Source of the DNA: Planktothricoides raciborskii GIHE-MW2
Lineage (GTDB): Bacteria; Cyanobacteriota; Cyanobacteriia; Cyanobacteriales; Laspinemataceae
Length of the DNA stretch: 64,000 nucleotides
Assembly: GCF_040564635.1 (NCBI RefSeq)
Contig: NZ_CP159837.1
Location: 5,381,001 to 5,445,000 of the forward strand
Direction of reading: 5' to 3'
Shown here: positions 1 through 64,000 of the stretch, piece after piece
How the letters are laid out: each line of letters opens with the position of its first letter
Position numbering within the stretch: the stretch's first letter is position 1
Made by a program: the position numbers and the translations under genes
The notes under the pieces: generated by a model
What the model was told of the DNA's origin: nothing
Databases searched by the model: none
Seen by the model: only the letters and a program-made list of their open reading frames with translations

Positions 1-50
1 CTGATTAGTTATTGGTTGTTGGTTGGCAGTAATTGATAATTGATAATTAA

Positions 51-122
51 TAATTGATAGCTAATAATTGATAATTGATAATTTTGTTTAATTGTCAATT
101 ATCAATTATTAGCTATCAATTA
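51..122. repeat. Perfect 28-bp inverted repeat, AT-rich stem-loop
   Basis: Positions 51-78 and 95-122 are exact reverse complements of 28 bases around a 16-base loop. The arms themselves consist of ATAATTG-type short repeats that continue upstream to about position 30. It lies downstream of the minus-strand pseudouridine synthase gene, with a second GC-rich hairpin (GCCCCCGT/ACGGGGGC, about 139-158) between, so it could end transcription or be a small mobile palindrome. Confidence 0.8.
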
Positions 123-202
123 TTTTGTGGTTGACTGTTTGCCCCCGTCGGCACGGGGGCTGACCGTTCTGCCCAAGAAGACCCGCCACTCTCTTGCATT
201 CC

Positions 203-973
203 CTAATCAGTTTTACTCCAAGAAATTTGACTTTGTAAAAAATCAATTTCCTTGGAGGTCAAAGGGCGATAGTCACCAGGGGATAAGGGGGATAAGTTCT
301 CGGTGGGCGATCGCAGCGTAATCGGCCCGATCTCACTGCGATGTAACTCAACCACGGGATAACCCAGCAAAGCCGCCACGCGGCGAATTTGTCGATTGCG
401 TCCCTCCTTGAGTACCACTTGCAAAAGAGTTTGATTGATTTTCCGATCCTGTTTTAACATCTGAACTTCAGCAGGTAGAGTTTGGCGACCATCCAGTAGA
501 ACTCCGGCTCGCCAATTTGCCAACACTGATGCCGGGGGATGACCTTTCACCCAGACCTGATAAGTTTTAGAAATTCCATGTTTTGGATGGGTCAATTGAT
601 AAGTTAACTCCCCATCATTGGTCAACAATAACGCTCCCGTGCTATGAAAATCTAAGCGACCCACGGGATGAATGCCTTGGTTTTGCATCGGTAACGGCAG
701 CAAATCCAAGACCGTGGGGCGTCCCCGGGGATCAGAACAAGTAGACACAACCCCCGCAGGTTTATAAAGTAACAAATAGACCAATTCAGGCCGATCGCTG
801 GGTTTAACGATTCGACCATCGACCTCAATTCGATCCACTTCGGGGTTGGCCGTTTGTCCCAGATGGACAATTTGACCATTGACCCTCACTCGTCCTTGCT
901 GAATCATGGTTTCCGCTTGACGACGAGAGGCAATTCCCCATTGAGATAAGATTTTTTGCAGTCTAGTTTGCAT
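203..973 (-). CDS. rluB: rRNA pseudouridine synthase, RsuA/RluB family
   Basis: Isomerises a uridine in ribosomal RNA to pseudouridine. The protein starts with an S4 RNA-binding domain (RLQKILSQWGIASRR to about residue 55). The RsuA/RluB catalytic motif follows, GRLDFHSTGALLLTNDG, whose Asp is the family nucleophile. A C-terminal KEGRNRQIRR segment is also typical. I chose the ATG at 973 (MQTRLQKIL) because the S4 domain begins directly there; the frame stays open upstream to 1054 but that extension looks non-coding. Length near 256 residues fits the family. The exact target (23S U2605 as RluB, or another site) cannot be told from sequence alone, so the symbol is tentative. Confidence 0.9.
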   Translation of the reverse strand: MQTRLQKILSQWGIASRRQAETMIQQGRVRVNGQIVHLGQTANPEVDRIEVDGRIVKPSDRPELVYLLLYKPAGVVSTCSDPRGRPTVLDLLPLPMQNQGIHPVGRLDFHSTGALLLTNDGELTYQLTHPKHGISKTYQVWVKGHPPASVLANWRAGVLLDGRQTLPAEVQMLKQDRKINQTLLQVVLKEGRNRQIRRVAALLGYPVVELHRSEIGPITLRSPTENLSPLSPGDYRPLTSKEIDFLQSQISWSKTD

Positions 974-1192
974 AGTTGGGACTGCGGTCAGGTATAAGAA
1001 CAGTGACTCAGGAGTTGAAAAGTACGAGAGGCGATTCGCCCACCGAGCACACAACTCCTGACAAAATTTTACTGTTTCTTGAGTAAAAATGCGATACCCA
1101 GGCGGCCAGAAACCCGATTGCTGCGTCCGTAGTCTGTAGAATTGACTACACTGGATCGATCATTCAACCGTCAACCACTCAGTAATTACCCG

Positions 1193-1981
1193 ATGAGTTC
1201 TAACCTTATTTTGTCTAAATCAGCAAAAACATTAGATGCCGTCAAGGAAGTTTCACCCAAGTCAGGAAAACTAACCGGAAAACTAATTAGTAAAATTCTG
1301 GCGCCCGCCCTAAAGTTTTGGTTGCGATCGCAACTAGACGCCATCGAAAACTTGCAATTAACCATTTCCGGTGGCAACCGGCAAATCCTTTCCGGGTCAA
1401 TTCCTGGGGTATTAATTTCTGCCAGTCATGCCATTTATCAAGGCATTAGCTTGAGTCAAATATGGTTAGAAGGGACAGGAATTCGTTTCAATATTAGAGA
1501 AGTGCTCCAAGGGCAACCTCTGCATCTAATCGATCCCGTTCCCATTAATGCCCAGCTACAGTTTACTCAAGGGGATATTGATGCTTCTTTAGCATCCCCG
1601 TTATTTAACCAAGCTATGCAAGAATTTTTAGACTCTTGGTTACATTCTGTGGTCAACTCTTGGGAACAGTTACAAATTAATTTAGGCCAAGATAAATTAA
1701 CATTGACGGGACTTTGCCAACCAGCGATGCTGCATCCGCAAAGCTACGCGAACGCGATCGCGGAGACAGAAGGGAAAAAATCGGCGGTCCTCCAGATGGG
1801 GTTAGAAATCAGAAATGGCCATCAACTCTATTTAGTCAACCCTCAGTTACATATTGCCGGACAAGAGATAATTTATTTAGAACATTTTTCCTGGGATTTC
1901 GGGTCATCGGTGATGATTTCCCAATTAACTTTGCTGCCCGGTCAGCTAACTTGTCAAGGGCAAATCATGGTGACGCCGTAA
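1193..1981 (+). CDS. DUF2993 (LmeA-like) family protein
   Basis: Conserved cyanobacterial protein of the DUF2993 type, recognised from the pattern KFWLRSQLDAIENLQLTISG near the start and repeated beta-strand-rich segments such as GVLISASHAIYQGISLSQI. Family members are thought to be lipid-associated or cell-envelope proteins; the function here is unknown. A TTG start at 1142 would add 17 residues; I prefer the ATG at 1193 because the added residues look unconserved, but neither start has a clear ribosome binding site. Around 1722-1762 the gene holds a GC-rich run (GATGCTGCATCCGCAAAG then GCTACGCG and a HIP1 site) that resembles the 24-base repeat expanded in isiC, so part of the protein probably derives from a repeat insertion. 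Confidence 0.75.
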   Translation: MSSNLILSKSAKTLDAVKEVSPKSGKLTGKLISKILAPALKFWLRSQLDAIENLQLTISGGNRQILSGSIPGVLISASHAIYQGISLSQIWLEGTGIRFNIREVLQGQPLHLIDPVPINAQLQFTQGDIDASLASPLFNQAMQEFLDSWLHSVVNSWEQLQINLGQDKLTLTGLCQPAMLHPQSYANAIAETEGKKSAVLQMGLEIRNGHQLYLVNPQLHIAGQEIIYLEHFSWDFGSSVMISQLTLLPGQLTCQGQIMVTP

Positions 1982-2560
1982 TTTTTTGTTGTTTGTTGGT
2001 TGTTGTTGGTTGTTTGTTGGTTGGGGAAAGTCGTAGGGGCGTCCTTGCGGAGCATAATCCGTCAGGCTATATGGCCATCCGCCCGTACAAGTTACAGCGG
2101 TTTTCTACTGGGTAAACTACATTAACCGCCAGGGAATGAATCCCCGACGTTTGTTGCCACTGATGCAAGATTTCCATTAGAACCGACTAAAATTCTGTAG
2201 GGGTCAACAGCCTTTGACCCCTACCAAGCATGATTAGTCGGTTTTAACCGACGATGGCGGCCTTCGCGGGGGCAGGCTTACGCTATGAGGCGGGGATTTT
2301 AATCCCCGACGGGTGTGGTTTACTCACCAGAAAACCGCTGTAAAATAAATATCACTATTCACTCTCCCCTCTGCTCCCTCTGCTCCTGAAGCTCCTGAAG
2401 CTCCTCTTTTCCCTGTTCCCTGTTCCCTGTTCCCTGTTTTTGTTGTTGGTTGTTATTTGGCAGCAACGAATAAATAACCAAGAAACCGGGTTTCTGCGAT
2501 CGCTTCTGCTACAAATCAGAGATTTTGATAGAGATTTTGATAGAAACCCGGTTTCTGATT
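1982..2560. repeat. Repeat-rich spacer
   Basis: I see no convincing gene. The stretch holds GTTTGTTGGTTG low-complexity sequence, a GTAGGGGCG...CGCCCGTAC hairpin (about 2034-2090), CTCCTGAAG and CCCTGTT short tandem repeats (about 2385-2440), and two copies of the palindrome AGAAACCSGGTTTCT at 2481-2495 and 2542-2556. The last pair lies just downstream of the minus-strand cdsA and could act as its terminator. Confidence 0.6.
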
Positions 2561-3430
2561 TTAATTCGGTAATAAAGGTAAAATTAAGGTGACAAAGTAG
2601 AAGACTAATGGGCCGGTAAAAATATAGCTATCGGTGCGATCGAGAATCCCGCCATGTCCGGGAATTAGGGTTCCCGAATCTTTCACCCCCGCATCCCGTT
2701 TCATTAAGGATTCCGTCAAGTCACCCAAAAGACCGGCAATGCCAATTAAAAGACCTAAAATAATCCCGGTTGCCGGCCAAGTTGGCCAGTGCAAATACCA
2801 AGAGCCAATAGTGGCGACAAGCACACTGCCGCTAATACCAAATACCGAACCTTCAACGGTTTTTTTCGGGCTGATTTCCGAAAGCGGGGTACGGCCTAAG
2901 CATTTGCCGAAAATATAGGCGCCAATATCTGCCGCCCAAATACAACAGAAGGATAAAAAAGTAATCGTTAATCCTTGGGGAATTTGGGTTAGATGATGCC
3001 AATTTTCTGGCCAAAAGCCGCCAAAGGGCAGATTACTATATTCGGCATTTTCTATTCCCCGTAACCGCACCCAAAATGTGGGCAAATATCCTACATAAAA
3101 TAAGCCAAGAATCGAAGCAGAAATATCGGCGATTGTGGCCATTTTTGGCTTAAATAGCAGATAGAAACAAATCCAAGTCCCAGCCAGGGGCAACATGGCA
3201 TCGGCTAAGGTAGAAGATACCGTAGAAATTGCCAGTAAAATCAGGCTCAAAACTAATGTATTTTTGGCTGAGGGGATAATGCCCTTCGCTCGAACTAGCT
3301 GCACATATTCCAGTTGAGCTAGATAGATGATAATTCCCAAGCCAACGGTGAAATACCATCCGCCTAGGAGAATCATCCCTAAAGCGAGGATGACCGCAAC
3401 AATTCCGCTGATAATTCGAGGCACAGGCAT
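2561..3430 (-). CDS. cdsA: Phosphatidate cytidylyltransferase (CDP-diglyceride synthase)
   Basis: Makes CDP-diacylglycerol from phosphatidic acid and CTP in the membrane, the precursor of phosphatidylglycerol. The protein is highly hydrophobic with about seven to eight membrane segments and ends with the family signature: SPKKTVEGSVFG, then GLLGDLTESLMKRDAGVKDS, GTLIPGHGGILDRTDS. Length 289 is usual. Start ATG at 3430. It reads in the same direction as cbiT and the decarboxylase upstream, with a 160-base gap, so a separate promoter is possible. High confidence from the C-terminal signature. Confidence 0.96.
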   Translation of the reverse strand: MPVPRIISGIVAVILALGMILLGGWYFTVGLGIIIYLAQLEYVQLVRAKGIIPSAKNTLVLSLILLAISTVSSTLADAMLPLAGTWICFYLLFKPKMATIADISASILGLFYVGYLPTFWVRLRGIENAEYSNLPFGGFWPENWHHLTQIPQGLTITFLSFCCIWAADIGAYIFGKCLGRTPLSEISPKKTVEGSVFGISGSVLVATIGSWYLHWPTWPATGIILGLLIGIAGLLGDLTESLMKRDAGVKDSGTLIPGHGGILDRTDSYIFTGPLVFYFVTLILPLLPN

Positions 3431-3591
3431 AGCATTAATGATTAAATAATCTGGGAATCAACATTTCAATTGAGCTTCAGCCGCTAGTCTGTATTGTCAC
3501 CCGGTGAAAAACCTGGTTTTTTGACGAAAAGCATCACTGCCGCCAATTGGATTTCGGTGACAGGGTTCTTTTTTTGAGTTATTCATCGCTA

Positions 3592-4206
3592 TTAATCAAT
3601 TTTTTCCCCACTCAAAATAAAACTTGGATCGATCGCGGCAAAAATTTGATTTCGGCCTCTGGTTTCTAACCGATTCACTGAAGTTTGTACGACTTCTATA
3701 TTACGCACTTGTAACTCAGAAAAAGTTTCTGAAATAGCATATAAGTTTTCTAAATTGCCCGCAGTGGCGACGACTCGACCATTGGGTTGCAAATAATTCC
3801 AGACTTCTTTGAGCAGAGATTTAATCGGGTTTGCCCCTTCAATACAGACTCGCGTGGGTGGTTCGGCCAGGTCTTTGAGGCATTCGGGGGCACTGCCTTC
3901 AATGACTTGCACATTTTCCACTTCAAAGCGATCGCAGTTGCGGCGAATTAAATTAGCCACATCTTCATCTCTTTCTACGGCAATAATCCGACCTTGGGGA
4001 CATAATAAACCAGTTTCTACGGGAATTGTTCCCGTGCCTGCACCAATATCCCAGAGGACGGTATTTGGTTCTAAACGCAAATGCGCTAACAACAAAATCC
4101 TGGTTTCTCTTTTGCTCATGGGAATACCGGGCAAGCGTTCAAATAAATCATCAGAAATACCAGGGCTAATATACGGCCACAAAGAACAAGGCATAGTACA
4201 TATCAA
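3592..4206 (-). CDS. cbiT: Precorrin methyltransferase subunit CbiT
   Basis: SAM-dependent methyltransferase of corrin-ring synthesis: C15 methylation coupled to C12 decarboxylation, the job done by the C-terminal half of CobL. The N-terminal ISDDLFERLPGIPMSKRETR and the glycine-rich SAM loop WDIGAGTGTIPVETGL, followed by IIAVERDEDVANLIRRNC, are typical of CbiT. Length 204 fits the standalone form seen in cyanobacteria. It lies 28 bases downstream of the decarboxylase gene on the same strand, so co-transcription is likely, although the two pathways are unrelated. The product feeds cobalamin synthesis, and a cobalamin riboswitch occurs elsewhere in this window near 44.0 kb. Confidence 0.9.
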   Translation of the reverse strand: MICTMPCSLWPYISPGISDDLFERLPGIPMSKRETRILLLAHLRLEPNTVLWDIGAGTGTIPVETGLLCPQGRIIAVERDEDVANLIRRNCDRFEVENVQVIEGSAPECLKDLAEPPTRVCIEGANPIKSLLKEVWNYLQPNGRVVATAGNLENLYAISETFSELQVRNIEVVQTSVNRLETRGRNQIFAAIDPSFILSGEKID

Positions 4207-4234
4207 TAATTAAAGATTAACAAACGAATAAGGA

Positions 4235-5722
4235 TTAAGGACTAATGACTACTTTTAGCGTGGTCAGATCCGGCTGACTACACCCAGTTATTGTCCCACC
4301 ATTCGCCAGAATTTTTTGTAAGAATTCTAAAGAATTCTGCGCGATCGCCTCTCCAGGTATTAATACGGGAATTCCGGGGGGATAAGGACAAACCAACTCG
4401 GCGCTAATGCGCCCTACGGTGGCTTCAATGGGTAAAGTTTCCTTGGCAGCAAAGAAAGCCTCTCGCGGGGTCAATGGTGACACGGGATGGACGATCGATC
4501 CCCCCGAACCTTCCGGGGAAAGCATCGATCCCCCCCACTTAAAAAGGGGGGAGACATGGAGGTGGGACAAATGCCTGAAACCAGCCACCAGGCGATCGAT
4601 GTCTGCCGCCGTATTTCCCAGACTAATAATAAAAGTTAGATGCTGTAATCCCGGTAACTCGGCGGTTACACCCAGTTGTGTATGCAAAATTTCATCCGCT
4701 TGATAGCCGGTGAGTCCTAAATCTGTGACTTTCACGGTTAAACGAGTGGGATCGAGGTGAGAAAACCCCGGACTGGGCAGGGTTGGCCCGTGGAAAACTT
4801 TCAAACCCGGAATTGTGGCTATGTTTGCCCGCGCTGTTGCCGCTAATGCCAAGGTTTTGTCCATGAGTTCAGTACCGGCGATCGCCATCTGCCGACGGGC
4901 TGCATCCAAAGAAGCCAGCAATAGATAACTGGGACTACTGGATTGCACCATCTGTAGGGCTAGATTTAACCGATCGCGATCGATTAAATCCCCTTGAACG
5001 TGCAACATAGAAGCTTGTGTCATCGCCCCTAAGACTTTATGGGTGGATTGCACCGTTAAATCAGCCCCAGCCGCTAATGCGGCGATCGGTAAATCCCCAT
5101 GAAAGGCAAAATGTGCTCCATGTGCTTCATCGACTAATAGAGGAATCCCGTGTTGATGGGTAATTTTGGCCATCTCAAGGATATCCCCGCAGATTCCATG
5201 ATAAGTCGGGTTGACGATCATTACTGCCTTGGCATCGGGGTGCGCCGCCAACGCTGCCACTAGGCTAGAGGTTGAGATAGAATAGGCTAAGTCCCACTCT
5301 GGATCGTATTCGGGAGAGATAAAAATCGGTATCGCCCCAGAGAGGATTAAGCCAGAAATCACTGATTGATGAATATTGCGGGGCAGAATAATTTTTTCAC
5401 CCATACCACAGGTGGCTAAAATTGCCGCCATAATTCCGCCAGTCGAACCATTGACCAAAAAGCGACTTTCGGCAGCGCCATAAGCTTCTGCGGCTAACTC
5501 CTGGGCGGTGGCGATCGCGCCCTGGGGGGCAAACAAGTTATCTAACTCCGGTAATTCCGGTAAGTCGGCTTGAAACATTGCCCTTCCTAGCCACGTCCGC
5601 AATTCTGAGTCAATTCCTTGGCCGCGCTTATGCCCTGGTGCGTAAAATGGGGCATCAGGACTTTGGGCCATTAATTGCAGGGTTTCTAATAATGGGGCTG
5701 ATTTTTGGTCGAGTCTAGGCAT
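4235..5722 (-). CDS. Orn/Lys/Arg decarboxylase-family PLP enzyme
   Basis: PLP-dependent fold-type I enzyme of the Orn/Lys/Arg decarboxylase family (short, about 480-500 residue form, related to Bacillus YaaO/SpeA). Features: APGHKRGQG near residue 30, LVNGSTGGIMAA near 90-100, LLVDEAHGAH near 196-203, and STHKVLGAMTQASML, where K229 should bind PLP. The C-terminal part IEATVGRISAELVCPYPPGIP is also typical. Which amino acid it decarboxylates (arginine for polyamine synthesis is the likely guess) is not visible. About residues 390-420 (DNA about 4485-4560) are made by an inserted repeat (CCCCCCACTT...GGGGGG plus GAACCTTCCGGGG), giving a Gly/Ser/Pro-rich loop. Start ATG at 5722. Confidence 0.88.
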   Translation of the reverse strand: MPRLDQKSAPLLETLQLMAQSPDAPFYAPGHKRGQGIDSELRTWLGRAMFQADLPELPELDNLFAPQGAIATAQELAAEAYGAAESRFLVNGSTGGIMAAILATCGMGEKIILPRNIHQSVISGLILSGAIPIFISPEYDPEWDLAYSISTSSLVAALAAHPDAKAVMIVNPTYHGICGDILEMAKITHQHGIPLLVDEAHGAHFAFHGDLPIAALAAGADLTVQSTHKVLGAMTQASMLHVQGDLIDRDRLNLALQMVQSSSPSYLLLASLDAARRQMAIAGTELMDKTLALAATARANIATIPGLKVFHGPTLPSPGFSHLDPTRLTVKVTDLGLTGYQADEILHTQLGVTAELPGLQHLTFIISLGNTAADIDRLVAGFRHLSHLHVSPLFKWGGSMLSPEGSGGSIVHPVSPLTPREAFFAAKETLPIEATVGRISAELVCPYPPGIPVLIPGEAIAQNSLEFLQKILANGGTITGCSQPDLTTLKVVISP

Positions 5723-5735
5723 TCAATGCACCGCC

Positions 5736-5839
5736 GAGTTTGCTGGTTGAGTTGGCTGGTTGAGTTGGCTGGTTGAGTTGGCTGGTTGAGTTGGCTGGTT
5801 AAGTTGGCTGGTTGAATTTGCTGGTTGAATTTGCTGGTG
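5736..5839. repeat. 13-bp tandem repeat, eight copies
   Basis: Eight head-to-tail copies of a 13-base unit, consensus GAGTTGGCTGGTT, the central four identical and the outer ones with single changes (GAGTTTGCTGGTT, GAATTTGCTGGTT). The array begins 14 bases upstream of the decarboxylase start and occupies its leader, so copy number could affect that promoter. Confidence 0.9.
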
Positions 5840-5981
5840 ATAGAACTTACGCACAAATCGAATTTGTTGGGGCAATTACCGGGGCAATCCTCTCGCCCCA
5901 ATCTTACCCTTGAATCGGTTTTAATTAGATAGTTTGTTGCTATTGTGACTAAGGTCAAATAATTTTAAATCACTATTCACT

Positions 5982-7073
5982 ATGCTTAGAGCCGGAATTG
6001 TCGGACTACCCAATGTTGGTAAATCTACCTTATTTAATGCTTTGGTCGCCAATGCCAAGGCTGATGCGGCGAATTTTCCCTTTTGCACCATTGAACCAAA
6101 TGTCGGGGTGGTAGCGGTGCCCGATGAACGGTTGGAGGTGCTGACAAAACTTTCGAGTTCGGCACAAACCGTCCCCACCCGGATGGAGTTTGTGGATATT
6201 GCCGGTTTGGTCAAAGGTGCCAGCAAGGGCGAAGGGTTGGGCAACCAGTTTTTATCCCATATTCGGGAAGTGGATGCGATCGTTCATGTGGTGCGGTGTT
6301 TTGAGAATGATGATATTATTCATGTCTCCGGTTCCGTTGACCCGTTGCGAGATATTGAAGTCATTAATCTAGAGCTTTGTTTAGCGGATTTAGCCCAGGT
6401 TGATCGACGGTGCGATCGCACTCGCAAGCAAGCCCGGGCTAACAAAGATGCCCAAGAGGAACTCGTGGTATTAGAAAAGTTACAAACCGCGTTAAATGAA
6501 GGTCAACCCATCCGACTGTTGCCCCTATCCTTAGAAGAAAAAGAAATCATTAAACCCTTGGGTTTATTAACCGCAAAACCCGTGATTTACGCCACCAATG
6601 TTTCCGAAGATGACTTAGCCACGGGGAATCAGTGGGTGGAACAAGTGCAAAAATTAGCGGCGATCGAAGCTGCTCAAGTAGTCATTGTTTCTGCCCAAGT
6701 AGAATCAGAACTCGTGGAACTTCCCGAAGCAGAACGAGCGGATTTTCTAGAATCTCTTGGGGTTGCCGAAGGGGGATTAAAAACCCTCATTCGGGCTACT
6801 TATAAATTATTAGGTTTGCGAACTTTCTTAACCACCGGACCAAAAGAAACTCGCGCTTGGACGATTCACGAAGGAATGTCTGCCCCCCAAGCTGCTGGGG
6901 TGATTCACTCGGATTTTGAACGGGGATTTATTCGCGCTGAAACCGTTGCTTATAATGACCTGGTGACTTCCGGTTCTATGCAAGCCGCCAAAGAAAAAGG
7001 TTTAGTTCGCAGTGAAGGAAAAGAATATGTAGTTCAAGAAGGAGACGTGATGTTATTCCGATTTAATGTGTAG
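5982..7073 (+). CDS. ychF: Redox-regulated ribosome-binding ATPase YchF
   Basis: Obg-related P-loop protein that prefers ATP and binds the ribosome. G1 motif GLPNVGKS is at residues 8-15, followed by the family-specific AANFPFCTIEPNVGVV, the G3 region DIAGLVKGASKGEGLGNQFL and a C-terminal TGS-like domain (TFLTTGPKETRAWTIHEG to the end, MLFRFNV). Length 363 is standard. The ATG at 5982 begins MLRAGIVGLPNVG, as in homologues. The next gene follows 23 bases later and is probably co-transcribed. Confidence 0.97.
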   Translation: MLRAGIVGLPNVGKSTLFNALVANAKADAANFPFCTIEPNVGVVAVPDERLEVLTKLSSSAQTVPTRMEFVDIAGLVKGASKGEGLGNQFLSHIREVDAIVHVVRCFENDDIIHVSGSVDPLRDIEVINLELCLADLAQVDRRCDRTRKQARANKDAQEELVVLEKLQTALNEGQPIRLLPLSLEEKEIIKPLGLLTAKPVIYATNVSEDDLATGNQWVEQVQKLAAIEAAQVVIVSAQVESELVELPEAERADFLESLGVAEGGLKTLIRATYKLLGLRTFLTTGPKETRAWTIHEGMSAPQAAGVIHSDFERGFIRAETVAYNDLVTSGSMQAAKEKGLVRSEGKEYVVQEGDVMLFRFNV

Positions 7074-7096
7074 TTTATTATTAGGGATAATTTCCT

Positions 7097-7456
7097 ATGG
7101 CTAACATTATCCAACTGTTGATCATTTGGCTGGTCACGGCTATCAGCTTTGTGATTATTTCCAAAATTCCCACTGGCGTAGAAATTGATGACTTTAACAA
7201 AGCTTTATTTTCCGCAGCGGTATTTGGCATTTTAAATGCCCTAGTCCGCCCGGTTATTGCTGTAGTAACTGTGCCAGTTTTAGGGGGAATTTTTTCAGAT
7301 TTTCTCTTAAGAACTTTGCTGAATATGATTATCTTTGGATTGGCCGCTTATCTGGTGGAAGGATTTCGCTTGCGTTGGGGAATTTGGAGTGCTTTGCTTG
7401 GTTCCCTTGCTTTGGGATTTATTAACAGTATCCTCTTGAGTTTTATTCCTATTTAG
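7097..7456 (+). CDS. Small integral membrane protein, YvlD/phage-holin-4 family
   Basis: A 119-residue, very hydrophobic protein with four predicted membrane segments (roughly residues 5-22, 35-60, 68-88, 95-115). The pattern LVRPVIAVVTVPV in the middle and WSALLGSLALGFINSIL at the end match the family annotated as phage holin family 4 superfamily IV or YvlD. Members are ordinary chromosomal proteins of unknown role, not lysis proteins. It follows ychF closely, and the hairpin at 7535 would end the transcript. Confidence 0.8.
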   Translation: MANIIQLLIIWLVTAISFVIISKIPTGVEIDDFNKALFSAAVFGILNALVRPVIAVVTVPVLGGIFSDFLLRTLLNMIIFGLAAYLVEGFRLRWGIWSALLGSLALGFINSILLSFIPI

Positions 7457-7534
7457 GGGAAATCGTTTAATAGGCAAATAAACCCGGTTGTCCGATCGCA
7501 AAGCGTGCCGGATGGCATTTTTCGATCCCCCCAA

Positions 7535-7559
7535 CCCCCCTTAACAAGGGGGGCTTTTT
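7535..7559 (+). terminator. Hairpin with T-rich tail, probable terminator
   Basis: CCCCCC-TTAACAA-GGGGGG followed by CTTTTT, located about 80 bases after the ychF-membrane protein pair. The same GATCCCCCC/GGGGGG module recurs in this genome as a dispersed repeat (one copy lies inside the decarboxylase gene), so it may be a repeat that also terminates. Confidence 0.6.
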
Positions 7560-7728
7560 GGCCGGGGAAAGCCAGAAGTGTATAGTTTCGTCGATCTCAG
7601 GTTAATATAGAGAGTATCTTCCTGTTGATCTATGGTATTTGATTCGGTGAATGACTCTCGGTTAGTGTCAGCGCTAAGTAAAAACCCTAATTAAGCGCTA
7701 AGTAAATTCTAAAAGGGCGGTAATAGGA

Positions 7729-9330
7729 ATGAGTGTCCCGGAACTAGAAGCAGCAATTCAACGGTATGATGCCGCGATCGCCGATATTGAAAGCAGGATC
7801 CAAACAGCGGCGATCGTTCAGGCGAAACTTGTCCGGGATGCGGTGTTAGGTGATGCGGTCAAGTCCGCTACTCGTGATGCGCTTAATTCTAAGGCAGAGA
7901 AGTTTGATTTGCCGCAAGTCGTCCCCCAAGCAACTCAGCAGGTGATGACCGAAAAGTCTTTGGAGGCGATCGCGGCTAAAATCATTAATCTCGCTTTGAA
8001 TGCTGATGGTATTGATACAGAAATTGACCCAACGATCCAGACTGCTGTGGCTACTTTTGCCAAAGAGTTAAGCCAAGAAATAACCCATGAACAGATATTA
8101 GAAGTGCTGACCGCTCGTGATGGGGTACAATGGGCTTTAAGCCAAGAAACCCCCGTTTTGACGGGTAAACTTTTGGCACAACTGAAAAGAGGCGATCGCT
8201 ATTTAAAATCCCCACAATGGCAAACATTAATTAGTCTAATTAACTTAGATGAATGGCGGGAAATGTTCCATCCCCCCCAAACTGCCTGGTGGTGGTATTG
8301 CGAACCCAAGCCTTCAGCCCCTACTCCTAAAAGGTTCTCATTCTGGGATTGGCTGGACTTGCCTTGTAACTTGTTAACCTGGTTTTTCTTAACAATTTCC
8401 GTTAGCTTAGTCGGAGACATGGCCGCCCAAGTTTTTGCCGGAGACTCCGATAATGCTTTAGGCATATTTGCCCTAATTTCGCCAACAGTCTTGACTTTTT
8501 TCTCTGGAAAACAAGCCCTCACTCAAAAAGGCAAAGAAGATATTCAAATTTGGCTAGAAAGTTGGAAGATTCATAAAAAATATGTCCATGAAGTCAGTGC
8601 GGTAATTTCTTTATTTCTTTGTGGATTTATTTTGATATTTTATAAGTTGCTAGTTCCAAACATCGCCGATTATTTGGGACAAAAATATGAACAAGCAGGA
8701 GAACTGAAGGCTGCCCAACAAAAATATGAATTAGCGGTAAAATTTCAATATACTCCGGCTTATCCAAAACTGGCAAGGGTATTGGTGGAACAAGGAAAAC
8801 CTGAATATGAGGCAGCGGAAAAAACTATTAGAGAAGGATTGCAAGTTGCTCAGGCAAAAAAAGACCAGCCAAACTTAGACGCTACCCTAGTAGTCTTAAA
8901 TAAACTTGCCAGAGCATATAATCTGCAAAAAAATACCACGAATACTATTCCCTTGGTTGCAGAGGGTTGGAAAAATAGCAAAGGAGCCAGCGATCGAGTA
9001 ACGTATAATTTAATGACAAATTATGGGTGGGGTTACTTGAATCGAGAAAATTATAACTATGCCCTGTCTTGGCTAGAGTCAGCCAGAGACATTACCAATA
9101 CATTACCAGAATTAAGCAAACATCCCGATCATTATTGTCTTTTAGGAATCGTCTATCAACAAATTAATCAGATGCCGAAGAATTGGCAGATATACAGAGA
9201 AAATGAAAAAGAATCTTGGGCAAAATGTATTAAATTTTCCAGCGATGAAACTTTAGAAGAAATTGAATGGAGTAAACAAGGTCAAACCTATTTAGATATG
9301 ATAGAAAAGACAGATAAAGGAGTAAAATAA
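7729..9330 (+). CDS. TPR-containing membrane protein of unknown function
   Basis: No confident family. The N-terminal 190 residues are a helical, partly charged region starting SVPELEAAIQRYDAAIADIE. Two or three membrane segments follow (about residues 213-235, 245-262, 288-310), then a TPR-like region beginning with KYEQAGELKAAQQKYELAVK and PEYEAAEKTIREGLQVAQ; a further helix pair holds YALSWLESARDI. This suggests a membrane-anchored scaffold with a C-terminal TPR platform. The stop codon overlaps the ATG of the next gene by one base, so translation is coupled. Two direct copies of AGCGCTAAGTAAA, 24 bases apart, lie at 7670-7706 just upstream and may be a regulatory site. Confidence 0.7.
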   Translation: MSVPELEAAIQRYDAAIADIESRIQTAAIVQAKLVRDAVLGDAVKSATRDALNSKAEKFDLPQVVPQATQQVMTEKSLEAIAAKIINLALNADGIDTEIDPTIQTAVATFAKELSQEITHEQILEVLTARDGVQWALSQETPVLTGKLLAQLKRGDRYLKSPQWQTLISLINLDEWREMFHPPQTAWWWYCEPKPSAPTPKRFSFWDWLDLPCNLLTWFFLTISVSLVGDMAAQVFAGDSDNALGIFALISPTVLTFFSGKQALTQKGKEDIQIWLESWKIHKKYVHEVSAVISLFLCGFILIFYKLLVPNIADYLGQKYEQAGELKAAQQKYELAVKFQYTPAYPKLARVLVEQGKPEYEAAEKTIREGLQVAQAKKDQPNLDATLVVLNKLARAYNLQKNTTNTIPLVAEGWKNSKGASDRVTYNLMTNYGWGYLNRENYNYALSWLESARDITNTLPELSKHPDHYCLLGIVYQQINQMPKNWQIYRENEKESWAKCIKFSSDETLEEIEWSKQGQTYLDMIEKTDKGVK

Positions 9331-9896
9331 TGTCTATAAAACTCGGTAAAATTGTATATTATTCCGGCGAATTTTATATTCAACGGGATAGGGAGGATCG
9401 CTTTGAAAAGTATAATCCCAATAAGGATGATGAAAGCTTGCTTCGTGACGGAGATCAGTTAAAAGTTCCGGCGGGGGTGACGGTCAAAGTACAATGCGAT
9501 CATAATGATCGAATAGTGACCGTAGCGCAAGAGAGAAGAGTTCCAGTGAAAAATATTTGTCCGATTCCCGTTCCTTTCAGAAGTTCTCAGATTATCTCTG
9601 AAAGACTCACAACACTATCTTTTTGTGAAGCGGGGGAAAAGTCTCAACATCGGCATCCTGAAAAACTGGGAGAAATTGCTGAGTATCCGGTTGGTAAAAA
9701 ATTTCAAATCAAACGGCATTCTTGGGCTGGGTTTAAAGATTATCACTCTACCTGGGGAACGGGACTTTATGAAGGAGATCAACTGAAAGTTCCGCCAGGA
9801 GTGACGGTGAAAGTCAGATTTGAGAATAACGAGGAAGTCCAAGTGACTGATAATAACCAACCCTGGGATTTACTGGATAATTGGCAGAATCAGTGA
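9330..9896 (+). CDS. Hypothetical protein with two repeated domains
   Basis: A 188-residue protein I do not recognise. It is an internal duplication. The first half contains YYSGEFYIQRD...GDQLKVPAGVTVKVQC; the second contains EYPVGKKFQIKRH...GDQLKVPPGVTVKVRF. Each half looks like a small beta-rich module, reminiscent of the FecR-like modules that cyanobacteria place in signalling proteins, but this is only a resemblance. It overlaps the stop of the TPR membrane protein (TAATG), which strongly suggests that the two products act together. No signal peptide or membrane segment is visible. Confidence 0.65.
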   Translation: MSIKLGKIVYYSGEFYIQRDREDRFEKYNPNKDDESLLRDGDQLKVPAGVTVKVQCDHNDRIVTVAQERRVPVKNICPIPVPFRSSQIISERLTTLSFCEAGEKSQHRHPEKLGEIAEYPVGKKFQIKRHSWAGFKDYHSTWGTGLYEGDQLKVPPGVTVKVRFENNEEVQVTDNNQPWDLLDNWQNQ

Positions 9897-10076
9897 GGTC
9901 TGCATAATTACTCATTGAGACTTTGATTACTGTTCAAGCTTGATGAGATTTAGGTCAAGGCGATCGCTTTTAAGAAGCATTAACCAACATTAGCCAACAT
10001 CACCAACCACTTGACAAAGGATCTAAACTAGATTGGGACTGAAGAATCAACCGAATTAGTTAGTTTTTATCGCTCA

Positions 10077-13000
10077 ATGACTTTAACGCAAGTTTGGGGT
10101 GCTTTTCTGATTTTCACCGTCTGTCCTATATTGGGCGGACTACCCCTAATCGCCTGGATTACATGGGCCCTGACTCGGCGAAAATTGGCCGAATTGGGTA
10201 CGGGCAATATTGGTGTGTCGGCAGCCTTTTACCACGGGGGTAAATTGGCGGGAATTTTGGCGGTGATTTCAGAAGCCCTCAAGGGAATTGCGGCGGTTTT
10301 ATTAGCAAGGCAATTTTTTCCCCAAAACCCAGAGTGGGAATTGGTGGCTTTAATTGCTTTGGTCATGGGCCGTTATTGGTTGGGCAAAGGCGCGGGAACC
10401 ACCAATGTAGTCTGGGGGTTTGTCGTCCACGACTGGCGCATTGCTGGGTTGATTTTTTTGATTGGTGGGGTGAGTTTTACCATTTTGCGGGAACGCCAAT
10501 GGGGACGGACTGGGGTGTTGATACTCATGCCCACGATTACGGCACTATTATATTGGCAACAGTGGGAGCGAACCTGGTTAGCGGCTATTCTAAGTCTGTT
10601 GTTATTTTGGATTTATGCACAAATGCCCGATGATTTAGACCTCCCCCCAGAAGAAACTCACCGAGAGTCGGAGAAGATGTTTCGTTTTTTTCAGGGCGAT
10701 CGCGCCTGCAAAACTCTGAATCAACCCCTAGATCCCAGAAAAGTCGGTCAAAAAGCGGCGACCCTCTCTCAACTGAAACGCTGGGGCTATCCGGTGCCCC
10801 CAGGATGGGTTCTGTTGCCCGGAGATGACCCGGAAGCTTTGATCGCCAGCCTGAACCCTAGCCCCAAGTCTCCTTTTATTGTCCGGTCTTCCGGGATTAA
10901 TGAAGATTTAGATACTGCTTCCGCTGCCGGTCAGTATGCCAGTATCCCGAATATTTGCGATCGCCTTGCCTTGCAACAAGCGATTACTGACTGTTTAAAC
11001 TCCTACGATCGCCCTGGGGCAGTCAAATATCGGCAAGATCGAAACATTGGCGATGCGGCGATCGCTGTCTTAATTCAGCCCCAAATTCGCGGCGTCTTTT
11101 CTGGCGTCGCTTTCAGCCGTGACCCGATCCAGCGTCAGGGAGACGCGGTGATGATTGAAGCCTTACCGGGAGACTGTAGCCAAGTCGTCTCTGGCAAAAA
11201 AACCCCGGAACGCTATCAAGTTTTGGTCAGTGCAGCGAAAGCCACCGATCCCACCGATCCGATCGATTCAACAAGCTATCCCCCGGAAAATATCAGAAAT
11301 AGCAGTTGGAAACTTCCCCCAGACCTGAACCTGCCCATCCAAGGCAAAGGCGATATTCCGGCGATCGTCATCGAACAAATCGCTTTTTTAGCCCGTCACA
11401 TAGAAAACCGTTATCACGGCATCCCCCAGGACATCGAATGGACTTATGATGGCCAAAAATTTTGGATTTTGCAAAGTCGTCCCATCACCACCTTACTACC
11501 GATTTGGACGCGCAAAATTGCCGCCGAAGTCATCCCCGGAATCATTCATCCCCTCACTTGGTCAATTAATCGTCCCTTAACCTGCGGTGTTTGGGGTGAA
11601 CTTTTTACCCTCGTCCTCCAAGACCAAGCCCAAGGTCTTAATTTTCAAGAAACCGCCACCTTACATTATTCTCAGGCTTATTTTAACGCCTCTTTATTAG
11701 GAGAAATTTTTCGCCGCATGGGTTTACCTCCAGAAAGCTTAGAATTTCTCACCAGAGGATCTAAATTTAGCCAACCTCCCCTCACCGCTACCCTGAAAAA
11801 TATTCCCGGTTTGCTTCGATTAATTGGTCGAGAAATCCAACTAGCCGATGACTTTTACAGAGCCTATAAAAATCGCTTTGGCCACGCATTAACTAAGCTG
11901 GCAAAACAACGGGATCAAAGTTGGGATTTCACTGCCATAAAATTAACCCCGAAATCCCTAATTGAACGAATTGATGCGATATTAGAATTGCTTTCCGATT
12001 GCACCTACTACAGTATTTTAGCCCCGTTAAGTTTTGCTTTCCGTCGAACTTTATTGCGAGTAGAAGATAGTGAACTAGACTATAGCCAAACCCCGGAAGT
12101 GGCCGCAGTGCGATCGCTCCAAGAACTCGCCAACAACACCCGGATGCTACTGCCTAATTTAAATCAACTGTTGCCAGATTATCAAAACCAAGGCGGTGAC
12201 TCTTCCCAACTCTTTGCCACTCTAGCGGAAATTCCCGAAGGTCAAACCGTCTTCGATCAATTTGAACAATTCCTTAACCGCTACGGATATCTCAGCGAAA
12301 CAGCCACCGATATCACCGTTCCTCGCTGGAAAGAAAACCCCCGGTTCTTAAGAAATTTATTTGCCCAATTGCTTTTTCATCCCTCCCCTGTCCCAGTCAA
12401 AACTTATAGCTCCAACGTCCCAACCCACATTGTCCAGAAACGCCTTCAACTCAAAGGCAAAGTGACAGAAGTTTATCATAAACTTTTAGCGGAACTGCGC
12501 TGGAGTATCTTAGCCTTAGAAAAACTTTGGCTCAATGCCGAACTATTTTTTGAATCCGGAGATATCTTTTTTTTGGAATTATCAGAAATTCGTCAATTAT
12601 TGCCCCTGGATTTATCGAGTATTGCCACGAACACTGAACTAATCGAAGAAGTTCTCGATCCCCTGTATGACTTAATCGAAGCCCGTCGGGATCAACGGCA
12701 ACAAGATGCGGAAATTCCCTCAGTCCCGCTAATTGTTTATGGGAACTCTCCCCCGACCAGTCCCAAATCCTACCTCGTAACTTCCGAAGCCCAAATCCAG
12801 GGAATTGGTGCCAGTCCCGGAGTGATTCAAGGTCGAATCAAAATTCTGAAAACTTTGCAGTTATCCGCCACCATTGACCGAGAAACTATTCTCGTTGTCC
12901 CCTATACCGACGCTGGTTGGGCTCCTTTGTTAGCCCGCGCTGGGGGCATCATTGCCGAAGTGGGCGGTCAACTCTCTCATGGGGCGATCGTTGCCCGTGA

Positions 13001-13106
13001 ATATGGAATTCCCGCCGTGATGGACATTCACGATGCCATGCAAATTTTCCGCGATGGCGATCTAGTCAGAATTGATGGTGGTCAAGGAATTGTCGAATTG
13101 CTCTAA
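10077..13106 (+). CDS. Fusion of PlsY-like acyltransferase and PEP-synthase-like domains
   Basis: Three parts are readable in 1009 residues. Residues 1-185 are a multi-span membrane domain whose GTGNIGVSAAFYHGGKLAGI resembles the PlsY glycerol-3-phosphate acyltransferase motif GSGNIGATN. Residues about 205-480 are a pyruvate/phosphate-dikinase N-terminal ATP-binding domain (VGQKAATLSQLKRWGYPVPPG, FIVRSSGINED, DIEWTYDGQKFWILQSRPIT). The last 95 residues are the swivelling PEP-utiliser domain with the phosphohistidine motif GGQLSHGAIVARE. The middle (480-900) is helical and less conserved. The separate PEP-binding TIM barrel of true PEP synthase seems absent, so it is probably not a normal PEP synthase. 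Its substrate is unknown. Start ATG at 10077. Confidence 0.85.
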   Translation: MTLTQVWGAFLIFTVCPILGGLPLIAWITWALTRRKLAELGTGNIGVSAAFYHGGKLAGILAVISEALKGIAAVLLARQFFPQNPEWELVALIALVMGRYWLGKGAGTTNVVWGFVVHDWRIAGLIFLIGGVSFTILRERQWGRTGVLILMPTITALLYWQQWERTWLAAILSLLLFWIYAQMPDDLDLPPEETHRESEKMFRFFQGDRACKTLNQPLDPRKVGQKAATLSQLKRWGYPVPPGWVLLPGDDPEALIASLNPSPKSPFIVRSSGINEDLDTASAAGQYASIPNICDRLALQQAITDCLNSYDRPGAVKYRQDRNIGDAAIAVLIQPQIRGVFSGVAFSRDPIQRQGDAVMIEALPGDCSQVVSGKKTPERYQVLVSAAKATDPTDPIDSTSYPPENIRNSSWKLPPDLNLPIQGKGDIPAIVIEQIAFLARHIENRYHGIPQDIEWTYDGQKFWILQSRPITTLLPIWTRKIAAEVIPGIIHPLTWSINRPLTCGVWGELFTLVLQDQAQGLNFQETATLHYSQAYFNASLLGEIFRRMGLPPESLEFLTRGSKFSQPPLTATLKNIPGLLRLIGREIQLADDFYRAYKNRFGHALTKLAKQRDQSWDFTAIKLTPKSLIERIDAILELLSDCTYYSILAPLSFAFRRTLLRVEDSELDYSQTPEVAAVRSLQELANNTRMLLPNLNQLLPDYQNQGGDSSQLFATLAEIPEGQTVFDQFEQFLNRYGYLSETATDITVPRWKENPRFLRNLFAQLLFHPSPVPVKTYSSNVPTHIVQKRLQLKGKVTEVYHKLLAELRWSILALEKLWLNAELFFESGDIFFLELSEIRQLLPLDLSSIATNTELIEEVLDPLYDLIEARRDQRQQDAEIPSVPLIVYGNSPPTSPKSYLVTSEAQIQGIGASPGVIQGRIKILKTLQLSATIDRETILVVPYTDAGWAPLLARAGGIIAEVGGQLSHGAIVAREYGIPAVMDIHDAMQIFRDGDLVRIDGGQGIVELL

Positions 13107-13138
13107 AATTACCCTGCAACAATCAGTAAATTTACTTA

Positions 13139-14318
13139 AGCTCTTCCGCATTTAAACTGGGATAACAGCATTTCCCTTGTTTTTTAACTTTCGAGACCAT
13201 TTAATAATTAAACCTCCTTGATTTAATAATTTATGTAATAAAAATTCCAGTTCCTCAATTGAAGTAAATAGTCGATTGGCAATATATTCTTTACTCCAGT
13301 GCCACACCAACTCCATTAAGTTGTAATCTGGACTATATTCTGGAAGAAATTCTAGATGTATGTTTGGCATTTCTGACTCAATTTTATCAAGGCAATCCTG
13401 TTTTTTATGAAAACTGGCATTGTCCAGAATTATCACAATTTTTGGTCTGGTCACAGAAAAATCTTCCGCTCGGTTCCCTCGGTCAACCCACTCTTCTATT
13501 ACTTCTTGATAAAAAATCTGTAGAACGTCATAAAAACTTTCCGAATTGCTTTTATTTAAAAAATATACAAATCTTTTTTGAGCGGAGTACCCGAATGATC
13601 CCATTACATTGACCCTTCCTTTTCTGCTCCCATTACCTTACTTACGAGGTCTTCCTTTTTTATACCAATTTTTTCTTCTTATTACTCTTAAACTAGATCC
13701 GCTTTCGTCCCAAAATTATACCTGTAAAAGCTCTTTTTTTTCTATTTGCAAATATTTTTTTATTTTTGGCTAAAATGCTTCTCTATTGACCTCATTTCTC
13801 TGGAAATCCAAGCTATACTTTGCCCACAGGTAAACATACTTTTTTTACCTTATCCTCCGCACTTGAGACCCGCTCAGTTTAATTCCAGTAACTATTTCTA
13901 GATAAGTAGCTAGTCTCGCAGCCGTCCATCTCCAAACTCATATCCCAGTTCTTTGGGTTCGGTCTCTATAGTTGTTAATAAAATTTATATATATTCATCT
14001 GTAACTTTCTTGTTGTTTCCTTTCATTCTTTCATCTTTTAAACTTTCTAGATTGTCTGGATCTCCATGAACGCACCAGTATGAAACTGTGTTAATTGAGC
14101 AGCCAATAAATTCAGCTATTTTAGCTTGTGTCTTTCCGTCATTGAGTAAGAGAATTATTAAAATCCTTTCTCGGATTTCTCCATTTTCTTCCTCTTTCAA
14201 GGCTTTCTGAAGTTTCAGATGAGTCTCTGGCGTTAAATGATTCTTGGCTGGCATTCGCGTGCTGGTGATTTGGCTGAACTTTTATTGCTATTATACCCAA
14301 TTTAAGTGCCGAACAGCT
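13139..14318 (-). mobile_element. Decayed IS630-type insertion sequence
   Basis: The ends are visible. The left end reads AGCTCTTCCGCATTTAAAC and the complement of the right end reads AGCTGTTCGGCACTTAAAT, imperfect terminal inverted repeats of about 30 bases. Both ends are flanked by TA (13137-13138 and 14319-14320), the target duplication typical of IS630/Tc1 elements. The element is 1180 bases and carries one broken transposase gene on the minus strand. It sits 32 bases after the PlsY/PEP fusion gene and cuts off an ATPase gene on its right side. Confidence 0.85.
13152..14254 (-). pseudogene. IS630-family transposase, broken
   Basis: The 5' part (13985-14254) encodes a helix-turn-helix domain starting MPAKNHLTPETHLKLQKALK with KTQAKIAEFIGCSINTVSYW. 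The 3' part (13152-13604) encodes the DDE_3 catalytic core with IVIILDNASFHKK and FLPEYSPDYNLMELVW, the second Asp and the final Glu of the triad. Between them the frame is damaged. The first catalytic Asp is still legible as FWDESGSSLRVIRRKNWYKK (about 13645-13720, minus strand), but an in-frame TAA at 13639-13641 separates it from the core, and more frame breaks lie upstream. The protein cannot be made as one chain, so the copy is inactive by itself. Confidence 0.85.
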
Positions 14319-14320
14319 TA

Positions 14321-14581
14321 TGTTAACTCAAACACAATATTTCCTTGACTATCTCTACTGTGTAATTCTCGGAATCTACTCCGGCGATCCCAGGCTTTCC
14401 TCAATCCATCACTAAAGCATTCAGCTAAAAAAGCAAATACATCAAAAATGGTTTATTTTCCACTGCCATTCGGCGATAAAAATACCGTTACTGGAGTAAT
14501 AATTTTTAATTATATATCCCGTAATGCTCGGTAATTTTGAACTCGCAGTGATTCTAGTCTATGGATAGATTTTATAGCCAT
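14321..14581 (-). pseudogene. N-terminal fragment of an AAA/RecF-like ATPase
   Basis: Reading the minus strand from the ATG at 14581 gives MAIKSIHRLESLRVQNYRAL, then a P-loop NGSGK and [18 protein letters not shown], the usual N-terminus of cyanobacterial RecF/SMC-like ATPases whose Walker A is PNGSGKST. There are in-frame stops after about residue 22 (RDI*) and right after NGSGK, and the gene ends abruptly at the IS630 border at 14319. No remaining 3' part exists on the other side of the element, so the rest was deleted. Confidence 0.75.
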
Positions 14582-14867
14582 ATTTTGATTCGTATTTTTT
14601 ACTTGTTTTAACTTGTTTTAACTTGAAGATTGGGTTAGCATATCATACCCGATCGCCCAAGGTTTTATCTTACCTCAGAAATCAGGCTGATTTGATTGTG
14701 GAGTCCTTTTGCTCATGCGATCGCTTTCCCACGAAAAAAAACCTGGAGTCAGAAACAGGGTTTCTTTGTACCATCTCAGTTTTGACACAAAAATTGTCAT
14801 AGAAACCCGGTTTCTTTTTCCTCAACGGGCGATTCCCGCAAGGAATCCGATCAAAGCGGAATCCCTT
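14582..14867. other. Spacer with palindromic repeat pair
   Basis: No gene seen. It contains two direct TTGTTTTAAC repeats near 14605-14625 and two copies, about 45 bases apart, of the AGAAACCCGGTTTCT palindrome type: a decayed one near 14752-14764 and an intact one at 14801-14815. Confidence 0.55.
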
Positions 14868-14928
14868 TAATTATCCGTTAGTGGTGGGGCAATAGGTGAC
14901 AAATGGGTAGAATAGTTTGGCTAGATGA
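14868..14928 (+). pseudogene. Ghost of a hicB-hicA junction
   Basis: The stretch TTATCCGTTAGTGGTGGGGC, followed by the AATAGGTGACAAATGGGTAG boundary, copies the end of hicB and the start of hicA found intact at 15190-15250 (YPLVVGQ stop, then MGRLAG). It lies 66 bases upstream of the intact hicB. Only the junction survives. A second ghost, closer in sequence to this one than to the intact genes, is at 23675-23732. Confidence 0.7.
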
Positions 14929-14993
14929 TTGGGAAAATTTGATAAAATTTGCTTAAATCTCGATTTTCTAGCATCCTCACCTTTCTCGACCTT

Positions 14994-15224
14994 ATGGAAA
15001 AAATCCTTAACCTTCAGATTGAAAAACTCCCAGAAGGGGTGTACTTGGCAACCTCTGATGAACTGCCTGGGTTAGTGGCCCAGGGACGAACCATAACTGA
15101 AACCTTGGAAATTGCCCGTGATGTGGCACGAAAACTATTAGAAGCCAAAGCGGAACGAAACCAAACAGACTTATTAAAACCCATAGGTGATCGCTTCAAC
15201 TATCCGTTAGTAGTGGGGCAGTAG
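14994..15224 (+). CDS. hicB: HicB-type antitoxin
   Basis: A 76-residue protein starting MEKILNLQIEKLPEGVYLAT with SDELPGLVAQGRTITETLEI, the partial RNase-H-like fold of HicB antitoxins. I chose the ATG at 14994; the frame is open further upstream but the fold begins here. It ends 7 bases before hicA. The order hicB-hicA, common in cyanobacteria, suggests a type II toxin-antitoxin pair in which HicB neutralises the mRNA interferase HicA. No C-terminal DNA-binding domain is visible, so autoregulation is uncertain. Confidence 0.88.
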   Translation: MEKILNLQIEKLPEGVYLATSDELPGLVAQGRTITETLEIARDVARKLLEAKAERNQTDLLKPIGDRFNYPLVVGQ

Positions 15225-15231
15225 GTGAAAA

Positions 15232-15462
15232 ATGGGCAGATTAGCTGGATTTCGTTATCGAGAAATTGTCAAAATTCTTAAATCTTTTGGCTTCGTTTTT
15301 GACCGACAAGCCGCAGGCAGCCATGAAATTTGGTATAATCCTGACAGAAATTTTTATACCACTATTCCCAATCACCCAGGGGATATGCCAGAGGGAACTC
15401 TCCGGGCAATTCTTAAGCAAGCTGATATTACTCCCGAAGACTTTCTCAACGCCTCAAAGTAA
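15232..15462 (+). CDS. hicA: HicA-type mRNA interferase toxin
   Basis: A 76-residue protein of the HicA/YcfA family with a double-stranded-RNA-binding-like fold. The core RQAAGSHEIWYN holds the catalytic His of the GSH motif, and NHPGDMPEGTLRAILKQADI is the typical C-terminal half. Length is slightly above the family's usual 60-70 residues. It follows hicB by 7 bases and both look intact, so the pair should work. A palindromic AGAAACCCGGTTTCT repeat begins directly after the stop codon (15464-15478). Confidence 0.9.
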   Translation: MGRLAGFRYREIVKILKSFGFVFDRQAAGSHEIWYNPDRNFYTTIPNHPGDMPEGTLRAILKQADITPEDFLNASK

Positions 15463-15524
15463 AAGAAACCCGGTTTCTGATATCGGAGGCGATCGAAGCG
15501 ATTCACTTGCCAAAAGAGACAGTG

Positions 15525-15693
15525 GTAGGGTGGGTTAGGCGACGACAATATGTAGCAAAAAACCTTGATATTTAGATCCGCCGTAACCCACCATCATTCC
15601 CGGAATTGAGGCGCGATCGCTCTTTCACAAATCGTCATCACTGCGATATATTTCAATTTTATTCATGTTATCTCTAGATTAAATAGAAGCGCA
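15525..15693. repeat. GTAGGGTGGGTTAGGC repeat element, copy 1
   Basis: Begins with GTAGGGTGGGTTAGGCG and has a matching right arm CGCCGTAACCCACC ending at 15592, so it folds as a long hairpin. Similarity to the copy at 16429 extends on through GATATATTTCAATTTTATT and TTATCTCTAGATTAAATA to about 15693. No coding capacity. Looks like a miniature mobile element or a decayed remnant of one. Confidence 0.8.
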
Positions 15694-15711
15694 ATAAATC
15701 AAAGCTTTTAT

Positions 15712-16098
15712 TTATGGATATTTCAATAAATTCAGTTCAGAGATAAAGCGATAATCTCGTTGGTTTTTACTCAGTAGGGGAATTTGATTTTCAATCGCTG
15801 TGGCAGCGATCAAAGCGTCTGCTATCAATAACCCATGACTCAGATAGTAGCTACGCATTAATTCTTCTGCTTTGGTAGATATCTCACGGTTCAGTTGAAA
15901 AATCGAAAACTGTCTAAGGAATTTGTCCAAAGCTTCTAACTCTTGTTTATTGCGACAGCCAACAATTAACTCTAACTCAGTAATTATACTAATTGTTAGC
16001 AAAAATTTTTGTGATTCTTTAACCAGACGTTCTTTAGCAATTGAGTCGTTATTTGCCAAGTCAATCAAGAGATCGGTGTCGATCAAAATGGAGTTCAT
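15712..16098 (-). CDS. vapC: VapC-like PIN-domain ribonuclease toxin
   Basis: A 128-residue PIN-domain protein. It starts ILIDTDLLIDL, with the first catalytic Asp at residue 7. It has TELELIVG with the conserved Glu near 42 and a C-terminal LLIADALIAATA with the third acidic residue. PIN toxins cleave RNA. Its start codon lies one base past the stop of the upstream antitoxin gene, the usual antitoxin-toxin order. Nothing in the sequence suggests damage. Confidence 0.9.
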   Translation of the reverse strand: MNSILIDTDLLIDLANNDSIAKERLVKESQKFLLTISIITELELIVGCRNKQELEALDKFLRQFSIFQLNREISTKAEELMRSYYLSHGLLIADALIAATAIENQIPLLSKNQRDYRFISELNLLKYP

Positions 16099-16099
16099 T

Positions 16100-16342
16100 T
16101 TACTGATGCCAATGTTGTTGTCGGATATTTCTCACCCATTGACTACTGTTTTGGGTATCTTGCCGATCGCTCCACATTCCAATAAAAGGTTGCTCCTCTA
16201 ATTGCAGAGGATTAATCGGTGAGTTTTGCTTGGTTTCATAACGTTTTTTTAAGACTGCAACCAGATCGGCAATAATCTTTTGAGATTCTTCCGGGAGTTC
16301 TTGAATTTCTAGGAGCAGTTTCTCAGCAGAGGAAAAAGACAT
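16100..16342 (-). CDS. vapB: VapB-like antitoxin
   Basis: An 80-residue protein beginning MSFSSAEKLLLEIQELPEES, with QKIIADLVAVLKKRYE and a C-terminal tail FIGMWSDRQDTQNSSQWVR. This is a common cyanobacterial antitoxin type found beside PIN toxins: a helical N-terminal dimerisation/DNA-binding part and a tail whose GMW-D-S-WVR pattern wraps the toxin. It is followed after one base by the PIN gene, so both are translated from one message. The pair looks complete and active. Confidence 0.82.
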   Translation of the reverse strand: MSFSSAEKLLLEIQELPEESQKIIADLVAVLKKRYETKQNSPINPLQLEEQPFIGMWSDRQDTQNSSQWVRNIRQQHWHQ

Positions 16343-16428
16343 TTTTCGGCGGTAATGCAGAATATTTAATCCTATAATACCACAAAATATTCAAAAAGTC
16401 CAAAATTCTAAAAGTTGTAGCGCAATTT

Positions 16429-16655
16429 GTAGGGTGGGTTAGGCGGTGACAATATGTAGCAAAAAACCGTGATATTTAGATCCGCCGTAACCCACCGTCA
16501 TGGCAGGGATTCATGCGCGATCGCTCTTTCGCAAATCGTCATCACTGCGATATATTTCAATTTTATTAATGTTATCTCTAGATTAAATAGAAAAGCAAAA
16601 ATAGGCGATCGCTCTTTCACAACCTTTCACAACCGGCAAAGAAACCGGGTTTCTG
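16429..16655. repeat. GTAGGGTGGGTTAGGC repeat element, copy 2
   Basis: Same element as at 15525: left arm GTAGGGTGGGTTAGGCGG at 16429 and right arm CCGCCGTAACCCACC ending at 16496, with matching flanking sequence to about 16590. Its right side continues with a HIP1 site, CTTTCACAACCTTTCACAAC and the AGAAACCGGGTTTCT palindrome to 16655. That composite right side is shared with copy 3 at 24253, so the whole 220-base unit has been copied. Confidence 0.8.
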
Positions 16656-16669
16656 ACCTCCGAGGCGAT

Positions 16670-16831
16670 TTAACGAAATATTTTCACCTTTTCTAGCGAA
16701 AGCGATAAAGATTTCGCCGTTTGTTCTATAGTTAAAGTGCCTCTTGCTCCCAAAATGGCAACACTTATCGGCTGATTGTAGCAATTCGCTATGACCTGGG
16801 AATTATTTTCATCCGATTTATTGGCACTCAT
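16670..16831 (-). CDS. Small hypothetical protein
   Basis: A 53-residue frame from the ATG at 16831, MSANKSDENNSQ then GARGTLTIEQTAKSLSLSLE. I do not recognise it. The composition is plausible for a protein and one segment could be a helix-turn-helix, but it is short, ends close to a repeat element, and may be the remaining 5' part of a lost gene. It is divergent from the HTH gene at 16882, so the two could share a 50-base promoter region. Confidence 0.3.
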   Translation of the reverse strand: MSANKSDENNSQVIANCYNQPISVAILGARGTLTIEQTAKSLSLSLEKVKIFR

Positions 16832-16881
16832 AGCGAGTATGACAAAGTAGATGCAGAAATTGTTTAAATAGAGGTCAATAT

Positions 16882-17256
16882 ATGGAAGTGCGCCCAATTA
16901 GAACTGAAACCGATTATCAGGAAGCCCTTCGAGAAATCGAGTTACTATTTAATGCCGCCCCAAACAGTCCTGAGTCCGATCGCTTAGATATCCTCAGCAC
17001 TTTGGTGGAAGTCTATGAGAAAAAACAAATTGCGATCGCCATTCCCGATCCGATCGAAGCGATTCACTATTATATGGAAACTCGTGGATGGTCTCGTCGC
17101 GATCTAGAGTCCTGTCTCGGCAGTCGAGCTAGAGTATCTGAGGTATTATCTCGGCAACGTCCCTTGACTTTGAATATGATTCGGAAGTTGAATCAAGAAC
17201 TGGGAATTCCTGCTGAAATTCTCATTCAACCCTATCAGGCAAAAATCCCCGCGTAA
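16882..17256 (+). CDS. HigA-like helix-turn-helix antitoxin/regulator
   Basis: A 124-residue protein of the type annotated as HigA-family or ImmA/IrrE-associated regulator in cyanobacteria. The N-terminal TETDYQEALREIELLFNA and IPDPIEAIHYYMETRGWSRR lead into a Cro/C1-type HTH (RDLESCLGSRARVSEVLSRQ, TLNMIRKLNQELGIPAEI). Such proteins usually lie beside a HigB-type toxin, but none is seen within 500 bases on either side, so this is an orphan antitoxin or a stand-alone regulator. ATG at 16882. The frame is intact. Confidence 0.75.
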   Translation: MEVRPIRTETDYQEALREIELLFNAAPNSPESDRLDILSTLVEVYEKKQIAIAIPDPIEAIHYYMETRGWSRRDLESCLGSRARVSEVLSRQRPLTLNMIRKLNQELGIPAEILIQPYQAKIPA

Positions 17257-17259
17257 GTC

Positions 17260-17385
17260 ACCAACAATTAAGCAGGAGGCGATCGCCGATGGAAGAGCGA
17301 TCGCTGCTAATTCTCTGCTGAAATTACTGACTACATTGCCAGATATTGCCGGTGATTTTCCTGAGATTGATGAAGCAATACTTTG
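17260..17385 (+). pseudogene. Possible tail of a lost AbrB/MazE-like antitoxin
   Basis: One open frame reads QEAIADGRAIAANSLLKLL then TTLPDIAGDFPEIDEAIL and a TGA at 17383-17385. The acidic PDI...DFPEI ending resembles the C-terminal tail of AbrB/MazE-type antitoxins. There is no start codon or N-terminal DNA-binding part. Weak evidence from composition only. Confidence 0.25.
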
Positions 17386-17394
17386 AGGTGGGGA

Positions 17395-20300
17395 TCAGGT
17401 GAATTTTCTATAACTGGATACAACTTCCCACAGCCACTTCTTAATAGGCATAGGATGTTCTTCCAACGTGGCACCTAATATTTTTTCAGTCGATTCTGCC
17501 AACTGCAACCAATCATCAAAGCCTTCCCCACTGTGATTGCCATCATTATCTTCTAAAACTAAATTTGTTAGTAAAGCTAACCAAAGTAGGCATAGACTTA
17601 TTCTATTCCAATATTGATACTGACGATATCTGAGAAATGGTTGGGCTAAAATATTTTGAGCATTTTGTTGTAACTTGATTATTTGATCGATCCAATAATT
17701 TCTTCTCTCTATCTGAGAATTGACGATCGCCCAGGCTGCCACTTGAATTAACTCGATGCCATAAGATAAATCATAGAATATAGATTCGATGGTTTCATCT
17801 TCTTTTTTCTTTGGCTTATTACATTTTGAATACATTTGTATTTTAAACTTATTAAAAAGGAATGACAGCCAGAACTCTGTTACTCGATCAATACACAAAT
17901 TACCATCATCAACTAATGGCATTAGAAAATCTTCAGTTGTGGAAACTGACCAATCTCCTTCACTAGGCCCACTCAAACGATGTACCACTGTTTCAAAATC
18001 TGAATCGGATATAGTCGAAGGAAAGCATTGACGCATTTTAGTAAATATGTCTTGTCGGAGTTTCTTTAAGTCCTCATTCTCTGTTTTTTCTTGACAATTG
18101 GCTTTAGTCCTTAGTTCAAATATCCATTCAGCTAAGGTATAAAGTTGTTCTAATTCCGGTAGGACTGATAGAGTTGCAAAAACTTGATCGGAATCAACTT
18201 TGGAATAGTTGCCATAATACAGACTGCGAGCCGCAATAGCTCGCACTAATGGAATATCGCTTTTTAAGAAAGATGGCAAAAAATCACTATTTTTTGTATA
18301 TCCAAAGCGGATTTCTAGTAAATCAAGTATAACTTGCTTCAGCATGAAGGTAATTGTGTGTTGGTAATTACATTTCTTAACCTTTTCAGATTCATTGTCA
18401 GGTATATTGGCAAGAGCTTGTTGTAGCTTTGAGATAGTCTGAACGAGTTTTTCTGAATTTAAGGCTCCTAGAACTTGAGTTGCGTAACTGATGCCATTAT
18501 CTTCAAGGCAGATAGACCACATTTGCCAATCAACCGAGTTCAAAAGATAGTCAGATTTTCGGATAGCCTTGGCAAAATTTAATTTCATTAAATCTTTAAT
18601 CCTGTTAGCTTCAAGATGAGTATCTGCCTTAAATGATTTAATAGGCCAAGCTAACTGCTTAGGTATTTTTATGAGCATTTGCTCAAGTTTATTTGCTAGA
18701 ACGCTTCCATCAGAATCAATAATTTTATTGAGATCGCCATTCACATCACAACTGTGATTCAAAAAACTACAAATTTTTTGCCAAATTTGAGTAAATTCAG
18801 CTAAATCATTAGGATTAATCAGCCTTTCAATTAATTCATTGAGTTCGGTTTCTATTTCTAGAGTATCACTTGGATTCTCTTCGATTTCTCCATTCTGCTG
18901 ATTTGTATAAGATTCACCAAATGGATAAAGTTGGATAACCTTGTAGTTTTTATCAGGCGGTGGATTGCGTAGTTCTTGGATATATGCGGCAACATCTCCA
19001 AGAATATCATAAGGAATTGGCGTAATTAAGAGTGGATGGTTGCTAGTAGCGCCTTGAATAGAATTAGATAAATGATAACCAGCTTTCAGCTTGCCTTCAT
19101 TATTATAGACTATGATATAGCGATCGTGAAATAACTGATCGGCTTTCTCTGTTAAACTTCTGACATCTAAAAGGTTAAATTTTAGCCGAGATAACAACAA
19201 CTGTATATCAGTTCTATTACAGATTTCTTTAAGCCTTGTTGCCCGATTAGGTTCTCTGTCCAGGTTAGGATCCTCTGGATATGAAGAATTAGCTTGGGTA
19301 TTTGCCATAACGATGTATTCAGCTTGAACAGCACTGACTCTGGCAATCACTTCTGAGATTCCTGACTCATCAAAATATGGATCCACTATTAAAACTTTAC
19401 TTGCTGAGGCATCATCTGTTAAATATTGAAGCCACTTGAAAAAAGTAAATTTTCCAGGTTCATCAGATACCGAACCCCAACCATTTTTAATAAACAAACC
19501 TTCAGAAGGTTTAGAGAAAATAGTTTTAACCGATGAGTAAACCTCCTCACCTTCCATAATCCAAGGATCGATCTGGTTACTGCGGATAGGATACTGTTCA
19601 TAATGAGTTTGTGTAACGATCTCAGCTTGCTCAACTTGTTCCTTTAATTTTTTAGCTTTACCAGCCTCTTGAAGCCAATTTGATTTCATTCGGCCTTGAA
19701 ACCCTATTAATCCTTGATTAATCTTAATTTGCTTGAGCAGTGGAGATGAACTTTCATACCATATTTCTGCTACATCTTGCTCTTCTGCTTTTATCCAAAT
19801 TGTCACCATGTACTTAGTAATTTCCTGCTGAGTTTTGCAACTAACACACACATTTTTAGTTTCATCAACAATATCCAAAGTTTTTAAGCAATCAAGGCTA
19901 ACCTCACGATCGTTGTACAGACGGCAACGTATTGTAGCTTGCGTGCCTATTGGAATAGTTCCTGATGGAATTTCAATGGTTGCCTTGTAAGCAGGAGAGT
20001 CAAAGCTTATTTTTACGTTTGCTTTTTCATAATCATCGGCGGCGGGAAAGCAGAACCATTCGATATTGCCCAAGCGTTTGCTATCTGTACCACAAAAATC
20101 CAGCCCTGTTTCTTCCTTCAATTTAACAAGAAAATCCTTGACGAAATCATTGTATTGACTCGGATCTATATCATTGGGGGATTGAAAAAGATCCAGTTTT
20201 CCAAGACGACTAAGGGAACCGACAAAAGCTGGGACAACTTGATTAGGACTAGATATTGATTTAAGTTCATCCATTATGGTCATTTGAAACCATGTAGGTT

Positions 20301-20766
20301 GAACAAAAACCACTGGTCTAACCGAAAATAAATTAGCGACTGCTTGTGATGAAGGGGCAATACAAAATTGTCCACAAGGATGAGTTATACCCTTTCTTAA
20401 AGGTAAATTTAATTTAAACTGCTGACAGGCTGATGCTAAATCATTTCCATGACAAAGTTCTTTGATTAAATCAAAAATTACTTGGCCATGATGATGAAAA
20501 GTTAATTGATATAGTTTAAGTTTAGACTTGTCCAGTAATGTGCTGATAGACCAATAATTTAAATTACGAACCAATCTGGGGATAATCCAGGCATATATTA
20601 AACGATATTCTCTTGCGTTTTTACTCTTTTTTATTTCTAAAAGCCAAAGAGTAAAATCACAAGCATCCGAAGGATTACGGCTAAATAATCTAGACAAGCG
20701 ATTATCATTGCTTAGAGATTCTAAAGACTGCATTAAACTGGTAACTTTTTCAGATTTCATGGACAT
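17395..20766 (-). CDS. Large PLD-motif protein of candidate defence operon
   Basis: An 1123-residue cytoplasmic protein with no assigned family. Residues 1-350 are unrecognised and look like two folded units, the second beta-rich (VKISFDSPAYKATIEIPSG). Residues 455-600 look like a phospholipase-D-type nuclease half: a strand KVLIVDPYFDESGI, then LFHDRYIIVYNNEGKL and AGYHLSNSIQGA, the HDR-type variant of the HxK motif with H547. Residues 620-1123 are helical. The N-terminal half faintly recalls the VPA1262-type domain of putative defence proteins; that is memory, not a search. It is the third gene of a minus-strand set with the ATPase and winged-helix genes upstream, 278 bases after the ATPase. 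Intact frame. Confidence 0.75.
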   Translation of the reverse strand: MSMKSEKVTSLMQSLESLSNDNRLSRLFSRNPSDACDFTLWLLEIKKSKNAREYRLIYAWIIPRLVRNLNYWSISTLLDKSKLKLYQLTFHHHGQVIFDLIKELCHGNDLASACQQFKLNLPLRKGITHPCGQFCIAPSSQAVANLFSVRPVVFVQPTWFQMTIMDELKSISSPNQVVPAFVGSLSRLGKLDLFQSPNDIDPSQYNDFVKDFLVKLKEETGLDFCGTDSKRLGNIEWFCFPAADDYEKANVKISFDSPAYKATIEIPSGTIPIGTQATIRCRLYNDREVSLDCLKTLDIVDETKNVCVSCKTQQEITKYMVTIWIKAEEQDVAEIWYESSSPLLKQIKINQGLIGFQGRMKSNWLQEAGKAKKLKEQVEQAEIVTQTHYEQYPIRSNQIDPWIMEGEEVYSSVKTIFSKPSEGLFIKNGWGSVSDEPGKFTFFKWLQYLTDDASASKVLIVDPYFDESGISEVIARVSAVQAEYIVMANTQANSSYPEDPNLDREPNRATRLKEICNRTDIQLLLSRLKFNLLDVRSLTEKADQLFHDRYIIVYNNEGKLKAGYHLSNSIQGATSNHPLLITPIPYDILGDVAAYIQELRNPPPDKNYKVIQLYPFGESYTNQQNGEIEENPSDTLEIETELNELIERLINPNDLAEFTQIWQKICSFLNHSCDVNGDLNKIIDSDGSVLANKLEQMLIKIPKQLAWPIKSFKADTHLEANRIKDLMKLNFAKAIRKSDYLLNSVDWQMWSICLEDNGISYATQVLGALNSEKLVQTISKLQQALANIPDNESEKVKKCNYQHTITFMLKQVILDLLEIRFGYTKNSDFLPSFLKSDIPLVRAIAARSLYYGNYSKVDSDQVFATLSVLPELEQLYTLAEWIFELRTKANCQEKTENEDLKKLRQDIFTKMRQCFPSTISDSDFETVVHRLSGPSEGDWSVSTTEDFLMPLVDDGNLCIDRVTEFWLSFLFNKFKIQMYSKCNKPKKKEDETIESIFYDLSYGIELIQVAAWAIVNSQIERRNYWIDQIIKLQQNAQNILAQPFLRYRQYQYWNRISLCLLWLALLTNLVLEDNDGNHSGEGFDDWLQLAESTEKILGATLEEHPMPIKKWLWEVVSSYRKFT

Positions 20767-21044
20767 AATTTTGGCTCGGTAATAATTGGTTAATATCTAG
20801 ATTATAATATATATAATATTGCTCTATATCAGCATAAATATTAATTGCTTATTTCACCAACGCGAGTGAAACCGGATAAACCAGCTAAATTTACTCGAAA
20901 AACACAAAAAACACAGCGATTGCTCAGAAGAAAAAAATCAAAAACGATTTCTACCTATGAGTGTCATCTTCGATAATTCGCTTTTTCAGATCATTGTTCG
21001 TAAACGTAAATCCAGATAATTTAACTAACCATAAATTTTCTATA
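20767..21044. other. Spacer inside the candidate defence operon
   Basis: A 278-base gap between the ATPase stop and the PLD-gene start, AT-rich, with ATATAATATATATAAT sequence near 20800-20820 that could provide a -10 element for the PLD gene on the minus strand. No open frame of note. Confidence 0.5.
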
Positions 21045-22829
21045 CTAAAAGCAAATTTCTCCATCTTCCAGCTTTTTCTGTATTTTGGCTTTAAGGTTTG
21101 GAGTAGATTTCAGAATCGAAGTTAGTTCATCTATATTTTTATAAGGTCTAGACTTTATTAGCTTGTCAATCGTTGTTGCATTCATGCGTGTTCCTTTCAT
21201 CGCCTTGACAATCGATGCTTTATCTGCCTTATTTAGGTTAACAGCACTATTGTCCGAGATTACTTTATCATCTTGACTTGCATCATTATCTTGACTTGCA
21301 TCATTATCTTGACTTTCGTCATTATCTTGATTTACGCCATTGTTATTATTATTTGAGCTATCAACTACTTTATCAGACTGGATAAACTCAATATTTTGAA
21401 TCTCCAACTTGCGTCGTAAGAGAGGTGGACAAGATGGCGCAATCATAAAAGCGACATCTGGTGGATTGCCATCATCGATAGGTTTAAAGTCAACATCTTT
21501 CAACCAGGTGTTAAAAGTTTCTAAGTGTTTGCTTAAAAGCTCATAGTTTTTAGCTTCACCAAAGCCTCTAGCAACACAATTATTGTTATGATGTAGCTCT
21601 ATGTAGCAATCAAAAGCATGACCTGCGAGTATCGTTGTAGTGGAAACCGAGGATAAACTGTATGATTTCTGTCTGAGATACTTATCCCATTTTTGTCTAC
21701 ATTGAGATTCCACTAACTCACGAGCATTTCCTTCAAAACTTTTTTCCGGTTCTTCGCTAAAATACTTTTCATAAATTTCCATAACGGCTGTAGCGTAGTC
21801 TTGGCAAAATCCCCTTAAGTTTTTTGGGATATTTAATGGAATTTCTTTAATTTCCCGCCATGCCATCGGAAAATTTTGATATCCTTTGAATGCTCCTTCT
21901 ATTCGCCCATCTATTTGATCTCTTATCTGTTCAAATTCATTACCGTACCCTGGATGTAGATTAATAACGTTTTTTCCTACTAAGCTTTCTATTACCGGAT
22001 CTTCAGTAATAAAACTTTGAGTATTCTCTGAAGTTCCAACTAGATAAATAAAAAGACGAATTTTTGAGTGAAATTGTTGAGAGACTCTCTTAATTATGGC
22101 TTTAAGCAACGATCGGGTTTCTTGAATCTCATTAGGATAGTTTTGTAATGAATCTAGTTCATCAATCAAATAAGCAAACGTACATCGTGGCTCTGTTTTT
22201 GATACTTCATCAATCAAGTCAAAGAAAAATTCTTCAAAACTAACTCCAATTTCCGCAAAATAATTTAAAAAATTCATCCGAAAAGGATTCGGTTTGTTTC
22301 TTGCTACTTTTGCTACTAAGTCATTAACTTTTGATACTTCTAAGTAATCTTTTAATATATTTTCAGTGACATTTTTAATTGATGAATTTGAATTGTTTAG
22401 TAATTGCCAAAAAGTTTTGGCAAGAATGTAGCAATATAACTTTACGCTGAAAGTTTGCTGACCACCCAATGAGAGTAAATCAGATAGCTGAAAACGGATG
22501 ACAACAGAAAAATCTTGGTAAGTTGCTTTAGTTTTAGTTAGCTCATCTAGATAAGTTAGCAGGGAAGTTTTCCCACTTCCCTTTAAGGCTGCGACAAATC
22601 GAAAAGTAAAGTATCCCTCATCAAAACTATGTTTAAGATCGTCTTGAAGTAACTCCGTAATATTATTGACGGGGCGTCCCGATAAGCTTTGTGCAGTGGA
22701 TCCTTTGCCTTCAGATGCGGGAAGCCTGACAACCCTTTCAATCCAAATATCCTCAATCAATCCCTCACCGGCTTTAACTTGTTGAAGAAAATCTTTGATA
22801 AACTTTTTCTTTCCTGCATCTTCAGGCAT
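21045..22829 (-). CDS. ATPase with nuclease-like and HhH domains, candidate defence operon
   Basis: 594 residues. Walker A is AALKGSGKTSLL (about 80-91) and Walker B TFAYLIDELDSLQ (217-229), then YLVGTSENTQ as a likely sensor: an ORC/STAND-like AAA ATPase. Residues 395-485 look like a PD-(D/E)xK nuclease fold: HAFDCYIEL (D407), then GFGEAKNYE (E425, K427), a helix HLETFNTWL, and VAFMIAPSCPP. Next is a Ser/Asp/Asn/Gln-rich linker made by an 18-base tandem repeat (about 21269-21342), and then a C-terminal helix-hairpin-helix-like segment (NKADKASIVKAMKGTRMNA, IDKLIKSRPYKNIDEL). The start is 3 bases after the winged-helix gene's stop. The nuclease fold is my inference from motif spacing. Confidence 0.72.
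   Translation of the reverse strand: MPEDAGKKKFIKDFLQQVKAGEGLIEDIWIERVVRLPASEGKGSTAQSLSGRPVNNITELLQDDLKHSFDEGYFTFRFVAALKGSGKTSLLTYLDELTKTKATYQDFSVVIRFQLSDLLSLGGQQTFSVKLYCYILAKTFWQLLNNSNSSIKNVTENILKDYLEVSKVNDLVAKVARNKPNPFRMNFLNYFAEIGVSFEEFFFDLIDEVSKTEPRCTFAYLIDELDSLQNYPNEIQETRSLLKAIIKRVSQQFHSKIRLFIYLVGTSENTQSFITEDPVIESLVGKNVINLHPGYGNEFEQIRDQIDGRIEGAFKGYQNFPMAWREIKEIPLNIPKNLRGFCQDYATAVMEIYEKYFSEEPEKSFEGNARELVESQCRQKWDKYLRQKSYSLSSVSTTTILAGHAFDCYIELHHNNNCVARGFGEAKNYELLSKHLETFNTWLKDVDFKPIDDGNPPDVAFMIAPSCPPLLRRKLEIQNIEFIQSDKVVDSSNNNNNGVNQDNDESQDNDASQDNDASQDDKVISDNSAVNLNKADKASIVKAMKGTRMNATTIDKLIKSRPYKNIDELTSILKSTPNLKAKIQKKLEDGEICF
21269..21342. repeat. 18-bp in-frame tandem repeat inside the ATPase gene
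   Basis: Three to four copies of an 18-base unit, TTATCTTGACTTGCATCA on the plus strand, encode an Asn-Asp-Ala/Glu-Ser-Gln-Asp linker. The period is a multiple of three, so length changes keep the frame. Confidence 0.8.
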
Positions 22830-22832
22830 AAT

Positions 22833-23411
22833 TTATTCCACCCATTGAATCAATTCATTACCTTTTTCCACTACAGCAAAAATCTTTTCTGTTGACTTAA
22901 GCAAGTTAAAATACTGATTAGTTTTCTGCTGAGAAATTGAGTTTTGTTCCATGAACTTCTGGCAAAGCACTTTACTGTGAATAGCCACAACGCCCCGCAT
23001 TTCTTGTTGTCTTCTTTCTTCAAAGTAAAGTGCTTTAAATTTTTCCTCAAATTCCTCAAAGGACATTTCTTCAGATGAGGTAATTTGAGAATTAGATTCG
23101 CAAGCTTCCTGAATACAAGTTAGCAAAGTATTTAAAACTTTTGGCCCTTTCACCGAATCGAATCTATAATCAGTAGTCGCTAGGTTATCTAAGAGAACTT
23201 TCGCTCCTTTCTCTGTTACGGAAAAGCGCCATCTATTGGCTTGCTCTATCAAACCCCGATCTGCCAGATCGGAATAGATATTTTCTGCTTGTCCCTGCCA
23301 CTTTTTCGGCAAATAGGATTTGATCTTGCCTTTTGTCACCGTACCGACTTCTTCTGTATATGCTCTAGCGTAGAGCAGATAGATTTGTTGTTCCGTAGTC
23401 AGTTCAATCAT
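22833..23411 (-). CDS. Winged-helix protein, first gene of candidate defence operon
   Basis: 192 residues from the ATG at 23411 (MIELTTEQQIYLLYARAYTE). I prefer this start because GGGAGGA lies 5-6 bases upstream; the frame is open to 23516 but lacks a better site. Residues 1-85 look like a winged helix: KGKIKSYLPKKWQGQ, then IYSDLADRGLIEQAN and RWRFSVTEKGAKVLLDNL. The C-terminal half is helical and charged (MSFEEFEEKFKALYFEERRQ). Probably a DNA-binding sensor, regulator or adaptor for the ATPase, which starts 3 bases after its stop. No family assigned. Confidence 0.7.
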   Translation of the reverse strand: MIELTTEQQIYLLYARAYTEEVGTVTKGKIKSYLPKKWQGQAENIYSDLADRGLIEQANRWRFSVTEKGAKVLLDNLATTDYRFDSVKGPKVLNTLLTCIQEACESNSQITSSEEMSFEEFEEKFKALYFEERRQQEMRGVVAIHSKVLCQKFMEQNSISQQKTNQYFNLLKSTEKIFAVVEKGNELIQWVE

Positions 23412-23969
23412 GTTGTCCTCCCACTCAATAGTATAATACAACTTGGGCAACTTGGGGTGAGATACCGTCAGGCAGTTGTTAGAGGTGTAATCGCTCAACT
23501 GGAGGCGACGATTCAAACCGTTGCGATAAATAGATATCCCTTAAGGGCGCTCGGAAATGATCCCCAACTCTAGAACCCCGTCTATCTGACTGTACCCACA
23601 AAACCTTTGATCGAATAAATATTATAATATCCGATCGCGCAATTGAGGAGCGACGATGCCACGGTAGCGATCGCTTTAATTATCCGTTAGTGGTGGGGCA
23701 ATAGGTGACAAATGGATAGAATAGCTGGATGACCCGATCGCACTTTTCCATAAACAGGCGATCGCTACTATACCACCGCAAAAGGCGATCGCTTTTCCCT
23801 GATTTTCGCGATCGCGCAACCATCCAGCGCCAAAGCGATCGGCGCCGTGGTAAAATGGAAAAATAAATTCAATAGTTTTTTCTGTCAAAGTCTGAATTAT
23901 GGGCTGAAAGTAGTTATCGACAAATAAAAAGTTACAAAAAATACTAAACCTTGAAAATTAAAAACAACT
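23412..23969. other. Spacer rich in HIP1 sites, with a hicBA ghost
   Basis: No intact gene. From about 23630 to 23850 it has dense GCGATCGC/GCGATCG motifs and includes the hicBA ghost listed separately. The stretch just upstream of 23411 should hold the promoter of the winged-helix/ATPase/PLD operon. Confidence 0.5.
23675..23732 (+). pseudogene. Second ghost of a hicB-hicA junction
   Basis: TTAATTATCCGTTAGTGGTG then GGGCAATAGGTGACAAATGG and ATAGAATAGCTGGAT match the junction of hicB and hicA at 15190-15255. It shares with the ghost at 14868 changes (GGTGGGGCAATAGGTGAC) absent from the intact pair, so both ghosts come from a second hicBA lineage. Confidence 0.65.
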
Positions 23970-24266
23970 ATGAATAGTACAGACAATTCCCCCAGGTCAG
24001 ATAAATCATCGGCAGTGGCGATATCTATAACAAAATTACAAGACCAGCTTAATGATTTACTCAAGCAACTATCGCCAGAACGATTACAAGTGCTGGTTGA
24101 TTTTGCCGCTTATCTGGCTGATACTGAAAGCGAAACTGCAACCCAAGAACTCTTGGCAATTCCTGGATTGCTAGAACGAATTAAGCAAAATCAAGCAACC
24201 CCTAAAACCGATTACACAAACTGGAGAAACATTCGCTCTGATGTATTAAGTAGTAGGGTGGGTTAG
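23970..24266 (+). CDS. Orphan antitoxin-like protein with repeat-derived end
   Basis: 98 residues. The core LQDQLNDLLKQLSPERLQVL, VDFAAYLADTESE and a tail LLAIPGLLERIKQN, DYTNWRNIRSDVL match a common cyanobacterial antitoxin type normally followed at once by a RelE/ParE-like toxin gene. Here the gene runs straight into the GTAGGGTGGGTTAGGC repeat at 24253, which supplies the last residues (SSRVG) and the stop. No toxin gene follows. So the repeat or a deletion removed the toxin, and the antitoxin may survive alone. Confidence 0.65.
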   Translation: MNSTDNSPRSDKSSAVAISITKLQDQLNDLLKQLSPERLQVLVDFAAYLADTESETATQELLAIPGLLERIKQNQATPKTDYTNWRNIRSDVLSSRVG

Positions 24267-24493
24267 GCGGCCATAAATAATCGCAAAAAACCGTGGTATT
24301 TTTATCCGCCGTAACCCACCATTATGCCATGAATTCAGGCGCAGGCGCAAGCATTGCGCCCCTACTCACGAATAGTTATAACGGTAGTCTCTTTGTGTTT
24401 TCTTAATGTTATCTCTAGATTAAATATAAGCGGAAAAATAGGCGATCGCTCTTTCACAACCTTTCACAACCGGCAAATAAACCTGGTTTCCTA
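24253..24493. repeat. GTAGGGTGGGTTAGGC repeat element, copy 3
   Basis: Left arm GTAGGGTGGGTTAGGCGG and right arm CCGCCGTAACCCACC (ending 24320). The middle holds an extra GGCGCAAGCATTGCGCCCCTA insertion, split here as GGCGCAAGCATTG and CGCCCCTA, not present in copies 1 and 2. Then come TTATCTCTAGATTAAATA and the CTTTCACAACCTTTCACAAC block shared with copy 2, ending in a decayed AAACCTGGTTT palindrome. The nested insert shows that repeats insert into repeats here. Confidence 0.75.
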
Positions 24494-24595
24494 CGAGCCT
24501 TTGGGCTAGGGAACAAAGACTTAACCAAAGAAACCCGGTTTCTGACATTTGAGGTGATCGCGAACTTACCCCATTTAATTTCTGTATTTTGAAAC

Positions 24596-24703
24596 TTATT
24601 TTGTTAAAATTTGTTCCAAATCTCTTACCAAAGGGGCGAGATCATTTTTCACTGTATCTTCTATCATATGTCCAATATAAACGCGGTCATTTTTTTGCGA
24701 CAT
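24596..24703 (-). pseudogene. Internally deleted HepT (DUF86) remnant
   Basis: A 35-residue frame from the ATG at 24703 reads MSQKNDRVYIGHM and then IEDTVKNDLAPLVRDLEQIL. The first part is the usual N-terminus of HepT (RDDRVYLGHM...) and the second is the usual C-terminus (W-TVQ-DLPPLI-ELE-IL). About 70 middle residues, including the catalytic Rx4-6H motif, are missing in frame. No intact MntA partner lies upstream. The protein, if made, cannot be an active HepT ribonuclease. Confidence 0.6.
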
Positions 24704-24798
24704 AACAAACCTCTGCTATCGATTTGCGACTCATTGACTATTTTGAAATCTAGTCAATCGTCTTGGTTTAACCTAATCATTTTACCTGTTAATGAAAG

Positions 24799-25104
24799 TT
24801 AACTTTTATTTTCAATGCGTTTGATTCTTGCTTCTAAAGCCTGTAGCTTTTCCTCTAAATTCAGATGATCTGACTCGTTGGTTAAACTATAACCAATTAG
24901 GCGATCGAGAATGTCTCTTTGTCGGATCGACTGTTCCGCCAAATCTCCATATTTTTTAATCAATTCATTCAGAACATCTTTTTGAGCTTCTTGACTAGCT
25001 CTAAATTCCGCTTGGCTTTGCTTGAGTTCGATTTGGCTTTCCTGAAGTTCTCTTTGCACCGCCAACATTCCTTCGATGATTTTTTGCATTTCTTCAAAAG
25101 TCAT
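24799..25104 (-). CDS. Coiled-coil protein of unknown function
   Basis: 101 residues, almost all helical and charged: MTFEEMQKIIEGMLAVQREL, then heptad-like QIELKQSQAEFRAS and a C-terminal LEEKLQALEARIKRIEN. Proteins of this type are frequent in filamentous cyanobacteria and have no assigned role. The middle LIGYSLTNESDHLNLEEKL breaks the coil. It has its own promoter region upstream, with three direct TATTCTAGATAAA repeats at about 25165-25210. No clear partner gene. Confidence 0.6.
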   Translation of the reverse strand: MTFEEMQKIIEGMLAVQRELQESQIELKQSQAEFRASQEAQKDVLNELIKKYGDLAEQSIRQRDILDRLIGYSLTNESDHLNLEEKLQALEARIKRIENKS

Positions 25105-25251
25105 GGCTGCTTCTCCTCGGTTATGTTTTGTTTGATGTGTAAAAAGTCAATTATTCCGGATCAATACTCTAGATAAATATTCTAGATAAATATTCTAGAT
25201 AAATATTCTAGCCCAGATTACAGCGTTTTTCCGATGCGATCGATCCGCCCT

Positions 25252-25442
25252 GTAGGGGCGAAGCATTCCGGCCAAAATTTCGGGTTAAACACAGGAATTT
25301 TTTACCGGAATGCTTCGCCCCTAGCATTCCGGCCAAGATTTCGGGTTAAACACAGGAATTTTTTACCGGAATGCTTCGCCCCTAGCATTCCAGCCAATAT
25401 TTCGGGTTAAACACAGGAATTTTTTACCGGAATGCTTCGCCC
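25252..25442. repeat. 61-bp tandem array of GCGAAGCATTCCGG hairpins, three copies
   Basis: The unit starts at 25263, 25324 and 25385. Each copy has the arms GCATTCCGGCC and CCGGAATGC around CGGGTTAAACACAGGAATTT, and the array is bordered by GTAGGGGCGAAGC and GCTTCGCCC, so each unit can fold back on itself. The same outer arms occur at 47606 (four copies, different core) and 53964 (one copy). Confidence 0.88.
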
Positions 25443-25470
25443 GAACCCAAGATTTAAGATAAAAACCAAA

Positions 25471-25504
25471 AAAATAGGGCAGGCATTTGCCTACCCTATT
25501 TTTA
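25471..25504 (-). terminator. groEL terminator
   Basis: Stem AATAGGGCAGGCA / TGCCTACCCTATT with a run of T on the minus-strand 3' side, 43 bases after the groEL stop. Fits an intrinsic terminator of groESL. Confidence 0.8.
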
Positions 25505-25546
25505 TCAGGGGTTAAACTTAATTAACGCCAATCAACCACTTAAGAA

Positions 25547-27208
<1,662 letters not shown>

Positions 27209-27279
27209 TTATTGGTGTTATGGTTTGAAGTCAGTCAATTGATATAGAGAATTGACTGGATAGATAAAGATTTTTTAGA

Positions 27280-27591
27280 TTAGCCAACAATTGCCAAAAT
27301 GTCTTTTTCGGCCAGCAGGACATATTCTTCGTTGCCCAACTTAATGTCGGTGCCTGCATATTTAGAGTAGAGAACTTTGTCACCAATTTTGACTTCCATT
27401 TCTTGACGAGAACCGTCGTCGTTGCGCTTACCTGCACCGACCGCCACGATTTCACCGACTTGGGGTTTTTCTTTGGCGTTGTCAGGGAGGTAGATGCCAC
27501 CAGAAGTTTTTTCCTCAGAAGGGCTGACTTTCAAAAATACGCGATCGCCCAGGGGTTTAACAGTTGAAACACTTAAAGATACAGCGGCCAT
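27280..27591 (-). CDS. groS: Co-chaperonin GroES
   Basis: 103-residue cap of GroEL. The mobile loop [20 protein letters not shown] and the C-terminal [15 protein letters not shown] are typical, as is [12 protein letters not shown] near the start. Start ATG at 27591 gives [18 protein letters not shown], as in other cyanobacteria. First gene of the groESL operon, preceded by a 115-base leader and a CIRCE element. Confidence 0.98.
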
Positions 27592-27705
27592 ACAAGCTCC
27601 TCGAAATGCAAAAAAAGAATATGAACTTTCAGCATCCAGTTGTTACAAGTCCAGGATTTGATCTTTGACCTAATGCAAACAACTGTTAGCTAGTTTTTTT
27701 CGGAG

Positions 27706-27732
27706 TTAGCACTCTCAACTCCTGAGTGCTAA
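27706..27732 (-). promoter_or_regulatory. CIRCE operator of groESL
   Basis: TTAGCACTC, nine bases, then GAGTGCTAA: a perfect match to the CIRCE inverted repeat bound by the HrcA repressor. It is 115 bases upstream of groES. This implies heat-shock control of groESL by HrcA. Confidence 0.96.
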
Positions 27733-28042
27733 TTTAGCCGACAATCCCGCAAAAACGCAACAGATATACTTGTACGGGTTCCCGAACTTATCGGATGCGG
27801 GTTTTTCGAGAGTACAGGTTTACTTCTATATTTAATTGCCAATATGTTATCAATTAGGGCATTGAACCGACTCTTACCTTTAGCATCGATTCACCATCTA
27901 TATAATTGCGACAATTGCGATAATTGCGATCGCCTCACTTCTGATCCCAACGCTGATTAGTCCAAAATAGTCTTAATCGTCTTATAGTGAAACCAAACCC
28001 TAGAGTCGCCAAATCTCTCCCTAGGAATCAAACATCATTGCT
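27733..28042. other. Divergent promoter region of groESL and ferredoxin-like gene
   Basis: 310 bases without a gene. It should hold the groES promoter at its left end and the promoter of the plus-strand 2Fe-2S protein gene at its right. There is a short direct repeat ATAATTGCGACAATTGCGAT near 27900-27930. No other structure seen. Confidence 0.5.
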
Positions 28043-28612
28043 ATGATTGACCATCCCATACCTGAAGCCAATTCTGAATCCAATTCTGATACCAAAGCCG
28101 TCAACCCGGAATTGTCTAGTTCCCCAGGGGCGATCGCTTCGCCTCTGGATCAAAGTCCGACCGTGGCATCCCCAGACAATCTTTCCGCGATCGACACCGA
28201 TCTAACTCCCTTAGTCAAAAGCGTAGAAACTTTAGGGATCGACCAAATCCAACGACATATATTTCTCTGTGCGGATCAAACCAAACCGAAGTGCTGTTCC
28301 AAAGAAGAAGGTTTAGCCGCTTGGGACTACTTAAAAGCCCGACTCAAAGAACTAAACTTGGATGAACCCACCCGTGGGTTGCCGAAAACCCGAGAAAGGG
28401 AAGAAGTTTCTCCTTATATTTTTCGGACGAAAGCCAACTGCTTACGGGTATGTTGCAATGGCCCGATTTTAGTGGTTTATCCTGATGGAGTTTGGTATCA
28501 TTCTGCCACCCCTCCGGTAATTGAACGGATTATTCAAGAACATCTGATTGGCAATCAAATCGTCAAAGAGTATTGCTTTCTCATTTCTCCGTTACCACAA
28601 CCCCAACAGTGA
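28043..28612 (+). CDS. Thioredoxin-like 2Fe-2S ferredoxin domain protein
   Basis: 189 residues. After a 70-residue low-complexity Ser/Pro/Asp-rich N-terminus comes a shethna/NuoE-like 2Fe-2S domain: [19 protein letters not shown] with Cys ligands, and [20 protein letters not shown] with the second pair, then [20 protein letters not shown]. This is COG3411, usual in cyanobacteria, a predicted soluble electron carrier whose partner is unknown. The 70-residue N-terminal extension contains a HIP1-derived stretch. ATG at 28043 is the first in frame. Confidence 0.88.
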
Positions 28613-28963
28613 GATCATCGATGGGGCTACCACTTCTGGTGAGATCGATCTCTCATATTGTTAGAGGGAATCAGCCTCTCTGAAAAAAGTGCTGATCTTA
28701 AGGGTGAAAAAATCAGGAAATATTAATGGCCTGCTCTAGGCAGCCCTGGTAAATTCCCCTATAATAAACACTTGAGTTATCGGCAATCACCCCTTAATAT
28801 CTGTTGCCTAGCTTGCCGAGGTTCTCCATCAGTGAATCGGTCATTTGATCGGGGGCGTTAATTAGCGTTAATTAACTCTTAACTGCATCAAGTTTCAGAG
28901 AGTAAAATTCTGATATTTGATTAATTTTTATATGGATTAAACTTTAATCTAGTGAGAAAAAAG
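28613..28963. other. Spacer with promoter-like sequence
   Basis: No gene. Contains a small hairpin GAGGGAATCAGCCTCTC near 28663 and a CTATAATAAACAC -10-like motif near 28758, both upstream of the response regulator gene. Confidence 0.4.
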
Positions 28964-29611
28964 ATGAGTGAAACTATTACTAATAATCCGAAAAAACTGC
29001 TATTGATTGATGACGATCCAAACCTAATTTTACTGGTTCAGGATTATCTGGAATTTCGGGGCTACGCAGTCATCACCGCCGAAAATGGTCGAGAAGCTCT
29101 AGATATTCTTAAAGAAGAAATTCCCGATATGATTATTTGCGATGTGATGATGCCAGAAATGGATGGCTATACTTTTGTCAAGAATGTGAGGGAAAATCCA
29201 CGCACCGAGTGGATTCCCGTTCTGTTTCTGTCGGCAAAAGGTCAAAGCCAAGACCGGGTAAAAGGCTTAAACACCGGGGCTGATGTTTATATGGTCAAGC
29301 CGTTTGAACCGGAAGAACTGGTGGCCCAAGTTGAATCAACCCTTAAACAAGCTTCCCGGTTATTAGACCAGCCCATGAAGCGCAGCGGTCAAGATCCTAA
29401 ATTGCTGGTTCCCGATACGGTTGAACTGACCCCGACAGAAGTCAAGGTGGTTCAATTGGTGGCTAGAGGGCTGTCTAATCGGGAAATTGCTGAGGTGATG
29501 AATGTGAGTCAGCGCACGATTGAAAGTCATGTTTCTAATATGCTGGCGAAAACGAGTTTACACAACCGGACAGAACTAGCTCGATGGGCGATCGAAAGTA
29601 AGAAGATTTAG
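28964..29611 (+). CDS. NarL/LuxR-type response regulator (Ycf29-like)
   Basis: Two-component response regulator. The receiver domain holds LLIDDDPNLILLVQDYL, the phospho-acceptor in IICDVMMPEMDGY, and VKPFEPEELVAQV with the conserved Lys. A LuxR-type HTH follows: LTPTEVKVVQLVARGLSNRE and IAEVMNVSQRTIESHVSNML. Order and lengths match the cyanobacterial and plastid Ycf29 group. A GTG at 28952 would add four residues; I prefer the ATG at 28964. No kinase gene is adjacent, so its partner is elsewhere. Confidence 0.92.
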   Translation: MSETITNNPKKLLLIDDDPNLILLVQDYLEFRGYAVITAENGREALDILKEEIPDMIICDVMMPEMDGYTFVKNVRENPRTEWIPVLFLSAKGQSQDRVKGLNTGADVYMVKPFEPEELVAQVESTLKQASRLLDQPMKRSGQDPKLLVPDTVELTPTEVKVVQLVARGLSNREIAEVMNVSQRTIESHVSNMLAKTSLHNRTELARWAIESKKI

Positions 29612-30820
29612 GGGCTTGATTTTTCAGGGCGGATCGCCAATAGTATCTACTTAGCCGGTTTTGGGCGCCACCTTGGAGCATGAGATGGCGATCGCTCCTC
29701 CTTGGTTTGATTGGCCGATCCATCGCATCTATCCATCGCATCTATCTATCGCATCTATAATATCGCATCTATGTATCGCATCTATATCTATATAGAGAGT
29801 GTTGCCCCATTCCCTCCTATTTGCTTTGTCCGGGGATGCGGGGGCTGGCATCCGCTGACATTGGCTGAAAAAAATGCCAGAATCGTCGGTGAATCCATCC
29901 AGCATCTAAATTTCAAGCGGTAATAACAGGGCAGAAGATTAGAAACTGGGCAACAGATCGTGCTACTCTGAAGTTAGTCTAATTTTCGATAGACCTCATG
30001 GTTTGATCTGATGCGAAACCCCCTACGGAAAATCATTTTCATGGGGCGATCGCTCAGAATTTTTTATTTTATCTATAATTATTACTGAATTTAAATATGA
30101 GAACAAACTATTTATAATCTGACTTTTTACCGGCTAATTGTTAACGTTAATATTAGCCACAAATCTGGTAAATTAAATTACAATTTATATTATCACTATT
30201 TGGGGCATTTAACTAAATAATTAAACATTAAAAGTCGCTCAATAAAAAACGACTAAAAGCGGCTGAATTGCCTAAATTATCTTTAACTTCAGTCAATTAA
30301 CCAAATTTTGTATTGTCATTGCTGAAAGCTAATCAGCGATATGTTGATAGCTGATCCCATTCCGGCTTACAGACCGGAGCATAACCTTTAGCTGAAGGTG
30401 ACTACGGAAACCCGGAGATAAATTGAAAATAGTTCCGAGGGTAATCAGATTGTTACTGGCGAACTTTTTCCATTTATCCCTTTGATGTTTATACTAAGAT
30501 TAGTGATTAATTAAAATAAAACCCAACCCGGAAAAAACTTTCAGCAAGTTAAAAAAACTCGCGATCGCCTTCATCCGGGGTGATGCCAAAAATTTTTCTG
30601 GTGATTTGACCAACCACTGTTGGGAAAAAATAGATCAATTGCTGGCAAGTAAATGACTAAAATTTCTCAAGATTATTGGGGTAATTTATAGATATTTTTG
30701 CTTGGGCTATTGAGCAAATATTTAAATTCAAATTAATCAGAAAAAAAATTGGGCTTAAATTATGGTATAATTAATCGCTAAGTTTAAATTATTTGATAGT
30801 AATTTTAGGTCTAACTTTCT
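29612..30820. other. 1.2-kb AT-rich spacer
   Basis: No convincing coding region: small open frames here lack conserved features. It contains the ATCGCATCTAT tandem repeat near 29.75 kb, a stretch near 30345-30425 with nested complementary segments (CCGGCTTACAGACCGG; TTTAGCTGAAGG pairing with an upstream GATAGCTGAT-like stretch) that might be a structured RNA, and long AT-rich runs up to the labA-like gene. Confidence 0.5.
29722..29785. repeat. ATCGCATCTAT tandem repeat, five copies
   Basis: Five copies of ATCGCATCTAT starting at 29722, 29735, 29748, 29762 and 29775, so a period of 13 to 14 bases with variable two-base joints. Confidence 0.85.
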
Positions 30821-31345
30821 ATGAATTGTGTCGCTTTAAACCGTCTATCAATTTTTGTAGACGGTAACAATATGTTCTATGCTCAACAAAAAAATGGGTG
30901 GTTTTTTGATCCGAGAAGAGTTTTAGAATTTTTCACCACCAACGAACCCAATACTAAATTGATGAATGCTTTTTGGTACACGGGATTAAAAGACCAACAA
31001 GACCAACGCGGCTTTCGCGATGCCCTGATTAGCTTAGGTTATACAGTCCGCACGAAACTATTAAAAGAATACTACGATGATACCTCCGGTCGATATTCCC
31101 AAAAAGCCAATTTAGATATTGAAATTGTCGTGGATATGTTTAATACGGTGGATCAGTACGACCGGGTGATTCTCTTTAGTGGCGATGGAGATTTTGAACG
31201 GGCTATAGAACTTTTGCGGTCTAAAAATACTCATATCACGGTAGTTTCTACGGAAGGAATGATTGCCAGAGAACTGAGAAATGCCACCGATCGCTATATT
31301 GACCTGAATGATATTCGCGACCATATTGAAAAAATTGACTATTAA
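30821..31345 (+). CDS. LabA/DUF88 family NYN-domain protein
   Basis: 174 residues of the NYN ribonuclease fold: SIFVDGNNMFYAQQKNGW with the first Asp (residue 14), then KANLDIEIVVDMFNT and FSGDGDFERAIELLRS with the later acidic residues. The family in cyanobacteria includes LabA, which acts in the output of the KaiC clock in Synechococcus, and LabA-like paralogues, so the exact member cannot be fixed here. It has a long upstream region and no close partner. Intact. Confidence 0.88.
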   Translation: MNCVALNRLSIFVDGNNMFYAQQKNGWFFDPRRVLEFFTTNEPNTKLMNAFWYTGLKDQQDQRGFRDALISLGYTVRTKLLKEYYDDTSGRYSQKANLDIEIVVDMFNTVDQYDRVILFSGDGDFERAIELLRSKNTHITVVSTEGMIARELRNATDRYIDLNDIRDHIEKIDY

Positions 31346-31592
31346 GCGGGGGATGGCCAAATCGTGACTTGACTTCTTGAGTAAGTATTTCCGCAGATGC
31401 GGCAATTCTTCAGGCAGAGTTGAGATTTCTGGTGGCGAATCCCTGGAAACCAAATTTTTTGACAATTATTGACATTTTGGCGGGCTATGATGCCTTTGAT
31501 CGGCAAATGAGTCCAGTAAAAAGGAGACAATTCACTCCAAAACGCGCAAAAATAAAAGAAGAGAAAGGATTAATTCAGGCTGAGTGACAACT

Positions 31593-33197
31593 ATGAGCAA
31601 CCAACCAGAACGGATTATTATTTTTGATACCACTCTCCGGGACGGAGAACAGTCTCCCGGCGCTAGTTTGAATCTGGAGGAAAAGCTGACGATCGCCCGT
31701 CAGTTAGCCAGACTTGGGGTGGATATTATTGAAGCGGGCTTTCCCTACGCCAGTCCGGGGGATTTTGAAGCGGTGCAAAAAATCGCTCAGGTGGTGGGAG
31801 TCGAAGGGGGGCCGACGATTTGCGGTTTGGCCCGCGCTACCCGTGCGGATATTGAGGCGGCAGCGAAAGCCTTGGCCCCAGCGGTCAACAAGCGGATTCA
31901 TACGTTTATCGCCACTTCCGATATCCACATGGAGTATAAGCTGAAGAAAACTCGCCCAGAAGTGGTGGCGATCGCCTCTGAAATGGTGGCATTCGCCAAA
32001 TCTTTCGTAGATGATGTGGAATTTTCCCCGGAAGATGCCGGACGGTCTGACCCAGAATTTCTTTATGAAGTCTTGACCGCTGCGATCGCTGCTGGGGCGA
32101 CCACCATCAATATCCCAGATACCGTCGGCTACACCACCCCCGCAGAATTTGGCAGACTCATTCGGGGCATCAAAGAAAATGTCCCCAACATCGACCAAGC
32201 CATTATTTCCGTACACGGTCACAATGACTTGGGGTTAGCGGTGGCCAACTTCCTCTCTGCGGTGGAAAATGGGGCGCGTCAATTGGAATGTACCATTAAC
32301 GGCATTGGGGAACGGGCGGGAAATGCCGCCTTGGAAGAACTGGTGATGGCTTTGCACGTTCGTCGCCAGTATTACAACCCCTTCCTCGGTCGTCCCCCAG
32401 AGTCCGAAGCCCCATTGACCAATATTAATACCAAGGAAATTTACAAAACTTCTCGCTTGGTTTCCAGCCTCACGGGAATGTTTGTTCAACCGAATAAAGC
32501 TATTGTCGGGGCAAATGCGTTTGCCCACCAGTCCGGCATTCACCAAGATGGGGTACTCAAGCATAAGCTCACTTATGAGATTATGGATGCTGAGTCCATT
32601 GGTTTGACCGATAATCAAATTGTCCTCGGTAAACTCTCTGGTCGTCATGCTTTTTCCACTCGCTTGAAAGAGTTAGGATTTGAGCTTTCCGAAACCGAAC
32701 TGAATCAAGCATTTGTTAAGTTCAAGGAAGTGGCGGATAAGAAAAAAGAAGTCACGGAATGGGATCTCGAATCGATTGTTAATGCAGAGATTCAGCAACC
32801 CCCAGAACTTTTCCGTTTAGAGTTGGTGCAAGTTTCTTGTGGCAATAATTCCCGACCCACCGCTACGGTGACGTTGCGGACCCCCACGGGAGAAGAATTG
32901 ACCGATGCGGCGATCGGGACAGGGCCGGTGGATGCGGTTTATAAAGCGATTAACCGGGTGGTGAATGTCCCCAACCAGTTAATTGAGTTCTCGGTGCAGT
33001 CGGTGACCGCGGGGATTGATGCGTTAGGGGAAGTGACCATTCGCTTGAAACATGGCGATCGCATTTTCTCCGGTCATTCCGCCAATACCGATATTATTGT
33101 CGCCTCCGCTCATGCCTATATTAATGCCCTGAACCGGCTTTATGCATCATTGCAGAAAAACCCGGAACCCACCCCGGCAGCGGTGAGTCAAGTGTAA
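31593..33197 (+). CDS. leuA: 2-isopropylmalate synthase
   Basis: First committed step of leucine synthesis: acetyl-CoA plus 2-oxoisovalerate gives 2-isopropylmalate. [20 protein letters not shown] at the N-terminus, the metal-binding [20 protein letters not shown], and a C-terminal LeuA allosteric domain ([20 protein letters not shown] onward) that should give feedback inhibition by leucine. Length 534. A GTG at 31584 would add MTT; I chose the ATG at 31593. High confidence that it is LeuA rather than homocitrate synthase because of the LeuA-type regulatory domain. Confidence 0.96.
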
Positions 33198-33326
33198 TTG
33201 CCCTGGAAAAAATCCATCCGGTTTCTAGTTAGAAAAATTAACAATTAATTCAGGATTATTCGGTGGGCATTCGCTCACCTTTTTTTTGCCTATAGGAATT
33301 GTTAGAGTTATGAAGTAAAAAAAATC

Positions 33327-33877
33327 TGTCATTCCCGCGCAGGCGGGAATCCATAAAACCTCTGTACTTCATCGAGATAATCACCGCTATATCTGAAATG
33401 GCCGAGAATCAGTGGTCAATCTCCGGCAGAAGTCTTAAACTTAAACTAGAAATATTCCCTGGTGATTTTATAGCACTTGTCATAGTGATGAATTACAAAA
33501 AAACCTGTCATTCCCGCGCAGGCGGGAATCCATAAAACCTCTGTACTTCATCGAGATAATCACCGCTATATCTGAAATGGCCGAGAATCAGTGGTCAATC
33601 TCCGGCAGAAGTCTTAAACTTAAACTAGAAATATTCCCTGGTGATTTTATATAGCAATCCTAAATCAATCGTAATATTTTTGTAGGGGCAATCCCCCCGT
33701 GGTTGCCCCTACACGCTCCGGGGCGACCACGGGGGGATCGCCCCTACAATTACCACAACCCATTTAGGACTGCTATAGCACTTGTCATAGTGATGAATTA
33801 CAAAAAAACCTGTCATTCCCGCGCAGGCGGGAATCCATAAAACCTCTGTACTTCATCGAGATAATCACCGCTATATT
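33327..33877. repeat. ATTCCC-N8-GGGAAT repeat, three direct copies with long flanks
   Basis: The core ATTCCCGCGCAGGCGGGAAT sits at 33331, 33510 and 33815. Copies 1 and 2 share about 140 following bases (CTCTGTACTTCATCGAGATA, TGGCCGAGAATCAGTGGTCA, CTTAAACTTAAACTAGAAAT) nearly identically; copy 3 is cut after about 60. Copies 2 and 3 also share the preceding CACTTGTCATAGTGATGAAT. No reading frame. The downstream array at 33921 carries the same core in the opposite sense. Confidence 0.9.
33682..33748. repeat. GTAGGGGC hairpin inserted between ATTCCC repeats
   Basis: GTAGGGGCAATCCCCCCGTG paired with CACGGGGGGATCGCCCCTAC around a short loop, a 67-base perfect-looking stem. Inserted between copies 2 and 3 of the ATTCCC repeat. 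Confidence 0.85.
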
Positions 33878-33920
33878 AGTGATATTATATCAAGTCCTTT
33901 CGATCGGTTACAAAAACAAT

Positions 33921-34176
33921 CCTCTCTGATTAAGATGGATTCCCGCCTGAAGCGGGAATGACAGGGCTTTTTAGATAATCAGCATCCTCTCTCATTAAGA
34001 TGGATTCCCGCCTGAAGCGGGAATGACAGGGCTTTTTAGATAATCAGCATCCTCTCTCATTAAGATGGATTCCCTCATTCGCGGGAATGACAGGGCTTTT
34101 TAGATAATCAGCATCCTCTCTCATTAAGATGGATTCCCGCATTCGCGGGAATGACAGGGCTTTTTAGATAATCAGC
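33921..34176. repeat. 64-65-bp tandem array with ATTCCCGC hairpin, four copies
   Basis: Units start at 33921, 33986, 34051 and 34115. Each reads CCTCTCTCATTAAGATGGAT, then ATTCCCGC with a matching GCGGGAAT, then GACAGGGCTTTTTAGATAAT. The hairpin loop differs between the first two (CTGAA) and last two (ATTC) units. No unique spacers, so it is not a CRISPR. Ends 144 bases before the VWA gene and may influence its promoter. Confidence 0.9.
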
Positions 34177-34320
34177 TAATACACGGACTTGATTTTATTG
34201 CGGATTAAATCGGTAAGTCAATCGGTGAGTCAGTGAAATTAATCCGCCAAAAATCCGCCAAGAAAAAACAAGAACCGAAACATAACCGGAATATAACAGG
34301 AATATAACAGGAAAAAAAAT

Positions 34321-36369
34321 ATGAATAATTTTTGTTTGCGGACGTTGCTGTTGAGTGCCGCCCTTTTAACTTCAGTTTCCGTCGGTTTTACCTGGGCTGT
34401 AAGCGAAGCTATGCCCAAAGTTATCGCTGCTGAGGGGCAAAAATCCGCTACCTCAGAGATCAGTCAGACACAAACCAATGTGGCTCAGATCATTCAACCG
34501 AGTGATTGGGCCTATCAAGCCCTAAAATCTTTGAGCGATCGCTATGGTTGTCCCGTAGATCATCCCGATAGCATTCTCTTAGACAATCAAACTCCTTTAA
34601 CTCGAAATCAATATATTCTCGCCTTACAAACTTGCTTGCCCACCATCTTAAATCACCCGGCAATTACCCCAGAAGATTTAACCACCTTAGAACAGTTACG
34701 CAAAGACTTCCCGGAAGCCTTTGTCTCTGCTGAAGTTGCGCCAGCGCCACCGCCACCGCCCCAACCCAGCCTTACCCCTCGTCCGGTCGGTGGTGCCACC
34801 AGAGGCGTCCCGCTACGAGATGAACCCCTGTATGATAGTAGCAGTGACGGTTATGGCGCCTTGGACAGAAGTTCCCGCCCCCCCGCTTCGGGAGGAGTCA
34901 CTACAGAATCAGAAGCATCAGAGGAATATAATCGTGAGGGATATAACCCGATTGATGAAAATCAATTTCTCCGAGCAATTAACAGTCCCTTATCAACATT
35001 TGCCATTGATGTAGATGGGGCATCTTATAGTAATGTCCGTCGGTTTATCAATAATAACCAATTGCCCCCGAAAGATGCGGTCATAATTGAAGAATTTCTT
35101 AACTATTTTACTTACGATTATCCCGAACCTCAAGGCGATCGCCCGTTTTCTCTGACCACGGAAATTTCTCAAGCCCCTTGGAATCCTCAACATAAATTAG
35201 TTCACATTGGACTCCAAGGACAACGCATTGAGGCGGACAACTTACCCCCAAGTAATTTGGTATTTTTGCTGGATGTTTCCGGTTCGATGGATTCACCGGA
35301 TAAATTACCTTTACTCAAATCAGCTTTACGGTTATTAGTCAACGAATTGAGAGAAACCGACCGAGTTTCTATTGTGGTTTATGCCGGTTCCGCTGGTTTA
35401 GTTTTGCCCCCAACTCCGGGAAGTCAAAAAGATAAAATATTAGATGCGATCGCCTCCCTAAATGCTGGCGGATCTACTGCCGGTGGGGAAGGAATTAAAC
35501 TCGCTTATGAAGTCGCCCGCCAAAACTTTATGCGATCAGGAAATAACCGGGTTATTCTCGCCACCGACGGCGATTTTAACGTGGGAATTTCCAGTGATGC
35601 GGAATTAATTCGCCTAATTGAAGACTATCGCGATCGCGACGTATTCTTAAGCGTCCTCGGATTTGGCACCGGCAACTTACAAGATGCCAAAATGGAACAA
35701 CTGGCAAATCGGGGCAATGGCAACTATGCCTATATTGATAACATCTTAGAAGCCAAAAAAGTGCTCGTCAATGAAATTGGCGGCACCCTTTTAACCATTG
35801 CCAAAGATGTCAAAATCCAAGTAGAATTTAATCCGGCAAAAGTCCAAGCTTATCGTCTAATTGGTTATGAAAATCGCCTCTTACAGGCGGAAGATTTTAA
35901 CAACGATCAAAAAGATGCCGGTGAACTCGGTGCCGGACATTCGGTGACAGCCTTGTATGAAATTATTCCCGTTGGCGTCAACAGTTCCTTTGATTTACCG
36001 GAAGTTGACCCATTAAGATATCAGCCAAACACCGAGGAATTTTCTGGCAATAATTCTGATGAGTTAATGTTAATTAAACTGCGCTATAAGCAACCAACCG
36101 GGGACACATCGGAACTAATTTCCCAGCCTTTAATTGACCGGGAAATATCCCTATAAAATACCTCAAATAACTTCAGATTTGCCGCAGCGGTGGCGGAATT
36201 TGGCATGATTTTACGGGAATCTAAATATCAAGGTTCCGCCAATTTATCCCAAGTGGTAAACTTAGCCCGTCAATCCCAAGGAGAAGATGCAGCAGGCGAT
36301 CGGGCAGAGTTTATCCGTTTGGTAGAAGCCTGCAAAACGCTCTTAACTTCTCCAGAAAATGACCGATAA
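34321..36369 (+). pseudogene. Secreted VWA-domain (YfbK-like) protein with an in-frame stop
   Basis: Read through, 683 codons. It has an N-terminal signal peptide (LLLSAALLTSVSVGFTWA), then an SLH-type domain fragment (PSDWAYQALKSLSDRYGCPV), a Pro-rich linker, and the YfbK/DUF3520 arrangement: NPLSTFAIDVDGASYSNVRR-like segment, VWA with MIDAS LLDVSGSMDS (about residues 314-323), ending with the DUF3520 tail FAAAVAEFGMILRES. A TAA at 36154-36156 cuts the chain after DREISL, yet the same frame continues as NTSNNFRFAAAVAEFGM to a TAA at 36367-36369. One G-to-T change in a GAA codon would explain it. The truncated 611-residue product may still be exported. Confidence 0.85.
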
Positions 36370-36877
36370 AAATAACGGTAAAAATAGATGATTAATCGTT
36401 AAGTTCATTCCCCTAGGGATGCTGGGGGGCGATCGGTTGCAGAATAGAGCAGAATATACATGAATATTATATAATTTTCTGCATATTATGCCACATAATT
36501 TGCATTTGCGATCGCCTACCCTAACCTTTCTAATGGTGCGTCTAGGCTGGAATAGAGATTAACTTTTTATCCCAAACTTATCTACCAGCAAACACGCACC
36601 CTACATTTTGCTACATTTTGCTACATTTTGCTACATTTTGCTACATTTTGCTACATTTTGCTCTGTGTCTCTCTGTGTCTCTGTGGGTAAAATTCTCAGC
36701 AACCTTCGTAATGGTGCGTCTAGGCTGGAATAGGGGTTAATTGTTTATCCCAAACTTATCTACCAGCAAACACGCACCCTAAATTTTGCTACATTTTGCT
36801 AATACATTTTGCTACATTTTGCTACTCTTTTACAGACCTCTGTATCTCAGCAAAAAATTCTCCGTAAAGACCAGGGA
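36370..36877. repeat. Spacer with 10-bp tandem repeat and a duplicated element
   Basis: CTACATTTTG is repeated six times exactly (36601-36660), with decayed copies to 36830. On both sides of the exact array lies one copy of a 66-base element, GGTGCGTCTAGGCTGGAATA ... CAGCAAACACGCACC (36535-36600 and 36713-36778), with terminal inverted repeats GGTGCGT/ACGCACC. No gene. Confidence 0.85.
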
Positions 36878-37744
36878 TTACAAAAGTTTTCTGATATTCG
36901 CTTTGTACTGTTCGGAACTCAAACCATTCCCCATGTTGGGGTTAATTTGGGCTTGTTGGAGCAATTGCTCAAGGTTAGCAATGCGATCTTCTGTGTGGGG
37001 GTGGGTTCTTAAGATAGTGGGCATAGAATTGCCACCGGCACTGAGTAGTTTTTGGAAGAATCCAATCATTCCTGAAGGGGCGTAACCACTACGAACAATG
37101 GTGGCTAAACCGTCTTGATCCGCTTCATATTCGTCGCGGCGACTTTTTGGCAAATTTAACCCCACTTCAACCCCAACGGCAACTAATACATTGTTATCCA
37201 CTCCAGCGGCATCGGCAAGTCCCCCAGCAATAATGCGTTGGCGCATTTGTTTGAGGGCGTGTTTGTTAGTAATGTGGGCAATTTCATGGGCCATAACTCC
37301 AGCGACTTGCGCTTCGTTGTCAGCGGCTTTTAATAGTCCAGTGTTAACGTAGACAAAGCCCCCAGCGGTGGCAAAAGCGTTGATACTGTTGTCTCTAACG
37401 ACTTGAAAGGTGTAGGGCAGGTTAGGCCGATCGCTGCTAGGGACTAACCGCTGACCAATTTGTTGCACATAGTTGTTAATTTCTGGGTCGTTGTATAGTT
37501 CCACCTGCTTGAGGATTTCATTATTGATTTGTTTGCCCAGTTCCACTTCTTGATTGTCGGAAAGACTGGTTAACTGGATGACTTGAATTCCCGGAAGAAT
37601 CAGATCCCGCCAGTTAAAGGCAGAGGAAAGAGTTGGGTTGCCGCCGATTAAACCTAATGCGACAAACAGAGAAATTAACGGATAATACAAAGGTCGCTCT
37701 CGGCGACGGGATCCGGTAATCGAAAATGATTTAAGTTTAAACAT
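36878..37744 (-). CDS. M48-family metallopeptidase, BepA/YcaL-like
   Basis: 288 residues. N-terminal hydrophobic segment (about 19-35, PLISLFVALGLIGG) serving as signal anchor, then the M48 peptidase: GGFVYVNTGLLKAADNEAQV, the zinc motif HEIAHITNKH (HExxH at 153-157) and the Glu in RRDEYEADQDG near 205-207. The C-terminal THPHTEDRIANLEQLL is family-typical. No TPR repeats, unlike E. coli BepA, so a short periplasmic form. Likely works in envelope protein quality control. Intact. Confidence 0.92.
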   Translation of the reverse strand: MFKLKSFSITGSRRRERPLYYPLISLFVALGLIGGNPTLSSAFNWRDLILPGIQVIQLTSLSDNQEVELGKQINNEILKQVELYNDPEINNYVQQIGQRLVPSSDRPNLPYTFQVVRDNSINAFATAGGFVYVNTGLLKAADNEAQVAGVMAHEIAHITNKHALKQMRQRIIAGGLADAAGVDNNVLVAVGVEVGLNLPKSRRDEYEADQDGLATIVRSGYAPSGMIGFFQKLLSAGGNSMPTILRTHPHTEDRIANLEQLLQQAQINPNMGNGLSSEQYKANIRKLL

Positions 37745-38337
37745 AGTAAGTGTGAAGAACGAATCATCTTAAAAAGGACGTTTTGGGGGCTCATTGGCCG
37801 ACTCTGCTAGATCGCACCCTGGGAATTTTCCGTTTGATTTCGGACTGGCGGCTGAACCCTCAATGTAGCTTGGGGATTACTGAAAACAACCGCATAAATA
37901 GCCGCCTAAGTCTTAGATTTCTCTAAGTCCTGGTAGATGAATGACCGCGATCGCCCTCTTATTTATGCCCCCTTATTTATATTTTAGTCTGGGCGATTGG
38001 AGAAAGAAGACTTGTCAGTGTTACTGACGTAGTTTCCAGGGGTGATGTTGCCAAGAATCTCCAAACACAAGACATTGGTCAGTCCAGACATCGAGCGAAA
38101 TATAAATAAAATATTTATTTGTCATTTGTTATTTGATTTCTGTTATTGGTTATTTGTTTTCTGACTCATTGTCCATTTTCCATTTTATCTATCCGTTACC
38201 GACTACCTAGAAGCGGCTTATCGATGCAAAAACTTGACAAAATATATATAATGCTATGTGAAAAGCCAAAAAGCTTCTTGAAATAGCCCCCGTTAAACTG
38301 GAATGGCTAAACTGAAAAATACATAATCTTAACTCTT
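37745..38337. other. Spacer upstream of the kinase gene
   Basis: 593 bases without a gene. Low-complexity TTATTTGTCATTTGTTATTT between about 38110 and 38160, and a GACTTAG...CTAAGTC-like stretch near 37905-37930. Promoters of the M48 gene (left) and the kinase gene (right) should lie here. Confidence 0.45.
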
Positions 38338-40083
38338 ATGACAACTAGACTTTTAAACAATCGCTATCAAATTATTTCAGCCCTAGGCAGCGGCGGGTTT
38401 GGTGAGACTTTTTTGGCAGAAGATACCCAAATGCCTTCGCGCCGTCGTTGCGTGATTAAACAACTCAAACCTGTTACGGGCGATCCCCAAACTTATCAAC
38501 TGATTAAAGAACGCTTTGGCCGCGAAGCCGCTGTTTTAGAACAGTTAGGGGAGAAACACAATCAAATTCCCAAATTATATGCTTATTTTGAACTTAACGG
38601 AGAATTTTATTTAGTTCAAGAATGGATTTCTGGGGAAACTATCACCAATAAAATGCAAAAATCCGGTCAATTTAGCGATTGCCAAGTCCGAGATTTACTC
38701 ACCAGTTTACTGCCAGTCTTAGATTTTGTCCACAACCAAAAAATGCTCCATCGAGATATTAAACCGGATAACATTATTTTTCGCCAAATTGATGGTTTGC
38801 CGGTCTTAATTGACTTCGGGGCAGTGAAAGAAACAATGAACACGGTGGTGACAAGTTCTGGGGGCGGCGTTCCTTCCATTGCTATTGGTACACCCGGATT
38901 TATGCCCGCCGAACAAGCGGCGGGAAGACCCGTTTATTCTAGTGATTTATATGCCTTGGGAATGACGGGCATTTATTTATTAACTGGCAAAATGCCCCAA
39001 GAGTTAGAAACCGACTCCAGAACTGGACAACTTCTTTGGCGGAATTATGCCCCGCAAGTGAGTCCAAATTTAGCCTTGGTACTGGATCGGGCGATTAGAT
39101 TTAATCCCGGCGATCGCTACCACAGCGCATCAGAAATGCTCAACGCTTTGCAGCCACAAAATCAAGGAAATGTGGCATCGAATATGGCGACCGTGGCCGT
39201 GTCCCCAAGATATTCTTATGCGGGTAATTCTCAAACAACTACGACCAACTTAAGTCAATCATCCAAAGCACTTTGGCTGCCGATCGCCTTTGTGATAGTG
39301 ATAATTTTTAGTGCCACATTTGCCGGAAGTTTTGCCATCATGCAAAACCGAAAAGCCTCTGTTTCTAGCTCTTCCTCTGACTCCAATAATCAGCCAACCG
39401 TCACCGATAATTCCCGATGGTCAGATAACCCTAATTCTACAGGCGATCGCGAATCAAATTCCCCAGAAAGTAACCCGACTTCAGTCTATCCTGATGCCAC
39501 TGCATCAACCAACAACACATCACCGCAACCGACTCAATCCTCACCCCCAGAAACCACACCAGAAATTGCCAATATTCCCCCAACCCCTGAGAAAAATCCT
39601 ACCGTAGCAACCCAGCCCCAAACTCAGCCGGAAACCTCAAATATTCCCCCAAATCCTGAAAAAATTCCCCCCGCAGAAACCCAACCGGAAACCCAACTAG
39701 AAATTCCAAATGACTCATCTAAAACTGAGGCAAATCAGCCATCCGAACCCATCGCCAAACCTTCCCGGTCTGAAGCAATTAGAAATTACTATAACCTGAT
39801 TAATCAACGGCAATATTCTGCTACTTGGGATCAGCTTTCTCCCAACTTTAAAGCCACTAAATCAGGCAGCTATCAAGATTACCAGGGTTGGTGGAACCAG
39901 GTAAACAAAGTAGAAGTTGCTAAAACTAATGTGAGGGAAGTTAATGAAGATACTGCCTTAGTAAATACTGAGTTAACTTACTATATGAAAGATGGCAGAG
40001 TTTCCCCAGAAAGGTTAGAAATTTTGCTGATTTGGGATGCCGATAGTCAGCAATGGCTGATTGACGAAACTCGTCGATATTAA
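38338..40083 (+). CDS. Membrane serine/threonine protein kinase
   Basis: 581 residues. N-terminal Hanks-type kinase (about 10-275): glycine loop LGSGGFGETFLAED (G17-G22), Lys in VIKQLK (K41), HRDIKPDN (138-145) and DFGAVKET (159-166). After it come a membrane segment (LWLPIAFVIVIIFSATFAGS), a 140-residue Pro/Ser/Thr/Gln-rich linker with PPNPEK/PETQP-type repeats, and a C-terminal NTF2-like domain (IRNYYNLINQRQYSATWDQL, QQWLIDETRRY) that is probably outside the membrane and senses a ligand. The glycine-rich DFG loop and APE-like PAEQAAGR suggest an active kinase. The target is unknown. Confidence 0.93.
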   Translation: MTTRLLNNRYQIISALGSGGFGETFLAEDTQMPSRRRCVIKQLKPVTGDPQTYQLIKERFGREAAVLEQLGEKHNQIPKLYAYFELNGEFYLVQEWISGETITNKMQKSGQFSDCQVRDLLTSLLPVLDFVHNQKMLHRDIKPDNIIFRQIDGLPVLIDFGAVKETMNTVVTSSGGGVPSIAIGTPGFMPAEQAAGRPVYSSDLYALGMTGIYLLTGKMPQELETDSRTGQLLWRNYAPQVSPNLALVLDRAIRFNPGDRYHSASEMLNALQPQNQGNVASNMATVAVSPRYSYAGNSQTTTTNLSQSSKALWLPIAFVIVIIFSATFAGSFAIMQNRKASVSSSSSDSNNQPTVTDNSRWSDNPNSTGDRESNSPESNPTSVYPDATASTNNTSPQPTQSSPPETTPEIANIPPTPEKNPTVATQPQTQPETSNIPPNPEKIPPAETQPETQLEIPNDSSKTEANQPSEPIAKPSRSEAIRNYYNLINQRQYSATWDQLSPNFKATKSGSYQDYQGWWNQVNKVEVAKTNVREVNEDTALVNTELTYYMKDGRVSPERLEILLIWDADSQQWLIDETRRY

Positions 40084-40090
40084 ATTATTA

Positions 40091-40153
40091 GTAGGGGCTA
40101 TTAGCAGGGGCGCTACGTCCAAGCGCCCCTAACGGTTCGCGAACCGCCCCTAC
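40091..40153. repeat. GTAGGGGC-type hairpin after the kinase gene
   Basis: GTAGGGGC and GCCCCTAC bracket inner arms (GGGGCGCTACG / AAGCGCCCCT; GGTTCGCGAACC). Placed between the convergent kinase and binding-protein genes, where it may end both transcripts. Confidence 0.7.
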
Positions 40154-40245
40154 AGGATCTTCTCTACATGATCTGGTGGGTTAGTATCCCTTGTGCGATC
40201 GAGCAAATTGTATCAACCTTACTGGAAATGACTAGATTCTTTAAT

Positions 40246-41892
40246 TCATTTTTTTTGAATTTGCCAAAGGGGAAAGATTTGGGCAGGATTTAAGTTGACC
40301 CCAGTGATGCCTTTTTGGGCAAAAGCATAATCTTTATTTTGGAATAAGGGAATATAAGGAATATCTTCAGCGGTTAACTCTTGAATTTGAGCAAATAGTT
40401 GTTCCCGCTTTTGGGGATTTAGTTCTTGCCGCTGTTGATTGATTAGTTGATTGGCGCGATCGCTATAATAAAATGACCCTTGGGATTGACTAGCCCCATT
40501 ATCACATCCTGTACTGGGAGAACCTTGAACGCAACTCAAAAACGGATGGGTAAAATTGTCGGGATCTAGAAAGTCGGGAATCCAGGTATATAAGACCGTT
40601 TGATAAATTCCTTTATCCAAGTTAGCGGTATAAGTAGTAAACTCAACGCTTTGGGGTTGCAGTTCTAAAAGTCCATCTAATTTTTGTTGGGCGATCGCTT
40701 TTAAAGCCGTAGCCACCGCATTTCTAACCGGGGAACTAGACGGATACCAAACTTCGATTTTTAACGGATTTTCTCGACTATATCCCGCCTGTTTTAACCA
40801 GTCTTTAGCGGTGGCTAAACTATCCCCTTGATTAACTTGATTAAACTTGGCAAACACAGGTTGATAAACGGAAAAGGTACTGGGAATTAAACTATAAAGG
40901 GGTTCCGCTTGACCCTGGCTGACTCGTTCAATTAACAGGTTGCGATCCACCAGAGACGCTAAAATTTTCCTAAATTCTGGATTATTTAACGGAGATTGAC
41001 GAATATTCAGCATCCAATATGTAACCGAATTTCCCTCGGTAGAAAGCACTTGCCATTTTTGTTTTTCTGCCTGGTTTTCTAGACTTCTAATTTGATTAGG
41101 GTCGAGAACTTCATAAGCGACATCCACCGCACCCGTCGTAAAAGCATTATATAAGTTGACAGAATTAGATAACCTTTGAATATATACCCCTTGATTGGCG
41201 GGTTTTTCTCCCCAATAGTCGGAGAAAATATCTAACTTTAAGGAATCAGTGCCATAAGTAGCTAATTGATAGCGACCAGTCCCCACAAAAGTATCGGGTT
41301 TAAATTGACCAGGGCCAATTTGATAATAGGTTGGGGATACGGCACAAGTCCCCGCAAATGTTAATAAAGCAGTAAAGGCAGCAAAGGGTTGTTTCAGGGT
41401 AATCGTAATTTCATATTCTCCCGTAGCGGTGATGGATTTTACTACGTCAGAAAGTAAAAAAGAAGGTTGCCCTTGATTTTCTATAAATCGGCGCAGGGAA
41501 AATACCATTGCCTCAGCATTAAACGGGGTGCGATCGTGAAAAATCACCCCTTGACGGAGGGGTATTGTATAAGTTAATCCATCGGCACTAATTTTCGGCA
41601 GTTCCGTGGCTAATTGGGGGATAATTTCTGATTTTTCGTTGTAGCGATAAAGCGGATCGCCTAAGCTATTCAGTAAATAACCAGCGGTTAAATCATAAGC
41701 ATCAGCGGGGTCAATGGTGCGTAATTTGGCCGTCGTCCCCAACGAGATGCGATCGCCTCCCAAATTGCCAGAATTGCCAGAATTGCCAGAATTGCCAGAA
41801 TTATCCGCTGAATTTTGGAATCCCTGCCCACAACTGACAGTTAAAAGTAAGCAGAGAGCAAATAAGCCAAAAAGACGTTGCCAATGGATCAT
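40246..41892 (-). CDS. Peptide/nickel-type ABC transporter binding lipoprotein
   Basis: 548-residue substrate-binding protein of the SBP family 5 (DppA/OppA type). Signal peptide and lipobox at the start (LFALCLLLTVSCGQG, Cys at 21), then a short Asn-Ser-Gly repeat region (GNSGNSGNSGN, from a nine-base tandem repeat at about 41762-41800). The mature domain contains the family motifs AELPKISADGLTYTIPLRQG, HDRTPFNAEAMVFSLRR and a C-terminal LFAQIQELTAEDIPYIPLFQ. No permease or ATPase genes are adjacent, so the transporter partners are encoded elsewhere. Substrate unknown. Intact. Confidence 0.92.
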   Translation of the reverse strand: MIHWQRLFGLFALCLLLTVSCGQGFQNSADNSGNSGNSGNSGNLGGDRISLGTTAKLRTIDPADAYDLTAGYLLNSLGDPLYRYNEKSEIIPQLATELPKISADGLTYTIPLRQGVIFHDRTPFNAEAMVFSLRRFIENQGQPSFLLSDVVKSITATGEYEITITLKQPFAAFTALLTFAGTCAVSPTYYQIGPGQFKPDTFVGTGRYQLATYGTDSLKLDIFSDYWGEKPANQGVYIQRLSNSVNLYNAFTTGAVDVAYEVLDPNQIRSLENQAEKQKWQVLSTEGNSVTYWMLNIRQSPLNNPEFRKILASLVDRNLLIERVSQGQAEPLYSLIPSTFSVYQPVFAKFNQVNQGDSLATAKDWLKQAGYSRENPLKIEVWYPSSSPVRNAVATALKAIAQQKLDGLLELQPQSVEFTTYTANLDKGIYQTVLYTWIPDFLDPDNFTHPFLSCVQGSPSTGCDNGASQSQGSFYYSDRANQLINQQRQELNPQKREQLFAQIQELTAEDIPYIPLFQNKDYAFAQKGITGVNLNPAQIFPLWQIQKK

Positions 41893-42098
41893 ATAGATAA
41901 TAGATTAAACTCCGTTTTAACCTGAAAAAAACCGGGTTTTTGCCTTAACTTTAGTATTATGGCAAAATTATGGCAAAAACGGAAGAAACCGGGTTTTTAG
42001 GCTGGGTTTCTCACCAAAAACCCGGTTTCACAAACTCCCCAGTAAGCAAACCCATTAAGTAAAATAAGGGCATTGAAAACGACTTGACATTAAATCAA
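41893..42098. repeat. Spacer with four AAACCGGGTTT-type palindromes
   Basis: Contains AAACCGGGTTTTT near 41930, GAAACCGGGTTTTTAG near 41985, GGGTTTCTC near 42003 and AAAACCCGGTTTCAC near 42020, plus a TATGGCAAAA direct repeat. Lies between the SBP gene and the cobW-like gene, both on the minus strand, so it may end the cobW transcript. Confidence 0.7.
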
Positions 42099-43139
42099 TC
42101 AAATCATCGCTTGTTCAATTTTCCCTTGATTCAAACCACGACCAATAAAAACTAAGCGAGTTTGCCGAGGTTCAGTGGGTTGCCAGGGGCGATCGTAAAA
42201 ATAATCAAACCGCTGTCCCACACCCTGCAACACTAAACGCATGGCTTTATTTGGCACCGCCACAAATCCTTTAATGCGATAAATTTCTTCCGATGCCACC
42301 AGGGAAGCAAGACGCTTGACTAAACTGGCTGGTTCAAACCCTTTATCGAGCAGAATATGAACTGAATTAATATCATCATCATGTTCGTGATCTTCTTCCG
42401 TATCATGGTGACTCGGACGACTGTCTAAGTTATCTTCTACTGCCGCATTAAATCCTAATAGTAATTCAGGGGGAATATTGCCACTGTCACAGGGGACAAT
42501 TTTCACCCCCTCTCGCACTTGCGATCGCAACCAACTGCTCACATTCTGTTGCGTTTGGCTATCCACTAAATCAACTTTAGTTAAAAGTACCAAATCGGCA
42601 CAATTTAGTTGGTCTTCAAACAGTTCAGAAATCGGTGTTTCATGCTCTAAATTTGGGTCAGCTTGGCGTTGGGCTTCCAAGGCTTCAAGATCCCCAACAA
42701 TTTGGCCTTTGGCCAAAGCTTCACAGTCTACCACTGTCACCACTCCATCCACCGTGGAATGGTTGCGAATTTCCGGCCAGCGGAAGGCTTGAACCAGGGG
42801 TTTAGGTAGTGCTAATCCCGACGTTTCAATCACCATACAATCGAGTTGATCTCGCCGCTTTAAAATTTCCTGCATCGTCGGCAAAAATTCTTCTTGGACT
42901 GTGCAGCATAAGCAACCATTTGTTAGTTCCACAATATTCGGGTTGACGGCAACAGCCTCATTTTCATCGTCACAAACTTGACACGATTGCAGCAGGTCTC
43001 CATCAATACCCACTTCGCCAAATTCATTGACTAAAACCGCAATGCGGCGGCCTTGGTTATTTTGCAAGAGATGCCGAATGGTAGTGGTTTTTCCTGAACC
43101 TAAAAATCCGGTGATAACTGTGACAGGTATTTTGTGCAT
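42099..43139 (-). CDS. cobW: CobW-family GTPase/metallochaperone
   Basis: 346 residues. G1 motif GFLGSGKTT (11-19) and the CobW metal-binding motif GCLCC (75-79) following ELTN; the third motif region LVLLTKVDLVD matches G4. A His/Asp-rich stretch (HHDTEEDHEHDDD, about 240-255) is a likely metal-binding linker. CobW_C domain from EEIYRIKGFVAVPN to the end. These proteins deliver metal ions, in this context probably for cobalamin synthesis. It lies 135 bases downstream of the DUF1636 gene, and the cobalamin riboswitch farther upstream suggests control by cobalamin. Confidence 0.92.
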   Translation of the reverse strand: MHKIPVTVITGFLGSGKTTTIRHLLQNNQGRRIAVLVNEFGEVGIDGDLLQSCQVCDDENEAVAVNPNIVELTNGCLCCTVQEEFLPTMQEILKRRDQLDCMVIETSGLALPKPLVQAFRWPEIRNHSTVDGVVTVVDCEALAKGQIVGDLEALEAQRQADPNLEHETPISELFEDQLNCADLVLLTKVDLVDSQTQQNVSSWLRSQVREGVKIVPCDSGNIPPELLLGFNAAVEDNLDSRPSHHDTEEDHEHDDDINSVHILLDKGFEPASLVKRLASLVASEEIYRIKGFVAVPNKAMRLVLQGVGQRFDYFYDRPWQPTEPRQTRLVFIGRGLNQGKIEQAMI

Positions 43140-43274
43140 GGGTTACTTTCTTGAGTCTATTGAGTCTATAATTTGGGAATTTTTGAGAATAGATGATTTT
43201 TTCCTGCTTAAATCTTTCCTGCTTAAATCTAGGAAAATTCTGTCAGCTTTCTCGCTGCTAAAAATAGTCCGAAT

Positions 43275-43694
43275 TTAAGCAGTGACAGACAATGGGGATA
43301 ACAATGGGGATAAAGGAGGAATACGGGCGATCGCGCCTTTTTTCATGGGTTCTGGGCGTTCTGACCAAGCCAACAACCCATCAGCTTTGGCAAAATATTG
43401 ACCAGCACAATCTAAAACTGCCGCCGCAGTTTCCGGTAAACTGGCTTCATCCGCACTCAAATCACCAAACAGATAAGTATATTTTCCCGGCGACGCCAAG
43501 GAAATCACACAAGAACGACTACAAGCACTCATACAAGCCACAGGTTCAAGAGATATCTTTTCTCGTAAATCCCAAGTTTCATGTAATTGGGACAATTGAT
43601 CTAGCAGTTTTTCTCCACCGCTGACGCCAACTTTTTTGCCGTCTTGCCAAACACTGGCGCAAGTGGTGCAAACAAATAAACAATGTTTTGTCAT
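43275..43694 (-). CDS. DUF1636 family predicted metal-binding protein
   Basis: 139 residues from the ATG at 43694 (MTKHCLFVCTTCASVWQDGK). Two Cys pairs, FVCTTC and CMSACSRSC, can bind a metal or 2Fe-2S cluster; the fold is thioredoxin-like ferredoxin. DUF1636 genes commonly lie beside cobW in cobalamin-regulated loci, as here. The frame is open upstream to 43733 but the conserved family begins at 43694. The C-terminal PPLSPLLSPLSVTA is low complexity and probably not functional. Confidence 0.88.
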   Translation of the reverse strand: MTKHCLFVCTTCASVWQDGKKVGVSGGEKLLDQLSQLHETWDLREKISLEPVACMSACSRSCVISLASPGKYTYLFGDLSADEASLPETAAAVLDCAGQYFAKADGLLAWSERPEPMKKGAIARIPPLSPLLSPLSVTA

Positions 43695-43969
43695 AGATTT
43701 AGGTTGAGTTTTCAGAACAATTAATTTAACCAATAGCCCAGGTTAAATTAGCCCACAATTAATCTTGTGGATCGCCTGGATGGGGCAGCGATTTTCTTGG
43801 CATTTTCTTGCCATTTTCTTTGCATTTCTTTTTGCAGCGTGGGATTATTGTTCGCGATCGCCCTTAGTAGAATCGCCTTACCCATTTTGACAATTTTAAT
43901 TCTGAAAATTCTACATTCTCGATCATCCGTACCTCGCAGATGAAAATAAAAGATCGTTAGTTGACAACA
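43695..43969. other. Leader between riboswitch and DUF1636 gene
   Basis: Contains TTGGCATTTTCTTGCCATTT and TTTGCATTTC imperfect repeats and one HIP1-like site. No gene. The expression platform of the riboswitch must be at its right-hand end or further along. Confidence 0.4.
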
Positions 43970-44108
43970 CCAGCAAGCGGGTATTCTGACTCAGAGACGC
44001 ATAGTCTCATCACAGTTGCGGGACAGCGCCGGACTTACACCGAACTTTCCCCCTGACGTTTGGTGGCTGATCCCCACCAAAACTCACTGGTTAATCAGAT
44101 TTTACCTG
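43970..44108 (-). ncRNA. Cobalamin (B12) riboswitch
   Basis: On the minus strand the consensus cobalamin aptamer elements are in order: AAAGTTCGGTGTAAGTCCG, the B12-box-like GCGCTGTCCCGCAACTGTGA, then a P-arm GAGACTATGCGTCTC, and CTGAGTCAGAATACCCGCTT. It precedes the DUF1636 and cobW-like genes on the same strand and is expected to reduce their expression when adenosyl- or other cobalamin is abundant. Family recognised by consensus pieces; the exact boundaries are estimates. Confidence 0.93.
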
Positions 44109-44293
44109 AAAGTTTGCACATTTGATCCAAGCATCCCGTAAAAAGGTCGCCGGGAATGAGGGGTTAGTCCTCCATTCCCGGCGACCTGAATTCAAGTTGG
44201 CCAAATATTCCCGGAGACCGGAGAAATTTCCGGATAAATTCCCGGATAAATTCCCGGATAAATTAAGTTCTGAAAAGAAAATATTCCAGCGGT

Positions 44294-44557
44294 CTAAAAG
44301 CTATCATGGTCGGAAGTTCCATCCACTGAAGTTTGGCCAATTCCTAATTGCTTTTTACTTTGTTTTAGCTGTTTCCATAATCCTTTAATTTCTTTATAGG
44401 CAACTGCTGGCGGCAGTTTCCCATTCGTATGTAAACTAGCAATGAACATGACGCGATTGGCAAATTCTTGTAAGTTGGCATTAAATACAAGATTTTCCGG
44501 TTTAACTTGACCATAGTAACGACTACGAGGCTCAATGAAATCAAAACGATTGGTCAT
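44294..44557 (-). CDS. Conserved cyanobacterial protein, DUF7219-like
   Basis: An 87-residue protein with EPRSRYYGQVKPENLVFNAN, LQEFANRVMFIASLHTNGK and EIKGLWKQLKQSKKQLGIG, a pattern I know from small cyanobacterial proteins named DUF7219 and often misannotated as isopropylmalate synthase-like. Entirely helical, no membrane segment, role unknown. Located upstream of the riboswitch but with its own start (ATG 44557). A tandem GGATAAATTCCC repeat (about 44229-44265) lies just after its stop, on the plus strand side. Confidence 0.75.
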   Translation of the reverse strand: MTNRFDFIEPRSRYYGQVKPENLVFNANLQEFANRVMFIASLHTNGKLPPAVAYKEIKGLWKQLKQSKKQLGIGQTSVDGTSDHDSF

Positions 44558-45566
44558 AATTCACTCTCAATTTTGTTTACTAAATTTTTATGGAAAAAAC
44601 TTAGAGAAAATTATTAAATATTCTCTAAAATTTTTAAGCATCAAAAACTTACCGCTATTTATCAGCGATAGATTTATAAATCTAAATCAAAATCGTTTCT
44701 TTGATAAATAACGTTATGTCTATCGATAAAAATTATCATAACCCTAAAAACCTCTTACTAATTATCAATTAAGCCCAGCCAAACACATTTGTCTCTGATT
44801 GCCTGAATTACATTAAATCATCGATATACCTGAGCTTTTATGCAGCAAAAGAATGAGGGATATTTTCCCTCTTGGGTTTTATTAGACTTCTTGGATCATA
44901 AAAAATTGCTATCCCTCGATCGCCCTTAAGTAGGGGAGAGTTTTAGATTCATGCCAAAATTGTCTATTTACTTTTACTGACTCATTTCATTTAATGATAA
45001 CCGATCGCAATCAACTTTGCCAAGTGTTATGGTTATCCGATTAAGATTGCCTTAGCGCTGCCCCGCTTCAAATCTCCGATCCGATAGGGTTTTTCTATCT
45101 AGATCACATATTGCTGTAGCCATTGATACAAATACTTCATGGGCAAATTTGCAGATGATTAAATTTGTGAGTCAAACCGTGTTTCCACTTGTCAGTATAT
45201 TTCCATAAGACTTGGTAGTAGAATAGTGTGATATACTTACTTGCCTCTAGATTGTCCGGTTAAATCTCATTAAATCTCAGTTTAAGGATTAAACATTTCC
45301 GATTCTCCGATACACCTAGATGCTGAACTAATATTTGCCAACAAGTCTTGTTTGGGCGTAGGGTGCTTCTGGTGCGGCGGTTCGGCCCTTCGGCTGCGCT
45401 CAGGACAGGCTTCGCTCAACGACCGGGGGTGCGGGGGCGCAGGGGCGCGGGGGAAAGTGAAAAGTTAAAAGTTAAAAGTTAAAAGTTAAAAGTTAAAAGT
45501 TATGCATAAGTATCACTATTCACTATTCACTATTCACTATTCACTATTCACTCTCCCCTCATCCCC
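44558..45566. other. 1-kb spacer with short tandem repeats
   Basis: No gene recognised. Holds AGTTAAAAG tandem copies (about 45458-45500), ATTCACTATTC copies (about 45510-45555), and a GGTGCGGCGGTTCGGCCCTT block near 45372, all of intergenic-repeat type. The left part (44558-45000) is AT-rich, with the promoter of the 44294 gene. Confidence 0.5.
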
Positions 45567-46640
45567 TCATCCCCCCTGCCGACGGCGGTCTCCCCTGCCC
45601 CCCTGCCCCTGAAGCCCCTCAAATGGTTGATAAGTTCCCCCTAGGGCTTCTACAACCGTGCGAGTATTAGACACCATCATTTTTATATAAGAATCTCCCT
45701 CACTCCCCGGAGCACCAATTGAATCAGAATAAAGTTCTTGGGAGGCTAATTTAACTTGGGCTTCTTGGGCGACGGTTTGAATTAAACTCGGATTAATAGT
45801 CGTTTCGGCAAAAATTGCTGGAACCCCAGTTTTTTTGATTTTTTCTACTAACTCACTCTGGGTTTTGGCGCTGGGTTTTTCTTCGGTACTGACACCAATT
45901 AAAGTCCCGACAACTTCTAGTCCATAAGCTGCGGTATAGTATTGAAAAGCATCGTGAGTGGTGACGAGTTTTCGCTTGTCTGGGGGAATGGTGGCGATTT
46001 GTTGAGCAATCCAGGTATCTAACTGTTGCAATTCCGCCGTGAGTTGGGCGGCATTTGCTGTAAAAATATCCGCATCTTCCGGGGAAATTTCAATTAATGC
46101 ATCGCGAATTCCATTCACCATCGCGATCGCATTGGCAACATCCCCCCAAACATGAGGATCCGGAACTTTTTGCCCTTCATATTTCATATCCAGAGGTTTT
46201 ACCAGTTCTCCCACCGCTAACTTTTTGGCATTCACCCCAGCGGCATTGATCATTCTAATCAAACCCGGTTCTAAGTTATAGCCATTGTAGAGAATTAATT
46301 CCGCTGTTTCTAATGCTTTGATATCTGCGGGTACGGGTTCGTAGGTATGAGGATCCGCACCAGGGTCTAATATGCCGATCAGATTAATTTCCTCTCCAGC
46401 AAGTTCAGCAGTCAAGTCCGTGAGAATGGTACTGGTGGAGACAATCTGCGGTCGATTCCGCAAAGCGGATCGCGAAAGCGAATCGCCACTCCCAGGATCT
46501 GGGCGGATCTCCGCTGCGGTACAGCCAATCAATGCGGCGAATAGTAACCCAATCCCTAGGGTGTTGGTGTATAAGGTAGCGCGAGTTCCGAAACGTCGGT
46601 CTTTTGAGGCATCGCCTCCTTGATGAGTGCTTACTTTCAT
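45567..46640 (-). CDS. mntC: Manganese ABC transporter substrate-binding protein MntC
   Basis: 357-residue metal-binding lipoprotein of the TroA/ZnuA family. Lipobox near residue 40 (LFAALIGCTAAE). The four usual metal ligands are readable: His in GADPHTYEP, His in VPDPHVWGD, Glu in FAETTINPS and Asp in LYSDSIGAPG. The absence of a long His-rich loop and the mntAB genes opposite it favour manganese over zinc. It is transcribed away from mntA with a common 118-base region. The last 12 or so residues (GQGGRGDRRRQGG) come from an intergenic CCCCTGCC-type repeat, so the natural end has been replaced. Otherwise intact. Confidence 0.92.
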   Translation of the reverse strand: MKVSTHQGGDASKDRRFGTRATLYTNTLGIGLLFAALIGCTAAEIRPDPGSGDSLSRSALRNRPQIVSTSTILTDLTAELAGEEINLIGILDPGADPHTYEPVPADIKALETAELILYNGYNLEPGLIRMINAAGVNAKKLAVGELVKPLDMKYEGQKVPDPHVWGDVANAIAMVNGIRDALIEISPEDADIFTANAAQLTAELQQLDTWIAQQIATIPPDKRKLVTTHDAFQYYTAAYGLEVVGTLIGVSTEEKPSAKTQSELVEKIKKTGVPAIFAETTINPSLIQTVAQEAQVKLASQELYSDSIGAPGSEGDSYIKMMVSNTRTVVEALGGTYQPFEGLQGQGGRGDRRRQGG

Positions 46641-46654
46641 AAATCTTTAAACTG

Positions 46655-46706
46655 TTTCATATTTCTTTCATTTTTGTATTGTATGATATTTTCATAATCC
46701 TTTCAT
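46655..46706. promoter_or_regulatory. TTTCAT direct repeats in the mntC-mntA promoter region
   Basis: TTTCAT occurs at 46655 and 46666 and again at 46690 and 46701: two pairs with an 11-base period, that is one helical turn. Such direct repeats suit an OmpR-type response regulator like ManR, which represses mnt genes in Synechocystis when manganese is sufficient. The link to ManR is inference. Confidence 0.5.
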
Positions 46707-46758
46707 TTTTCAGATTGTATTGCTCTCAAAGCAGCCAAAGCCAGAACAGGAGGCCACG

Positions 46759-47556
46759 ATGACTACGATCCAGTTTCCCCTAAATGCCGACATCAATCGC
46801 CGCGAAATTCCTAGCATTACGGTGAGTCATTTAACCGTTGCCTATCGGCAAGTGCAAGCCTTGGTGGATGTGAACTGCGCGATCGCTCGTGGGCGACTGA
46901 CCGGCATTATTGGGCCGAATGGGGCGGGCAAAAGTACCTTGATCAAAGCCATGCTGGGATTAGTTCCCACCGTTGTTTCCGGGGAAAATTGTGGCATCGT
47001 CCTTTATGAAGGCAAACCCTTGGTGAACCAACGGGAAAAGGTGGCTTATGTACCGCAGCGATCGCAGATTGATTGGACATTTCCCGCGACAGTCTGGGAT
47101 GTGGTGATGATGGGACGGGTGCAGAAAACCGGCTGGTTTCGTCCTTTTTCCTCCGTCAGTCGTCGTCTAGGGGCTGAGGCTTTAGCCAGAGTGGGCATGA
47201 GTGATTATCGCGATCGCAAAATCGGCGAACTCTCTGGAGGACAACAACAGCGGGTGTTTTTAGCCCGTTCCTTAGCCCAAGAAGCGGATATTTACTGTTT
47301 TGATGAGCCCTTTGTAGGCATTGACCAAAAAACCCAAGATATTATTTTCGATATTTTTCACGAACTAGCCGACCGGGGCAAAACCGTCGTAGTCGTGAAC
47401 CATGATTTAGGCAATTCGATTCAGAATTTTGATGATTTGATTTTATTAAATCGGCAGGTAATCGCCTGTGGGTCGCGCGAACAAGTGCTCAAGGCAGAAA
47501 ATTTATATCAAGCTTATGGCGGAAAAGTTGTATTTTTTAATAGTGAAGCCGCATAG
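46759..47556 (+). CDS. mntA: Manganese ABC transporter ATP-binding protein MntA
   Basis: 265 residues from the ATG at 46759, preceded by AGGAGG at 46748-46753. Walker A GPNGAGKST, signature LSGGQQQRVFLAR and Walker B IYCFDEPFVGID, in the order normal for ABC ATPases of the metal family (ZnuC/MntA). Reads away from mntC; mntB follows, separated by a 447-base gap that holds the 84-bp repeat array. Start codon at 46720 (TTG) would add 13 residues but lacks a binding site. Confidence 0.94.
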   Translation: MTTIQFPLNADINRREIPSITVSHLTVAYRQVQALVDVNCAIARGRLTGIIGPNGAGKSTLIKAMLGLVPTVVSGENCGIVLYEGKPLVNQREKVAYVPQRSQIDWTFPATVWDVVMMGRVQKTGWFRPFSSVSRRLGAEALARVGMSDYRDRKIGELSGGQQQRVFLARSLAQEADIYCFDEPFVGIDQKTQDIIFDIFHELADRGKTVVVVNHDLGNSIQNFDDLILLNRQVIACGSREQVLKAENLYQAYGGKVVFFNSEAA

Positions 47557-47605
47557 TATTAGGGTGGGCAAAATTTGCCAGCAACGAAGCGGCAGGCAAA
47601 TATAT

Positions 47606-47935
47606 CTGTAGGGGCGAAGCATTGCGGTAGTAAATCCAGGCTTGTCACCAATAGATTATTGCCCGCAATGCTTCGCCCAGATCCGATATCTGTAGGGGCG
47701 AAGCATTGCGGTAGTAAATCCAGGCTTGTCACCAATAGATTATTGCCCGCAATGCTTCGCCCAGATCCGATATCTGTAGGGGCGAAGCATTGCGGTAGTA
47801 AATCCAGGCTTGTCACCAATAGATTATTGCCCGCAATGCTTCGCCCAGATCCGATATCTGTAGGGGCGAAGCATTGCGGTAGTAAATCCAGGCTTGTCAC
47901 CAATAGATTATTGCCCGCAATGCTTCGCCCCTACC
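47606..47935. repeat. 84-bp tandem array of GCGAAGCATTGCGG hairpins, four copies
   Basis: Copies start at 47606, 47690, 47774 and 47858, nearly identical. Each is an inverted repeat with arms GTAGGGGCGAAGCATTGCGG and CCGCAATGCTTCGCCC around AAATCCAGGCTTGTCACCAA. Lies between mntA and mntB. The 84-base period (28 codons) keeps frames open on both strands, so long open frames here are artefacts. Confidence 0.95.
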
Positions 47936-48003
47936 AAACAGGAATCCTCCTATTTGATATCATTATTTGAGATAATTATTGATTGAGTCAATATCGATTT
48001 TTT

Positions 48004-48891
48004 ATGTGGGAACTATTAAGCGAACCTTTACAATATGCTTTTATGCAGCGATCGCTGGCGATCGCGATTTTAGTGGGTTTAATTTGTGCGGTTGTCGGTA
48101 GCTATTTAATGGTGCAACGGTTAGCCTTACTCGGTGATGCTATTAGTCACTCCGTACTCCCAGGATTAGCGATCGCCTTTCTTCTCGGTGGCAATATTTT
48201 TATCGGCGCCTTTATTGCCGGGGTGCTAAGTACGGTCATTATTGCCTGGATTCATACACGATCGCCCATCAAAGAAGACGCGGCGATGGGCATAGTTTTG
48301 TCGGGATTTTTTGCCCTGGGAATTACTCTGATTACGGCGATCCAAAAACAGAATAAAATTGACCTCAACCATTTTTTATTTGGCAATATTTTAGGAGTCA
48401 CTGCTGACGAAGTCCGCGATACTGCCATCATCACCATTGTAGTTTTATTAGTCGTGATTTTTCTCTACAAAGAACTCTTATTTTACACCTTCGATCCATT
48501 GGGGGCTGAATCCGCCGGATTGCCCGTCAATCTACTCAACTTTGGTCTAATGGTGCTGATTGCTTTAACCGTAGTTGCCAGCATGAAAACCGTCGGCGTT
48601 ATCCTAGTTTTATCATTACTCATTACTCCGGCTGCCACCGCTTATTTATTAGTCAAACAACTGCATCAAGTAATGATTTTAGGAGCAGTAATTGGCATTA
48701 TTTCCAGTATCAGTGGAATGTACCTGAGTTATTACTTGAATCTCCCCTCTGGGCCAGCCATTGTATTAGTAGCTTCTAGTTTCTTTATCTTATCTTTATT
48801 CTTTAGTCCCCGTCACGGCATTTTCACTCACCGTCAAACAAATCCTAGGGAATTTGCCATCTGGAGAGAAATCAAAAATTTTTGGAAATAA
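48004..48891 (+). CDS. mntB: Manganese ABC transporter permease MntB
   Basis: 295-residue integral membrane protein of the ABC-3 (ZnuB/MntB) family with about eight or nine membrane segments. DAISHSVLPGLAIAFLLGG and FGNILGVTADEV are conserved pieces, and LLSLLITPAATAYLL near the end is typical. The ATG at 48004 (MWELLSEPLQYAFMQRSLAI) is preferred; a TTG at 47983 would add seven residues. Transcription must pass the repeat array from mntA or start from an internal promoter. Confidence 0.93.
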   Translation: MWELLSEPLQYAFMQRSLAIAILVGLICAVVGSYLMVQRLALLGDAISHSVLPGLAIAFLLGGNIFIGAFIAGVLSTVIIAWIHTRSPIKEDAAMGIVLSGFFALGITLITAIQKQNKIDLNHFLFGNILGVTADEVRDTAIITIVVLLVVIFLYKELLFYTFDPLGAESAGLPVNLLNFGLMVLIALTVVASMKTVGVILVLSLLITPAATAYLLVKQLHQVMILGAVIGIISSISGMYLSYYLNLPSGPAIVLVASSFFILSLFFSPRHGIFTHRQTNPREFAIWREIKNFWK

Positions 48892-49469
48892 GTCCCCCGA
48901 TCTCCCTTCCCCTCTTGGACGTAGCAACACTAATCTTTTAAGCCGCAAGCATTGCGGGCGCAAGTAGGGGCGATCCGATCCGCGATCCCCGCGCCCCTAC
49001 ATGACATAACGATTTTTCCTACAGGGGTTTTCACGCCCTACAAGATCGGCTCTTTGGATCCACTTCATCCCCGATTCACTTGACACTTTTTCGCAACTAC
49101 CTTGATTTAACTTTATTTAAACTTATTGAAAAATATTACCGATAAATGAGGGCGGTTGAAAGCCGAATCGATATGTAACTTCACCAACCCCGAAGCGGTG
49201 GGTCGGGTCGATCGCCCATCGATCGCTTGCTAAAACCCTGATAAAACAAAGCTTTTACGCTTATTTGGGGACGCTGGGCAGGTCAGCGATCGCCGGTTAT
49301 CTGAGCCAAAAGGCGATCGGGGCAGAGCAGAATCGCCAAAATCTTAACAAACCTTAATAAATTTTTATTGATAAAGATTGTAGAATAAAGTGACTTATTA
49401 ATAAAAATAGTCAATAAGCTTTTGTCTGCTTGAATTGATTAACCCATTCTGTAACCCATCTTGTAACCC
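48892..49469. other. Spacer upstream of isiA
   Basis: No gene. Contains CCGCAAGCATTGCGG and a GTAGGGGCG...CGCCCCTAC hairpin (about 48964-49000). Just upstream of isiA an AT-rich stretch with TTTTTATTGATAAAGATTGT (about 49362-49382) is a weak candidate Fur site; the sequence does not match the consensus well. Confidence 0.4.
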
Positions 49470-50493
49470 ATGCAAACTTACGACAATCCAACGGTGAAAT
49501 ATGACTGGTGGGCTGGTAACGCCCGGTTCGCCGACAAAAGCGGCTTATTCATTGCCGCTCACGTTGCCCAAGCGGCGCTGATTACCTTCTGGGCGGGTGC
49601 ATTTACCTTGTTTGAAATTTCCTGGTTTGACCCCACCCTACCCATGAGCGAACAAGGACTAATATTGCTTCCCCACCTAGCAACCCTGGGTCTGGGTGTT
49701 GGGGATGGCGGCAAAATCGTGGACACCTACCCCTACTTTGTCGGAGGTACAGTTCACCTGATTTCCTCAGCGGTACTCGGTGCGGGGGCCTTGTTTCACA
49801 TTCTCAAAGCACCCGAAGACCTGAAAACTGCCTCCGGTCAAGCCAAAAAGTTTCACTTTGACTGGAACGATCCCAAACAATTGGGGCTGATTTTGGGGCA
49901 TCATTTACTGTTTTTAGGCATGGGCGCTTTATTGTTAGTAGCCAAAGCCATGTATTGGGACGGACTTTATGATGCGGCAACTCAAACCCTGCGCGTGGTG
50001 ACAGAACCAACTCTCAATCCATTTGTGATTTATGGCTATCAAACTCACTTTGCCAGTATTGATAATTTAGAAGACCTGGTGGGCGGTCACATTTATGTAG
50101 GCGTGATGCTCATTGGTGGGGGAATTTGGCATATCTTAGTTCCGCCAATGGGCAAAGAAAGTCTTAACTTTCTCCGGGGAAGCAATTCTTTCTTACTCAT
50201 TAGGTGGCATTGCCTTAGCTGGTTTTGTAGCCGCTTATTTCTGTGCCGTTAATACCCTCGCCTATCCGGTGGAATTTTACGGTCCAGTGTTAGAAGTAAA
50301 AATGGGAATTACTCCCTATTTTGCCGATACGGTTAACTTACCTTTGGGCGAACATACTCCTCGTGCATGGTTAGCCAACGCTCACTTTTTCCTCGCATTT
50401 TTCTTCTTGCAAGGACATTTGTGGCACGCTATCAGAGCAATGGGGTTTGATTTCAAGCGAGTAGAAAAAGCTTTGAATTCTGTGGAAGTTTAA
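49470..50493 (+). pseudogene. isiA: Iron-stress chlorophyll protein IsiA, frameshifted
   Basis: IsiA is the six-helix chlorophyll a antenna made under iron shortage that rings photosystem I. The first part is normal ([40 protein letters not shown], chlorophyll-binding His residues in several helices). Near 50146-50152 (PPMG then KES instead of a WAKKVL-type sequence) the frame shifts: the correct sequence continues in another frame as [20 protein letters not shown] and ends [17 protein letters not shown] at 50493. The total length of 1024 bases is not a multiple of three. As read, the last helix and its His ligands are lost. Could be real decay or an indel error. Confidence 0.9.
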
Positions 50494-50631
50494 TTCTTAG
50501 GAATTACATGATTCCAGCAACCCGGTTGATTGGGTAGCTATGGATGCCAGCCATAAGTTTCCTAAATTTTCCTAGAGTTTCCTAGATACAAAACCGGGTT
50601 TTCTCAACCGCTCCTCACACTATTTTTAGTT

Positions 50632-50802
50632 ATGAACTGTCCTTGTTGTTCGGGAAAAGTCCTCCGGCATATCGGTCGCAATGGTTTGTACTGGTATTGC
50701 CCAAGTTGTCGCCAAACTATGCCAGTTTCCGAAGAAGTTAATCGGCTGTTTTTGCAGCCGGAGGTTTGCTCAAAATCAAGTCCTCAAGTTTATATGTTCT
50801 GA
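50632..50802 (+). CDS. Small zinc-ribbon protein
   Basis: A 56-residue protein with two CxxC-type motifs, NCPCCSGKVLRH and WYCPSCRQTMP, fitting one zinc ribbon. Such short proteins are common in filamentous cyanobacteria, with no known role. It sits between isiA and isiB in the same direction but has separate neighbours' spacing, and palindromic AAACCGGGTTT repeats precede it, so I do not think it is part of the isi unit. Intact. Confidence 0.65.
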   Translation: MNCPCCSGKVLRHIGRNGLYWYCPSCRQTMPVSEEVNRLFLQPEVCSKSSPQVYMF

Positions 50803-51002
50803 TGAAGCCAAGATTATCGCTGCAAGCGATTGAACAATGACAGAAATAAAAGCACCGATTCTAGAGGTAGGTAAAATGAGCATTTTTTTGCCTAAAACAT
50901 ATAGCTTTTAATGATTTTTTTGCCAAATTATTTAGAGATATTAGCAAAAAATACTCATAACCCTAAAGCGCTGACTAAGAAGGATTAATCTAGGAGAAAA
51001 GT

Positions 51003-51515
51003 ATGGCCAAAGTTGGTTTATTTTATGGAACACAAACGGGAAATACCGAAACGATCGCGGAAATGATTCACAAAGAACTGGGTGGCGATAGCGTTGTTGC
51101 TTTGCACGATATTTCTGAGGCAGAAACCAGCGATTTTGGGGATTACGATCGCATTATTATTGGCTGCCCAACTTGGAATGTGGGAGAACTTCAATCTGAT
51201 TGGGAAAGCTTCTAGGATGAATTAGACAGCATTGATTTTATTGGCAAGAAAGTGGCCTATTTTGGCGCTGGCGATCAAATAGGATATGCGGATAATTTTC
51301 AAGATGCCATGGGAATTCTCGAAGAAAAAATTACCTCCCTTGGGGGGCAAACCGTGGGTTATTGGCCGACAGATGACTATGATTTTACCGAGTCGAAAGC
51401 AGTTAAAAATGGTAAGTTTGTCGGCTTGGCGATCGATGAAGATAATCAGTCAGATATGACCGGTCTCCGCGTGAAATATTGGGTGGATCGACTAAAACAA
51501 GAGTTTGGCTTGTAA
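51003..51515 (+). pseudogene. isiB: Flavodoxin IsiB with an in-frame TAG
   Basis: Flavodoxin replaces ferredoxin during iron starvation. Read through, it has 170 residues, the normal long-chain size. FMN-phosphate loop GTQTGNTETIAE starts at residue 9, followed by IIIGCPTWNVGELQSDWESF. There a TAG (51213-51215) replaces what is normally a Tyr/Leu-like codon (homologues read SDWEGFY or similar), and the frame continues normally: DELDSIDFIGKKVAYFGAGD, QIGYADNFQDAMG and the end VDRLKQEFGL. A good binding site (AGGAG) precedes the ATG. The truncated 70-residue chain could not bind FMN properly. Confidence 0.9.
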
Positions 51516-51657
51516 AGGTTTCTGTCTTTCCTTAAAAAGACGGGGAATTGATAATTAAGGATTTACTCGGAAACCGGGTTTCCCAAAAAAACTCGGTTTC
51601 TATTCCTAGCCTGTCACAATCGAGAAAATTTATTACAAATCAAAAGGAGGTTTTCCT

Positions 51658-52599
51658 ATGTCTTTATCACCGGATGCACTGTGGATTAATGTTAGCCCCG
51701 CGTTAGAAAAATTCAATCGCCCGCTATTAAAGCAGTTATCGGCACAAACCGCGATCGCTAAATGGGAATATAGTCAAACTCCCGACGAACCCACGTCTTT
51801 AGAAATTGCTGTAGATTTACTCCATGATTATTTAAAAGATCGCCAACAGCCAATTCATTTACTCGGACATAGTACCAGCGGACTATTAGGATTAATGTAC
51901 GCCCGTCGCTATCCAGAAAAAGTGCGATCGCGTAGCGTTGCGGATGCAACATCGCTCACACTTCTCTCTGTCGGAGTGCATCCTGCGGTTGATTGGCAAG
52001 CCCATTATTACGCACAACTCCAAGTCTTGCCTTGTTCTCGGTAAATCATTTTAGCCCGAATGGTTTACAACTTATTTGGCAAGCAATCTCATGTCGTTAC
52101 CAAAGAAATCATCAAAATATTAGAAAACGATCTAATGAGTTCTTTATCACCTCATAGTTTATATCAAAGATTTAGTATGTTTCCGGGCAATGCACCAGTT
52201 CCTATGTTAATTTGTGGCAGTGATAACGATTTCGTGGTTGACTCTAATTTATTGCATGGATGGCAGCCTTGGTTAAAAGAAGGCGATATTGCATCCGCAA
52301 CGCTACGCGATGTTGCATCCGCAACGGTTCGCGATGTTGCATCCGCAACGGTTCGCGATGTTGCATCCGCAACGCTACGCGATGTTGCATCCGCAACGGT
52401 TCGCGATGTTGCATCCGCAACGCTACGCGATGTTGCATCCGCAACGCTACGCGATCGCATATGGTCATGTCCTGGAGGCCGTTACTTTTTTCAGTATTTC
52501 CATTCGCAACTGGTCAGCGAACAAATTACTAAATTTTGGCAATTGTCCGGTTTATTTCCTAAGCAGCGAAAAAAATATGCCATGTTAGTTAGGGAATAG
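51658..52599 (+). pseudogene. isiC: IsiC alpha/beta hydrolase, interrupted and carrying repeat insertions
   Basis: Third gene of the iron-stress cluster, an alpha/beta-hydrolase-like protein. The nucleophile elbow is visible (IHLLGHSTSGLLGLMYARRY). A TAA at 52042-52044 interrupts the frame after QLQVLPCSR; the same frame continues IILARMVYNLFGKQSHVVTK, and homologues have a Gln there, so CAA to TAA is the likely change. Two insertions of the same 24-base unit disturb it: one reverse copy near 51929-51952 (SRSVADATS) and seven direct copies at 52291-52458 (DVASATLR/DVASATVR). A perfect AAAGGAGG precedes the ATG. The product is not expected to function. Confidence 0.85.
52291..52458. repeat. 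24-bp in-frame tandem repeat in isiC, seven copies
   Basis: Seven units of GCATCCGCAACGCTACGCGA plus TGTT, alternating with a GGTTCGC version (order: A B B A B A A, the last ending GATCGC). 24 bases equal eight codons, so the frame is kept on every strand. A single reverse copy lies at about 51929-51952. Confidence 0.95.
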
Positions 52600-52977
52600 T
52601 TTACGCATACATTTTGATTTATTTTGAATTTATGTTCAATTTTTAATTGCTGATTAGCGAGGAAATAACGAAGTAGGTGAACATAATTAATTGCACTTTT
52701 CGTTCCCCTGCGTAAATCTTTGGATTCCCGCATATAGGAAGGATGCATAGGAGAGAGATTCGTAGGAGAGAGAAGAGAGAATATCTTTACTAGGCATCTC
52801 TTTACTCTTTCCTCTTTTCTTCTAATCGGGTCTGTGGTGAATTTATTTCTGCCCGTAAACTTATATCGTTATGCCAATTTTTTTTCTATTTAATCGGCTT
52901 AATCGGCTAATAATTTAAGAAATTATTGCTGCAATTGCGAGATTAATTTGGGCGCAAGCATTGCGCCTCTACGGTTT
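52600..52977. other. Spacer between isiC and queG
   Basis: 378 bases without a clear gene. Contains GAGAGAGATTCGTAGGAGAGAG short repeats (about 52750-52775, split here as GAGAGAGATTCG and TAGGAGAGAG) and GGCGCAAGCATTGCGCCTC (52951-52970) near the queG stop, a palindrome shared with other spacers. Confidence 0.4.
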
Positions 52978-53919
52978 TTAACCTTCACAATTTCCCAAAT
53001 TAGCCCTAGCATTCCGCCGCCACATTTCGGGTTTAATCCGCCGCAAAGCCGAAGCGGGAAAACGCCGATTCCATTCGTCTTCTGATAACTCTGCCAGTTC
53101 TGCCAAAGTCGGGGCAAGATTCTCTGGATAAGGCTCAAATTCTTTCACATCTGTAGGCTGGGCAAACCGTTGATTCCAGGGACAAACATCTTGACAAATA
53201 TCACAACCGGCTACCCATCCTTGTAAATTAGACTTAATTTCATCCGGTAAATCTTCTGCCCGGTTTTCAATCGTATGATAGGCAATACAACGGTTAGCAT
53301 CAACCACAAAAGGCTTAACAATAGCCTGAGTAGGACAAGCTTCAAGGCAGCGATTACAAGTGCCACAATGTTGGGTATGGGCGCGATCGCCTGTTAATTT
53401 CAGATTCGTCAAAACCTCCCCCAAAAACACCCAAGATCCATACTCACGAGTAATCAAATTCCCATTTTTAGCAATCCAACCCAGACCAGCTTGTTGCGCC
53501 CAAAACTTATCAGAAATTGGCCCTGTATCCGCATAATAACGGGCTTTAATTCCGGGGGCTTGTGCCTCTAACCAAAGAGAAAAAGCTTTCAATTTTTTAT
53601 CCAATACCCGATGATAATCTCTGCCCCAACCATAGCGAGAAATTTTGGCAATTTTTGGCTCGTCAGAATGTTGATATGGGGTATAATAATTTAATGCCAC
53701 AGAAATCACCGATTCTACATCGGGCATCACTTGACGAATATCTTGGCGTTTGGGATTAGCCATCCATTGCATATCTGCTTGATAGCCATGATTTAACCAT
53801 GATTGTAAATGGCTAACTGCTGAGGAATCAGCCTCATCTACTAGAGAAATGCCCACTTTATGAAAGCCAAATTCTTGGGCTTTTTGTTTAATTTGGTTAC
53901 TGGTAATTGGATAATTCAT
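52978..53919 (-). CDS. queG: Epoxyqueuosine reductase QueG
   Basis: Reduces epoxyqueuosine to queuosine in tRNA, using a cobalamin and two 4Fe-4S clusters. 313 residues: N-terminal catalytic domain (VISVALNYYTPYQ, ARYYADTGPISDKFWAQQAG, GLGWIAKNGNLITREYGSWV) followed by CGTCNRCLEACPTQAI and CDICQDVCPWNQRF, the cluster ligands. The C-terminal domain is shorter than in E. coli QueG, as usual in cyanobacteria. The ATG at 53919 lies beside a stretch (about 53897-53955) that is also found, partly duplicated, at 61609-61665. Cobalamin dependence links it to the CobW/riboswitch and cbiT genes. Confidence 0.95.
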   Translation of the reverse strand: MNYPITSNQIKQKAQEFGFHKVGISLVDEADSSAVSHLQSWLNHGYQADMQWMANPKRQDIRQVMPDVESVISVALNYYTPYQHSDEPKIAKISRYGWGRDYHRVLDKKLKAFSLWLEAQAPGIKARYYADTGPISDKFWAQQAGLGWIAKNGNLITREYGSWVFLGEVLTNLKLTGDRAHTQHCGTCNRCLEACPTQAIVKPFVVDANRCIAYHTIENRAEDLPDEIKSNLQGWVAGCDICQDVCPWNQRFAQPTDVKEFEPYPENLAPTLAELAELSEDEWNRRFPASALRRIKPEMWRRNARANLGNCEG

Positions 53920-53963
53920 GCATGGAATAATCTTGATTTAATGATATAATATTTGCAGGGGCG

Positions 53964-54034
53964 GTAGGGGCGAAGCATTCGGGCGATTAATTTCGGGGTA
54001 AAAACAAATAATTTATTACCCGAATGCTTCGCCC
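53964..54034. repeat. Single copy of a GCGAAGCATTCGGG hairpin
   Basis: GTAGGGGCGAAGCATTCGGG and CCCGAATGCTTCGCCC enclose about 35 bases, a fold-back element. Same outer arms as the tandem arrays at 25.3 and 47.6 kb. It sits at a precise junction upstream of queG (see finding). Confidence 0.85.
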
Positions 54035-54044
54035 TTATCCAGTA

Positions 54045-54072
54045 GTAGGGTGGGCAAAATTGCCCACCCTAC
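54045..54072. repeat. GTAGGGTGGGCAAAATTGCCCACCCTAC palindrome
   Basis: A perfect 28-base fold-back (GTAGGGTGGGCAAA/TTGCCCACCCTAC). Other copies: 57036-57065, 58089-58119 (decayed centre), 61576-61605, 61665-61692 and 62545-62574. Always in spacers, often next to a stop codon, as a terminator might be. Confidence 0.9.
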
Positions 54073-54078
54073 AGGCAG

Positions 54079-55425
54079 TTATTTTTCCCCAGTGATTCTC
54101 AAATATGCCCGAATCACATTAGATAAATCAAGCAACACCTTTTCTCCTGCTATTATGTTGATTAAATAACGTCGCTTCAAAGATTGCAATCCGTTAATCA
54201 GCGCAATTGGTGACAGGTCTAAACCTTGCTTTAATTCTTCCTTAGATATCGGCTTATCCCATTGGCTTAATTTTAACATAATCTGTTCTTCTATCGGGGA
54301 TAATCGCTGGAAAAACTCCTTAATTTGTAATTGAGTATCAACGGGGATAATTAGGCAATCTTCAGCTAAAAACTCAGACACTTTGCCGCCAAAAACATGG
54401 CTGATTAAACTAGCAATATCTTTTAAGTAAGCCGGATGTCCTTCATAGGCTGTCATTAAACTTGACAAATTGCGATCGCCTGACAATCCCAGAGATGTAA
54501 AAAAATTGGGATCGGTTAAACCTTTTAATTCTAAATACTTGACTGGTGATAAATTGTCGTTGAAGCTGAACATCTCTTGAGATTGTTCCTGACTCAATAA
54601 TATCGCACAGCTTTGATGTGTAATTTCTCGCAAACTGCTAAACAAAGTTTTATAGTCTTCATATTCGCTTTTATATTCTCCTGCCAATTGTCCAGGGGTA
54701 AACAACTCTTGCACGTCATCCAAGATTAGCAAGCATCTTTGCTGAGATAAAATATTAATTAATTGACTAATGGCGTTGTCAGTAATAATCAGGTTATCTA
54801 AATTGCCATTTGCACAAATATCTGTAATTATGCTATCTAAAGACCGGGAAAACTTAAGGCTTTTCCAGACCACCACATCAAACTTTTGCAGGTTGAGGTC
54901 AACAAACTTTTTCACTAGGGTAGTTTTCCCAATTCCCGGTAATCCCAAAACCGATATCAAACGAGTATTTTCCTCTAGTACCCAATGGGATAAAGTTTGT
55001 AGTTCGGTTGTGCGATCGCAAAAATAGGCGATACTCGGCGCGATCGCTAAATCCCGATACTCGGTTTTTTTGTTTATTTCCTCTGTCTCAGGGGTTGATG
55101 TGCTACTGGGTTGAATATTGGGATGACACCAAGTAATATGACTGTTGACCAATCCAACAAACTGAGAATTTATTACTCTCTCAATTGTCCAACAAAAATT
55201 AGCTCTAGTTACTTTTTCATCTAACTCTTCAGATAACTGTTTAAATAACCAACGACTGGTATCCCCAATATAGTTTGTATCGTATCCATGTTCGTCGGCA
55301 ATTTGACTGTATGTTTTACCTTCCCACAGACCTTTAACCACAGTTTTTTCTAAGTCGTTGAGGTGTTTGCCCGCTTGCTTCTCTACGAGGCGATCGACCA
55401 ACTGCAACACTTCTGTAATCGTCAT
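54079..55425 (-). CDS. NB-ARC STAND ATPase with vMAP-type N-terminal HTH
   Basis: 448 residues from the ATG at 55425 (MTITEVLQLVDRLVEKQAGK), which begins the cyanobacterial vWA-MoxR-associated N-terminal HTH domain (EKTVVKGLWEGKTYSQIADE, HGYDTNYIGDTSRWL). Then NB-ARC: Walker A GLPGIGKTTLVKK, Walker B LLILDDVQELF, and the C-terminal winged helix (SPIEEQIMLKLSQWDKPISK). Most such proteins end in WD40 or TPR repeats; this one stops after the winged helix, so it has no sensor domain of its own. It could be truncated or a partner for another protein. Function possibly in signalling or anti-phage defence, as for other STAND proteins. Intact. Confidence 0.85.
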   Translation of the reverse strand: MTITEVLQLVDRLVEKQAGKHLNDLEKTVVKGLWEGKTYSQIADEHGYDTNYIGDTSRWLFKQLSEELDEKVTRANFCWTIERVINSQFVGLVNSHITWCHPNIQPSSTSTPETEEINKKTEYRDLAIAPSIAYFCDRTTELQTLSHWVLEENTRLISVLGLPGIGKTTLVKKFVDLNLQKFDVVVWKSLKFSRSLDSIITDICANGNLDNLIITDNAISQLINILSQQRCLLILDDVQELFTPGQLAGEYKSEYEDYKTLFSSLREITHQSCAILLSQEQSQEMFSFNDNLSPVKYLELKGLTDPNFFTSLGLSGDRNLSSLMTAYEGHPAYLKDIASLISHVFGGKVSEFLAEDCLIIPVDTQLQIKEFFQRLSPIEEQIMLKLSQWDKPISKEELKQGLDLSPIALINGLQSLKRRYLINIIAGEKVLLDLSNVIRAYLRITGEK

Positions 55426-55642
55426 ACAAACGCTGGTGGTATAGGTTACAGCCATTATAGCTTACCTTGGCTCCAGAAAATCAGGTTTTTTCAGGGGTTT
55501 TTGTTACATTTTGTTACCAAATTACCTAGAAAATCAGGTTTTTTTCCGATTGCGTGGTTCAGACCGGGGAATTTAAACTCTTTACAGAGGGAACTAAAGT
55601 TTCTCATTGTCAACTGTCAATCTCACGACGGTTAAGTGATTT

Positions 55643-56215
55643 ATGCTGGAGAAAATCCTGAATTTTATTACTCCCGGTCCGCTGAACGAAAGATTTGGTT
55701 TTGGAGCCAGAGTTTTTTCCAGTTGGATTAGTTTAGGGCTTGGGGTTAGGGTTAGTCAATATACTGATATCAGGTCTTGGAGGCACTCTAAGTTGGGAAA
55801 ACTGTAGTAGGAGGTTTCATAGGAGGACTTGTTCTTTCTTGTGGTTATGGTTTGATTGGGGTCGGAATAGATTTTATTCGAGGACGGAGAGTTGAATATC
55901 CAGGCTGGTACTGGTGGGTCTTCCCTATTGCTACCTTTTTTGTCATACTTTTATCGCTGACCTTTGGGCTTTTTGGCATTTTCTTGGCATTTGCAGGAAT
56001 AAACTCCCAAAATTGCCCGACTTTGGAGATATGCCTCAACCTTCTAATATAGATCCCGATAAATTTCGCCAAGAATTAGGAAAAATGAAGGTTGAAGACC
56101 TTCTCAAGGATTTTGGAAAAAACTGGAGCAACTTGATAACCAATCTCAGCTTAACCCAGAAGAAAAAAAAGTAGTTAAGAAAATCAGAGGCTTAGATTCG
56201 CGCCAAATTGCGTTC
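55643..56215 (+). pseudogene. Decayed membrane-protein gene
   Basis: Pieces of one coding region in three frames. Frame one from the ATG at 55643: MLEKILNFITPGPLNERFGF. Frame two, about 55810-56025: GGLVLSCGYGLIGVGIDFIR with WYWWVFPIATFFVILLSLTF, two membrane segments. Frame three, about 56010-56160: LPKLPDFGDMPQPSNIDPDK, and a last frame EKLEQLDNQSQLNPEEKKVV. At least three frameshifts separate them. It may be the 5' part of the AHH gene that follows. No family assigned. Confidence 0.55.
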
Positions 56216-56407
56216 TAGACTACAAGAGATACTTATTGATGATGAAAGAGAAATTTTGTTTATTTTGCTGTTAAAGTTACTAGGTTTTGTTCAAAAAAAA
56301 CCAAAAATATGATGAATCACGAACACGAAAAAATTTTGGTCTTCCTGGTCTGTTTGGTCTATTCCAGAATGGATCTGCAAACCACTTAAATACAACCAGG
56401 AGAATAT

Positions 56408-56995
56408 ATGATTAAATATCATAGCGCTACTGGAGACTTAATTATTAAAGATCCTAACAATCAAGAAAAAGAATACAGGGTAAATTTATATAACTTGCTT
56501 CCGAAAGATATTAACGAAGAGCAAAAAGAAGCAATTGCAAAGACTACAGAAAAAAAAATATGCAAGCGCACGTGATGGTATTCATCATAAGCATCACATT
56601 ATTCCAGTCCAGCTTTGCAAAAAACACCCCCTAATTAGGGAAGCTGAACGCTACAGAGTTTTCAATAAAGATGGGGATGAAAATTTAATGCTTTTGCCTA
56701 TAAATTTTCATAAAAAAAATCATACTGAAGGCTCAAAATACTATACTACAATTCTAGGTATTCTAGACGATCAATGGCACGCATTCAGCAAGATGATTTA
56801 GATACAGATCCAGATGAAATTAAACAAACTATTCTGGAAATTGTTGCAACAACTAGAGATTACTTGACTGAGTTGTTACAGATAGCAGGAAGCACAATAC
56901 GGGATGATTTTCTTTCACCTGATTATCCTGATTCCTGGCTGCTAAATAACCAAGACTTACGCATTACCTCTATATTGAGCAGTGGCAATTCGTAA
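56408..56995 (+). pseudogene. AHH/HNH-type nuclease toxin remnant
   Basis: Starts MIKYHSATGDLIIKDPNNQE with a good binding site (AGGAG). A run of nine A (56550-56558) puts the next part in another frame: YASARDGIHHKHHIIPVQLC, LMLLPINFHKKNHTEGSKYY, a typical AHH/HNH nuclease core of polymorphic toxins with paired His residues. A second frameshift near 56790 leads to LDTDPDEIKQTILEIVATTR. Without the breaks the protein would be about 195 residues. The size and the A9 run make a read error or slippage possible at the first break, but two breaks and the decayed neighbour suggest a pseudogene. Confidence 0.65.
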
Positions 56996-57035
56996 ATTGT
57001 CACTACATATTGAGTAATTATAGCACAAAGCCCCG

Positions 57036-57065
57036 GTAGGGTGGGCAAAATTTTGCCCACCCTAC
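57036..57065. repeat. GTAGGGTGGGCAAAATTTTGCCCACCCTAC palindrome
   Basis: Perfect 30-base fold-back just downstream of the AHH remnant, the same element as at 54045. Confidence 0.9.
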
Positions 57066-57151
57066 ATAATTACATAACTACAATTACCACAACCCCTGCA
57101 CGGATTGCTATAGAATATTCATAGAATTTTTCCAAAGAGTCAAAATTATTT

Positions 57152-57381
57152 ATGTCATCAACAGCGATCGCAGATTCGGTAGAGATGGTAGAAGCTTTAC
57201 CCACTGAAATCCAGCAGCGAGTGGTCGATCATTTGCGCGAGTATATTGCTGATTTACGGGATGAACAAGCGGTGGGATGCGTCCTTTGCTCGAACGCAGT
57301 CAGCGTTGGTGGCAGCAGCGCACAAGCGAAAAAGAACGGGCAGCAGGAAAAGCGAGTGAGATGGATTATGAGCAGTTATGA
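57152..57381 (+). pseudogene. RelB-like antitoxin, frameshifted
   Basis: Begins with a normal antitoxin N-terminus (MSSTAIADSVEMVEALPTEI, QQRVVDHLREYIADLRDEQ). Then the frame slips: in another frame one reads WDASFARTQSALVAAA and in a third AKKERAAGKASEMDYEQL ending at a TGA (57379-57381) that overlaps the ATG of the toxin remnant. Expected: one 76-residue protein ending KERAAGKASEMDYEQL. Two single-base slips are needed. ATGA overlap is the normal antitoxin-toxin junction. Confidence 0.7.
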
Positions 57382-57545
57382 AATCTGAAGTTATTCCTTC
57401 GTTTTGGACTGAATATCGCAAGCTAAGTGATGATGTTCGGCAACGTGATATGAACGTTTCTTTGGCTAAATTGCTTCGTAAATTTGTGCCAGAAGTTCTA
57501 TATGACCGATCGCAATCAAGGTTCTCAACGGCGAAGTATTGCTAA
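57378..57545 (+). pseudogene. RelE/ParE-like toxin remnant with a foreign tail
   Basis: Starts at the ATGA junction, MKSEVIPSFWTEYRKLSDDV, the usual start of cyanobacterial RelE-type toxins. After about 25 residues (VRQRD) the sequence changes to MNVSLAKLLRKFVPEVLYDR, which is not toxin-like and looks like a piece of another gene. The catalytic C-terminal part of the toxin is missing, so it is inactive. Confidence 0.6.
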
Positions 57546-57551
57546 CTATTG

Positions 57552-57799
57552 TCATCGCCAGTTATTTTCTTGTAAGGATTTCATATCTTCCCGAAACTCT
57601 TCAACGCCATAATGAATGCAAATGCCACGACTTCCGAGCAAATGTTGAAACTGAAGTTGAGACATTCCTGCTAGATAACTGGCTTTAGCCAGAGATATTT
57701 TTTCTTTTTCAAATAGCATGATAATAATTTCCAGCATCAAGTCTTTTTCTGATAGGCTGGGCTGGCTTTGACCACTTCATCGGAAATCACTAAGCTCAT
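57552..57799 (-). pseudogene. UPF0175 antitoxin-like gene, frameshifted
   Basis: Start ATG at 57799: MSLVISDEVVKAS. One frame break near 57750 is followed by SLSEKDLMLEIIIMLFEKEK, then ISLAKASYLAGMSQLQFQHL, LGSRGICIHYGVEEFREDM, the UPF0175 family pattern (helix-turn-helix, antitoxin-like). Only one base seems to be gained or lost. Normally these are about 90 residues and sit beside a PIN toxin, which is absent here. Confidence 0.7.
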
Positions 57800-57869
57800 T
57801 TAATTGCTCCTGAACCCCTCAAGCAAGTTTAAGGTTTTGGCATAACTGTATAATATGTTAATCTATCTA

Positions 57870-58018
57870 CCCCTCAAACATACCCGTTTCAATATTAATT
57901 GGCAACGATTTTCCCATGATTTCCCTCTTCCAAAGAGCGATCGCACTTGTGTCTCATATATGCGATCGCCCCTCAAAGCAAATTCTGCTTTACTGTAGCG
58001 AGGTTGTCTCACTGTCAT
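57870..58018 (-). pseudogene. Damaged duplicate of the 77-residue gene at 61272
   Basis: From the ATG at 58018 it reads MTVRQPRYSKAEFALRGDRI, YETQVRS and then leaves the frame; the DNA (to about 57870) still matches the intact gene at 61272-61505 in the second half, CATACCCGTTTCAATAT and GATTTTCCCATGATTTCC. The copy also shares upstream sequence with it. Fragment of a segmental duplication. Confidence 0.75.
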
Positions 58019-58088
58019 AACTTTGACCTGTGATGAAAAGATGGTTCTGCTGTGATTATAACTCAGGACTTTCGCACCGAATCCACGG

Positions 58089-58119
58089 GTAGGGTGGGCT
58101 GGCATTTTGCCCACCCTAC
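58089..58119. repeat. GTAGGGTGGGC...GCCCACCCTAC palindrome, decayed centre
   Basis: GTAGGGTGGGCTGGCATTTT with GCCCACCCTAC. Same element as at 61576 in the duplicated segment; the centre has diverged (TGGCATTTT versus AAAATTTT). Confidence 0.85.
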
Positions 58120-58174
58120 ATAACTGAAACTATGCTAAGATTAAATAACTAACCAATTGCCGTAATTAATGTTT

Positions 58175-58387
58175 TTAATGCGCGGCGATCGCTTCTTCTT
58201 CAGTCGCACAAACACCACTTGATATTGCCTGTTTAATCATATCTCGGATATCTGGACGGGATAAAATTCTATAAGCCTGACGTTCCGCACTGCGCCGTTC
58301 CAAAGCAGCCGTCAGTGCCAGTACATCCTCATGGACATCTTCAGGGGATAATAACTCGGCGTTGGGTTCTGGAACTTGTTTGGTCAT
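58175..58387 (-). CDS. Small antitoxin-like partner of the PIN protein
   Basis: 70 residues, MTKQVPEPNAELLSPEDVHE, LALTAALERRSAERQAYRIL, SGVCATEEEAIAAH. I do not recognise a family, but the gene follows the PIN-domain gene by 3 bases on the same strand, so the two are translated together. That makes it the likely antitoxin, in toxin-first order. The tail EEEAIAAH is shorter than usual. Medium-low confidence in role, good confidence that it is a real gene. Confidence 0.55.
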   Translation of the reverse strand: MTKQVPEPNAELLSPEDVHEDVLALTAALERRSAERQAYRILSRPDIRDMIKQAISSGVCATEEEAIAAH

Positions 58388-58390
58388 AGT

Positions 58391-58957
58391 TTAATTACCG
58401 TAATTTTCTGCTAAGGTTTCAATTAATCGATCGCTATAAAATGTTCCTTGCTGCTGGCACATTTTGAGCAACTGTCGAATCTCATCTTTTGTTAAAACTC
58501 CGTCAAGTCCCGCACGTCCCAGGACACCGGGAAATCCGGTTAGGTTTAATCCCAGTTGGCGAGCCACCTGACGTGCTGCTTTCTCATCTAAAAGAATCAT
58601 AGCAACATCTAGGTTTTTTCGGTGCTGCATGAGAACGATTGCTTCCGCTTCCGCCAGGTCATTGTGCCAATCTGAATTAGCGGATTTTTGTAATTGAGCA
58701 ATGCGCTTTGCCACTGCTTCTGCCTGTGTTTTTTCTGAATCAGTTAATTCTTCAACAACCACAAATCCCTCAGCAATGAGTTGATTCACTTCATCTATCC
58801 AGCCATGAACATTTAGTTCCTCTAGCTCAGATGGGGTAATATAAATCAACGAAAAGTATCGCTTAAGCAAATCTATTCGGCCACATTGAAAGGCAGAAAC
58901 CATTGGGCCAGTGTTGGAAATGGCAATTACTTTATCGACTTCTGTGGTTTCAAGCAT
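58391..58957 (-). CDS. DUF3368 PIN-domain protein
   Basis: 188 residues of a PIN-like ribonuclease: VIAISNTGPMVSAFQCGRID at the start (family form with Ser/Asn instead of the usual Asp), NDLAEAEAIVLMQHRKNLDV with an acidic cluster, and MILLDEKAARQVARQLGLNL, typical DUF3368. The final segment GVLGRAGLDGVLTKDEIRQL is common to the family. Active-site acidic residues are largely there (Glu-Ala-Glu, Asp-Glu), though the first Asp is an Asn, so activity is uncertain. Confidence 0.8.
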   Translation of the reverse strand: MLETTEVDKVIAISNTGPMVSAFQCGRIDLLKRYFSLIYITPSELEELNVHGWIDEVNQLIAEGFVVVEELTDSEKTQAEAVAKRIAQLQKSANSDWHNDLAEAEAIVLMQHRKNLDVAMILLDEKAARQVARQLGLNLTGFPGVLGRAGLDGVLTKDEIRQLLKMCQQQGTFYSDRLIETLAENYGN

Positions 58958-59185
58958 AGATTCGGTAAGTGATTAGGGCGATTGATACAGAATCACAATA
59001 GCTGGGAAAGCGATCGACTTGTAGTACCCTACTAGCAGAAACCGCCCCAAAAGCGATCGAATGCGAACGAGAGCATCGGTTTGAGTATCGGAGAAACCGG
59101 GTTTTTTGCCTTTTTTCCCAAAATTCTAGATTAACCCTCAAAAAAACCCGGTTTCTGAACCCTGCTACGATCAAAAATTGACGGG
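58958..59185. repeat. Spacer with a pair of AAACCGGGTTT palindromes
   Basis: GAGAAACCGGGTTTTTTG (59091) and CAAAAAAACCCGGTTTCTG (59141) are 30 bases apart and complementary, so they can pair into one large hairpin. The short open frame here is not supported by any feature. Confidence 0.75.
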
Positions 59186-61039
59186 TTAGGGGGTGGGTGG
59201 CGATCCGGTTTTGTATGCTTGCTGTGGATGATTGGTGCGATCGGGATATTTCAGTTCTAGTAAACCCTCATCTAACATGGGGTTGACATAATGGTTTCGC
59301 ACACTATTTGGTTTACGTCCGAGTAATTCAGCTATTGTTCGCAGTGACAGATAATGTTCGGAGCAAAGTTGTAAGATTACCTTCTTGACATCTTCTTGTT
59401 TCGCACGACCTGTCTCACGCACGGCAGTCGAGATTTGTTTTAATCGCTCGTAATGTTCGGAGTTCACCTCGTAATGTTCGGAGTTCGCCTCGTAATGTTC
59501 GGAGTTCGCCTCGTAATGTTCGGAGTTCGGCAACAACGAAAACAAATCAGGCTCACTTTGGTTCGCTAAAGTATAGCGTGTACTGCGACTACGACCAGAT
59601 TGTTCTAAGTAACCATTTTTAACTAACCCCTTAAGGCATTCGCCAATATCTCTAGGATGCTCATTGCGGAAATATTGAATATCCGTGTTAGTAATTTCAC
59701 CAAATTTATGAGTACAGGCTAAGATAATTCGTTCTAATTCAGTTAAGCTAGAATAATTGTCTCTCACCAAATCTCTTAATTCTTTTTCAATAGTTTCAGG
59801 AATGAAACCGACCATTGGTAAAATAACCGAGGTTAAATCTTGTTCTAGTTTCTCTGAAACATCAGGGATGTACCACTGTTGTTCCTTCCAAGCCCGCAGA
59901 ATTTTCTGAAATCCCGACCCGGCTTTTTCCCCTAATCCAAGCATTTGAAACATTTTTTGTAAATTCGGATTGCGAGGGTCGGTAATTCCACCCCCATAAA
60001 GTTCTTGGATAGTAATTCTCAGCCGCCCTGGATTAGAAAACTCAAATCGATCAGTTTTTTTGATAATTACAATCGAGCGGTTAGAGAAATGATCTGCATG
60101 AATTAAAGTATTGACTAAAGCTTCTCGTAAAGCTTGATGAACGTGGGTTTCTCCTTTACGGGTGGCATCTTGATCGAGTTGAAAAGGAACCGCTAAATCA
60201 TTCACTAAGCGATTATAAACCCGATAATAAAAATTAAACAAATTAGGAACCCATTTCCCGTCAAGAGTAAGGCGATAAGTCCATCTCTGTTCCGGGTCGG
60301 TGGAAAAATTTTCTTGATAATCCAGATGGTAATAGGGTAATGCGTCTAAAATACTCCGTTCTTGCCCGAACATCAGCAAACCAGCAATGGTTAATCCTTC
60401 TTTCCCCGTGGTGCGATCGCGCCGCCATCCTCCTAATTGATACAGTAAATCTCGATCATCTTTTGCTAACCAAGGATGATCCGGTTCTCTATTACTAAAA
60501 CGTTGACGAAATGCCTTCAGCGTATCAGAATCGAGGTCAGTTAAATCAAATCCATCCAAAATTTGATAATCTTGAGGATCGTCACTGGCATCTCGCAACA
60601 TTTGTTTAACTTATGAGGCAGAACAACGATAATCTCCTTCATAGTTTCGCTTGTACGTCCCGGTCATCGGATTATTATTAATGTACACGGGGCGTTGAAT
60701 TCGTGAAGCTCTGGGAATTCTAATAATGACAAGATTATTCTCCTCGATCGCTTGAATTTGCATATCTGAATTGCCGCAAATTGGCGTACTGAGTTTTTGG
60801 GAGTTATTATGACCGTCCCAAAATTCTTTAATTAACTGATTCGGGTCGATAACTCCTGAAATATTCATTCCTTGAGACGTTTCACTGACTCCCAAAATAA
60901 TATAGCCGCCCTCTGTGTTGGCAAAAGCAGATACAGTTTCCCAAACATCTTTTGGTAAAGTCCATGTAGCAGATTTAAACTCAATGTCTTGGTCTTCATT
61001 TCCGATATCAATATACTGAAGTAGTGTTTCTAAATCCAT
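59186..61039 (-). pseudogene. AlbA_2-type ATP-binding transcriptional regulator, in-frame stop
   Basis: Read through, 617 residues. N-terminus: Schlafen AlbA_2 domain (DIEFKSATWTLPKDVWETVS, AFANTEGGYIILGVSET). The HATPase-like C-terminal part has QALREALVNTLIHADH, FSNPGRLRITIQ, NLQKMFQMLGLGEKAGSGFQ. A winged helix ends the protein (LRTIAELLGRKPNSVRNHYV). A TAA at 60611-60613 follows YRCSAS; the same frame continues VKQMLRDASDDPQDYQILDG. A 21-base tandem repeat (59449-59530) gives four NSEHYEA units before the winged helix. Start ATG at 61039 with GGAGA upstream. The stop splits the AlbA_2 domain from the rest. Confidence 0.8.
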
Positions 61040-61271
61040 TAAGTAGTCTCCTGGCTTAGTTATTGTGACTGCGGCGCCGCTTCTATCTAATTTTCTTTGA
61101 ATTGTTGGCAAGATTTGAAATCCGGTTCCGAGTGGCGTTTTTAAGGGGGGTTAGGGGGGATCGCACCAGATTTAATTTATCTTAATCTTTCAATAACTTC
61201 TGGCGACAAAATGATGAACATTGCGTGAAGCTATCGCGATCTGGCTGTTGCAACGCCCCAAGCGATCGCGC

Positions 61272-61505
61272 TTAGGGGCGAATCATCCGAACAATCCAAG
61301 GTTGAGCATCAGGGAGTCGTTCAAATAAGCGATCGGTGGCGGTCAAAATTTCGTCTGCCACCTCAAACATACCCGTTTCAATATCAATCGCCACGATTTT
61401 CCCATGATTTCCTTCTTCAACTTGCGATCGCACTTGAGTTTCATCCAGGCGATCGCCCCTCAAAGCAAATTCTGCTTTACTGTAGCGAGGTTGTCTCACT
61501 GTCAT
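61272..61505 (-). CDS. Conserved small cyanobacterial protein
   Basis: 77 residues, MTVRQPRYSKAEFALRGDRL, DETQVRSQVEEGNHGKIVAI, DIETGMFEVADEILTATDRL. This pattern is common in cyanobacteria, where it often sits beside a second small gene in toxin-antitoxin-like arrangements; no function is known to me. The second half DIETGMFEVADEILTATDRL looks helical and acidic. It is intact and has a degraded duplicate at 57870-58018. Confidence 0.7.
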   Translation of the reverse strand: MTVRQPRYSKAEFALRGDRLDETQVRSQVEEGNHGKIVAIDIETGMFEVADEILTATDRLFERLPDAQPWIVRMIRP

Positions 61506-61575
61506 AACTTTGACCTGTGATGAAAAGATGGTTCTGCTGTGATTATAACTCAGGACTTTCGCACCGAATCCACGG

Positions 61576-61692
61576 GTAGGGTGGGCAAAATTTTGCCCAC
61601 CCTACATAACTGGTAATTGGAGAATTCATGGATGGAATCATCTTGATTTAATCATATAATATTTGTAGGGTGGGCAAAATTGCCCACCCTAC
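61576..61692. repeat. Two GTAGGGTGGGC palindromes around a queG 5' fragment
   Basis: 61576-61605 is a GTAGGGTGGGCAAAATTTTG fold-back with GCCCACCCTAC. From 61609 to 61665 runs a near copy of the region around the queG start (ACTGGTAATTGGAGAATTCA, GGAATCATCTTGATTTAATC, ATAATATTTG). A second fold-back begins at 61665, directly after ATTTG. Confidence 0.85.
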
Positions 61693-61753
61693 ATAACTAC
61701 TACATAACTACAAATTAAATTTTCGGCGAATAAAACAAATCGGGTTAAACAAT

Positions 61754-62527
61754 ATGACTCAAAAACAATGGTACGAATCCCTGTTCGAGAACTACGGAGA
61801 AAAATACGATTCTGAGATTTATACAAAAGGGACAATTGGTGAGTGTGATTTTTTAGAGCAAGAACTAGGATTTAACAAATCCTTGAAAATATTAGACGTG
61901 GGCTGCGGTACGGGAAGACATACAATTGAACTGACAAAGCGGGGATACTCTGTTACTGGAATTGATTTATCTGCATCCCAGCTTAAAAGGGCAAAGGATA
62001 AAGCAAAAAGTGAAAATTTGATCGTTGACTTTCAGCAGCAGGATGCCCGTAATTTGACATTCAATAATGAATTTGACGCAGCGATCATGCTTTGCGAGGG
62101 AGGATTTTCGCTCATGGAAACTGATGAAATGAACTTTGAAATCCTGAAAAATGTCACCAGATCGCTAAAGGCGCATACCCATACTAAATTTATATTCACG
62201 ACTTTAAATGGATTGTTCCCATTATATCATTCGGTTGAGCAATTCTGTGCATCAGCAACGGGATCAGGAAATTCTATCTGCCGAAGCAATTCTTTTGACT
62301 TGATGACATTCCGGGATTATAACATAACGGAATTTGAAGATGACCTGGGAAACAAGAAATCCCTTGCCTGTAATGAAAGGTTTTATGTGCCAAGCGAAAT
62401 TACCTGGTTACTTAAATCTCTTGGTTACAGCAGGATAGATATTTATGGTGCCAAGCTGGGTGCATTTTCTCGAAATGATAAATTAACCACTGAAGATTTT
62501 GAGATGCTGGTCATTGCTGAAAAATAA
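61754..62527 (+). CDS. Class I SAM-dependent methyltransferase
   Basis: 257 residues. SAM motif ILDVGCGTGRHTIELTKRGY, acidic loop VTGIDLSASQLKRAKDKAKS, and motif DFQQQDARNLTFNNEFDAAI are typical of the methyltransferase 11/25 family. The substrate is unknown. The base use is more AT-rich and Lys/Asn-heavy than neighbouring cyanobacterial genes, with no HIP1 octamer inside, which hints at recent acquisition from another phylum. It sits between two GTAGGGTGGGC palindromes. Intact. Confidence 0.82.
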   Translation: MTQKQWYESLFENYGEKYDSEIYTKGTIGECDFLEQELGFNKSLKILDVGCGTGRHTIELTKRGYSVTGIDLSASQLKRAKDKAKSENLIVDFQQQDARNLTFNNEFDAAIMLCEGGFSLMETDEMNFEILKNVTRSLKAHTHTKFIFTTLNGLFPLYHSVEQFCASATGSGNSICRSNSFDLMTFRDYNITEFEDDLGNKKSLACNERFYVPSEITWLLKSLGYSRIDIYGAKLGAFSRNDKLTTEDFEMLVIAEK

Positions 62528-62544
62528 TTTCCTAATCACAAGTA

Positions 62545-62574
62545 GTAGGGTGGGCAAAATTTTGCCCACCCTAC
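62545..62574. repeat. GTAGGGTGGGCAAAATTTTGCCCACCCTAC palindrome
   Basis: Perfect 30-base fold-back between the convergent methyltransferase and serS genes, and a plausible bidirectional terminator. Confidence 0.88.
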
Positions 62575-62592
62575 ATAACTATTTCTATTTCT

Positions 62593-63873
62593 TTATAATA
62601 TCTCTCGTTTCAGATAAGGTTGCAGGACTTTCGGCACTTTAATTGTGCCATCGGGCTGTTGATAATTTTCCAAAATTGCCGCCATTGTTCGCCCGATCGC
62701 CAACCCAGACCCGTTTAAAGTATGGACAAATTCCGTGCCTTTTTTGCCTTTATCTTTAAAGCGAATATTCGCACGTCGGGCTTGAAAATCCCCAAAATTA
62801 GAACAGCTAGAAATCTCCCGATATTTTCCAGCGGAGGGCAGCCATACTTCTAAATCATAGCATTTTTGGGCACTAAAACCTAAGTCTCCGGTACAAAGTT
62901 CTATGACTCGATAAGGCAGTTTTAAGGCTTGCAAAATCGCCTCAGCATTAGCCACTAATGCCTCATGTTCTGCTTCCGAAGTGCTGGGGTGAACAAATTT
63001 GACTAATTCAACTTTATTAAATTGATGCAGTCGAATCAGTCCTCTAGTATCCTTGCCATAACTGCCAGCTTCCCGCCGAAAACAAGGAGTATAAGCACAA
63101 TGATAAATTGGCAAATCTTCAGCGGTTAAAATCTCATTGCGGTAGAGGTTGGTGACGGGTACTTCCGCAGTGGGGGCTAACCACAAGTCATCCTCCCGAC
63201 ATTGAAAACTTTCTTCCGCAAATTTAGGTAATTGTCCCGTAGCCCGAAGGGAGTCGGAGTTAATTAAAACTGGCGGCATAATTTCCAAATATCCCGCCGC
63301 AATTTGTTGATCGAGCATAAAATTAATTAACGCTCTTTCTAAGGCGGCACCAGCCCCAATTAAAGAAACAAACCGACTTTGGGCAACTTTTACGGCGCGA
63401 TCAAAGTTAAGAATCCCTAACTTTTCGCCAATTTCCCAATGAGGCAAAATATTGGCATTTTTGGGCAGGTATTCGTCACCCCAACGCCGCACTTCTACGT
63501 TTTCATTTTCACTCTTGCCAATGGGAGTGGTTGCACTGGGTAAATTTGGTAGGTTTAAAAGTAATTCTTCCAGTTGGGCTTTGAGTTCTTTTTCCTTGGG
63601 TTCTAGTTCCCCAATTTGGCTTTTCACTTGGTTGCCCTCTTCTTGTAAAGCCGAGATTTCAGGGTCTTCCGGTTTACCGCCCCCTTTCATTTTTTGGCCA
63701 ATTTCTTTGGCAATTTCTTTACTCCGCGCTTGTAGCTGCGATCGCTGCGTCTCTAATTCTCGCTGTTGGCGATCGATTTCCACAATGGGCGCCAGGTCGT
63801 AGTCATTACTGCGCTGGTTTAGCCGTTCCTGAACTGCTTGGGGATTTTCCCGAATTTGTTTAATGTCTAGCAC
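62593..63873 (-). CDS. serS: Seryl-tRNA synthetase
   Basis: 426-residue class II synthetase that charges tRNA-Ser. N-terminal coiled-coil tRNA-binding arm (about 30-100, [20 protein letters not shown]), motif 2 [20 protein letters not shown], motif 3 [18 protein letters not shown]. The end [14 protein letters not shown] is normal. Start ATG at 63873 ([20 protein letters not shown]) as in homologues. Housekeeping gene, intact. Confidence 0.97.
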
Positions 63874-64000
63874 AAATAGTCCTCACAGACGGGGAACTCA
63901 ACAATAGCGTCTGCCAATTTATCAGCATATTCTGTATTGCCTTTGATTGACTATTTGGTTTGTTGATATTTTATTGCAAGTTACTAACTGATGATTTTTT
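63874..64000. other. Upstream region of serS to window end
   Basis: AT-rich, no gene. Should contain the serS promoter; no clear -10/-35 or regulatory motif recognised. Confidence 0.4.

Follow-up and report, generated by a model that had tools for sequence, protein, structure and literature searches.

Three very probable recent pseudogenes, isiA, isiB, and isiC, in the iron-stress cluster of a Planktothricoides lineage

RESULTS AND DISCUSSION

Organization of the isi locus

The stretch of DNA analyzed here, referred to as the window, comprises 64,000 nucleotides of Planktothricoides raciborskii GIHE-MW2, whose genome is represented by a single contig of 7.22 Mb with a completeness of 99.16%. 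Its forward strand harbors homologs of isiA, isiB, and isiC, with a small open reading frame (ORF) located between the first two. None of these three genes is uninterrupted, as each gene of a functional isi cluster would be: isiA carries a frameshift, isiB an in-frame TAG, and isiC an in-frame TAA. The first-pass annotation had described all three genes as broken, each otherwise keeping a full-length frame, and both statements were upheld when the lesions were read directly, the frames being well preserved beyond them.

The 5′ frame of isiA (positions 49470 to 50252, forward strand; 260 codons) retains IsiA homology to approximately codon 226, beyond which it specifies a frameshifted tail. It matches positions 1 to 217 of the 321-position profile TIGR03041 (E value, 7.9e-95) with a score of 318 bits, which is below the 335-bit cutoff. 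The remaining IsiA residues are encoded in another frame (50152 to 50493, forward strand), which is open to the normal stop and matches profile positions 215 to 321 (E value, 6.2e-47). Membership of the IsiA family is thus carried by two neighboring frames, and isiA does not encode one intact protein. When isiA was aligned as DNA with eight relatives, out of 60 intact isiA ORFs available, a net 5-bp deletion was apparent at positions 50146 to 50147 (forward strand; the exact placement is that of the aligner), all eight relatives possessing five extra bases at about this site. The frameshift formerly placed near position 50150 is thereby confirmed, with the frame being lost near position 50146. 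On the opposite strand, positions 49863 to 50040 (reverse strand) display homology to IsrR, the RNA antisense to isiA (Rfam RF01419; 121.4 bits against a gathering score of 52), and this homology remains strong despite the broken target gene.

Located at positions 51003 to 51515 (forward strand), isiB is a long-chain flavodoxin gene of full length with an internal stop, as judged from the profile matches of its read-through product. The latter exceeds the cutoffs of both NF006736 (flavodoxin FldA; E value, 3.3e-77; 258 bits versus 202) and TIGR01752 (E value, 1.8e-68; 229 bits versus 147), and the gene therefore qualifies as encoding a long-chain flavodoxin. The in-frame TAG noted at position 51213 (51213 to 51215, forward strand) was verified by direct reading and from the ORF list. 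It occupies codon 71 of 170, a position at which 91 other aligned proteins carry Y (66 proteins), F (23 proteins), S (1 protein), or L (1 protein), and past it the frame is open again to its normal end at position 51515.

The alpha/beta-hydrolase-like gene isiC (51658 to 52599, forward strand) is likewise of full length with an internal stop, and it additionally contains two in-frame inserts. Its assignment is based on homologous ORFs of about 240 to 300 amino acids, which lie 3′ of isiB in the majority of loci compared; its product scored below the cutoff of PF00561 (Abhydrolase_1; 22.6 versus 25.8 bits) and returned no NCBIfam match. The TAA codon (52042 to 52044, forward strand) corresponds to codon 129, at which 61 relatives possess Q (24 sequences), E (13 sequences), or other residues (24 sequences), and the frame beyond it is open to position 52599. 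The first insert, of 8 residues (about 51931 to 51954, forward strand), holds a repeat core in inverted orientation, while the second, of 56 residues, is made up of a 24-bp tandem array of 7.2 copies (52283 to 52455, forward strand). None of the 61 relatives has 4 or more residues at the former site or 15 or more at the latter, where the maximum is 10. Because both inserts keep the frame, neither disrupts the gene on its own. The TAA at position 52042 and the repeat insertions, both of which the first-pass annotation had listed, were thus recovered, the insertions being in frame. The core of the 24-bp unit, GTTGCATCCGCAACG, is present in 37 exact copies across the genome and occurs in isiC in frame and in both orientations; at least one of five other copies inspected resides inside another ORF of over 400 amino acids.

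Between isiA and isiB, a 56-amino-acid cysteine-rich peptide is encoded by an intact ORF (50632 to 50802, forward strand) which is identical in the sister strain SR001 (see below). The peptide (CPCC...YWYCPxCRQxMP) has matches in 19 of 80 isiB loci, SR001 included, and in 15 of these 19 the match is placed upstream of isiB at a distance of no more than about 400 bp (L067, L068, L073, L076, L080, L083, L094, L096, L099, L105, L109, L110, L115, L121, and L146). In the others, it is situated some 2 to 4 kb downstream (L069 to L071) or 5 kb upstream (L093) of isiB. Neither Pfam nor NCBIfam yielded a match to the peptide at an E value of 0.001. Its ORF is intact amid an otherwise dead isi cluster.

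Occurrence of the lesions in a second strain

The closest locus listed in the species-genome collection, which may omit records of genomes very close to that of the window, was that of Planktothricoides sp. SR001 (L067), a draft genome binned from a nonaxenic culture. Across window positions 43940 to 58510, SR001 is 99.5 to 99.95% identical to the window at the DNA level, and the sample of the lineage consists of these two strains. Comparison with related strains, a check proposed in the first-pass annotation, revealed the same three lesions in SR001, identical in the DNA alignment. No differences between the strains are present in isiA or isiC, while isiB differs at three sites, two of which are silent and one of which creates a TGA in SR001 at codon 6, a position occupied by Leu in all 91 other aligned proteins. 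The lesions are thus found in independent data, and later decay, as expected of a pseudogene, is evident in the SR001-only TGA and absent from isiA and isiC; by virtue of this extra stop, isiB at least is still decaying. The main text of the SR001 genome paper contains none of the terms iron, flavodoxin, pseudogene, and isiA, and no publication combining isiA with Planktothricoides was found in the literature collection searched. A search of a plasmid collection (near mode) returned no match.

Apparent lesions may arise through errors of sequencing or assembly, and the isiA lesion is a small indel, an error type of long-read assemblies. There is also a precedent in another genus: an isiA pseudogene is named in Thermosynechococcus SCTE542 in the available portion of the original report (PMC7005997), which used a genome version that was later replaced, and the available portion of the report on the revised genome gives a much lower number of pseudogenes and lists IsiA for every strain in its comparison (PMC8209445). 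This revision is a warning about single assemblies. In the case of Planktothricoides, however, the identical three lesions recur in SR001, which was assembled from Illumina HiSeq reads at a stated coverage of 150-fold and has a separate culture record, and two of the three are stop codons rather than indels. As the deletion and both stops recur in two separate assemblies, ordinary sequencing error is very unlikely; it was rejected as the cause, and we accord such errors almost no probability. Chance resemblance is excluded because sequence on either side of the lesions is matched by the models TIGR01752, PF00421, and TIGR03041 and by the isiC relatives; the lesions are, moreover, present in SR001.

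The ORFs flanking the cluster (46720 to 47556, 47983 to 48891, and 52978 to 53919), which we take to be ABC transporter-like and QueG-like genes, have open frames in the window and no interruption in SR001. Further features of the window were noted in the comparison with SR001. An 84-bp tandem array of 3.9 copies with 100% matches (47602 to 47930) lies between two ABC transporter-like genes, and its place is occupied in SR001 by a run of N. Many single-base indels and substitutions relative to SR001 are found at positions 55735 to 58390; when the six read-through frames of positions 55456 to 58391 were compared to Pfam, only UPF0175 (E value, 1e-17) and a marginal AHH nuclease match were obtained. 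In addition, three ORFs within positions 17287 to 25467 (17395 to 20766, 21045 to 22829, and 22833 to 23516) are without counterparts in the compared part of SR001, and this region is perhaps a strain-specific island.

Search for second copies

A family search of the 7.2-Mb single-contig genome for further isiA and isiB copies, also suggested in the first-pass annotation, found none. The only flavodoxin above the TIGR01752 cutoff is the broken isiB; a second flavodoxin was rejected, as TIGR01752 otherwise matched just one stretch, at 21 bits, within a 634-amino-acid ORF. SR001 possesses no other flavodoxin above the same cutoff. PF00421 detected two long open genes (519 and 461 amino acids), presumably encoding the photosystem II proteins CP47 and CP43, in addition to the broken isiA, and TIGR03041 agreed; a replacement IsiA/Pcb protein was rejected, given that only the two long photosystem II genes and the broken isiA were matched. 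Three plant-type ferredoxins exceed the TIGR02008 cutoff, none of which contains a stop. The earlier claim that loss of the cluster would leave the strain unable to form the IsiA antenna or to substitute flavodoxin from this locus thus stands as regards the disruption of all genes and the lack of a second copy, while the incapacity itself we infer from the genome sequence: that the strain would be unable to make IsiA or flavodoxin is a well-founded prediction.

Distribution and relics of isi genes in relatives

The first-pass annotation had further regarded such a loss as unusual for a cyanobacterium, a view that was not borne out by the relatives, by the family counts, or by a published survey, all of which point to common absence. 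The 58 other relatives examined, which belong almost entirely to the same order, include 30 with a long-chain flavodoxin above the TIGR01752 cutoff and 28 without one. Within the family itself (13 genomes, the window's included), isiB is intact in five (G004, G006, G007, G011, and G012), broken in one, and not found in seven, and isiA is intact in four (G003, G006, G007, and G012), broken in three, and not found in six. Across the phylum, among 386 genomes with a completeness of 90% or higher (nonphotosynthetic lineages included), flavodoxin exceeded the cutoff in 113, and the isiB of the window was the only gene listed above the cutoff with an internal stop; below the cutoff, decayed flavodoxin pieces were observed in G193 and G363, and half a gene was observed in G281. 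Absence of flavodoxin is therefore common, as judged from these genome sequences, while genes still of full length but interrupted by a stop are seldom encountered. Of the 80 cyanobacteria from freshwater, brackish lakes, and soil considered in the available portion of the survey, 39 possess flavodoxin, whose presence correlates negatively with iron (PMC5322553).

A genome of the same genus (G001; 95% complete) yielded neither isiA nor isiB. A clean deletion scar is not claimed in this genome, as the genes flanking the cluster are on different contigs with other neighbors and the sole 52-bp match beside the upstream gene is apparently part of a dispersed repeat.

Several relatives harbor partial or disrupted genes. 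The three broken isiA genes of the family are those of the window, of G004 (a frameshift), and of G011 (an internal deletion of about 260 codons). In G004, the isiA ortholog extends over two frames (L183, positions 4265 to 5244) beside three intact IsiA/Pcb-like genes, and isiB is intact; this frameshift is documented in one assembly. The isiA genes of Phormidium pseudopriestleyi FRX01 (L070, positions 623 to 848) and G011 (L031, positions 2120 to 2345), which are probably the same organism, retain reference codons 1 to 21 and 283 to 338 only, and isiB and isiC are open in both loci. In Oscillatoria sp. HE19RPO (L071), all three isi frames are open. Among the 30 flavodoxin-positive relatives, G054 carries one early in-frame TAA in isiB (L182, positions 6988 to 7499) and a complete isiA homolog on the same contig, while the flavodoxin gene of G021 (86% complete) is split between frames. 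Fragmentary isiA is also found in G026, G030, and G044, those of G026 and G030 possibly adjoining contig edges.

Tempo of decay

Conserved columns were compared with 55 isiA, 91 isiB, and 61 isiC other proteins, with SR001, duplicates, and length or identity outliers excluded. At near-invariant columns (at most one sequence departing), isiA shows 1 private change in 157, and isiB and isiC show none in 42 and 29, respectively; as many private changes or more were present in 18 of the 55 other isiA sequences. Because the isi frames are otherwise well preserved, the loss looks recent, and selection probably acted on the genes until not long ago. The scarcity of private changes may signify either that the loss is too recent for relaxation to be visible or that constraint lasted until lately.

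The same preservation could be accommodated if the genes still worked through recoding, that is, by stop read-through or programmed frameshifting, as the frames are kept and conserved sites show hardly any private changes. Recoding would, however, have to deal with a TAG, a TAA, and a frameshift, together with a TGA in SR001; furthermore, isiA has lost a net 5 bp relative to all eight aligned relatives, and most relatives encode IsiA, IsiB, and IsiC in open frames. Continued function by this route is consequently extremely improbable.

A wider comparison was based on 36 window ORFs of at least 100 amino acids, of which three had no counterpart in the SR001 stretch; four non-isi ORFs were not included. 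The 33 resulting control ORFs (34,449 bases) differ between the window and SR001 by 19 synonymous, 17 nonsynonymous, and 2 stop-changing codons. These figures bear on whether gene decay is genome-wide in the lineage, with the isi cluster as one case, a scenario compatible with the pseudogene reading. One control ORF has an internal stop in SR001 (the counterpart of window positions 13152 to 13604, at codon 78 of 151), another has lost its terminal stop (the counterpart of positions 34321 to 36156), and tandem repeats are abundant in the window (37 rows); yet the immediate neighbors of the cluster are full length, and a low-power coding-potential scan of the window pointed to no other clear broken gene, such that general decay appears unlikely. 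Upstream of isiA, a stretch of about 240 bp (49146 to 49385) contains five substitutions relative to SR001, a rate of about 2% compared to 0.11% in the control ORFs, for an interval picked after the changes had been seen; it is possibly a decaying promoter.

Whether the loss was favored by selection, through a benefit from having no IsiA, flavodoxin, or IsiC, rather than tolerated under relaxed constraint, may be considered from the kind of change. If point mutations are random, the expected share of stops among stops plus missense changes at invariant sites is 0.22, whereas two of three such changes (P about 0.13), or three of four with the SR001 stop added (P = 0.037), were stops, P values which are biased since the locus was chosen for its lesions. 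Drift in iron-rich water would account just as well for the losses seen repeatedly in relatives, and selected loss is, in our assessment, quite improbable. A more specific version, in which the lineage was selected to shut off the whole antenna and flavodoxin program in quick succession while IsrR and the 56-amino-acid peptide keep a separate function, is even less probable.

Proposed course of the loss

Considering the above, we regard it as very probable from the sequence evidence that isiA, isiB, and isiC of this Planktothricoides lineage represent three recent pseudogenes. The shared lesions would predate the split of the window strain and SR001. Under iron shortage, no IsiA ring would form around photosystem I and ferredoxin would not be exchanged for flavodoxin, and the cell would thus depend on ferredoxin and iron uptake. 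Selection to keep the cluster may have been relaxed by a habitat with enough iron, an explanation taken from the literature on flavodoxin loss, and the cluster would be heading to disappearance, as in the same-genus genome G001. The available text of one report describes Planktothricoides as blooming in fresh and brackish waters (PMC5460452).

While surveys tend to score presence or absence, a step between the two is caught here at the nucleotide level in two strains. The strain pair represents a natural isiA/isiB/isiC null in which iron limitation on ferredoxin alone may be tested. Moreover, the family offers states from which losses may be ordered, namely isiA without isiB (G003), isiB without intact isiA (G004 and G011), both genes, broken genes, and neither gene.

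Comparison with known systems

The locus resembles the isiABC operon known from cyanobacteria such as Synechocystis PCC 6803 in its gene families, in the order of isiA, a small ORF, isiB, and isiC, and in the presence of IsrR within isiA, yet differs from it in the disabling mutations of all three main genes and in the repeat inserts of isiC. The Synechocystis counterpart of isiC is presumably sll0249. The available portion of one study reports that isiA, isiB, and sll0249 are cotranscribed in Synechocystis and that ssl0461, a small gene adjacent to isiAB, is induced by iron stress (PMC3516471).

Loss of flavodoxin is described for iron-rich or freshwater phototrophs in the available portion of the 2015 survey (PMC5322553), and the only long-chain flavodoxin is similarly lost here; the section of the survey concerned scores presence and absence, whereas the genes described here are near complete and in mid-decay, isiB together with isiA and isiC. 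The isi relics of relatives (isiA in G004, G011, G026, G030, and G044; isiB in G054 and G021) are likewise partial or disrupted. Among those checked, isiA is broken beside an intact isiB in G004 and beside intact copies of isiB and isiC in G011, and G054 has an intact isiA and a broken isiB; unlike the window, none of these three has all three genes broken. The Planktothricoides cluster is therefore a new, well-documented case of a known kind of gene loss, in which the less ordinary aspect is that all three genes are near complete and yet dead.
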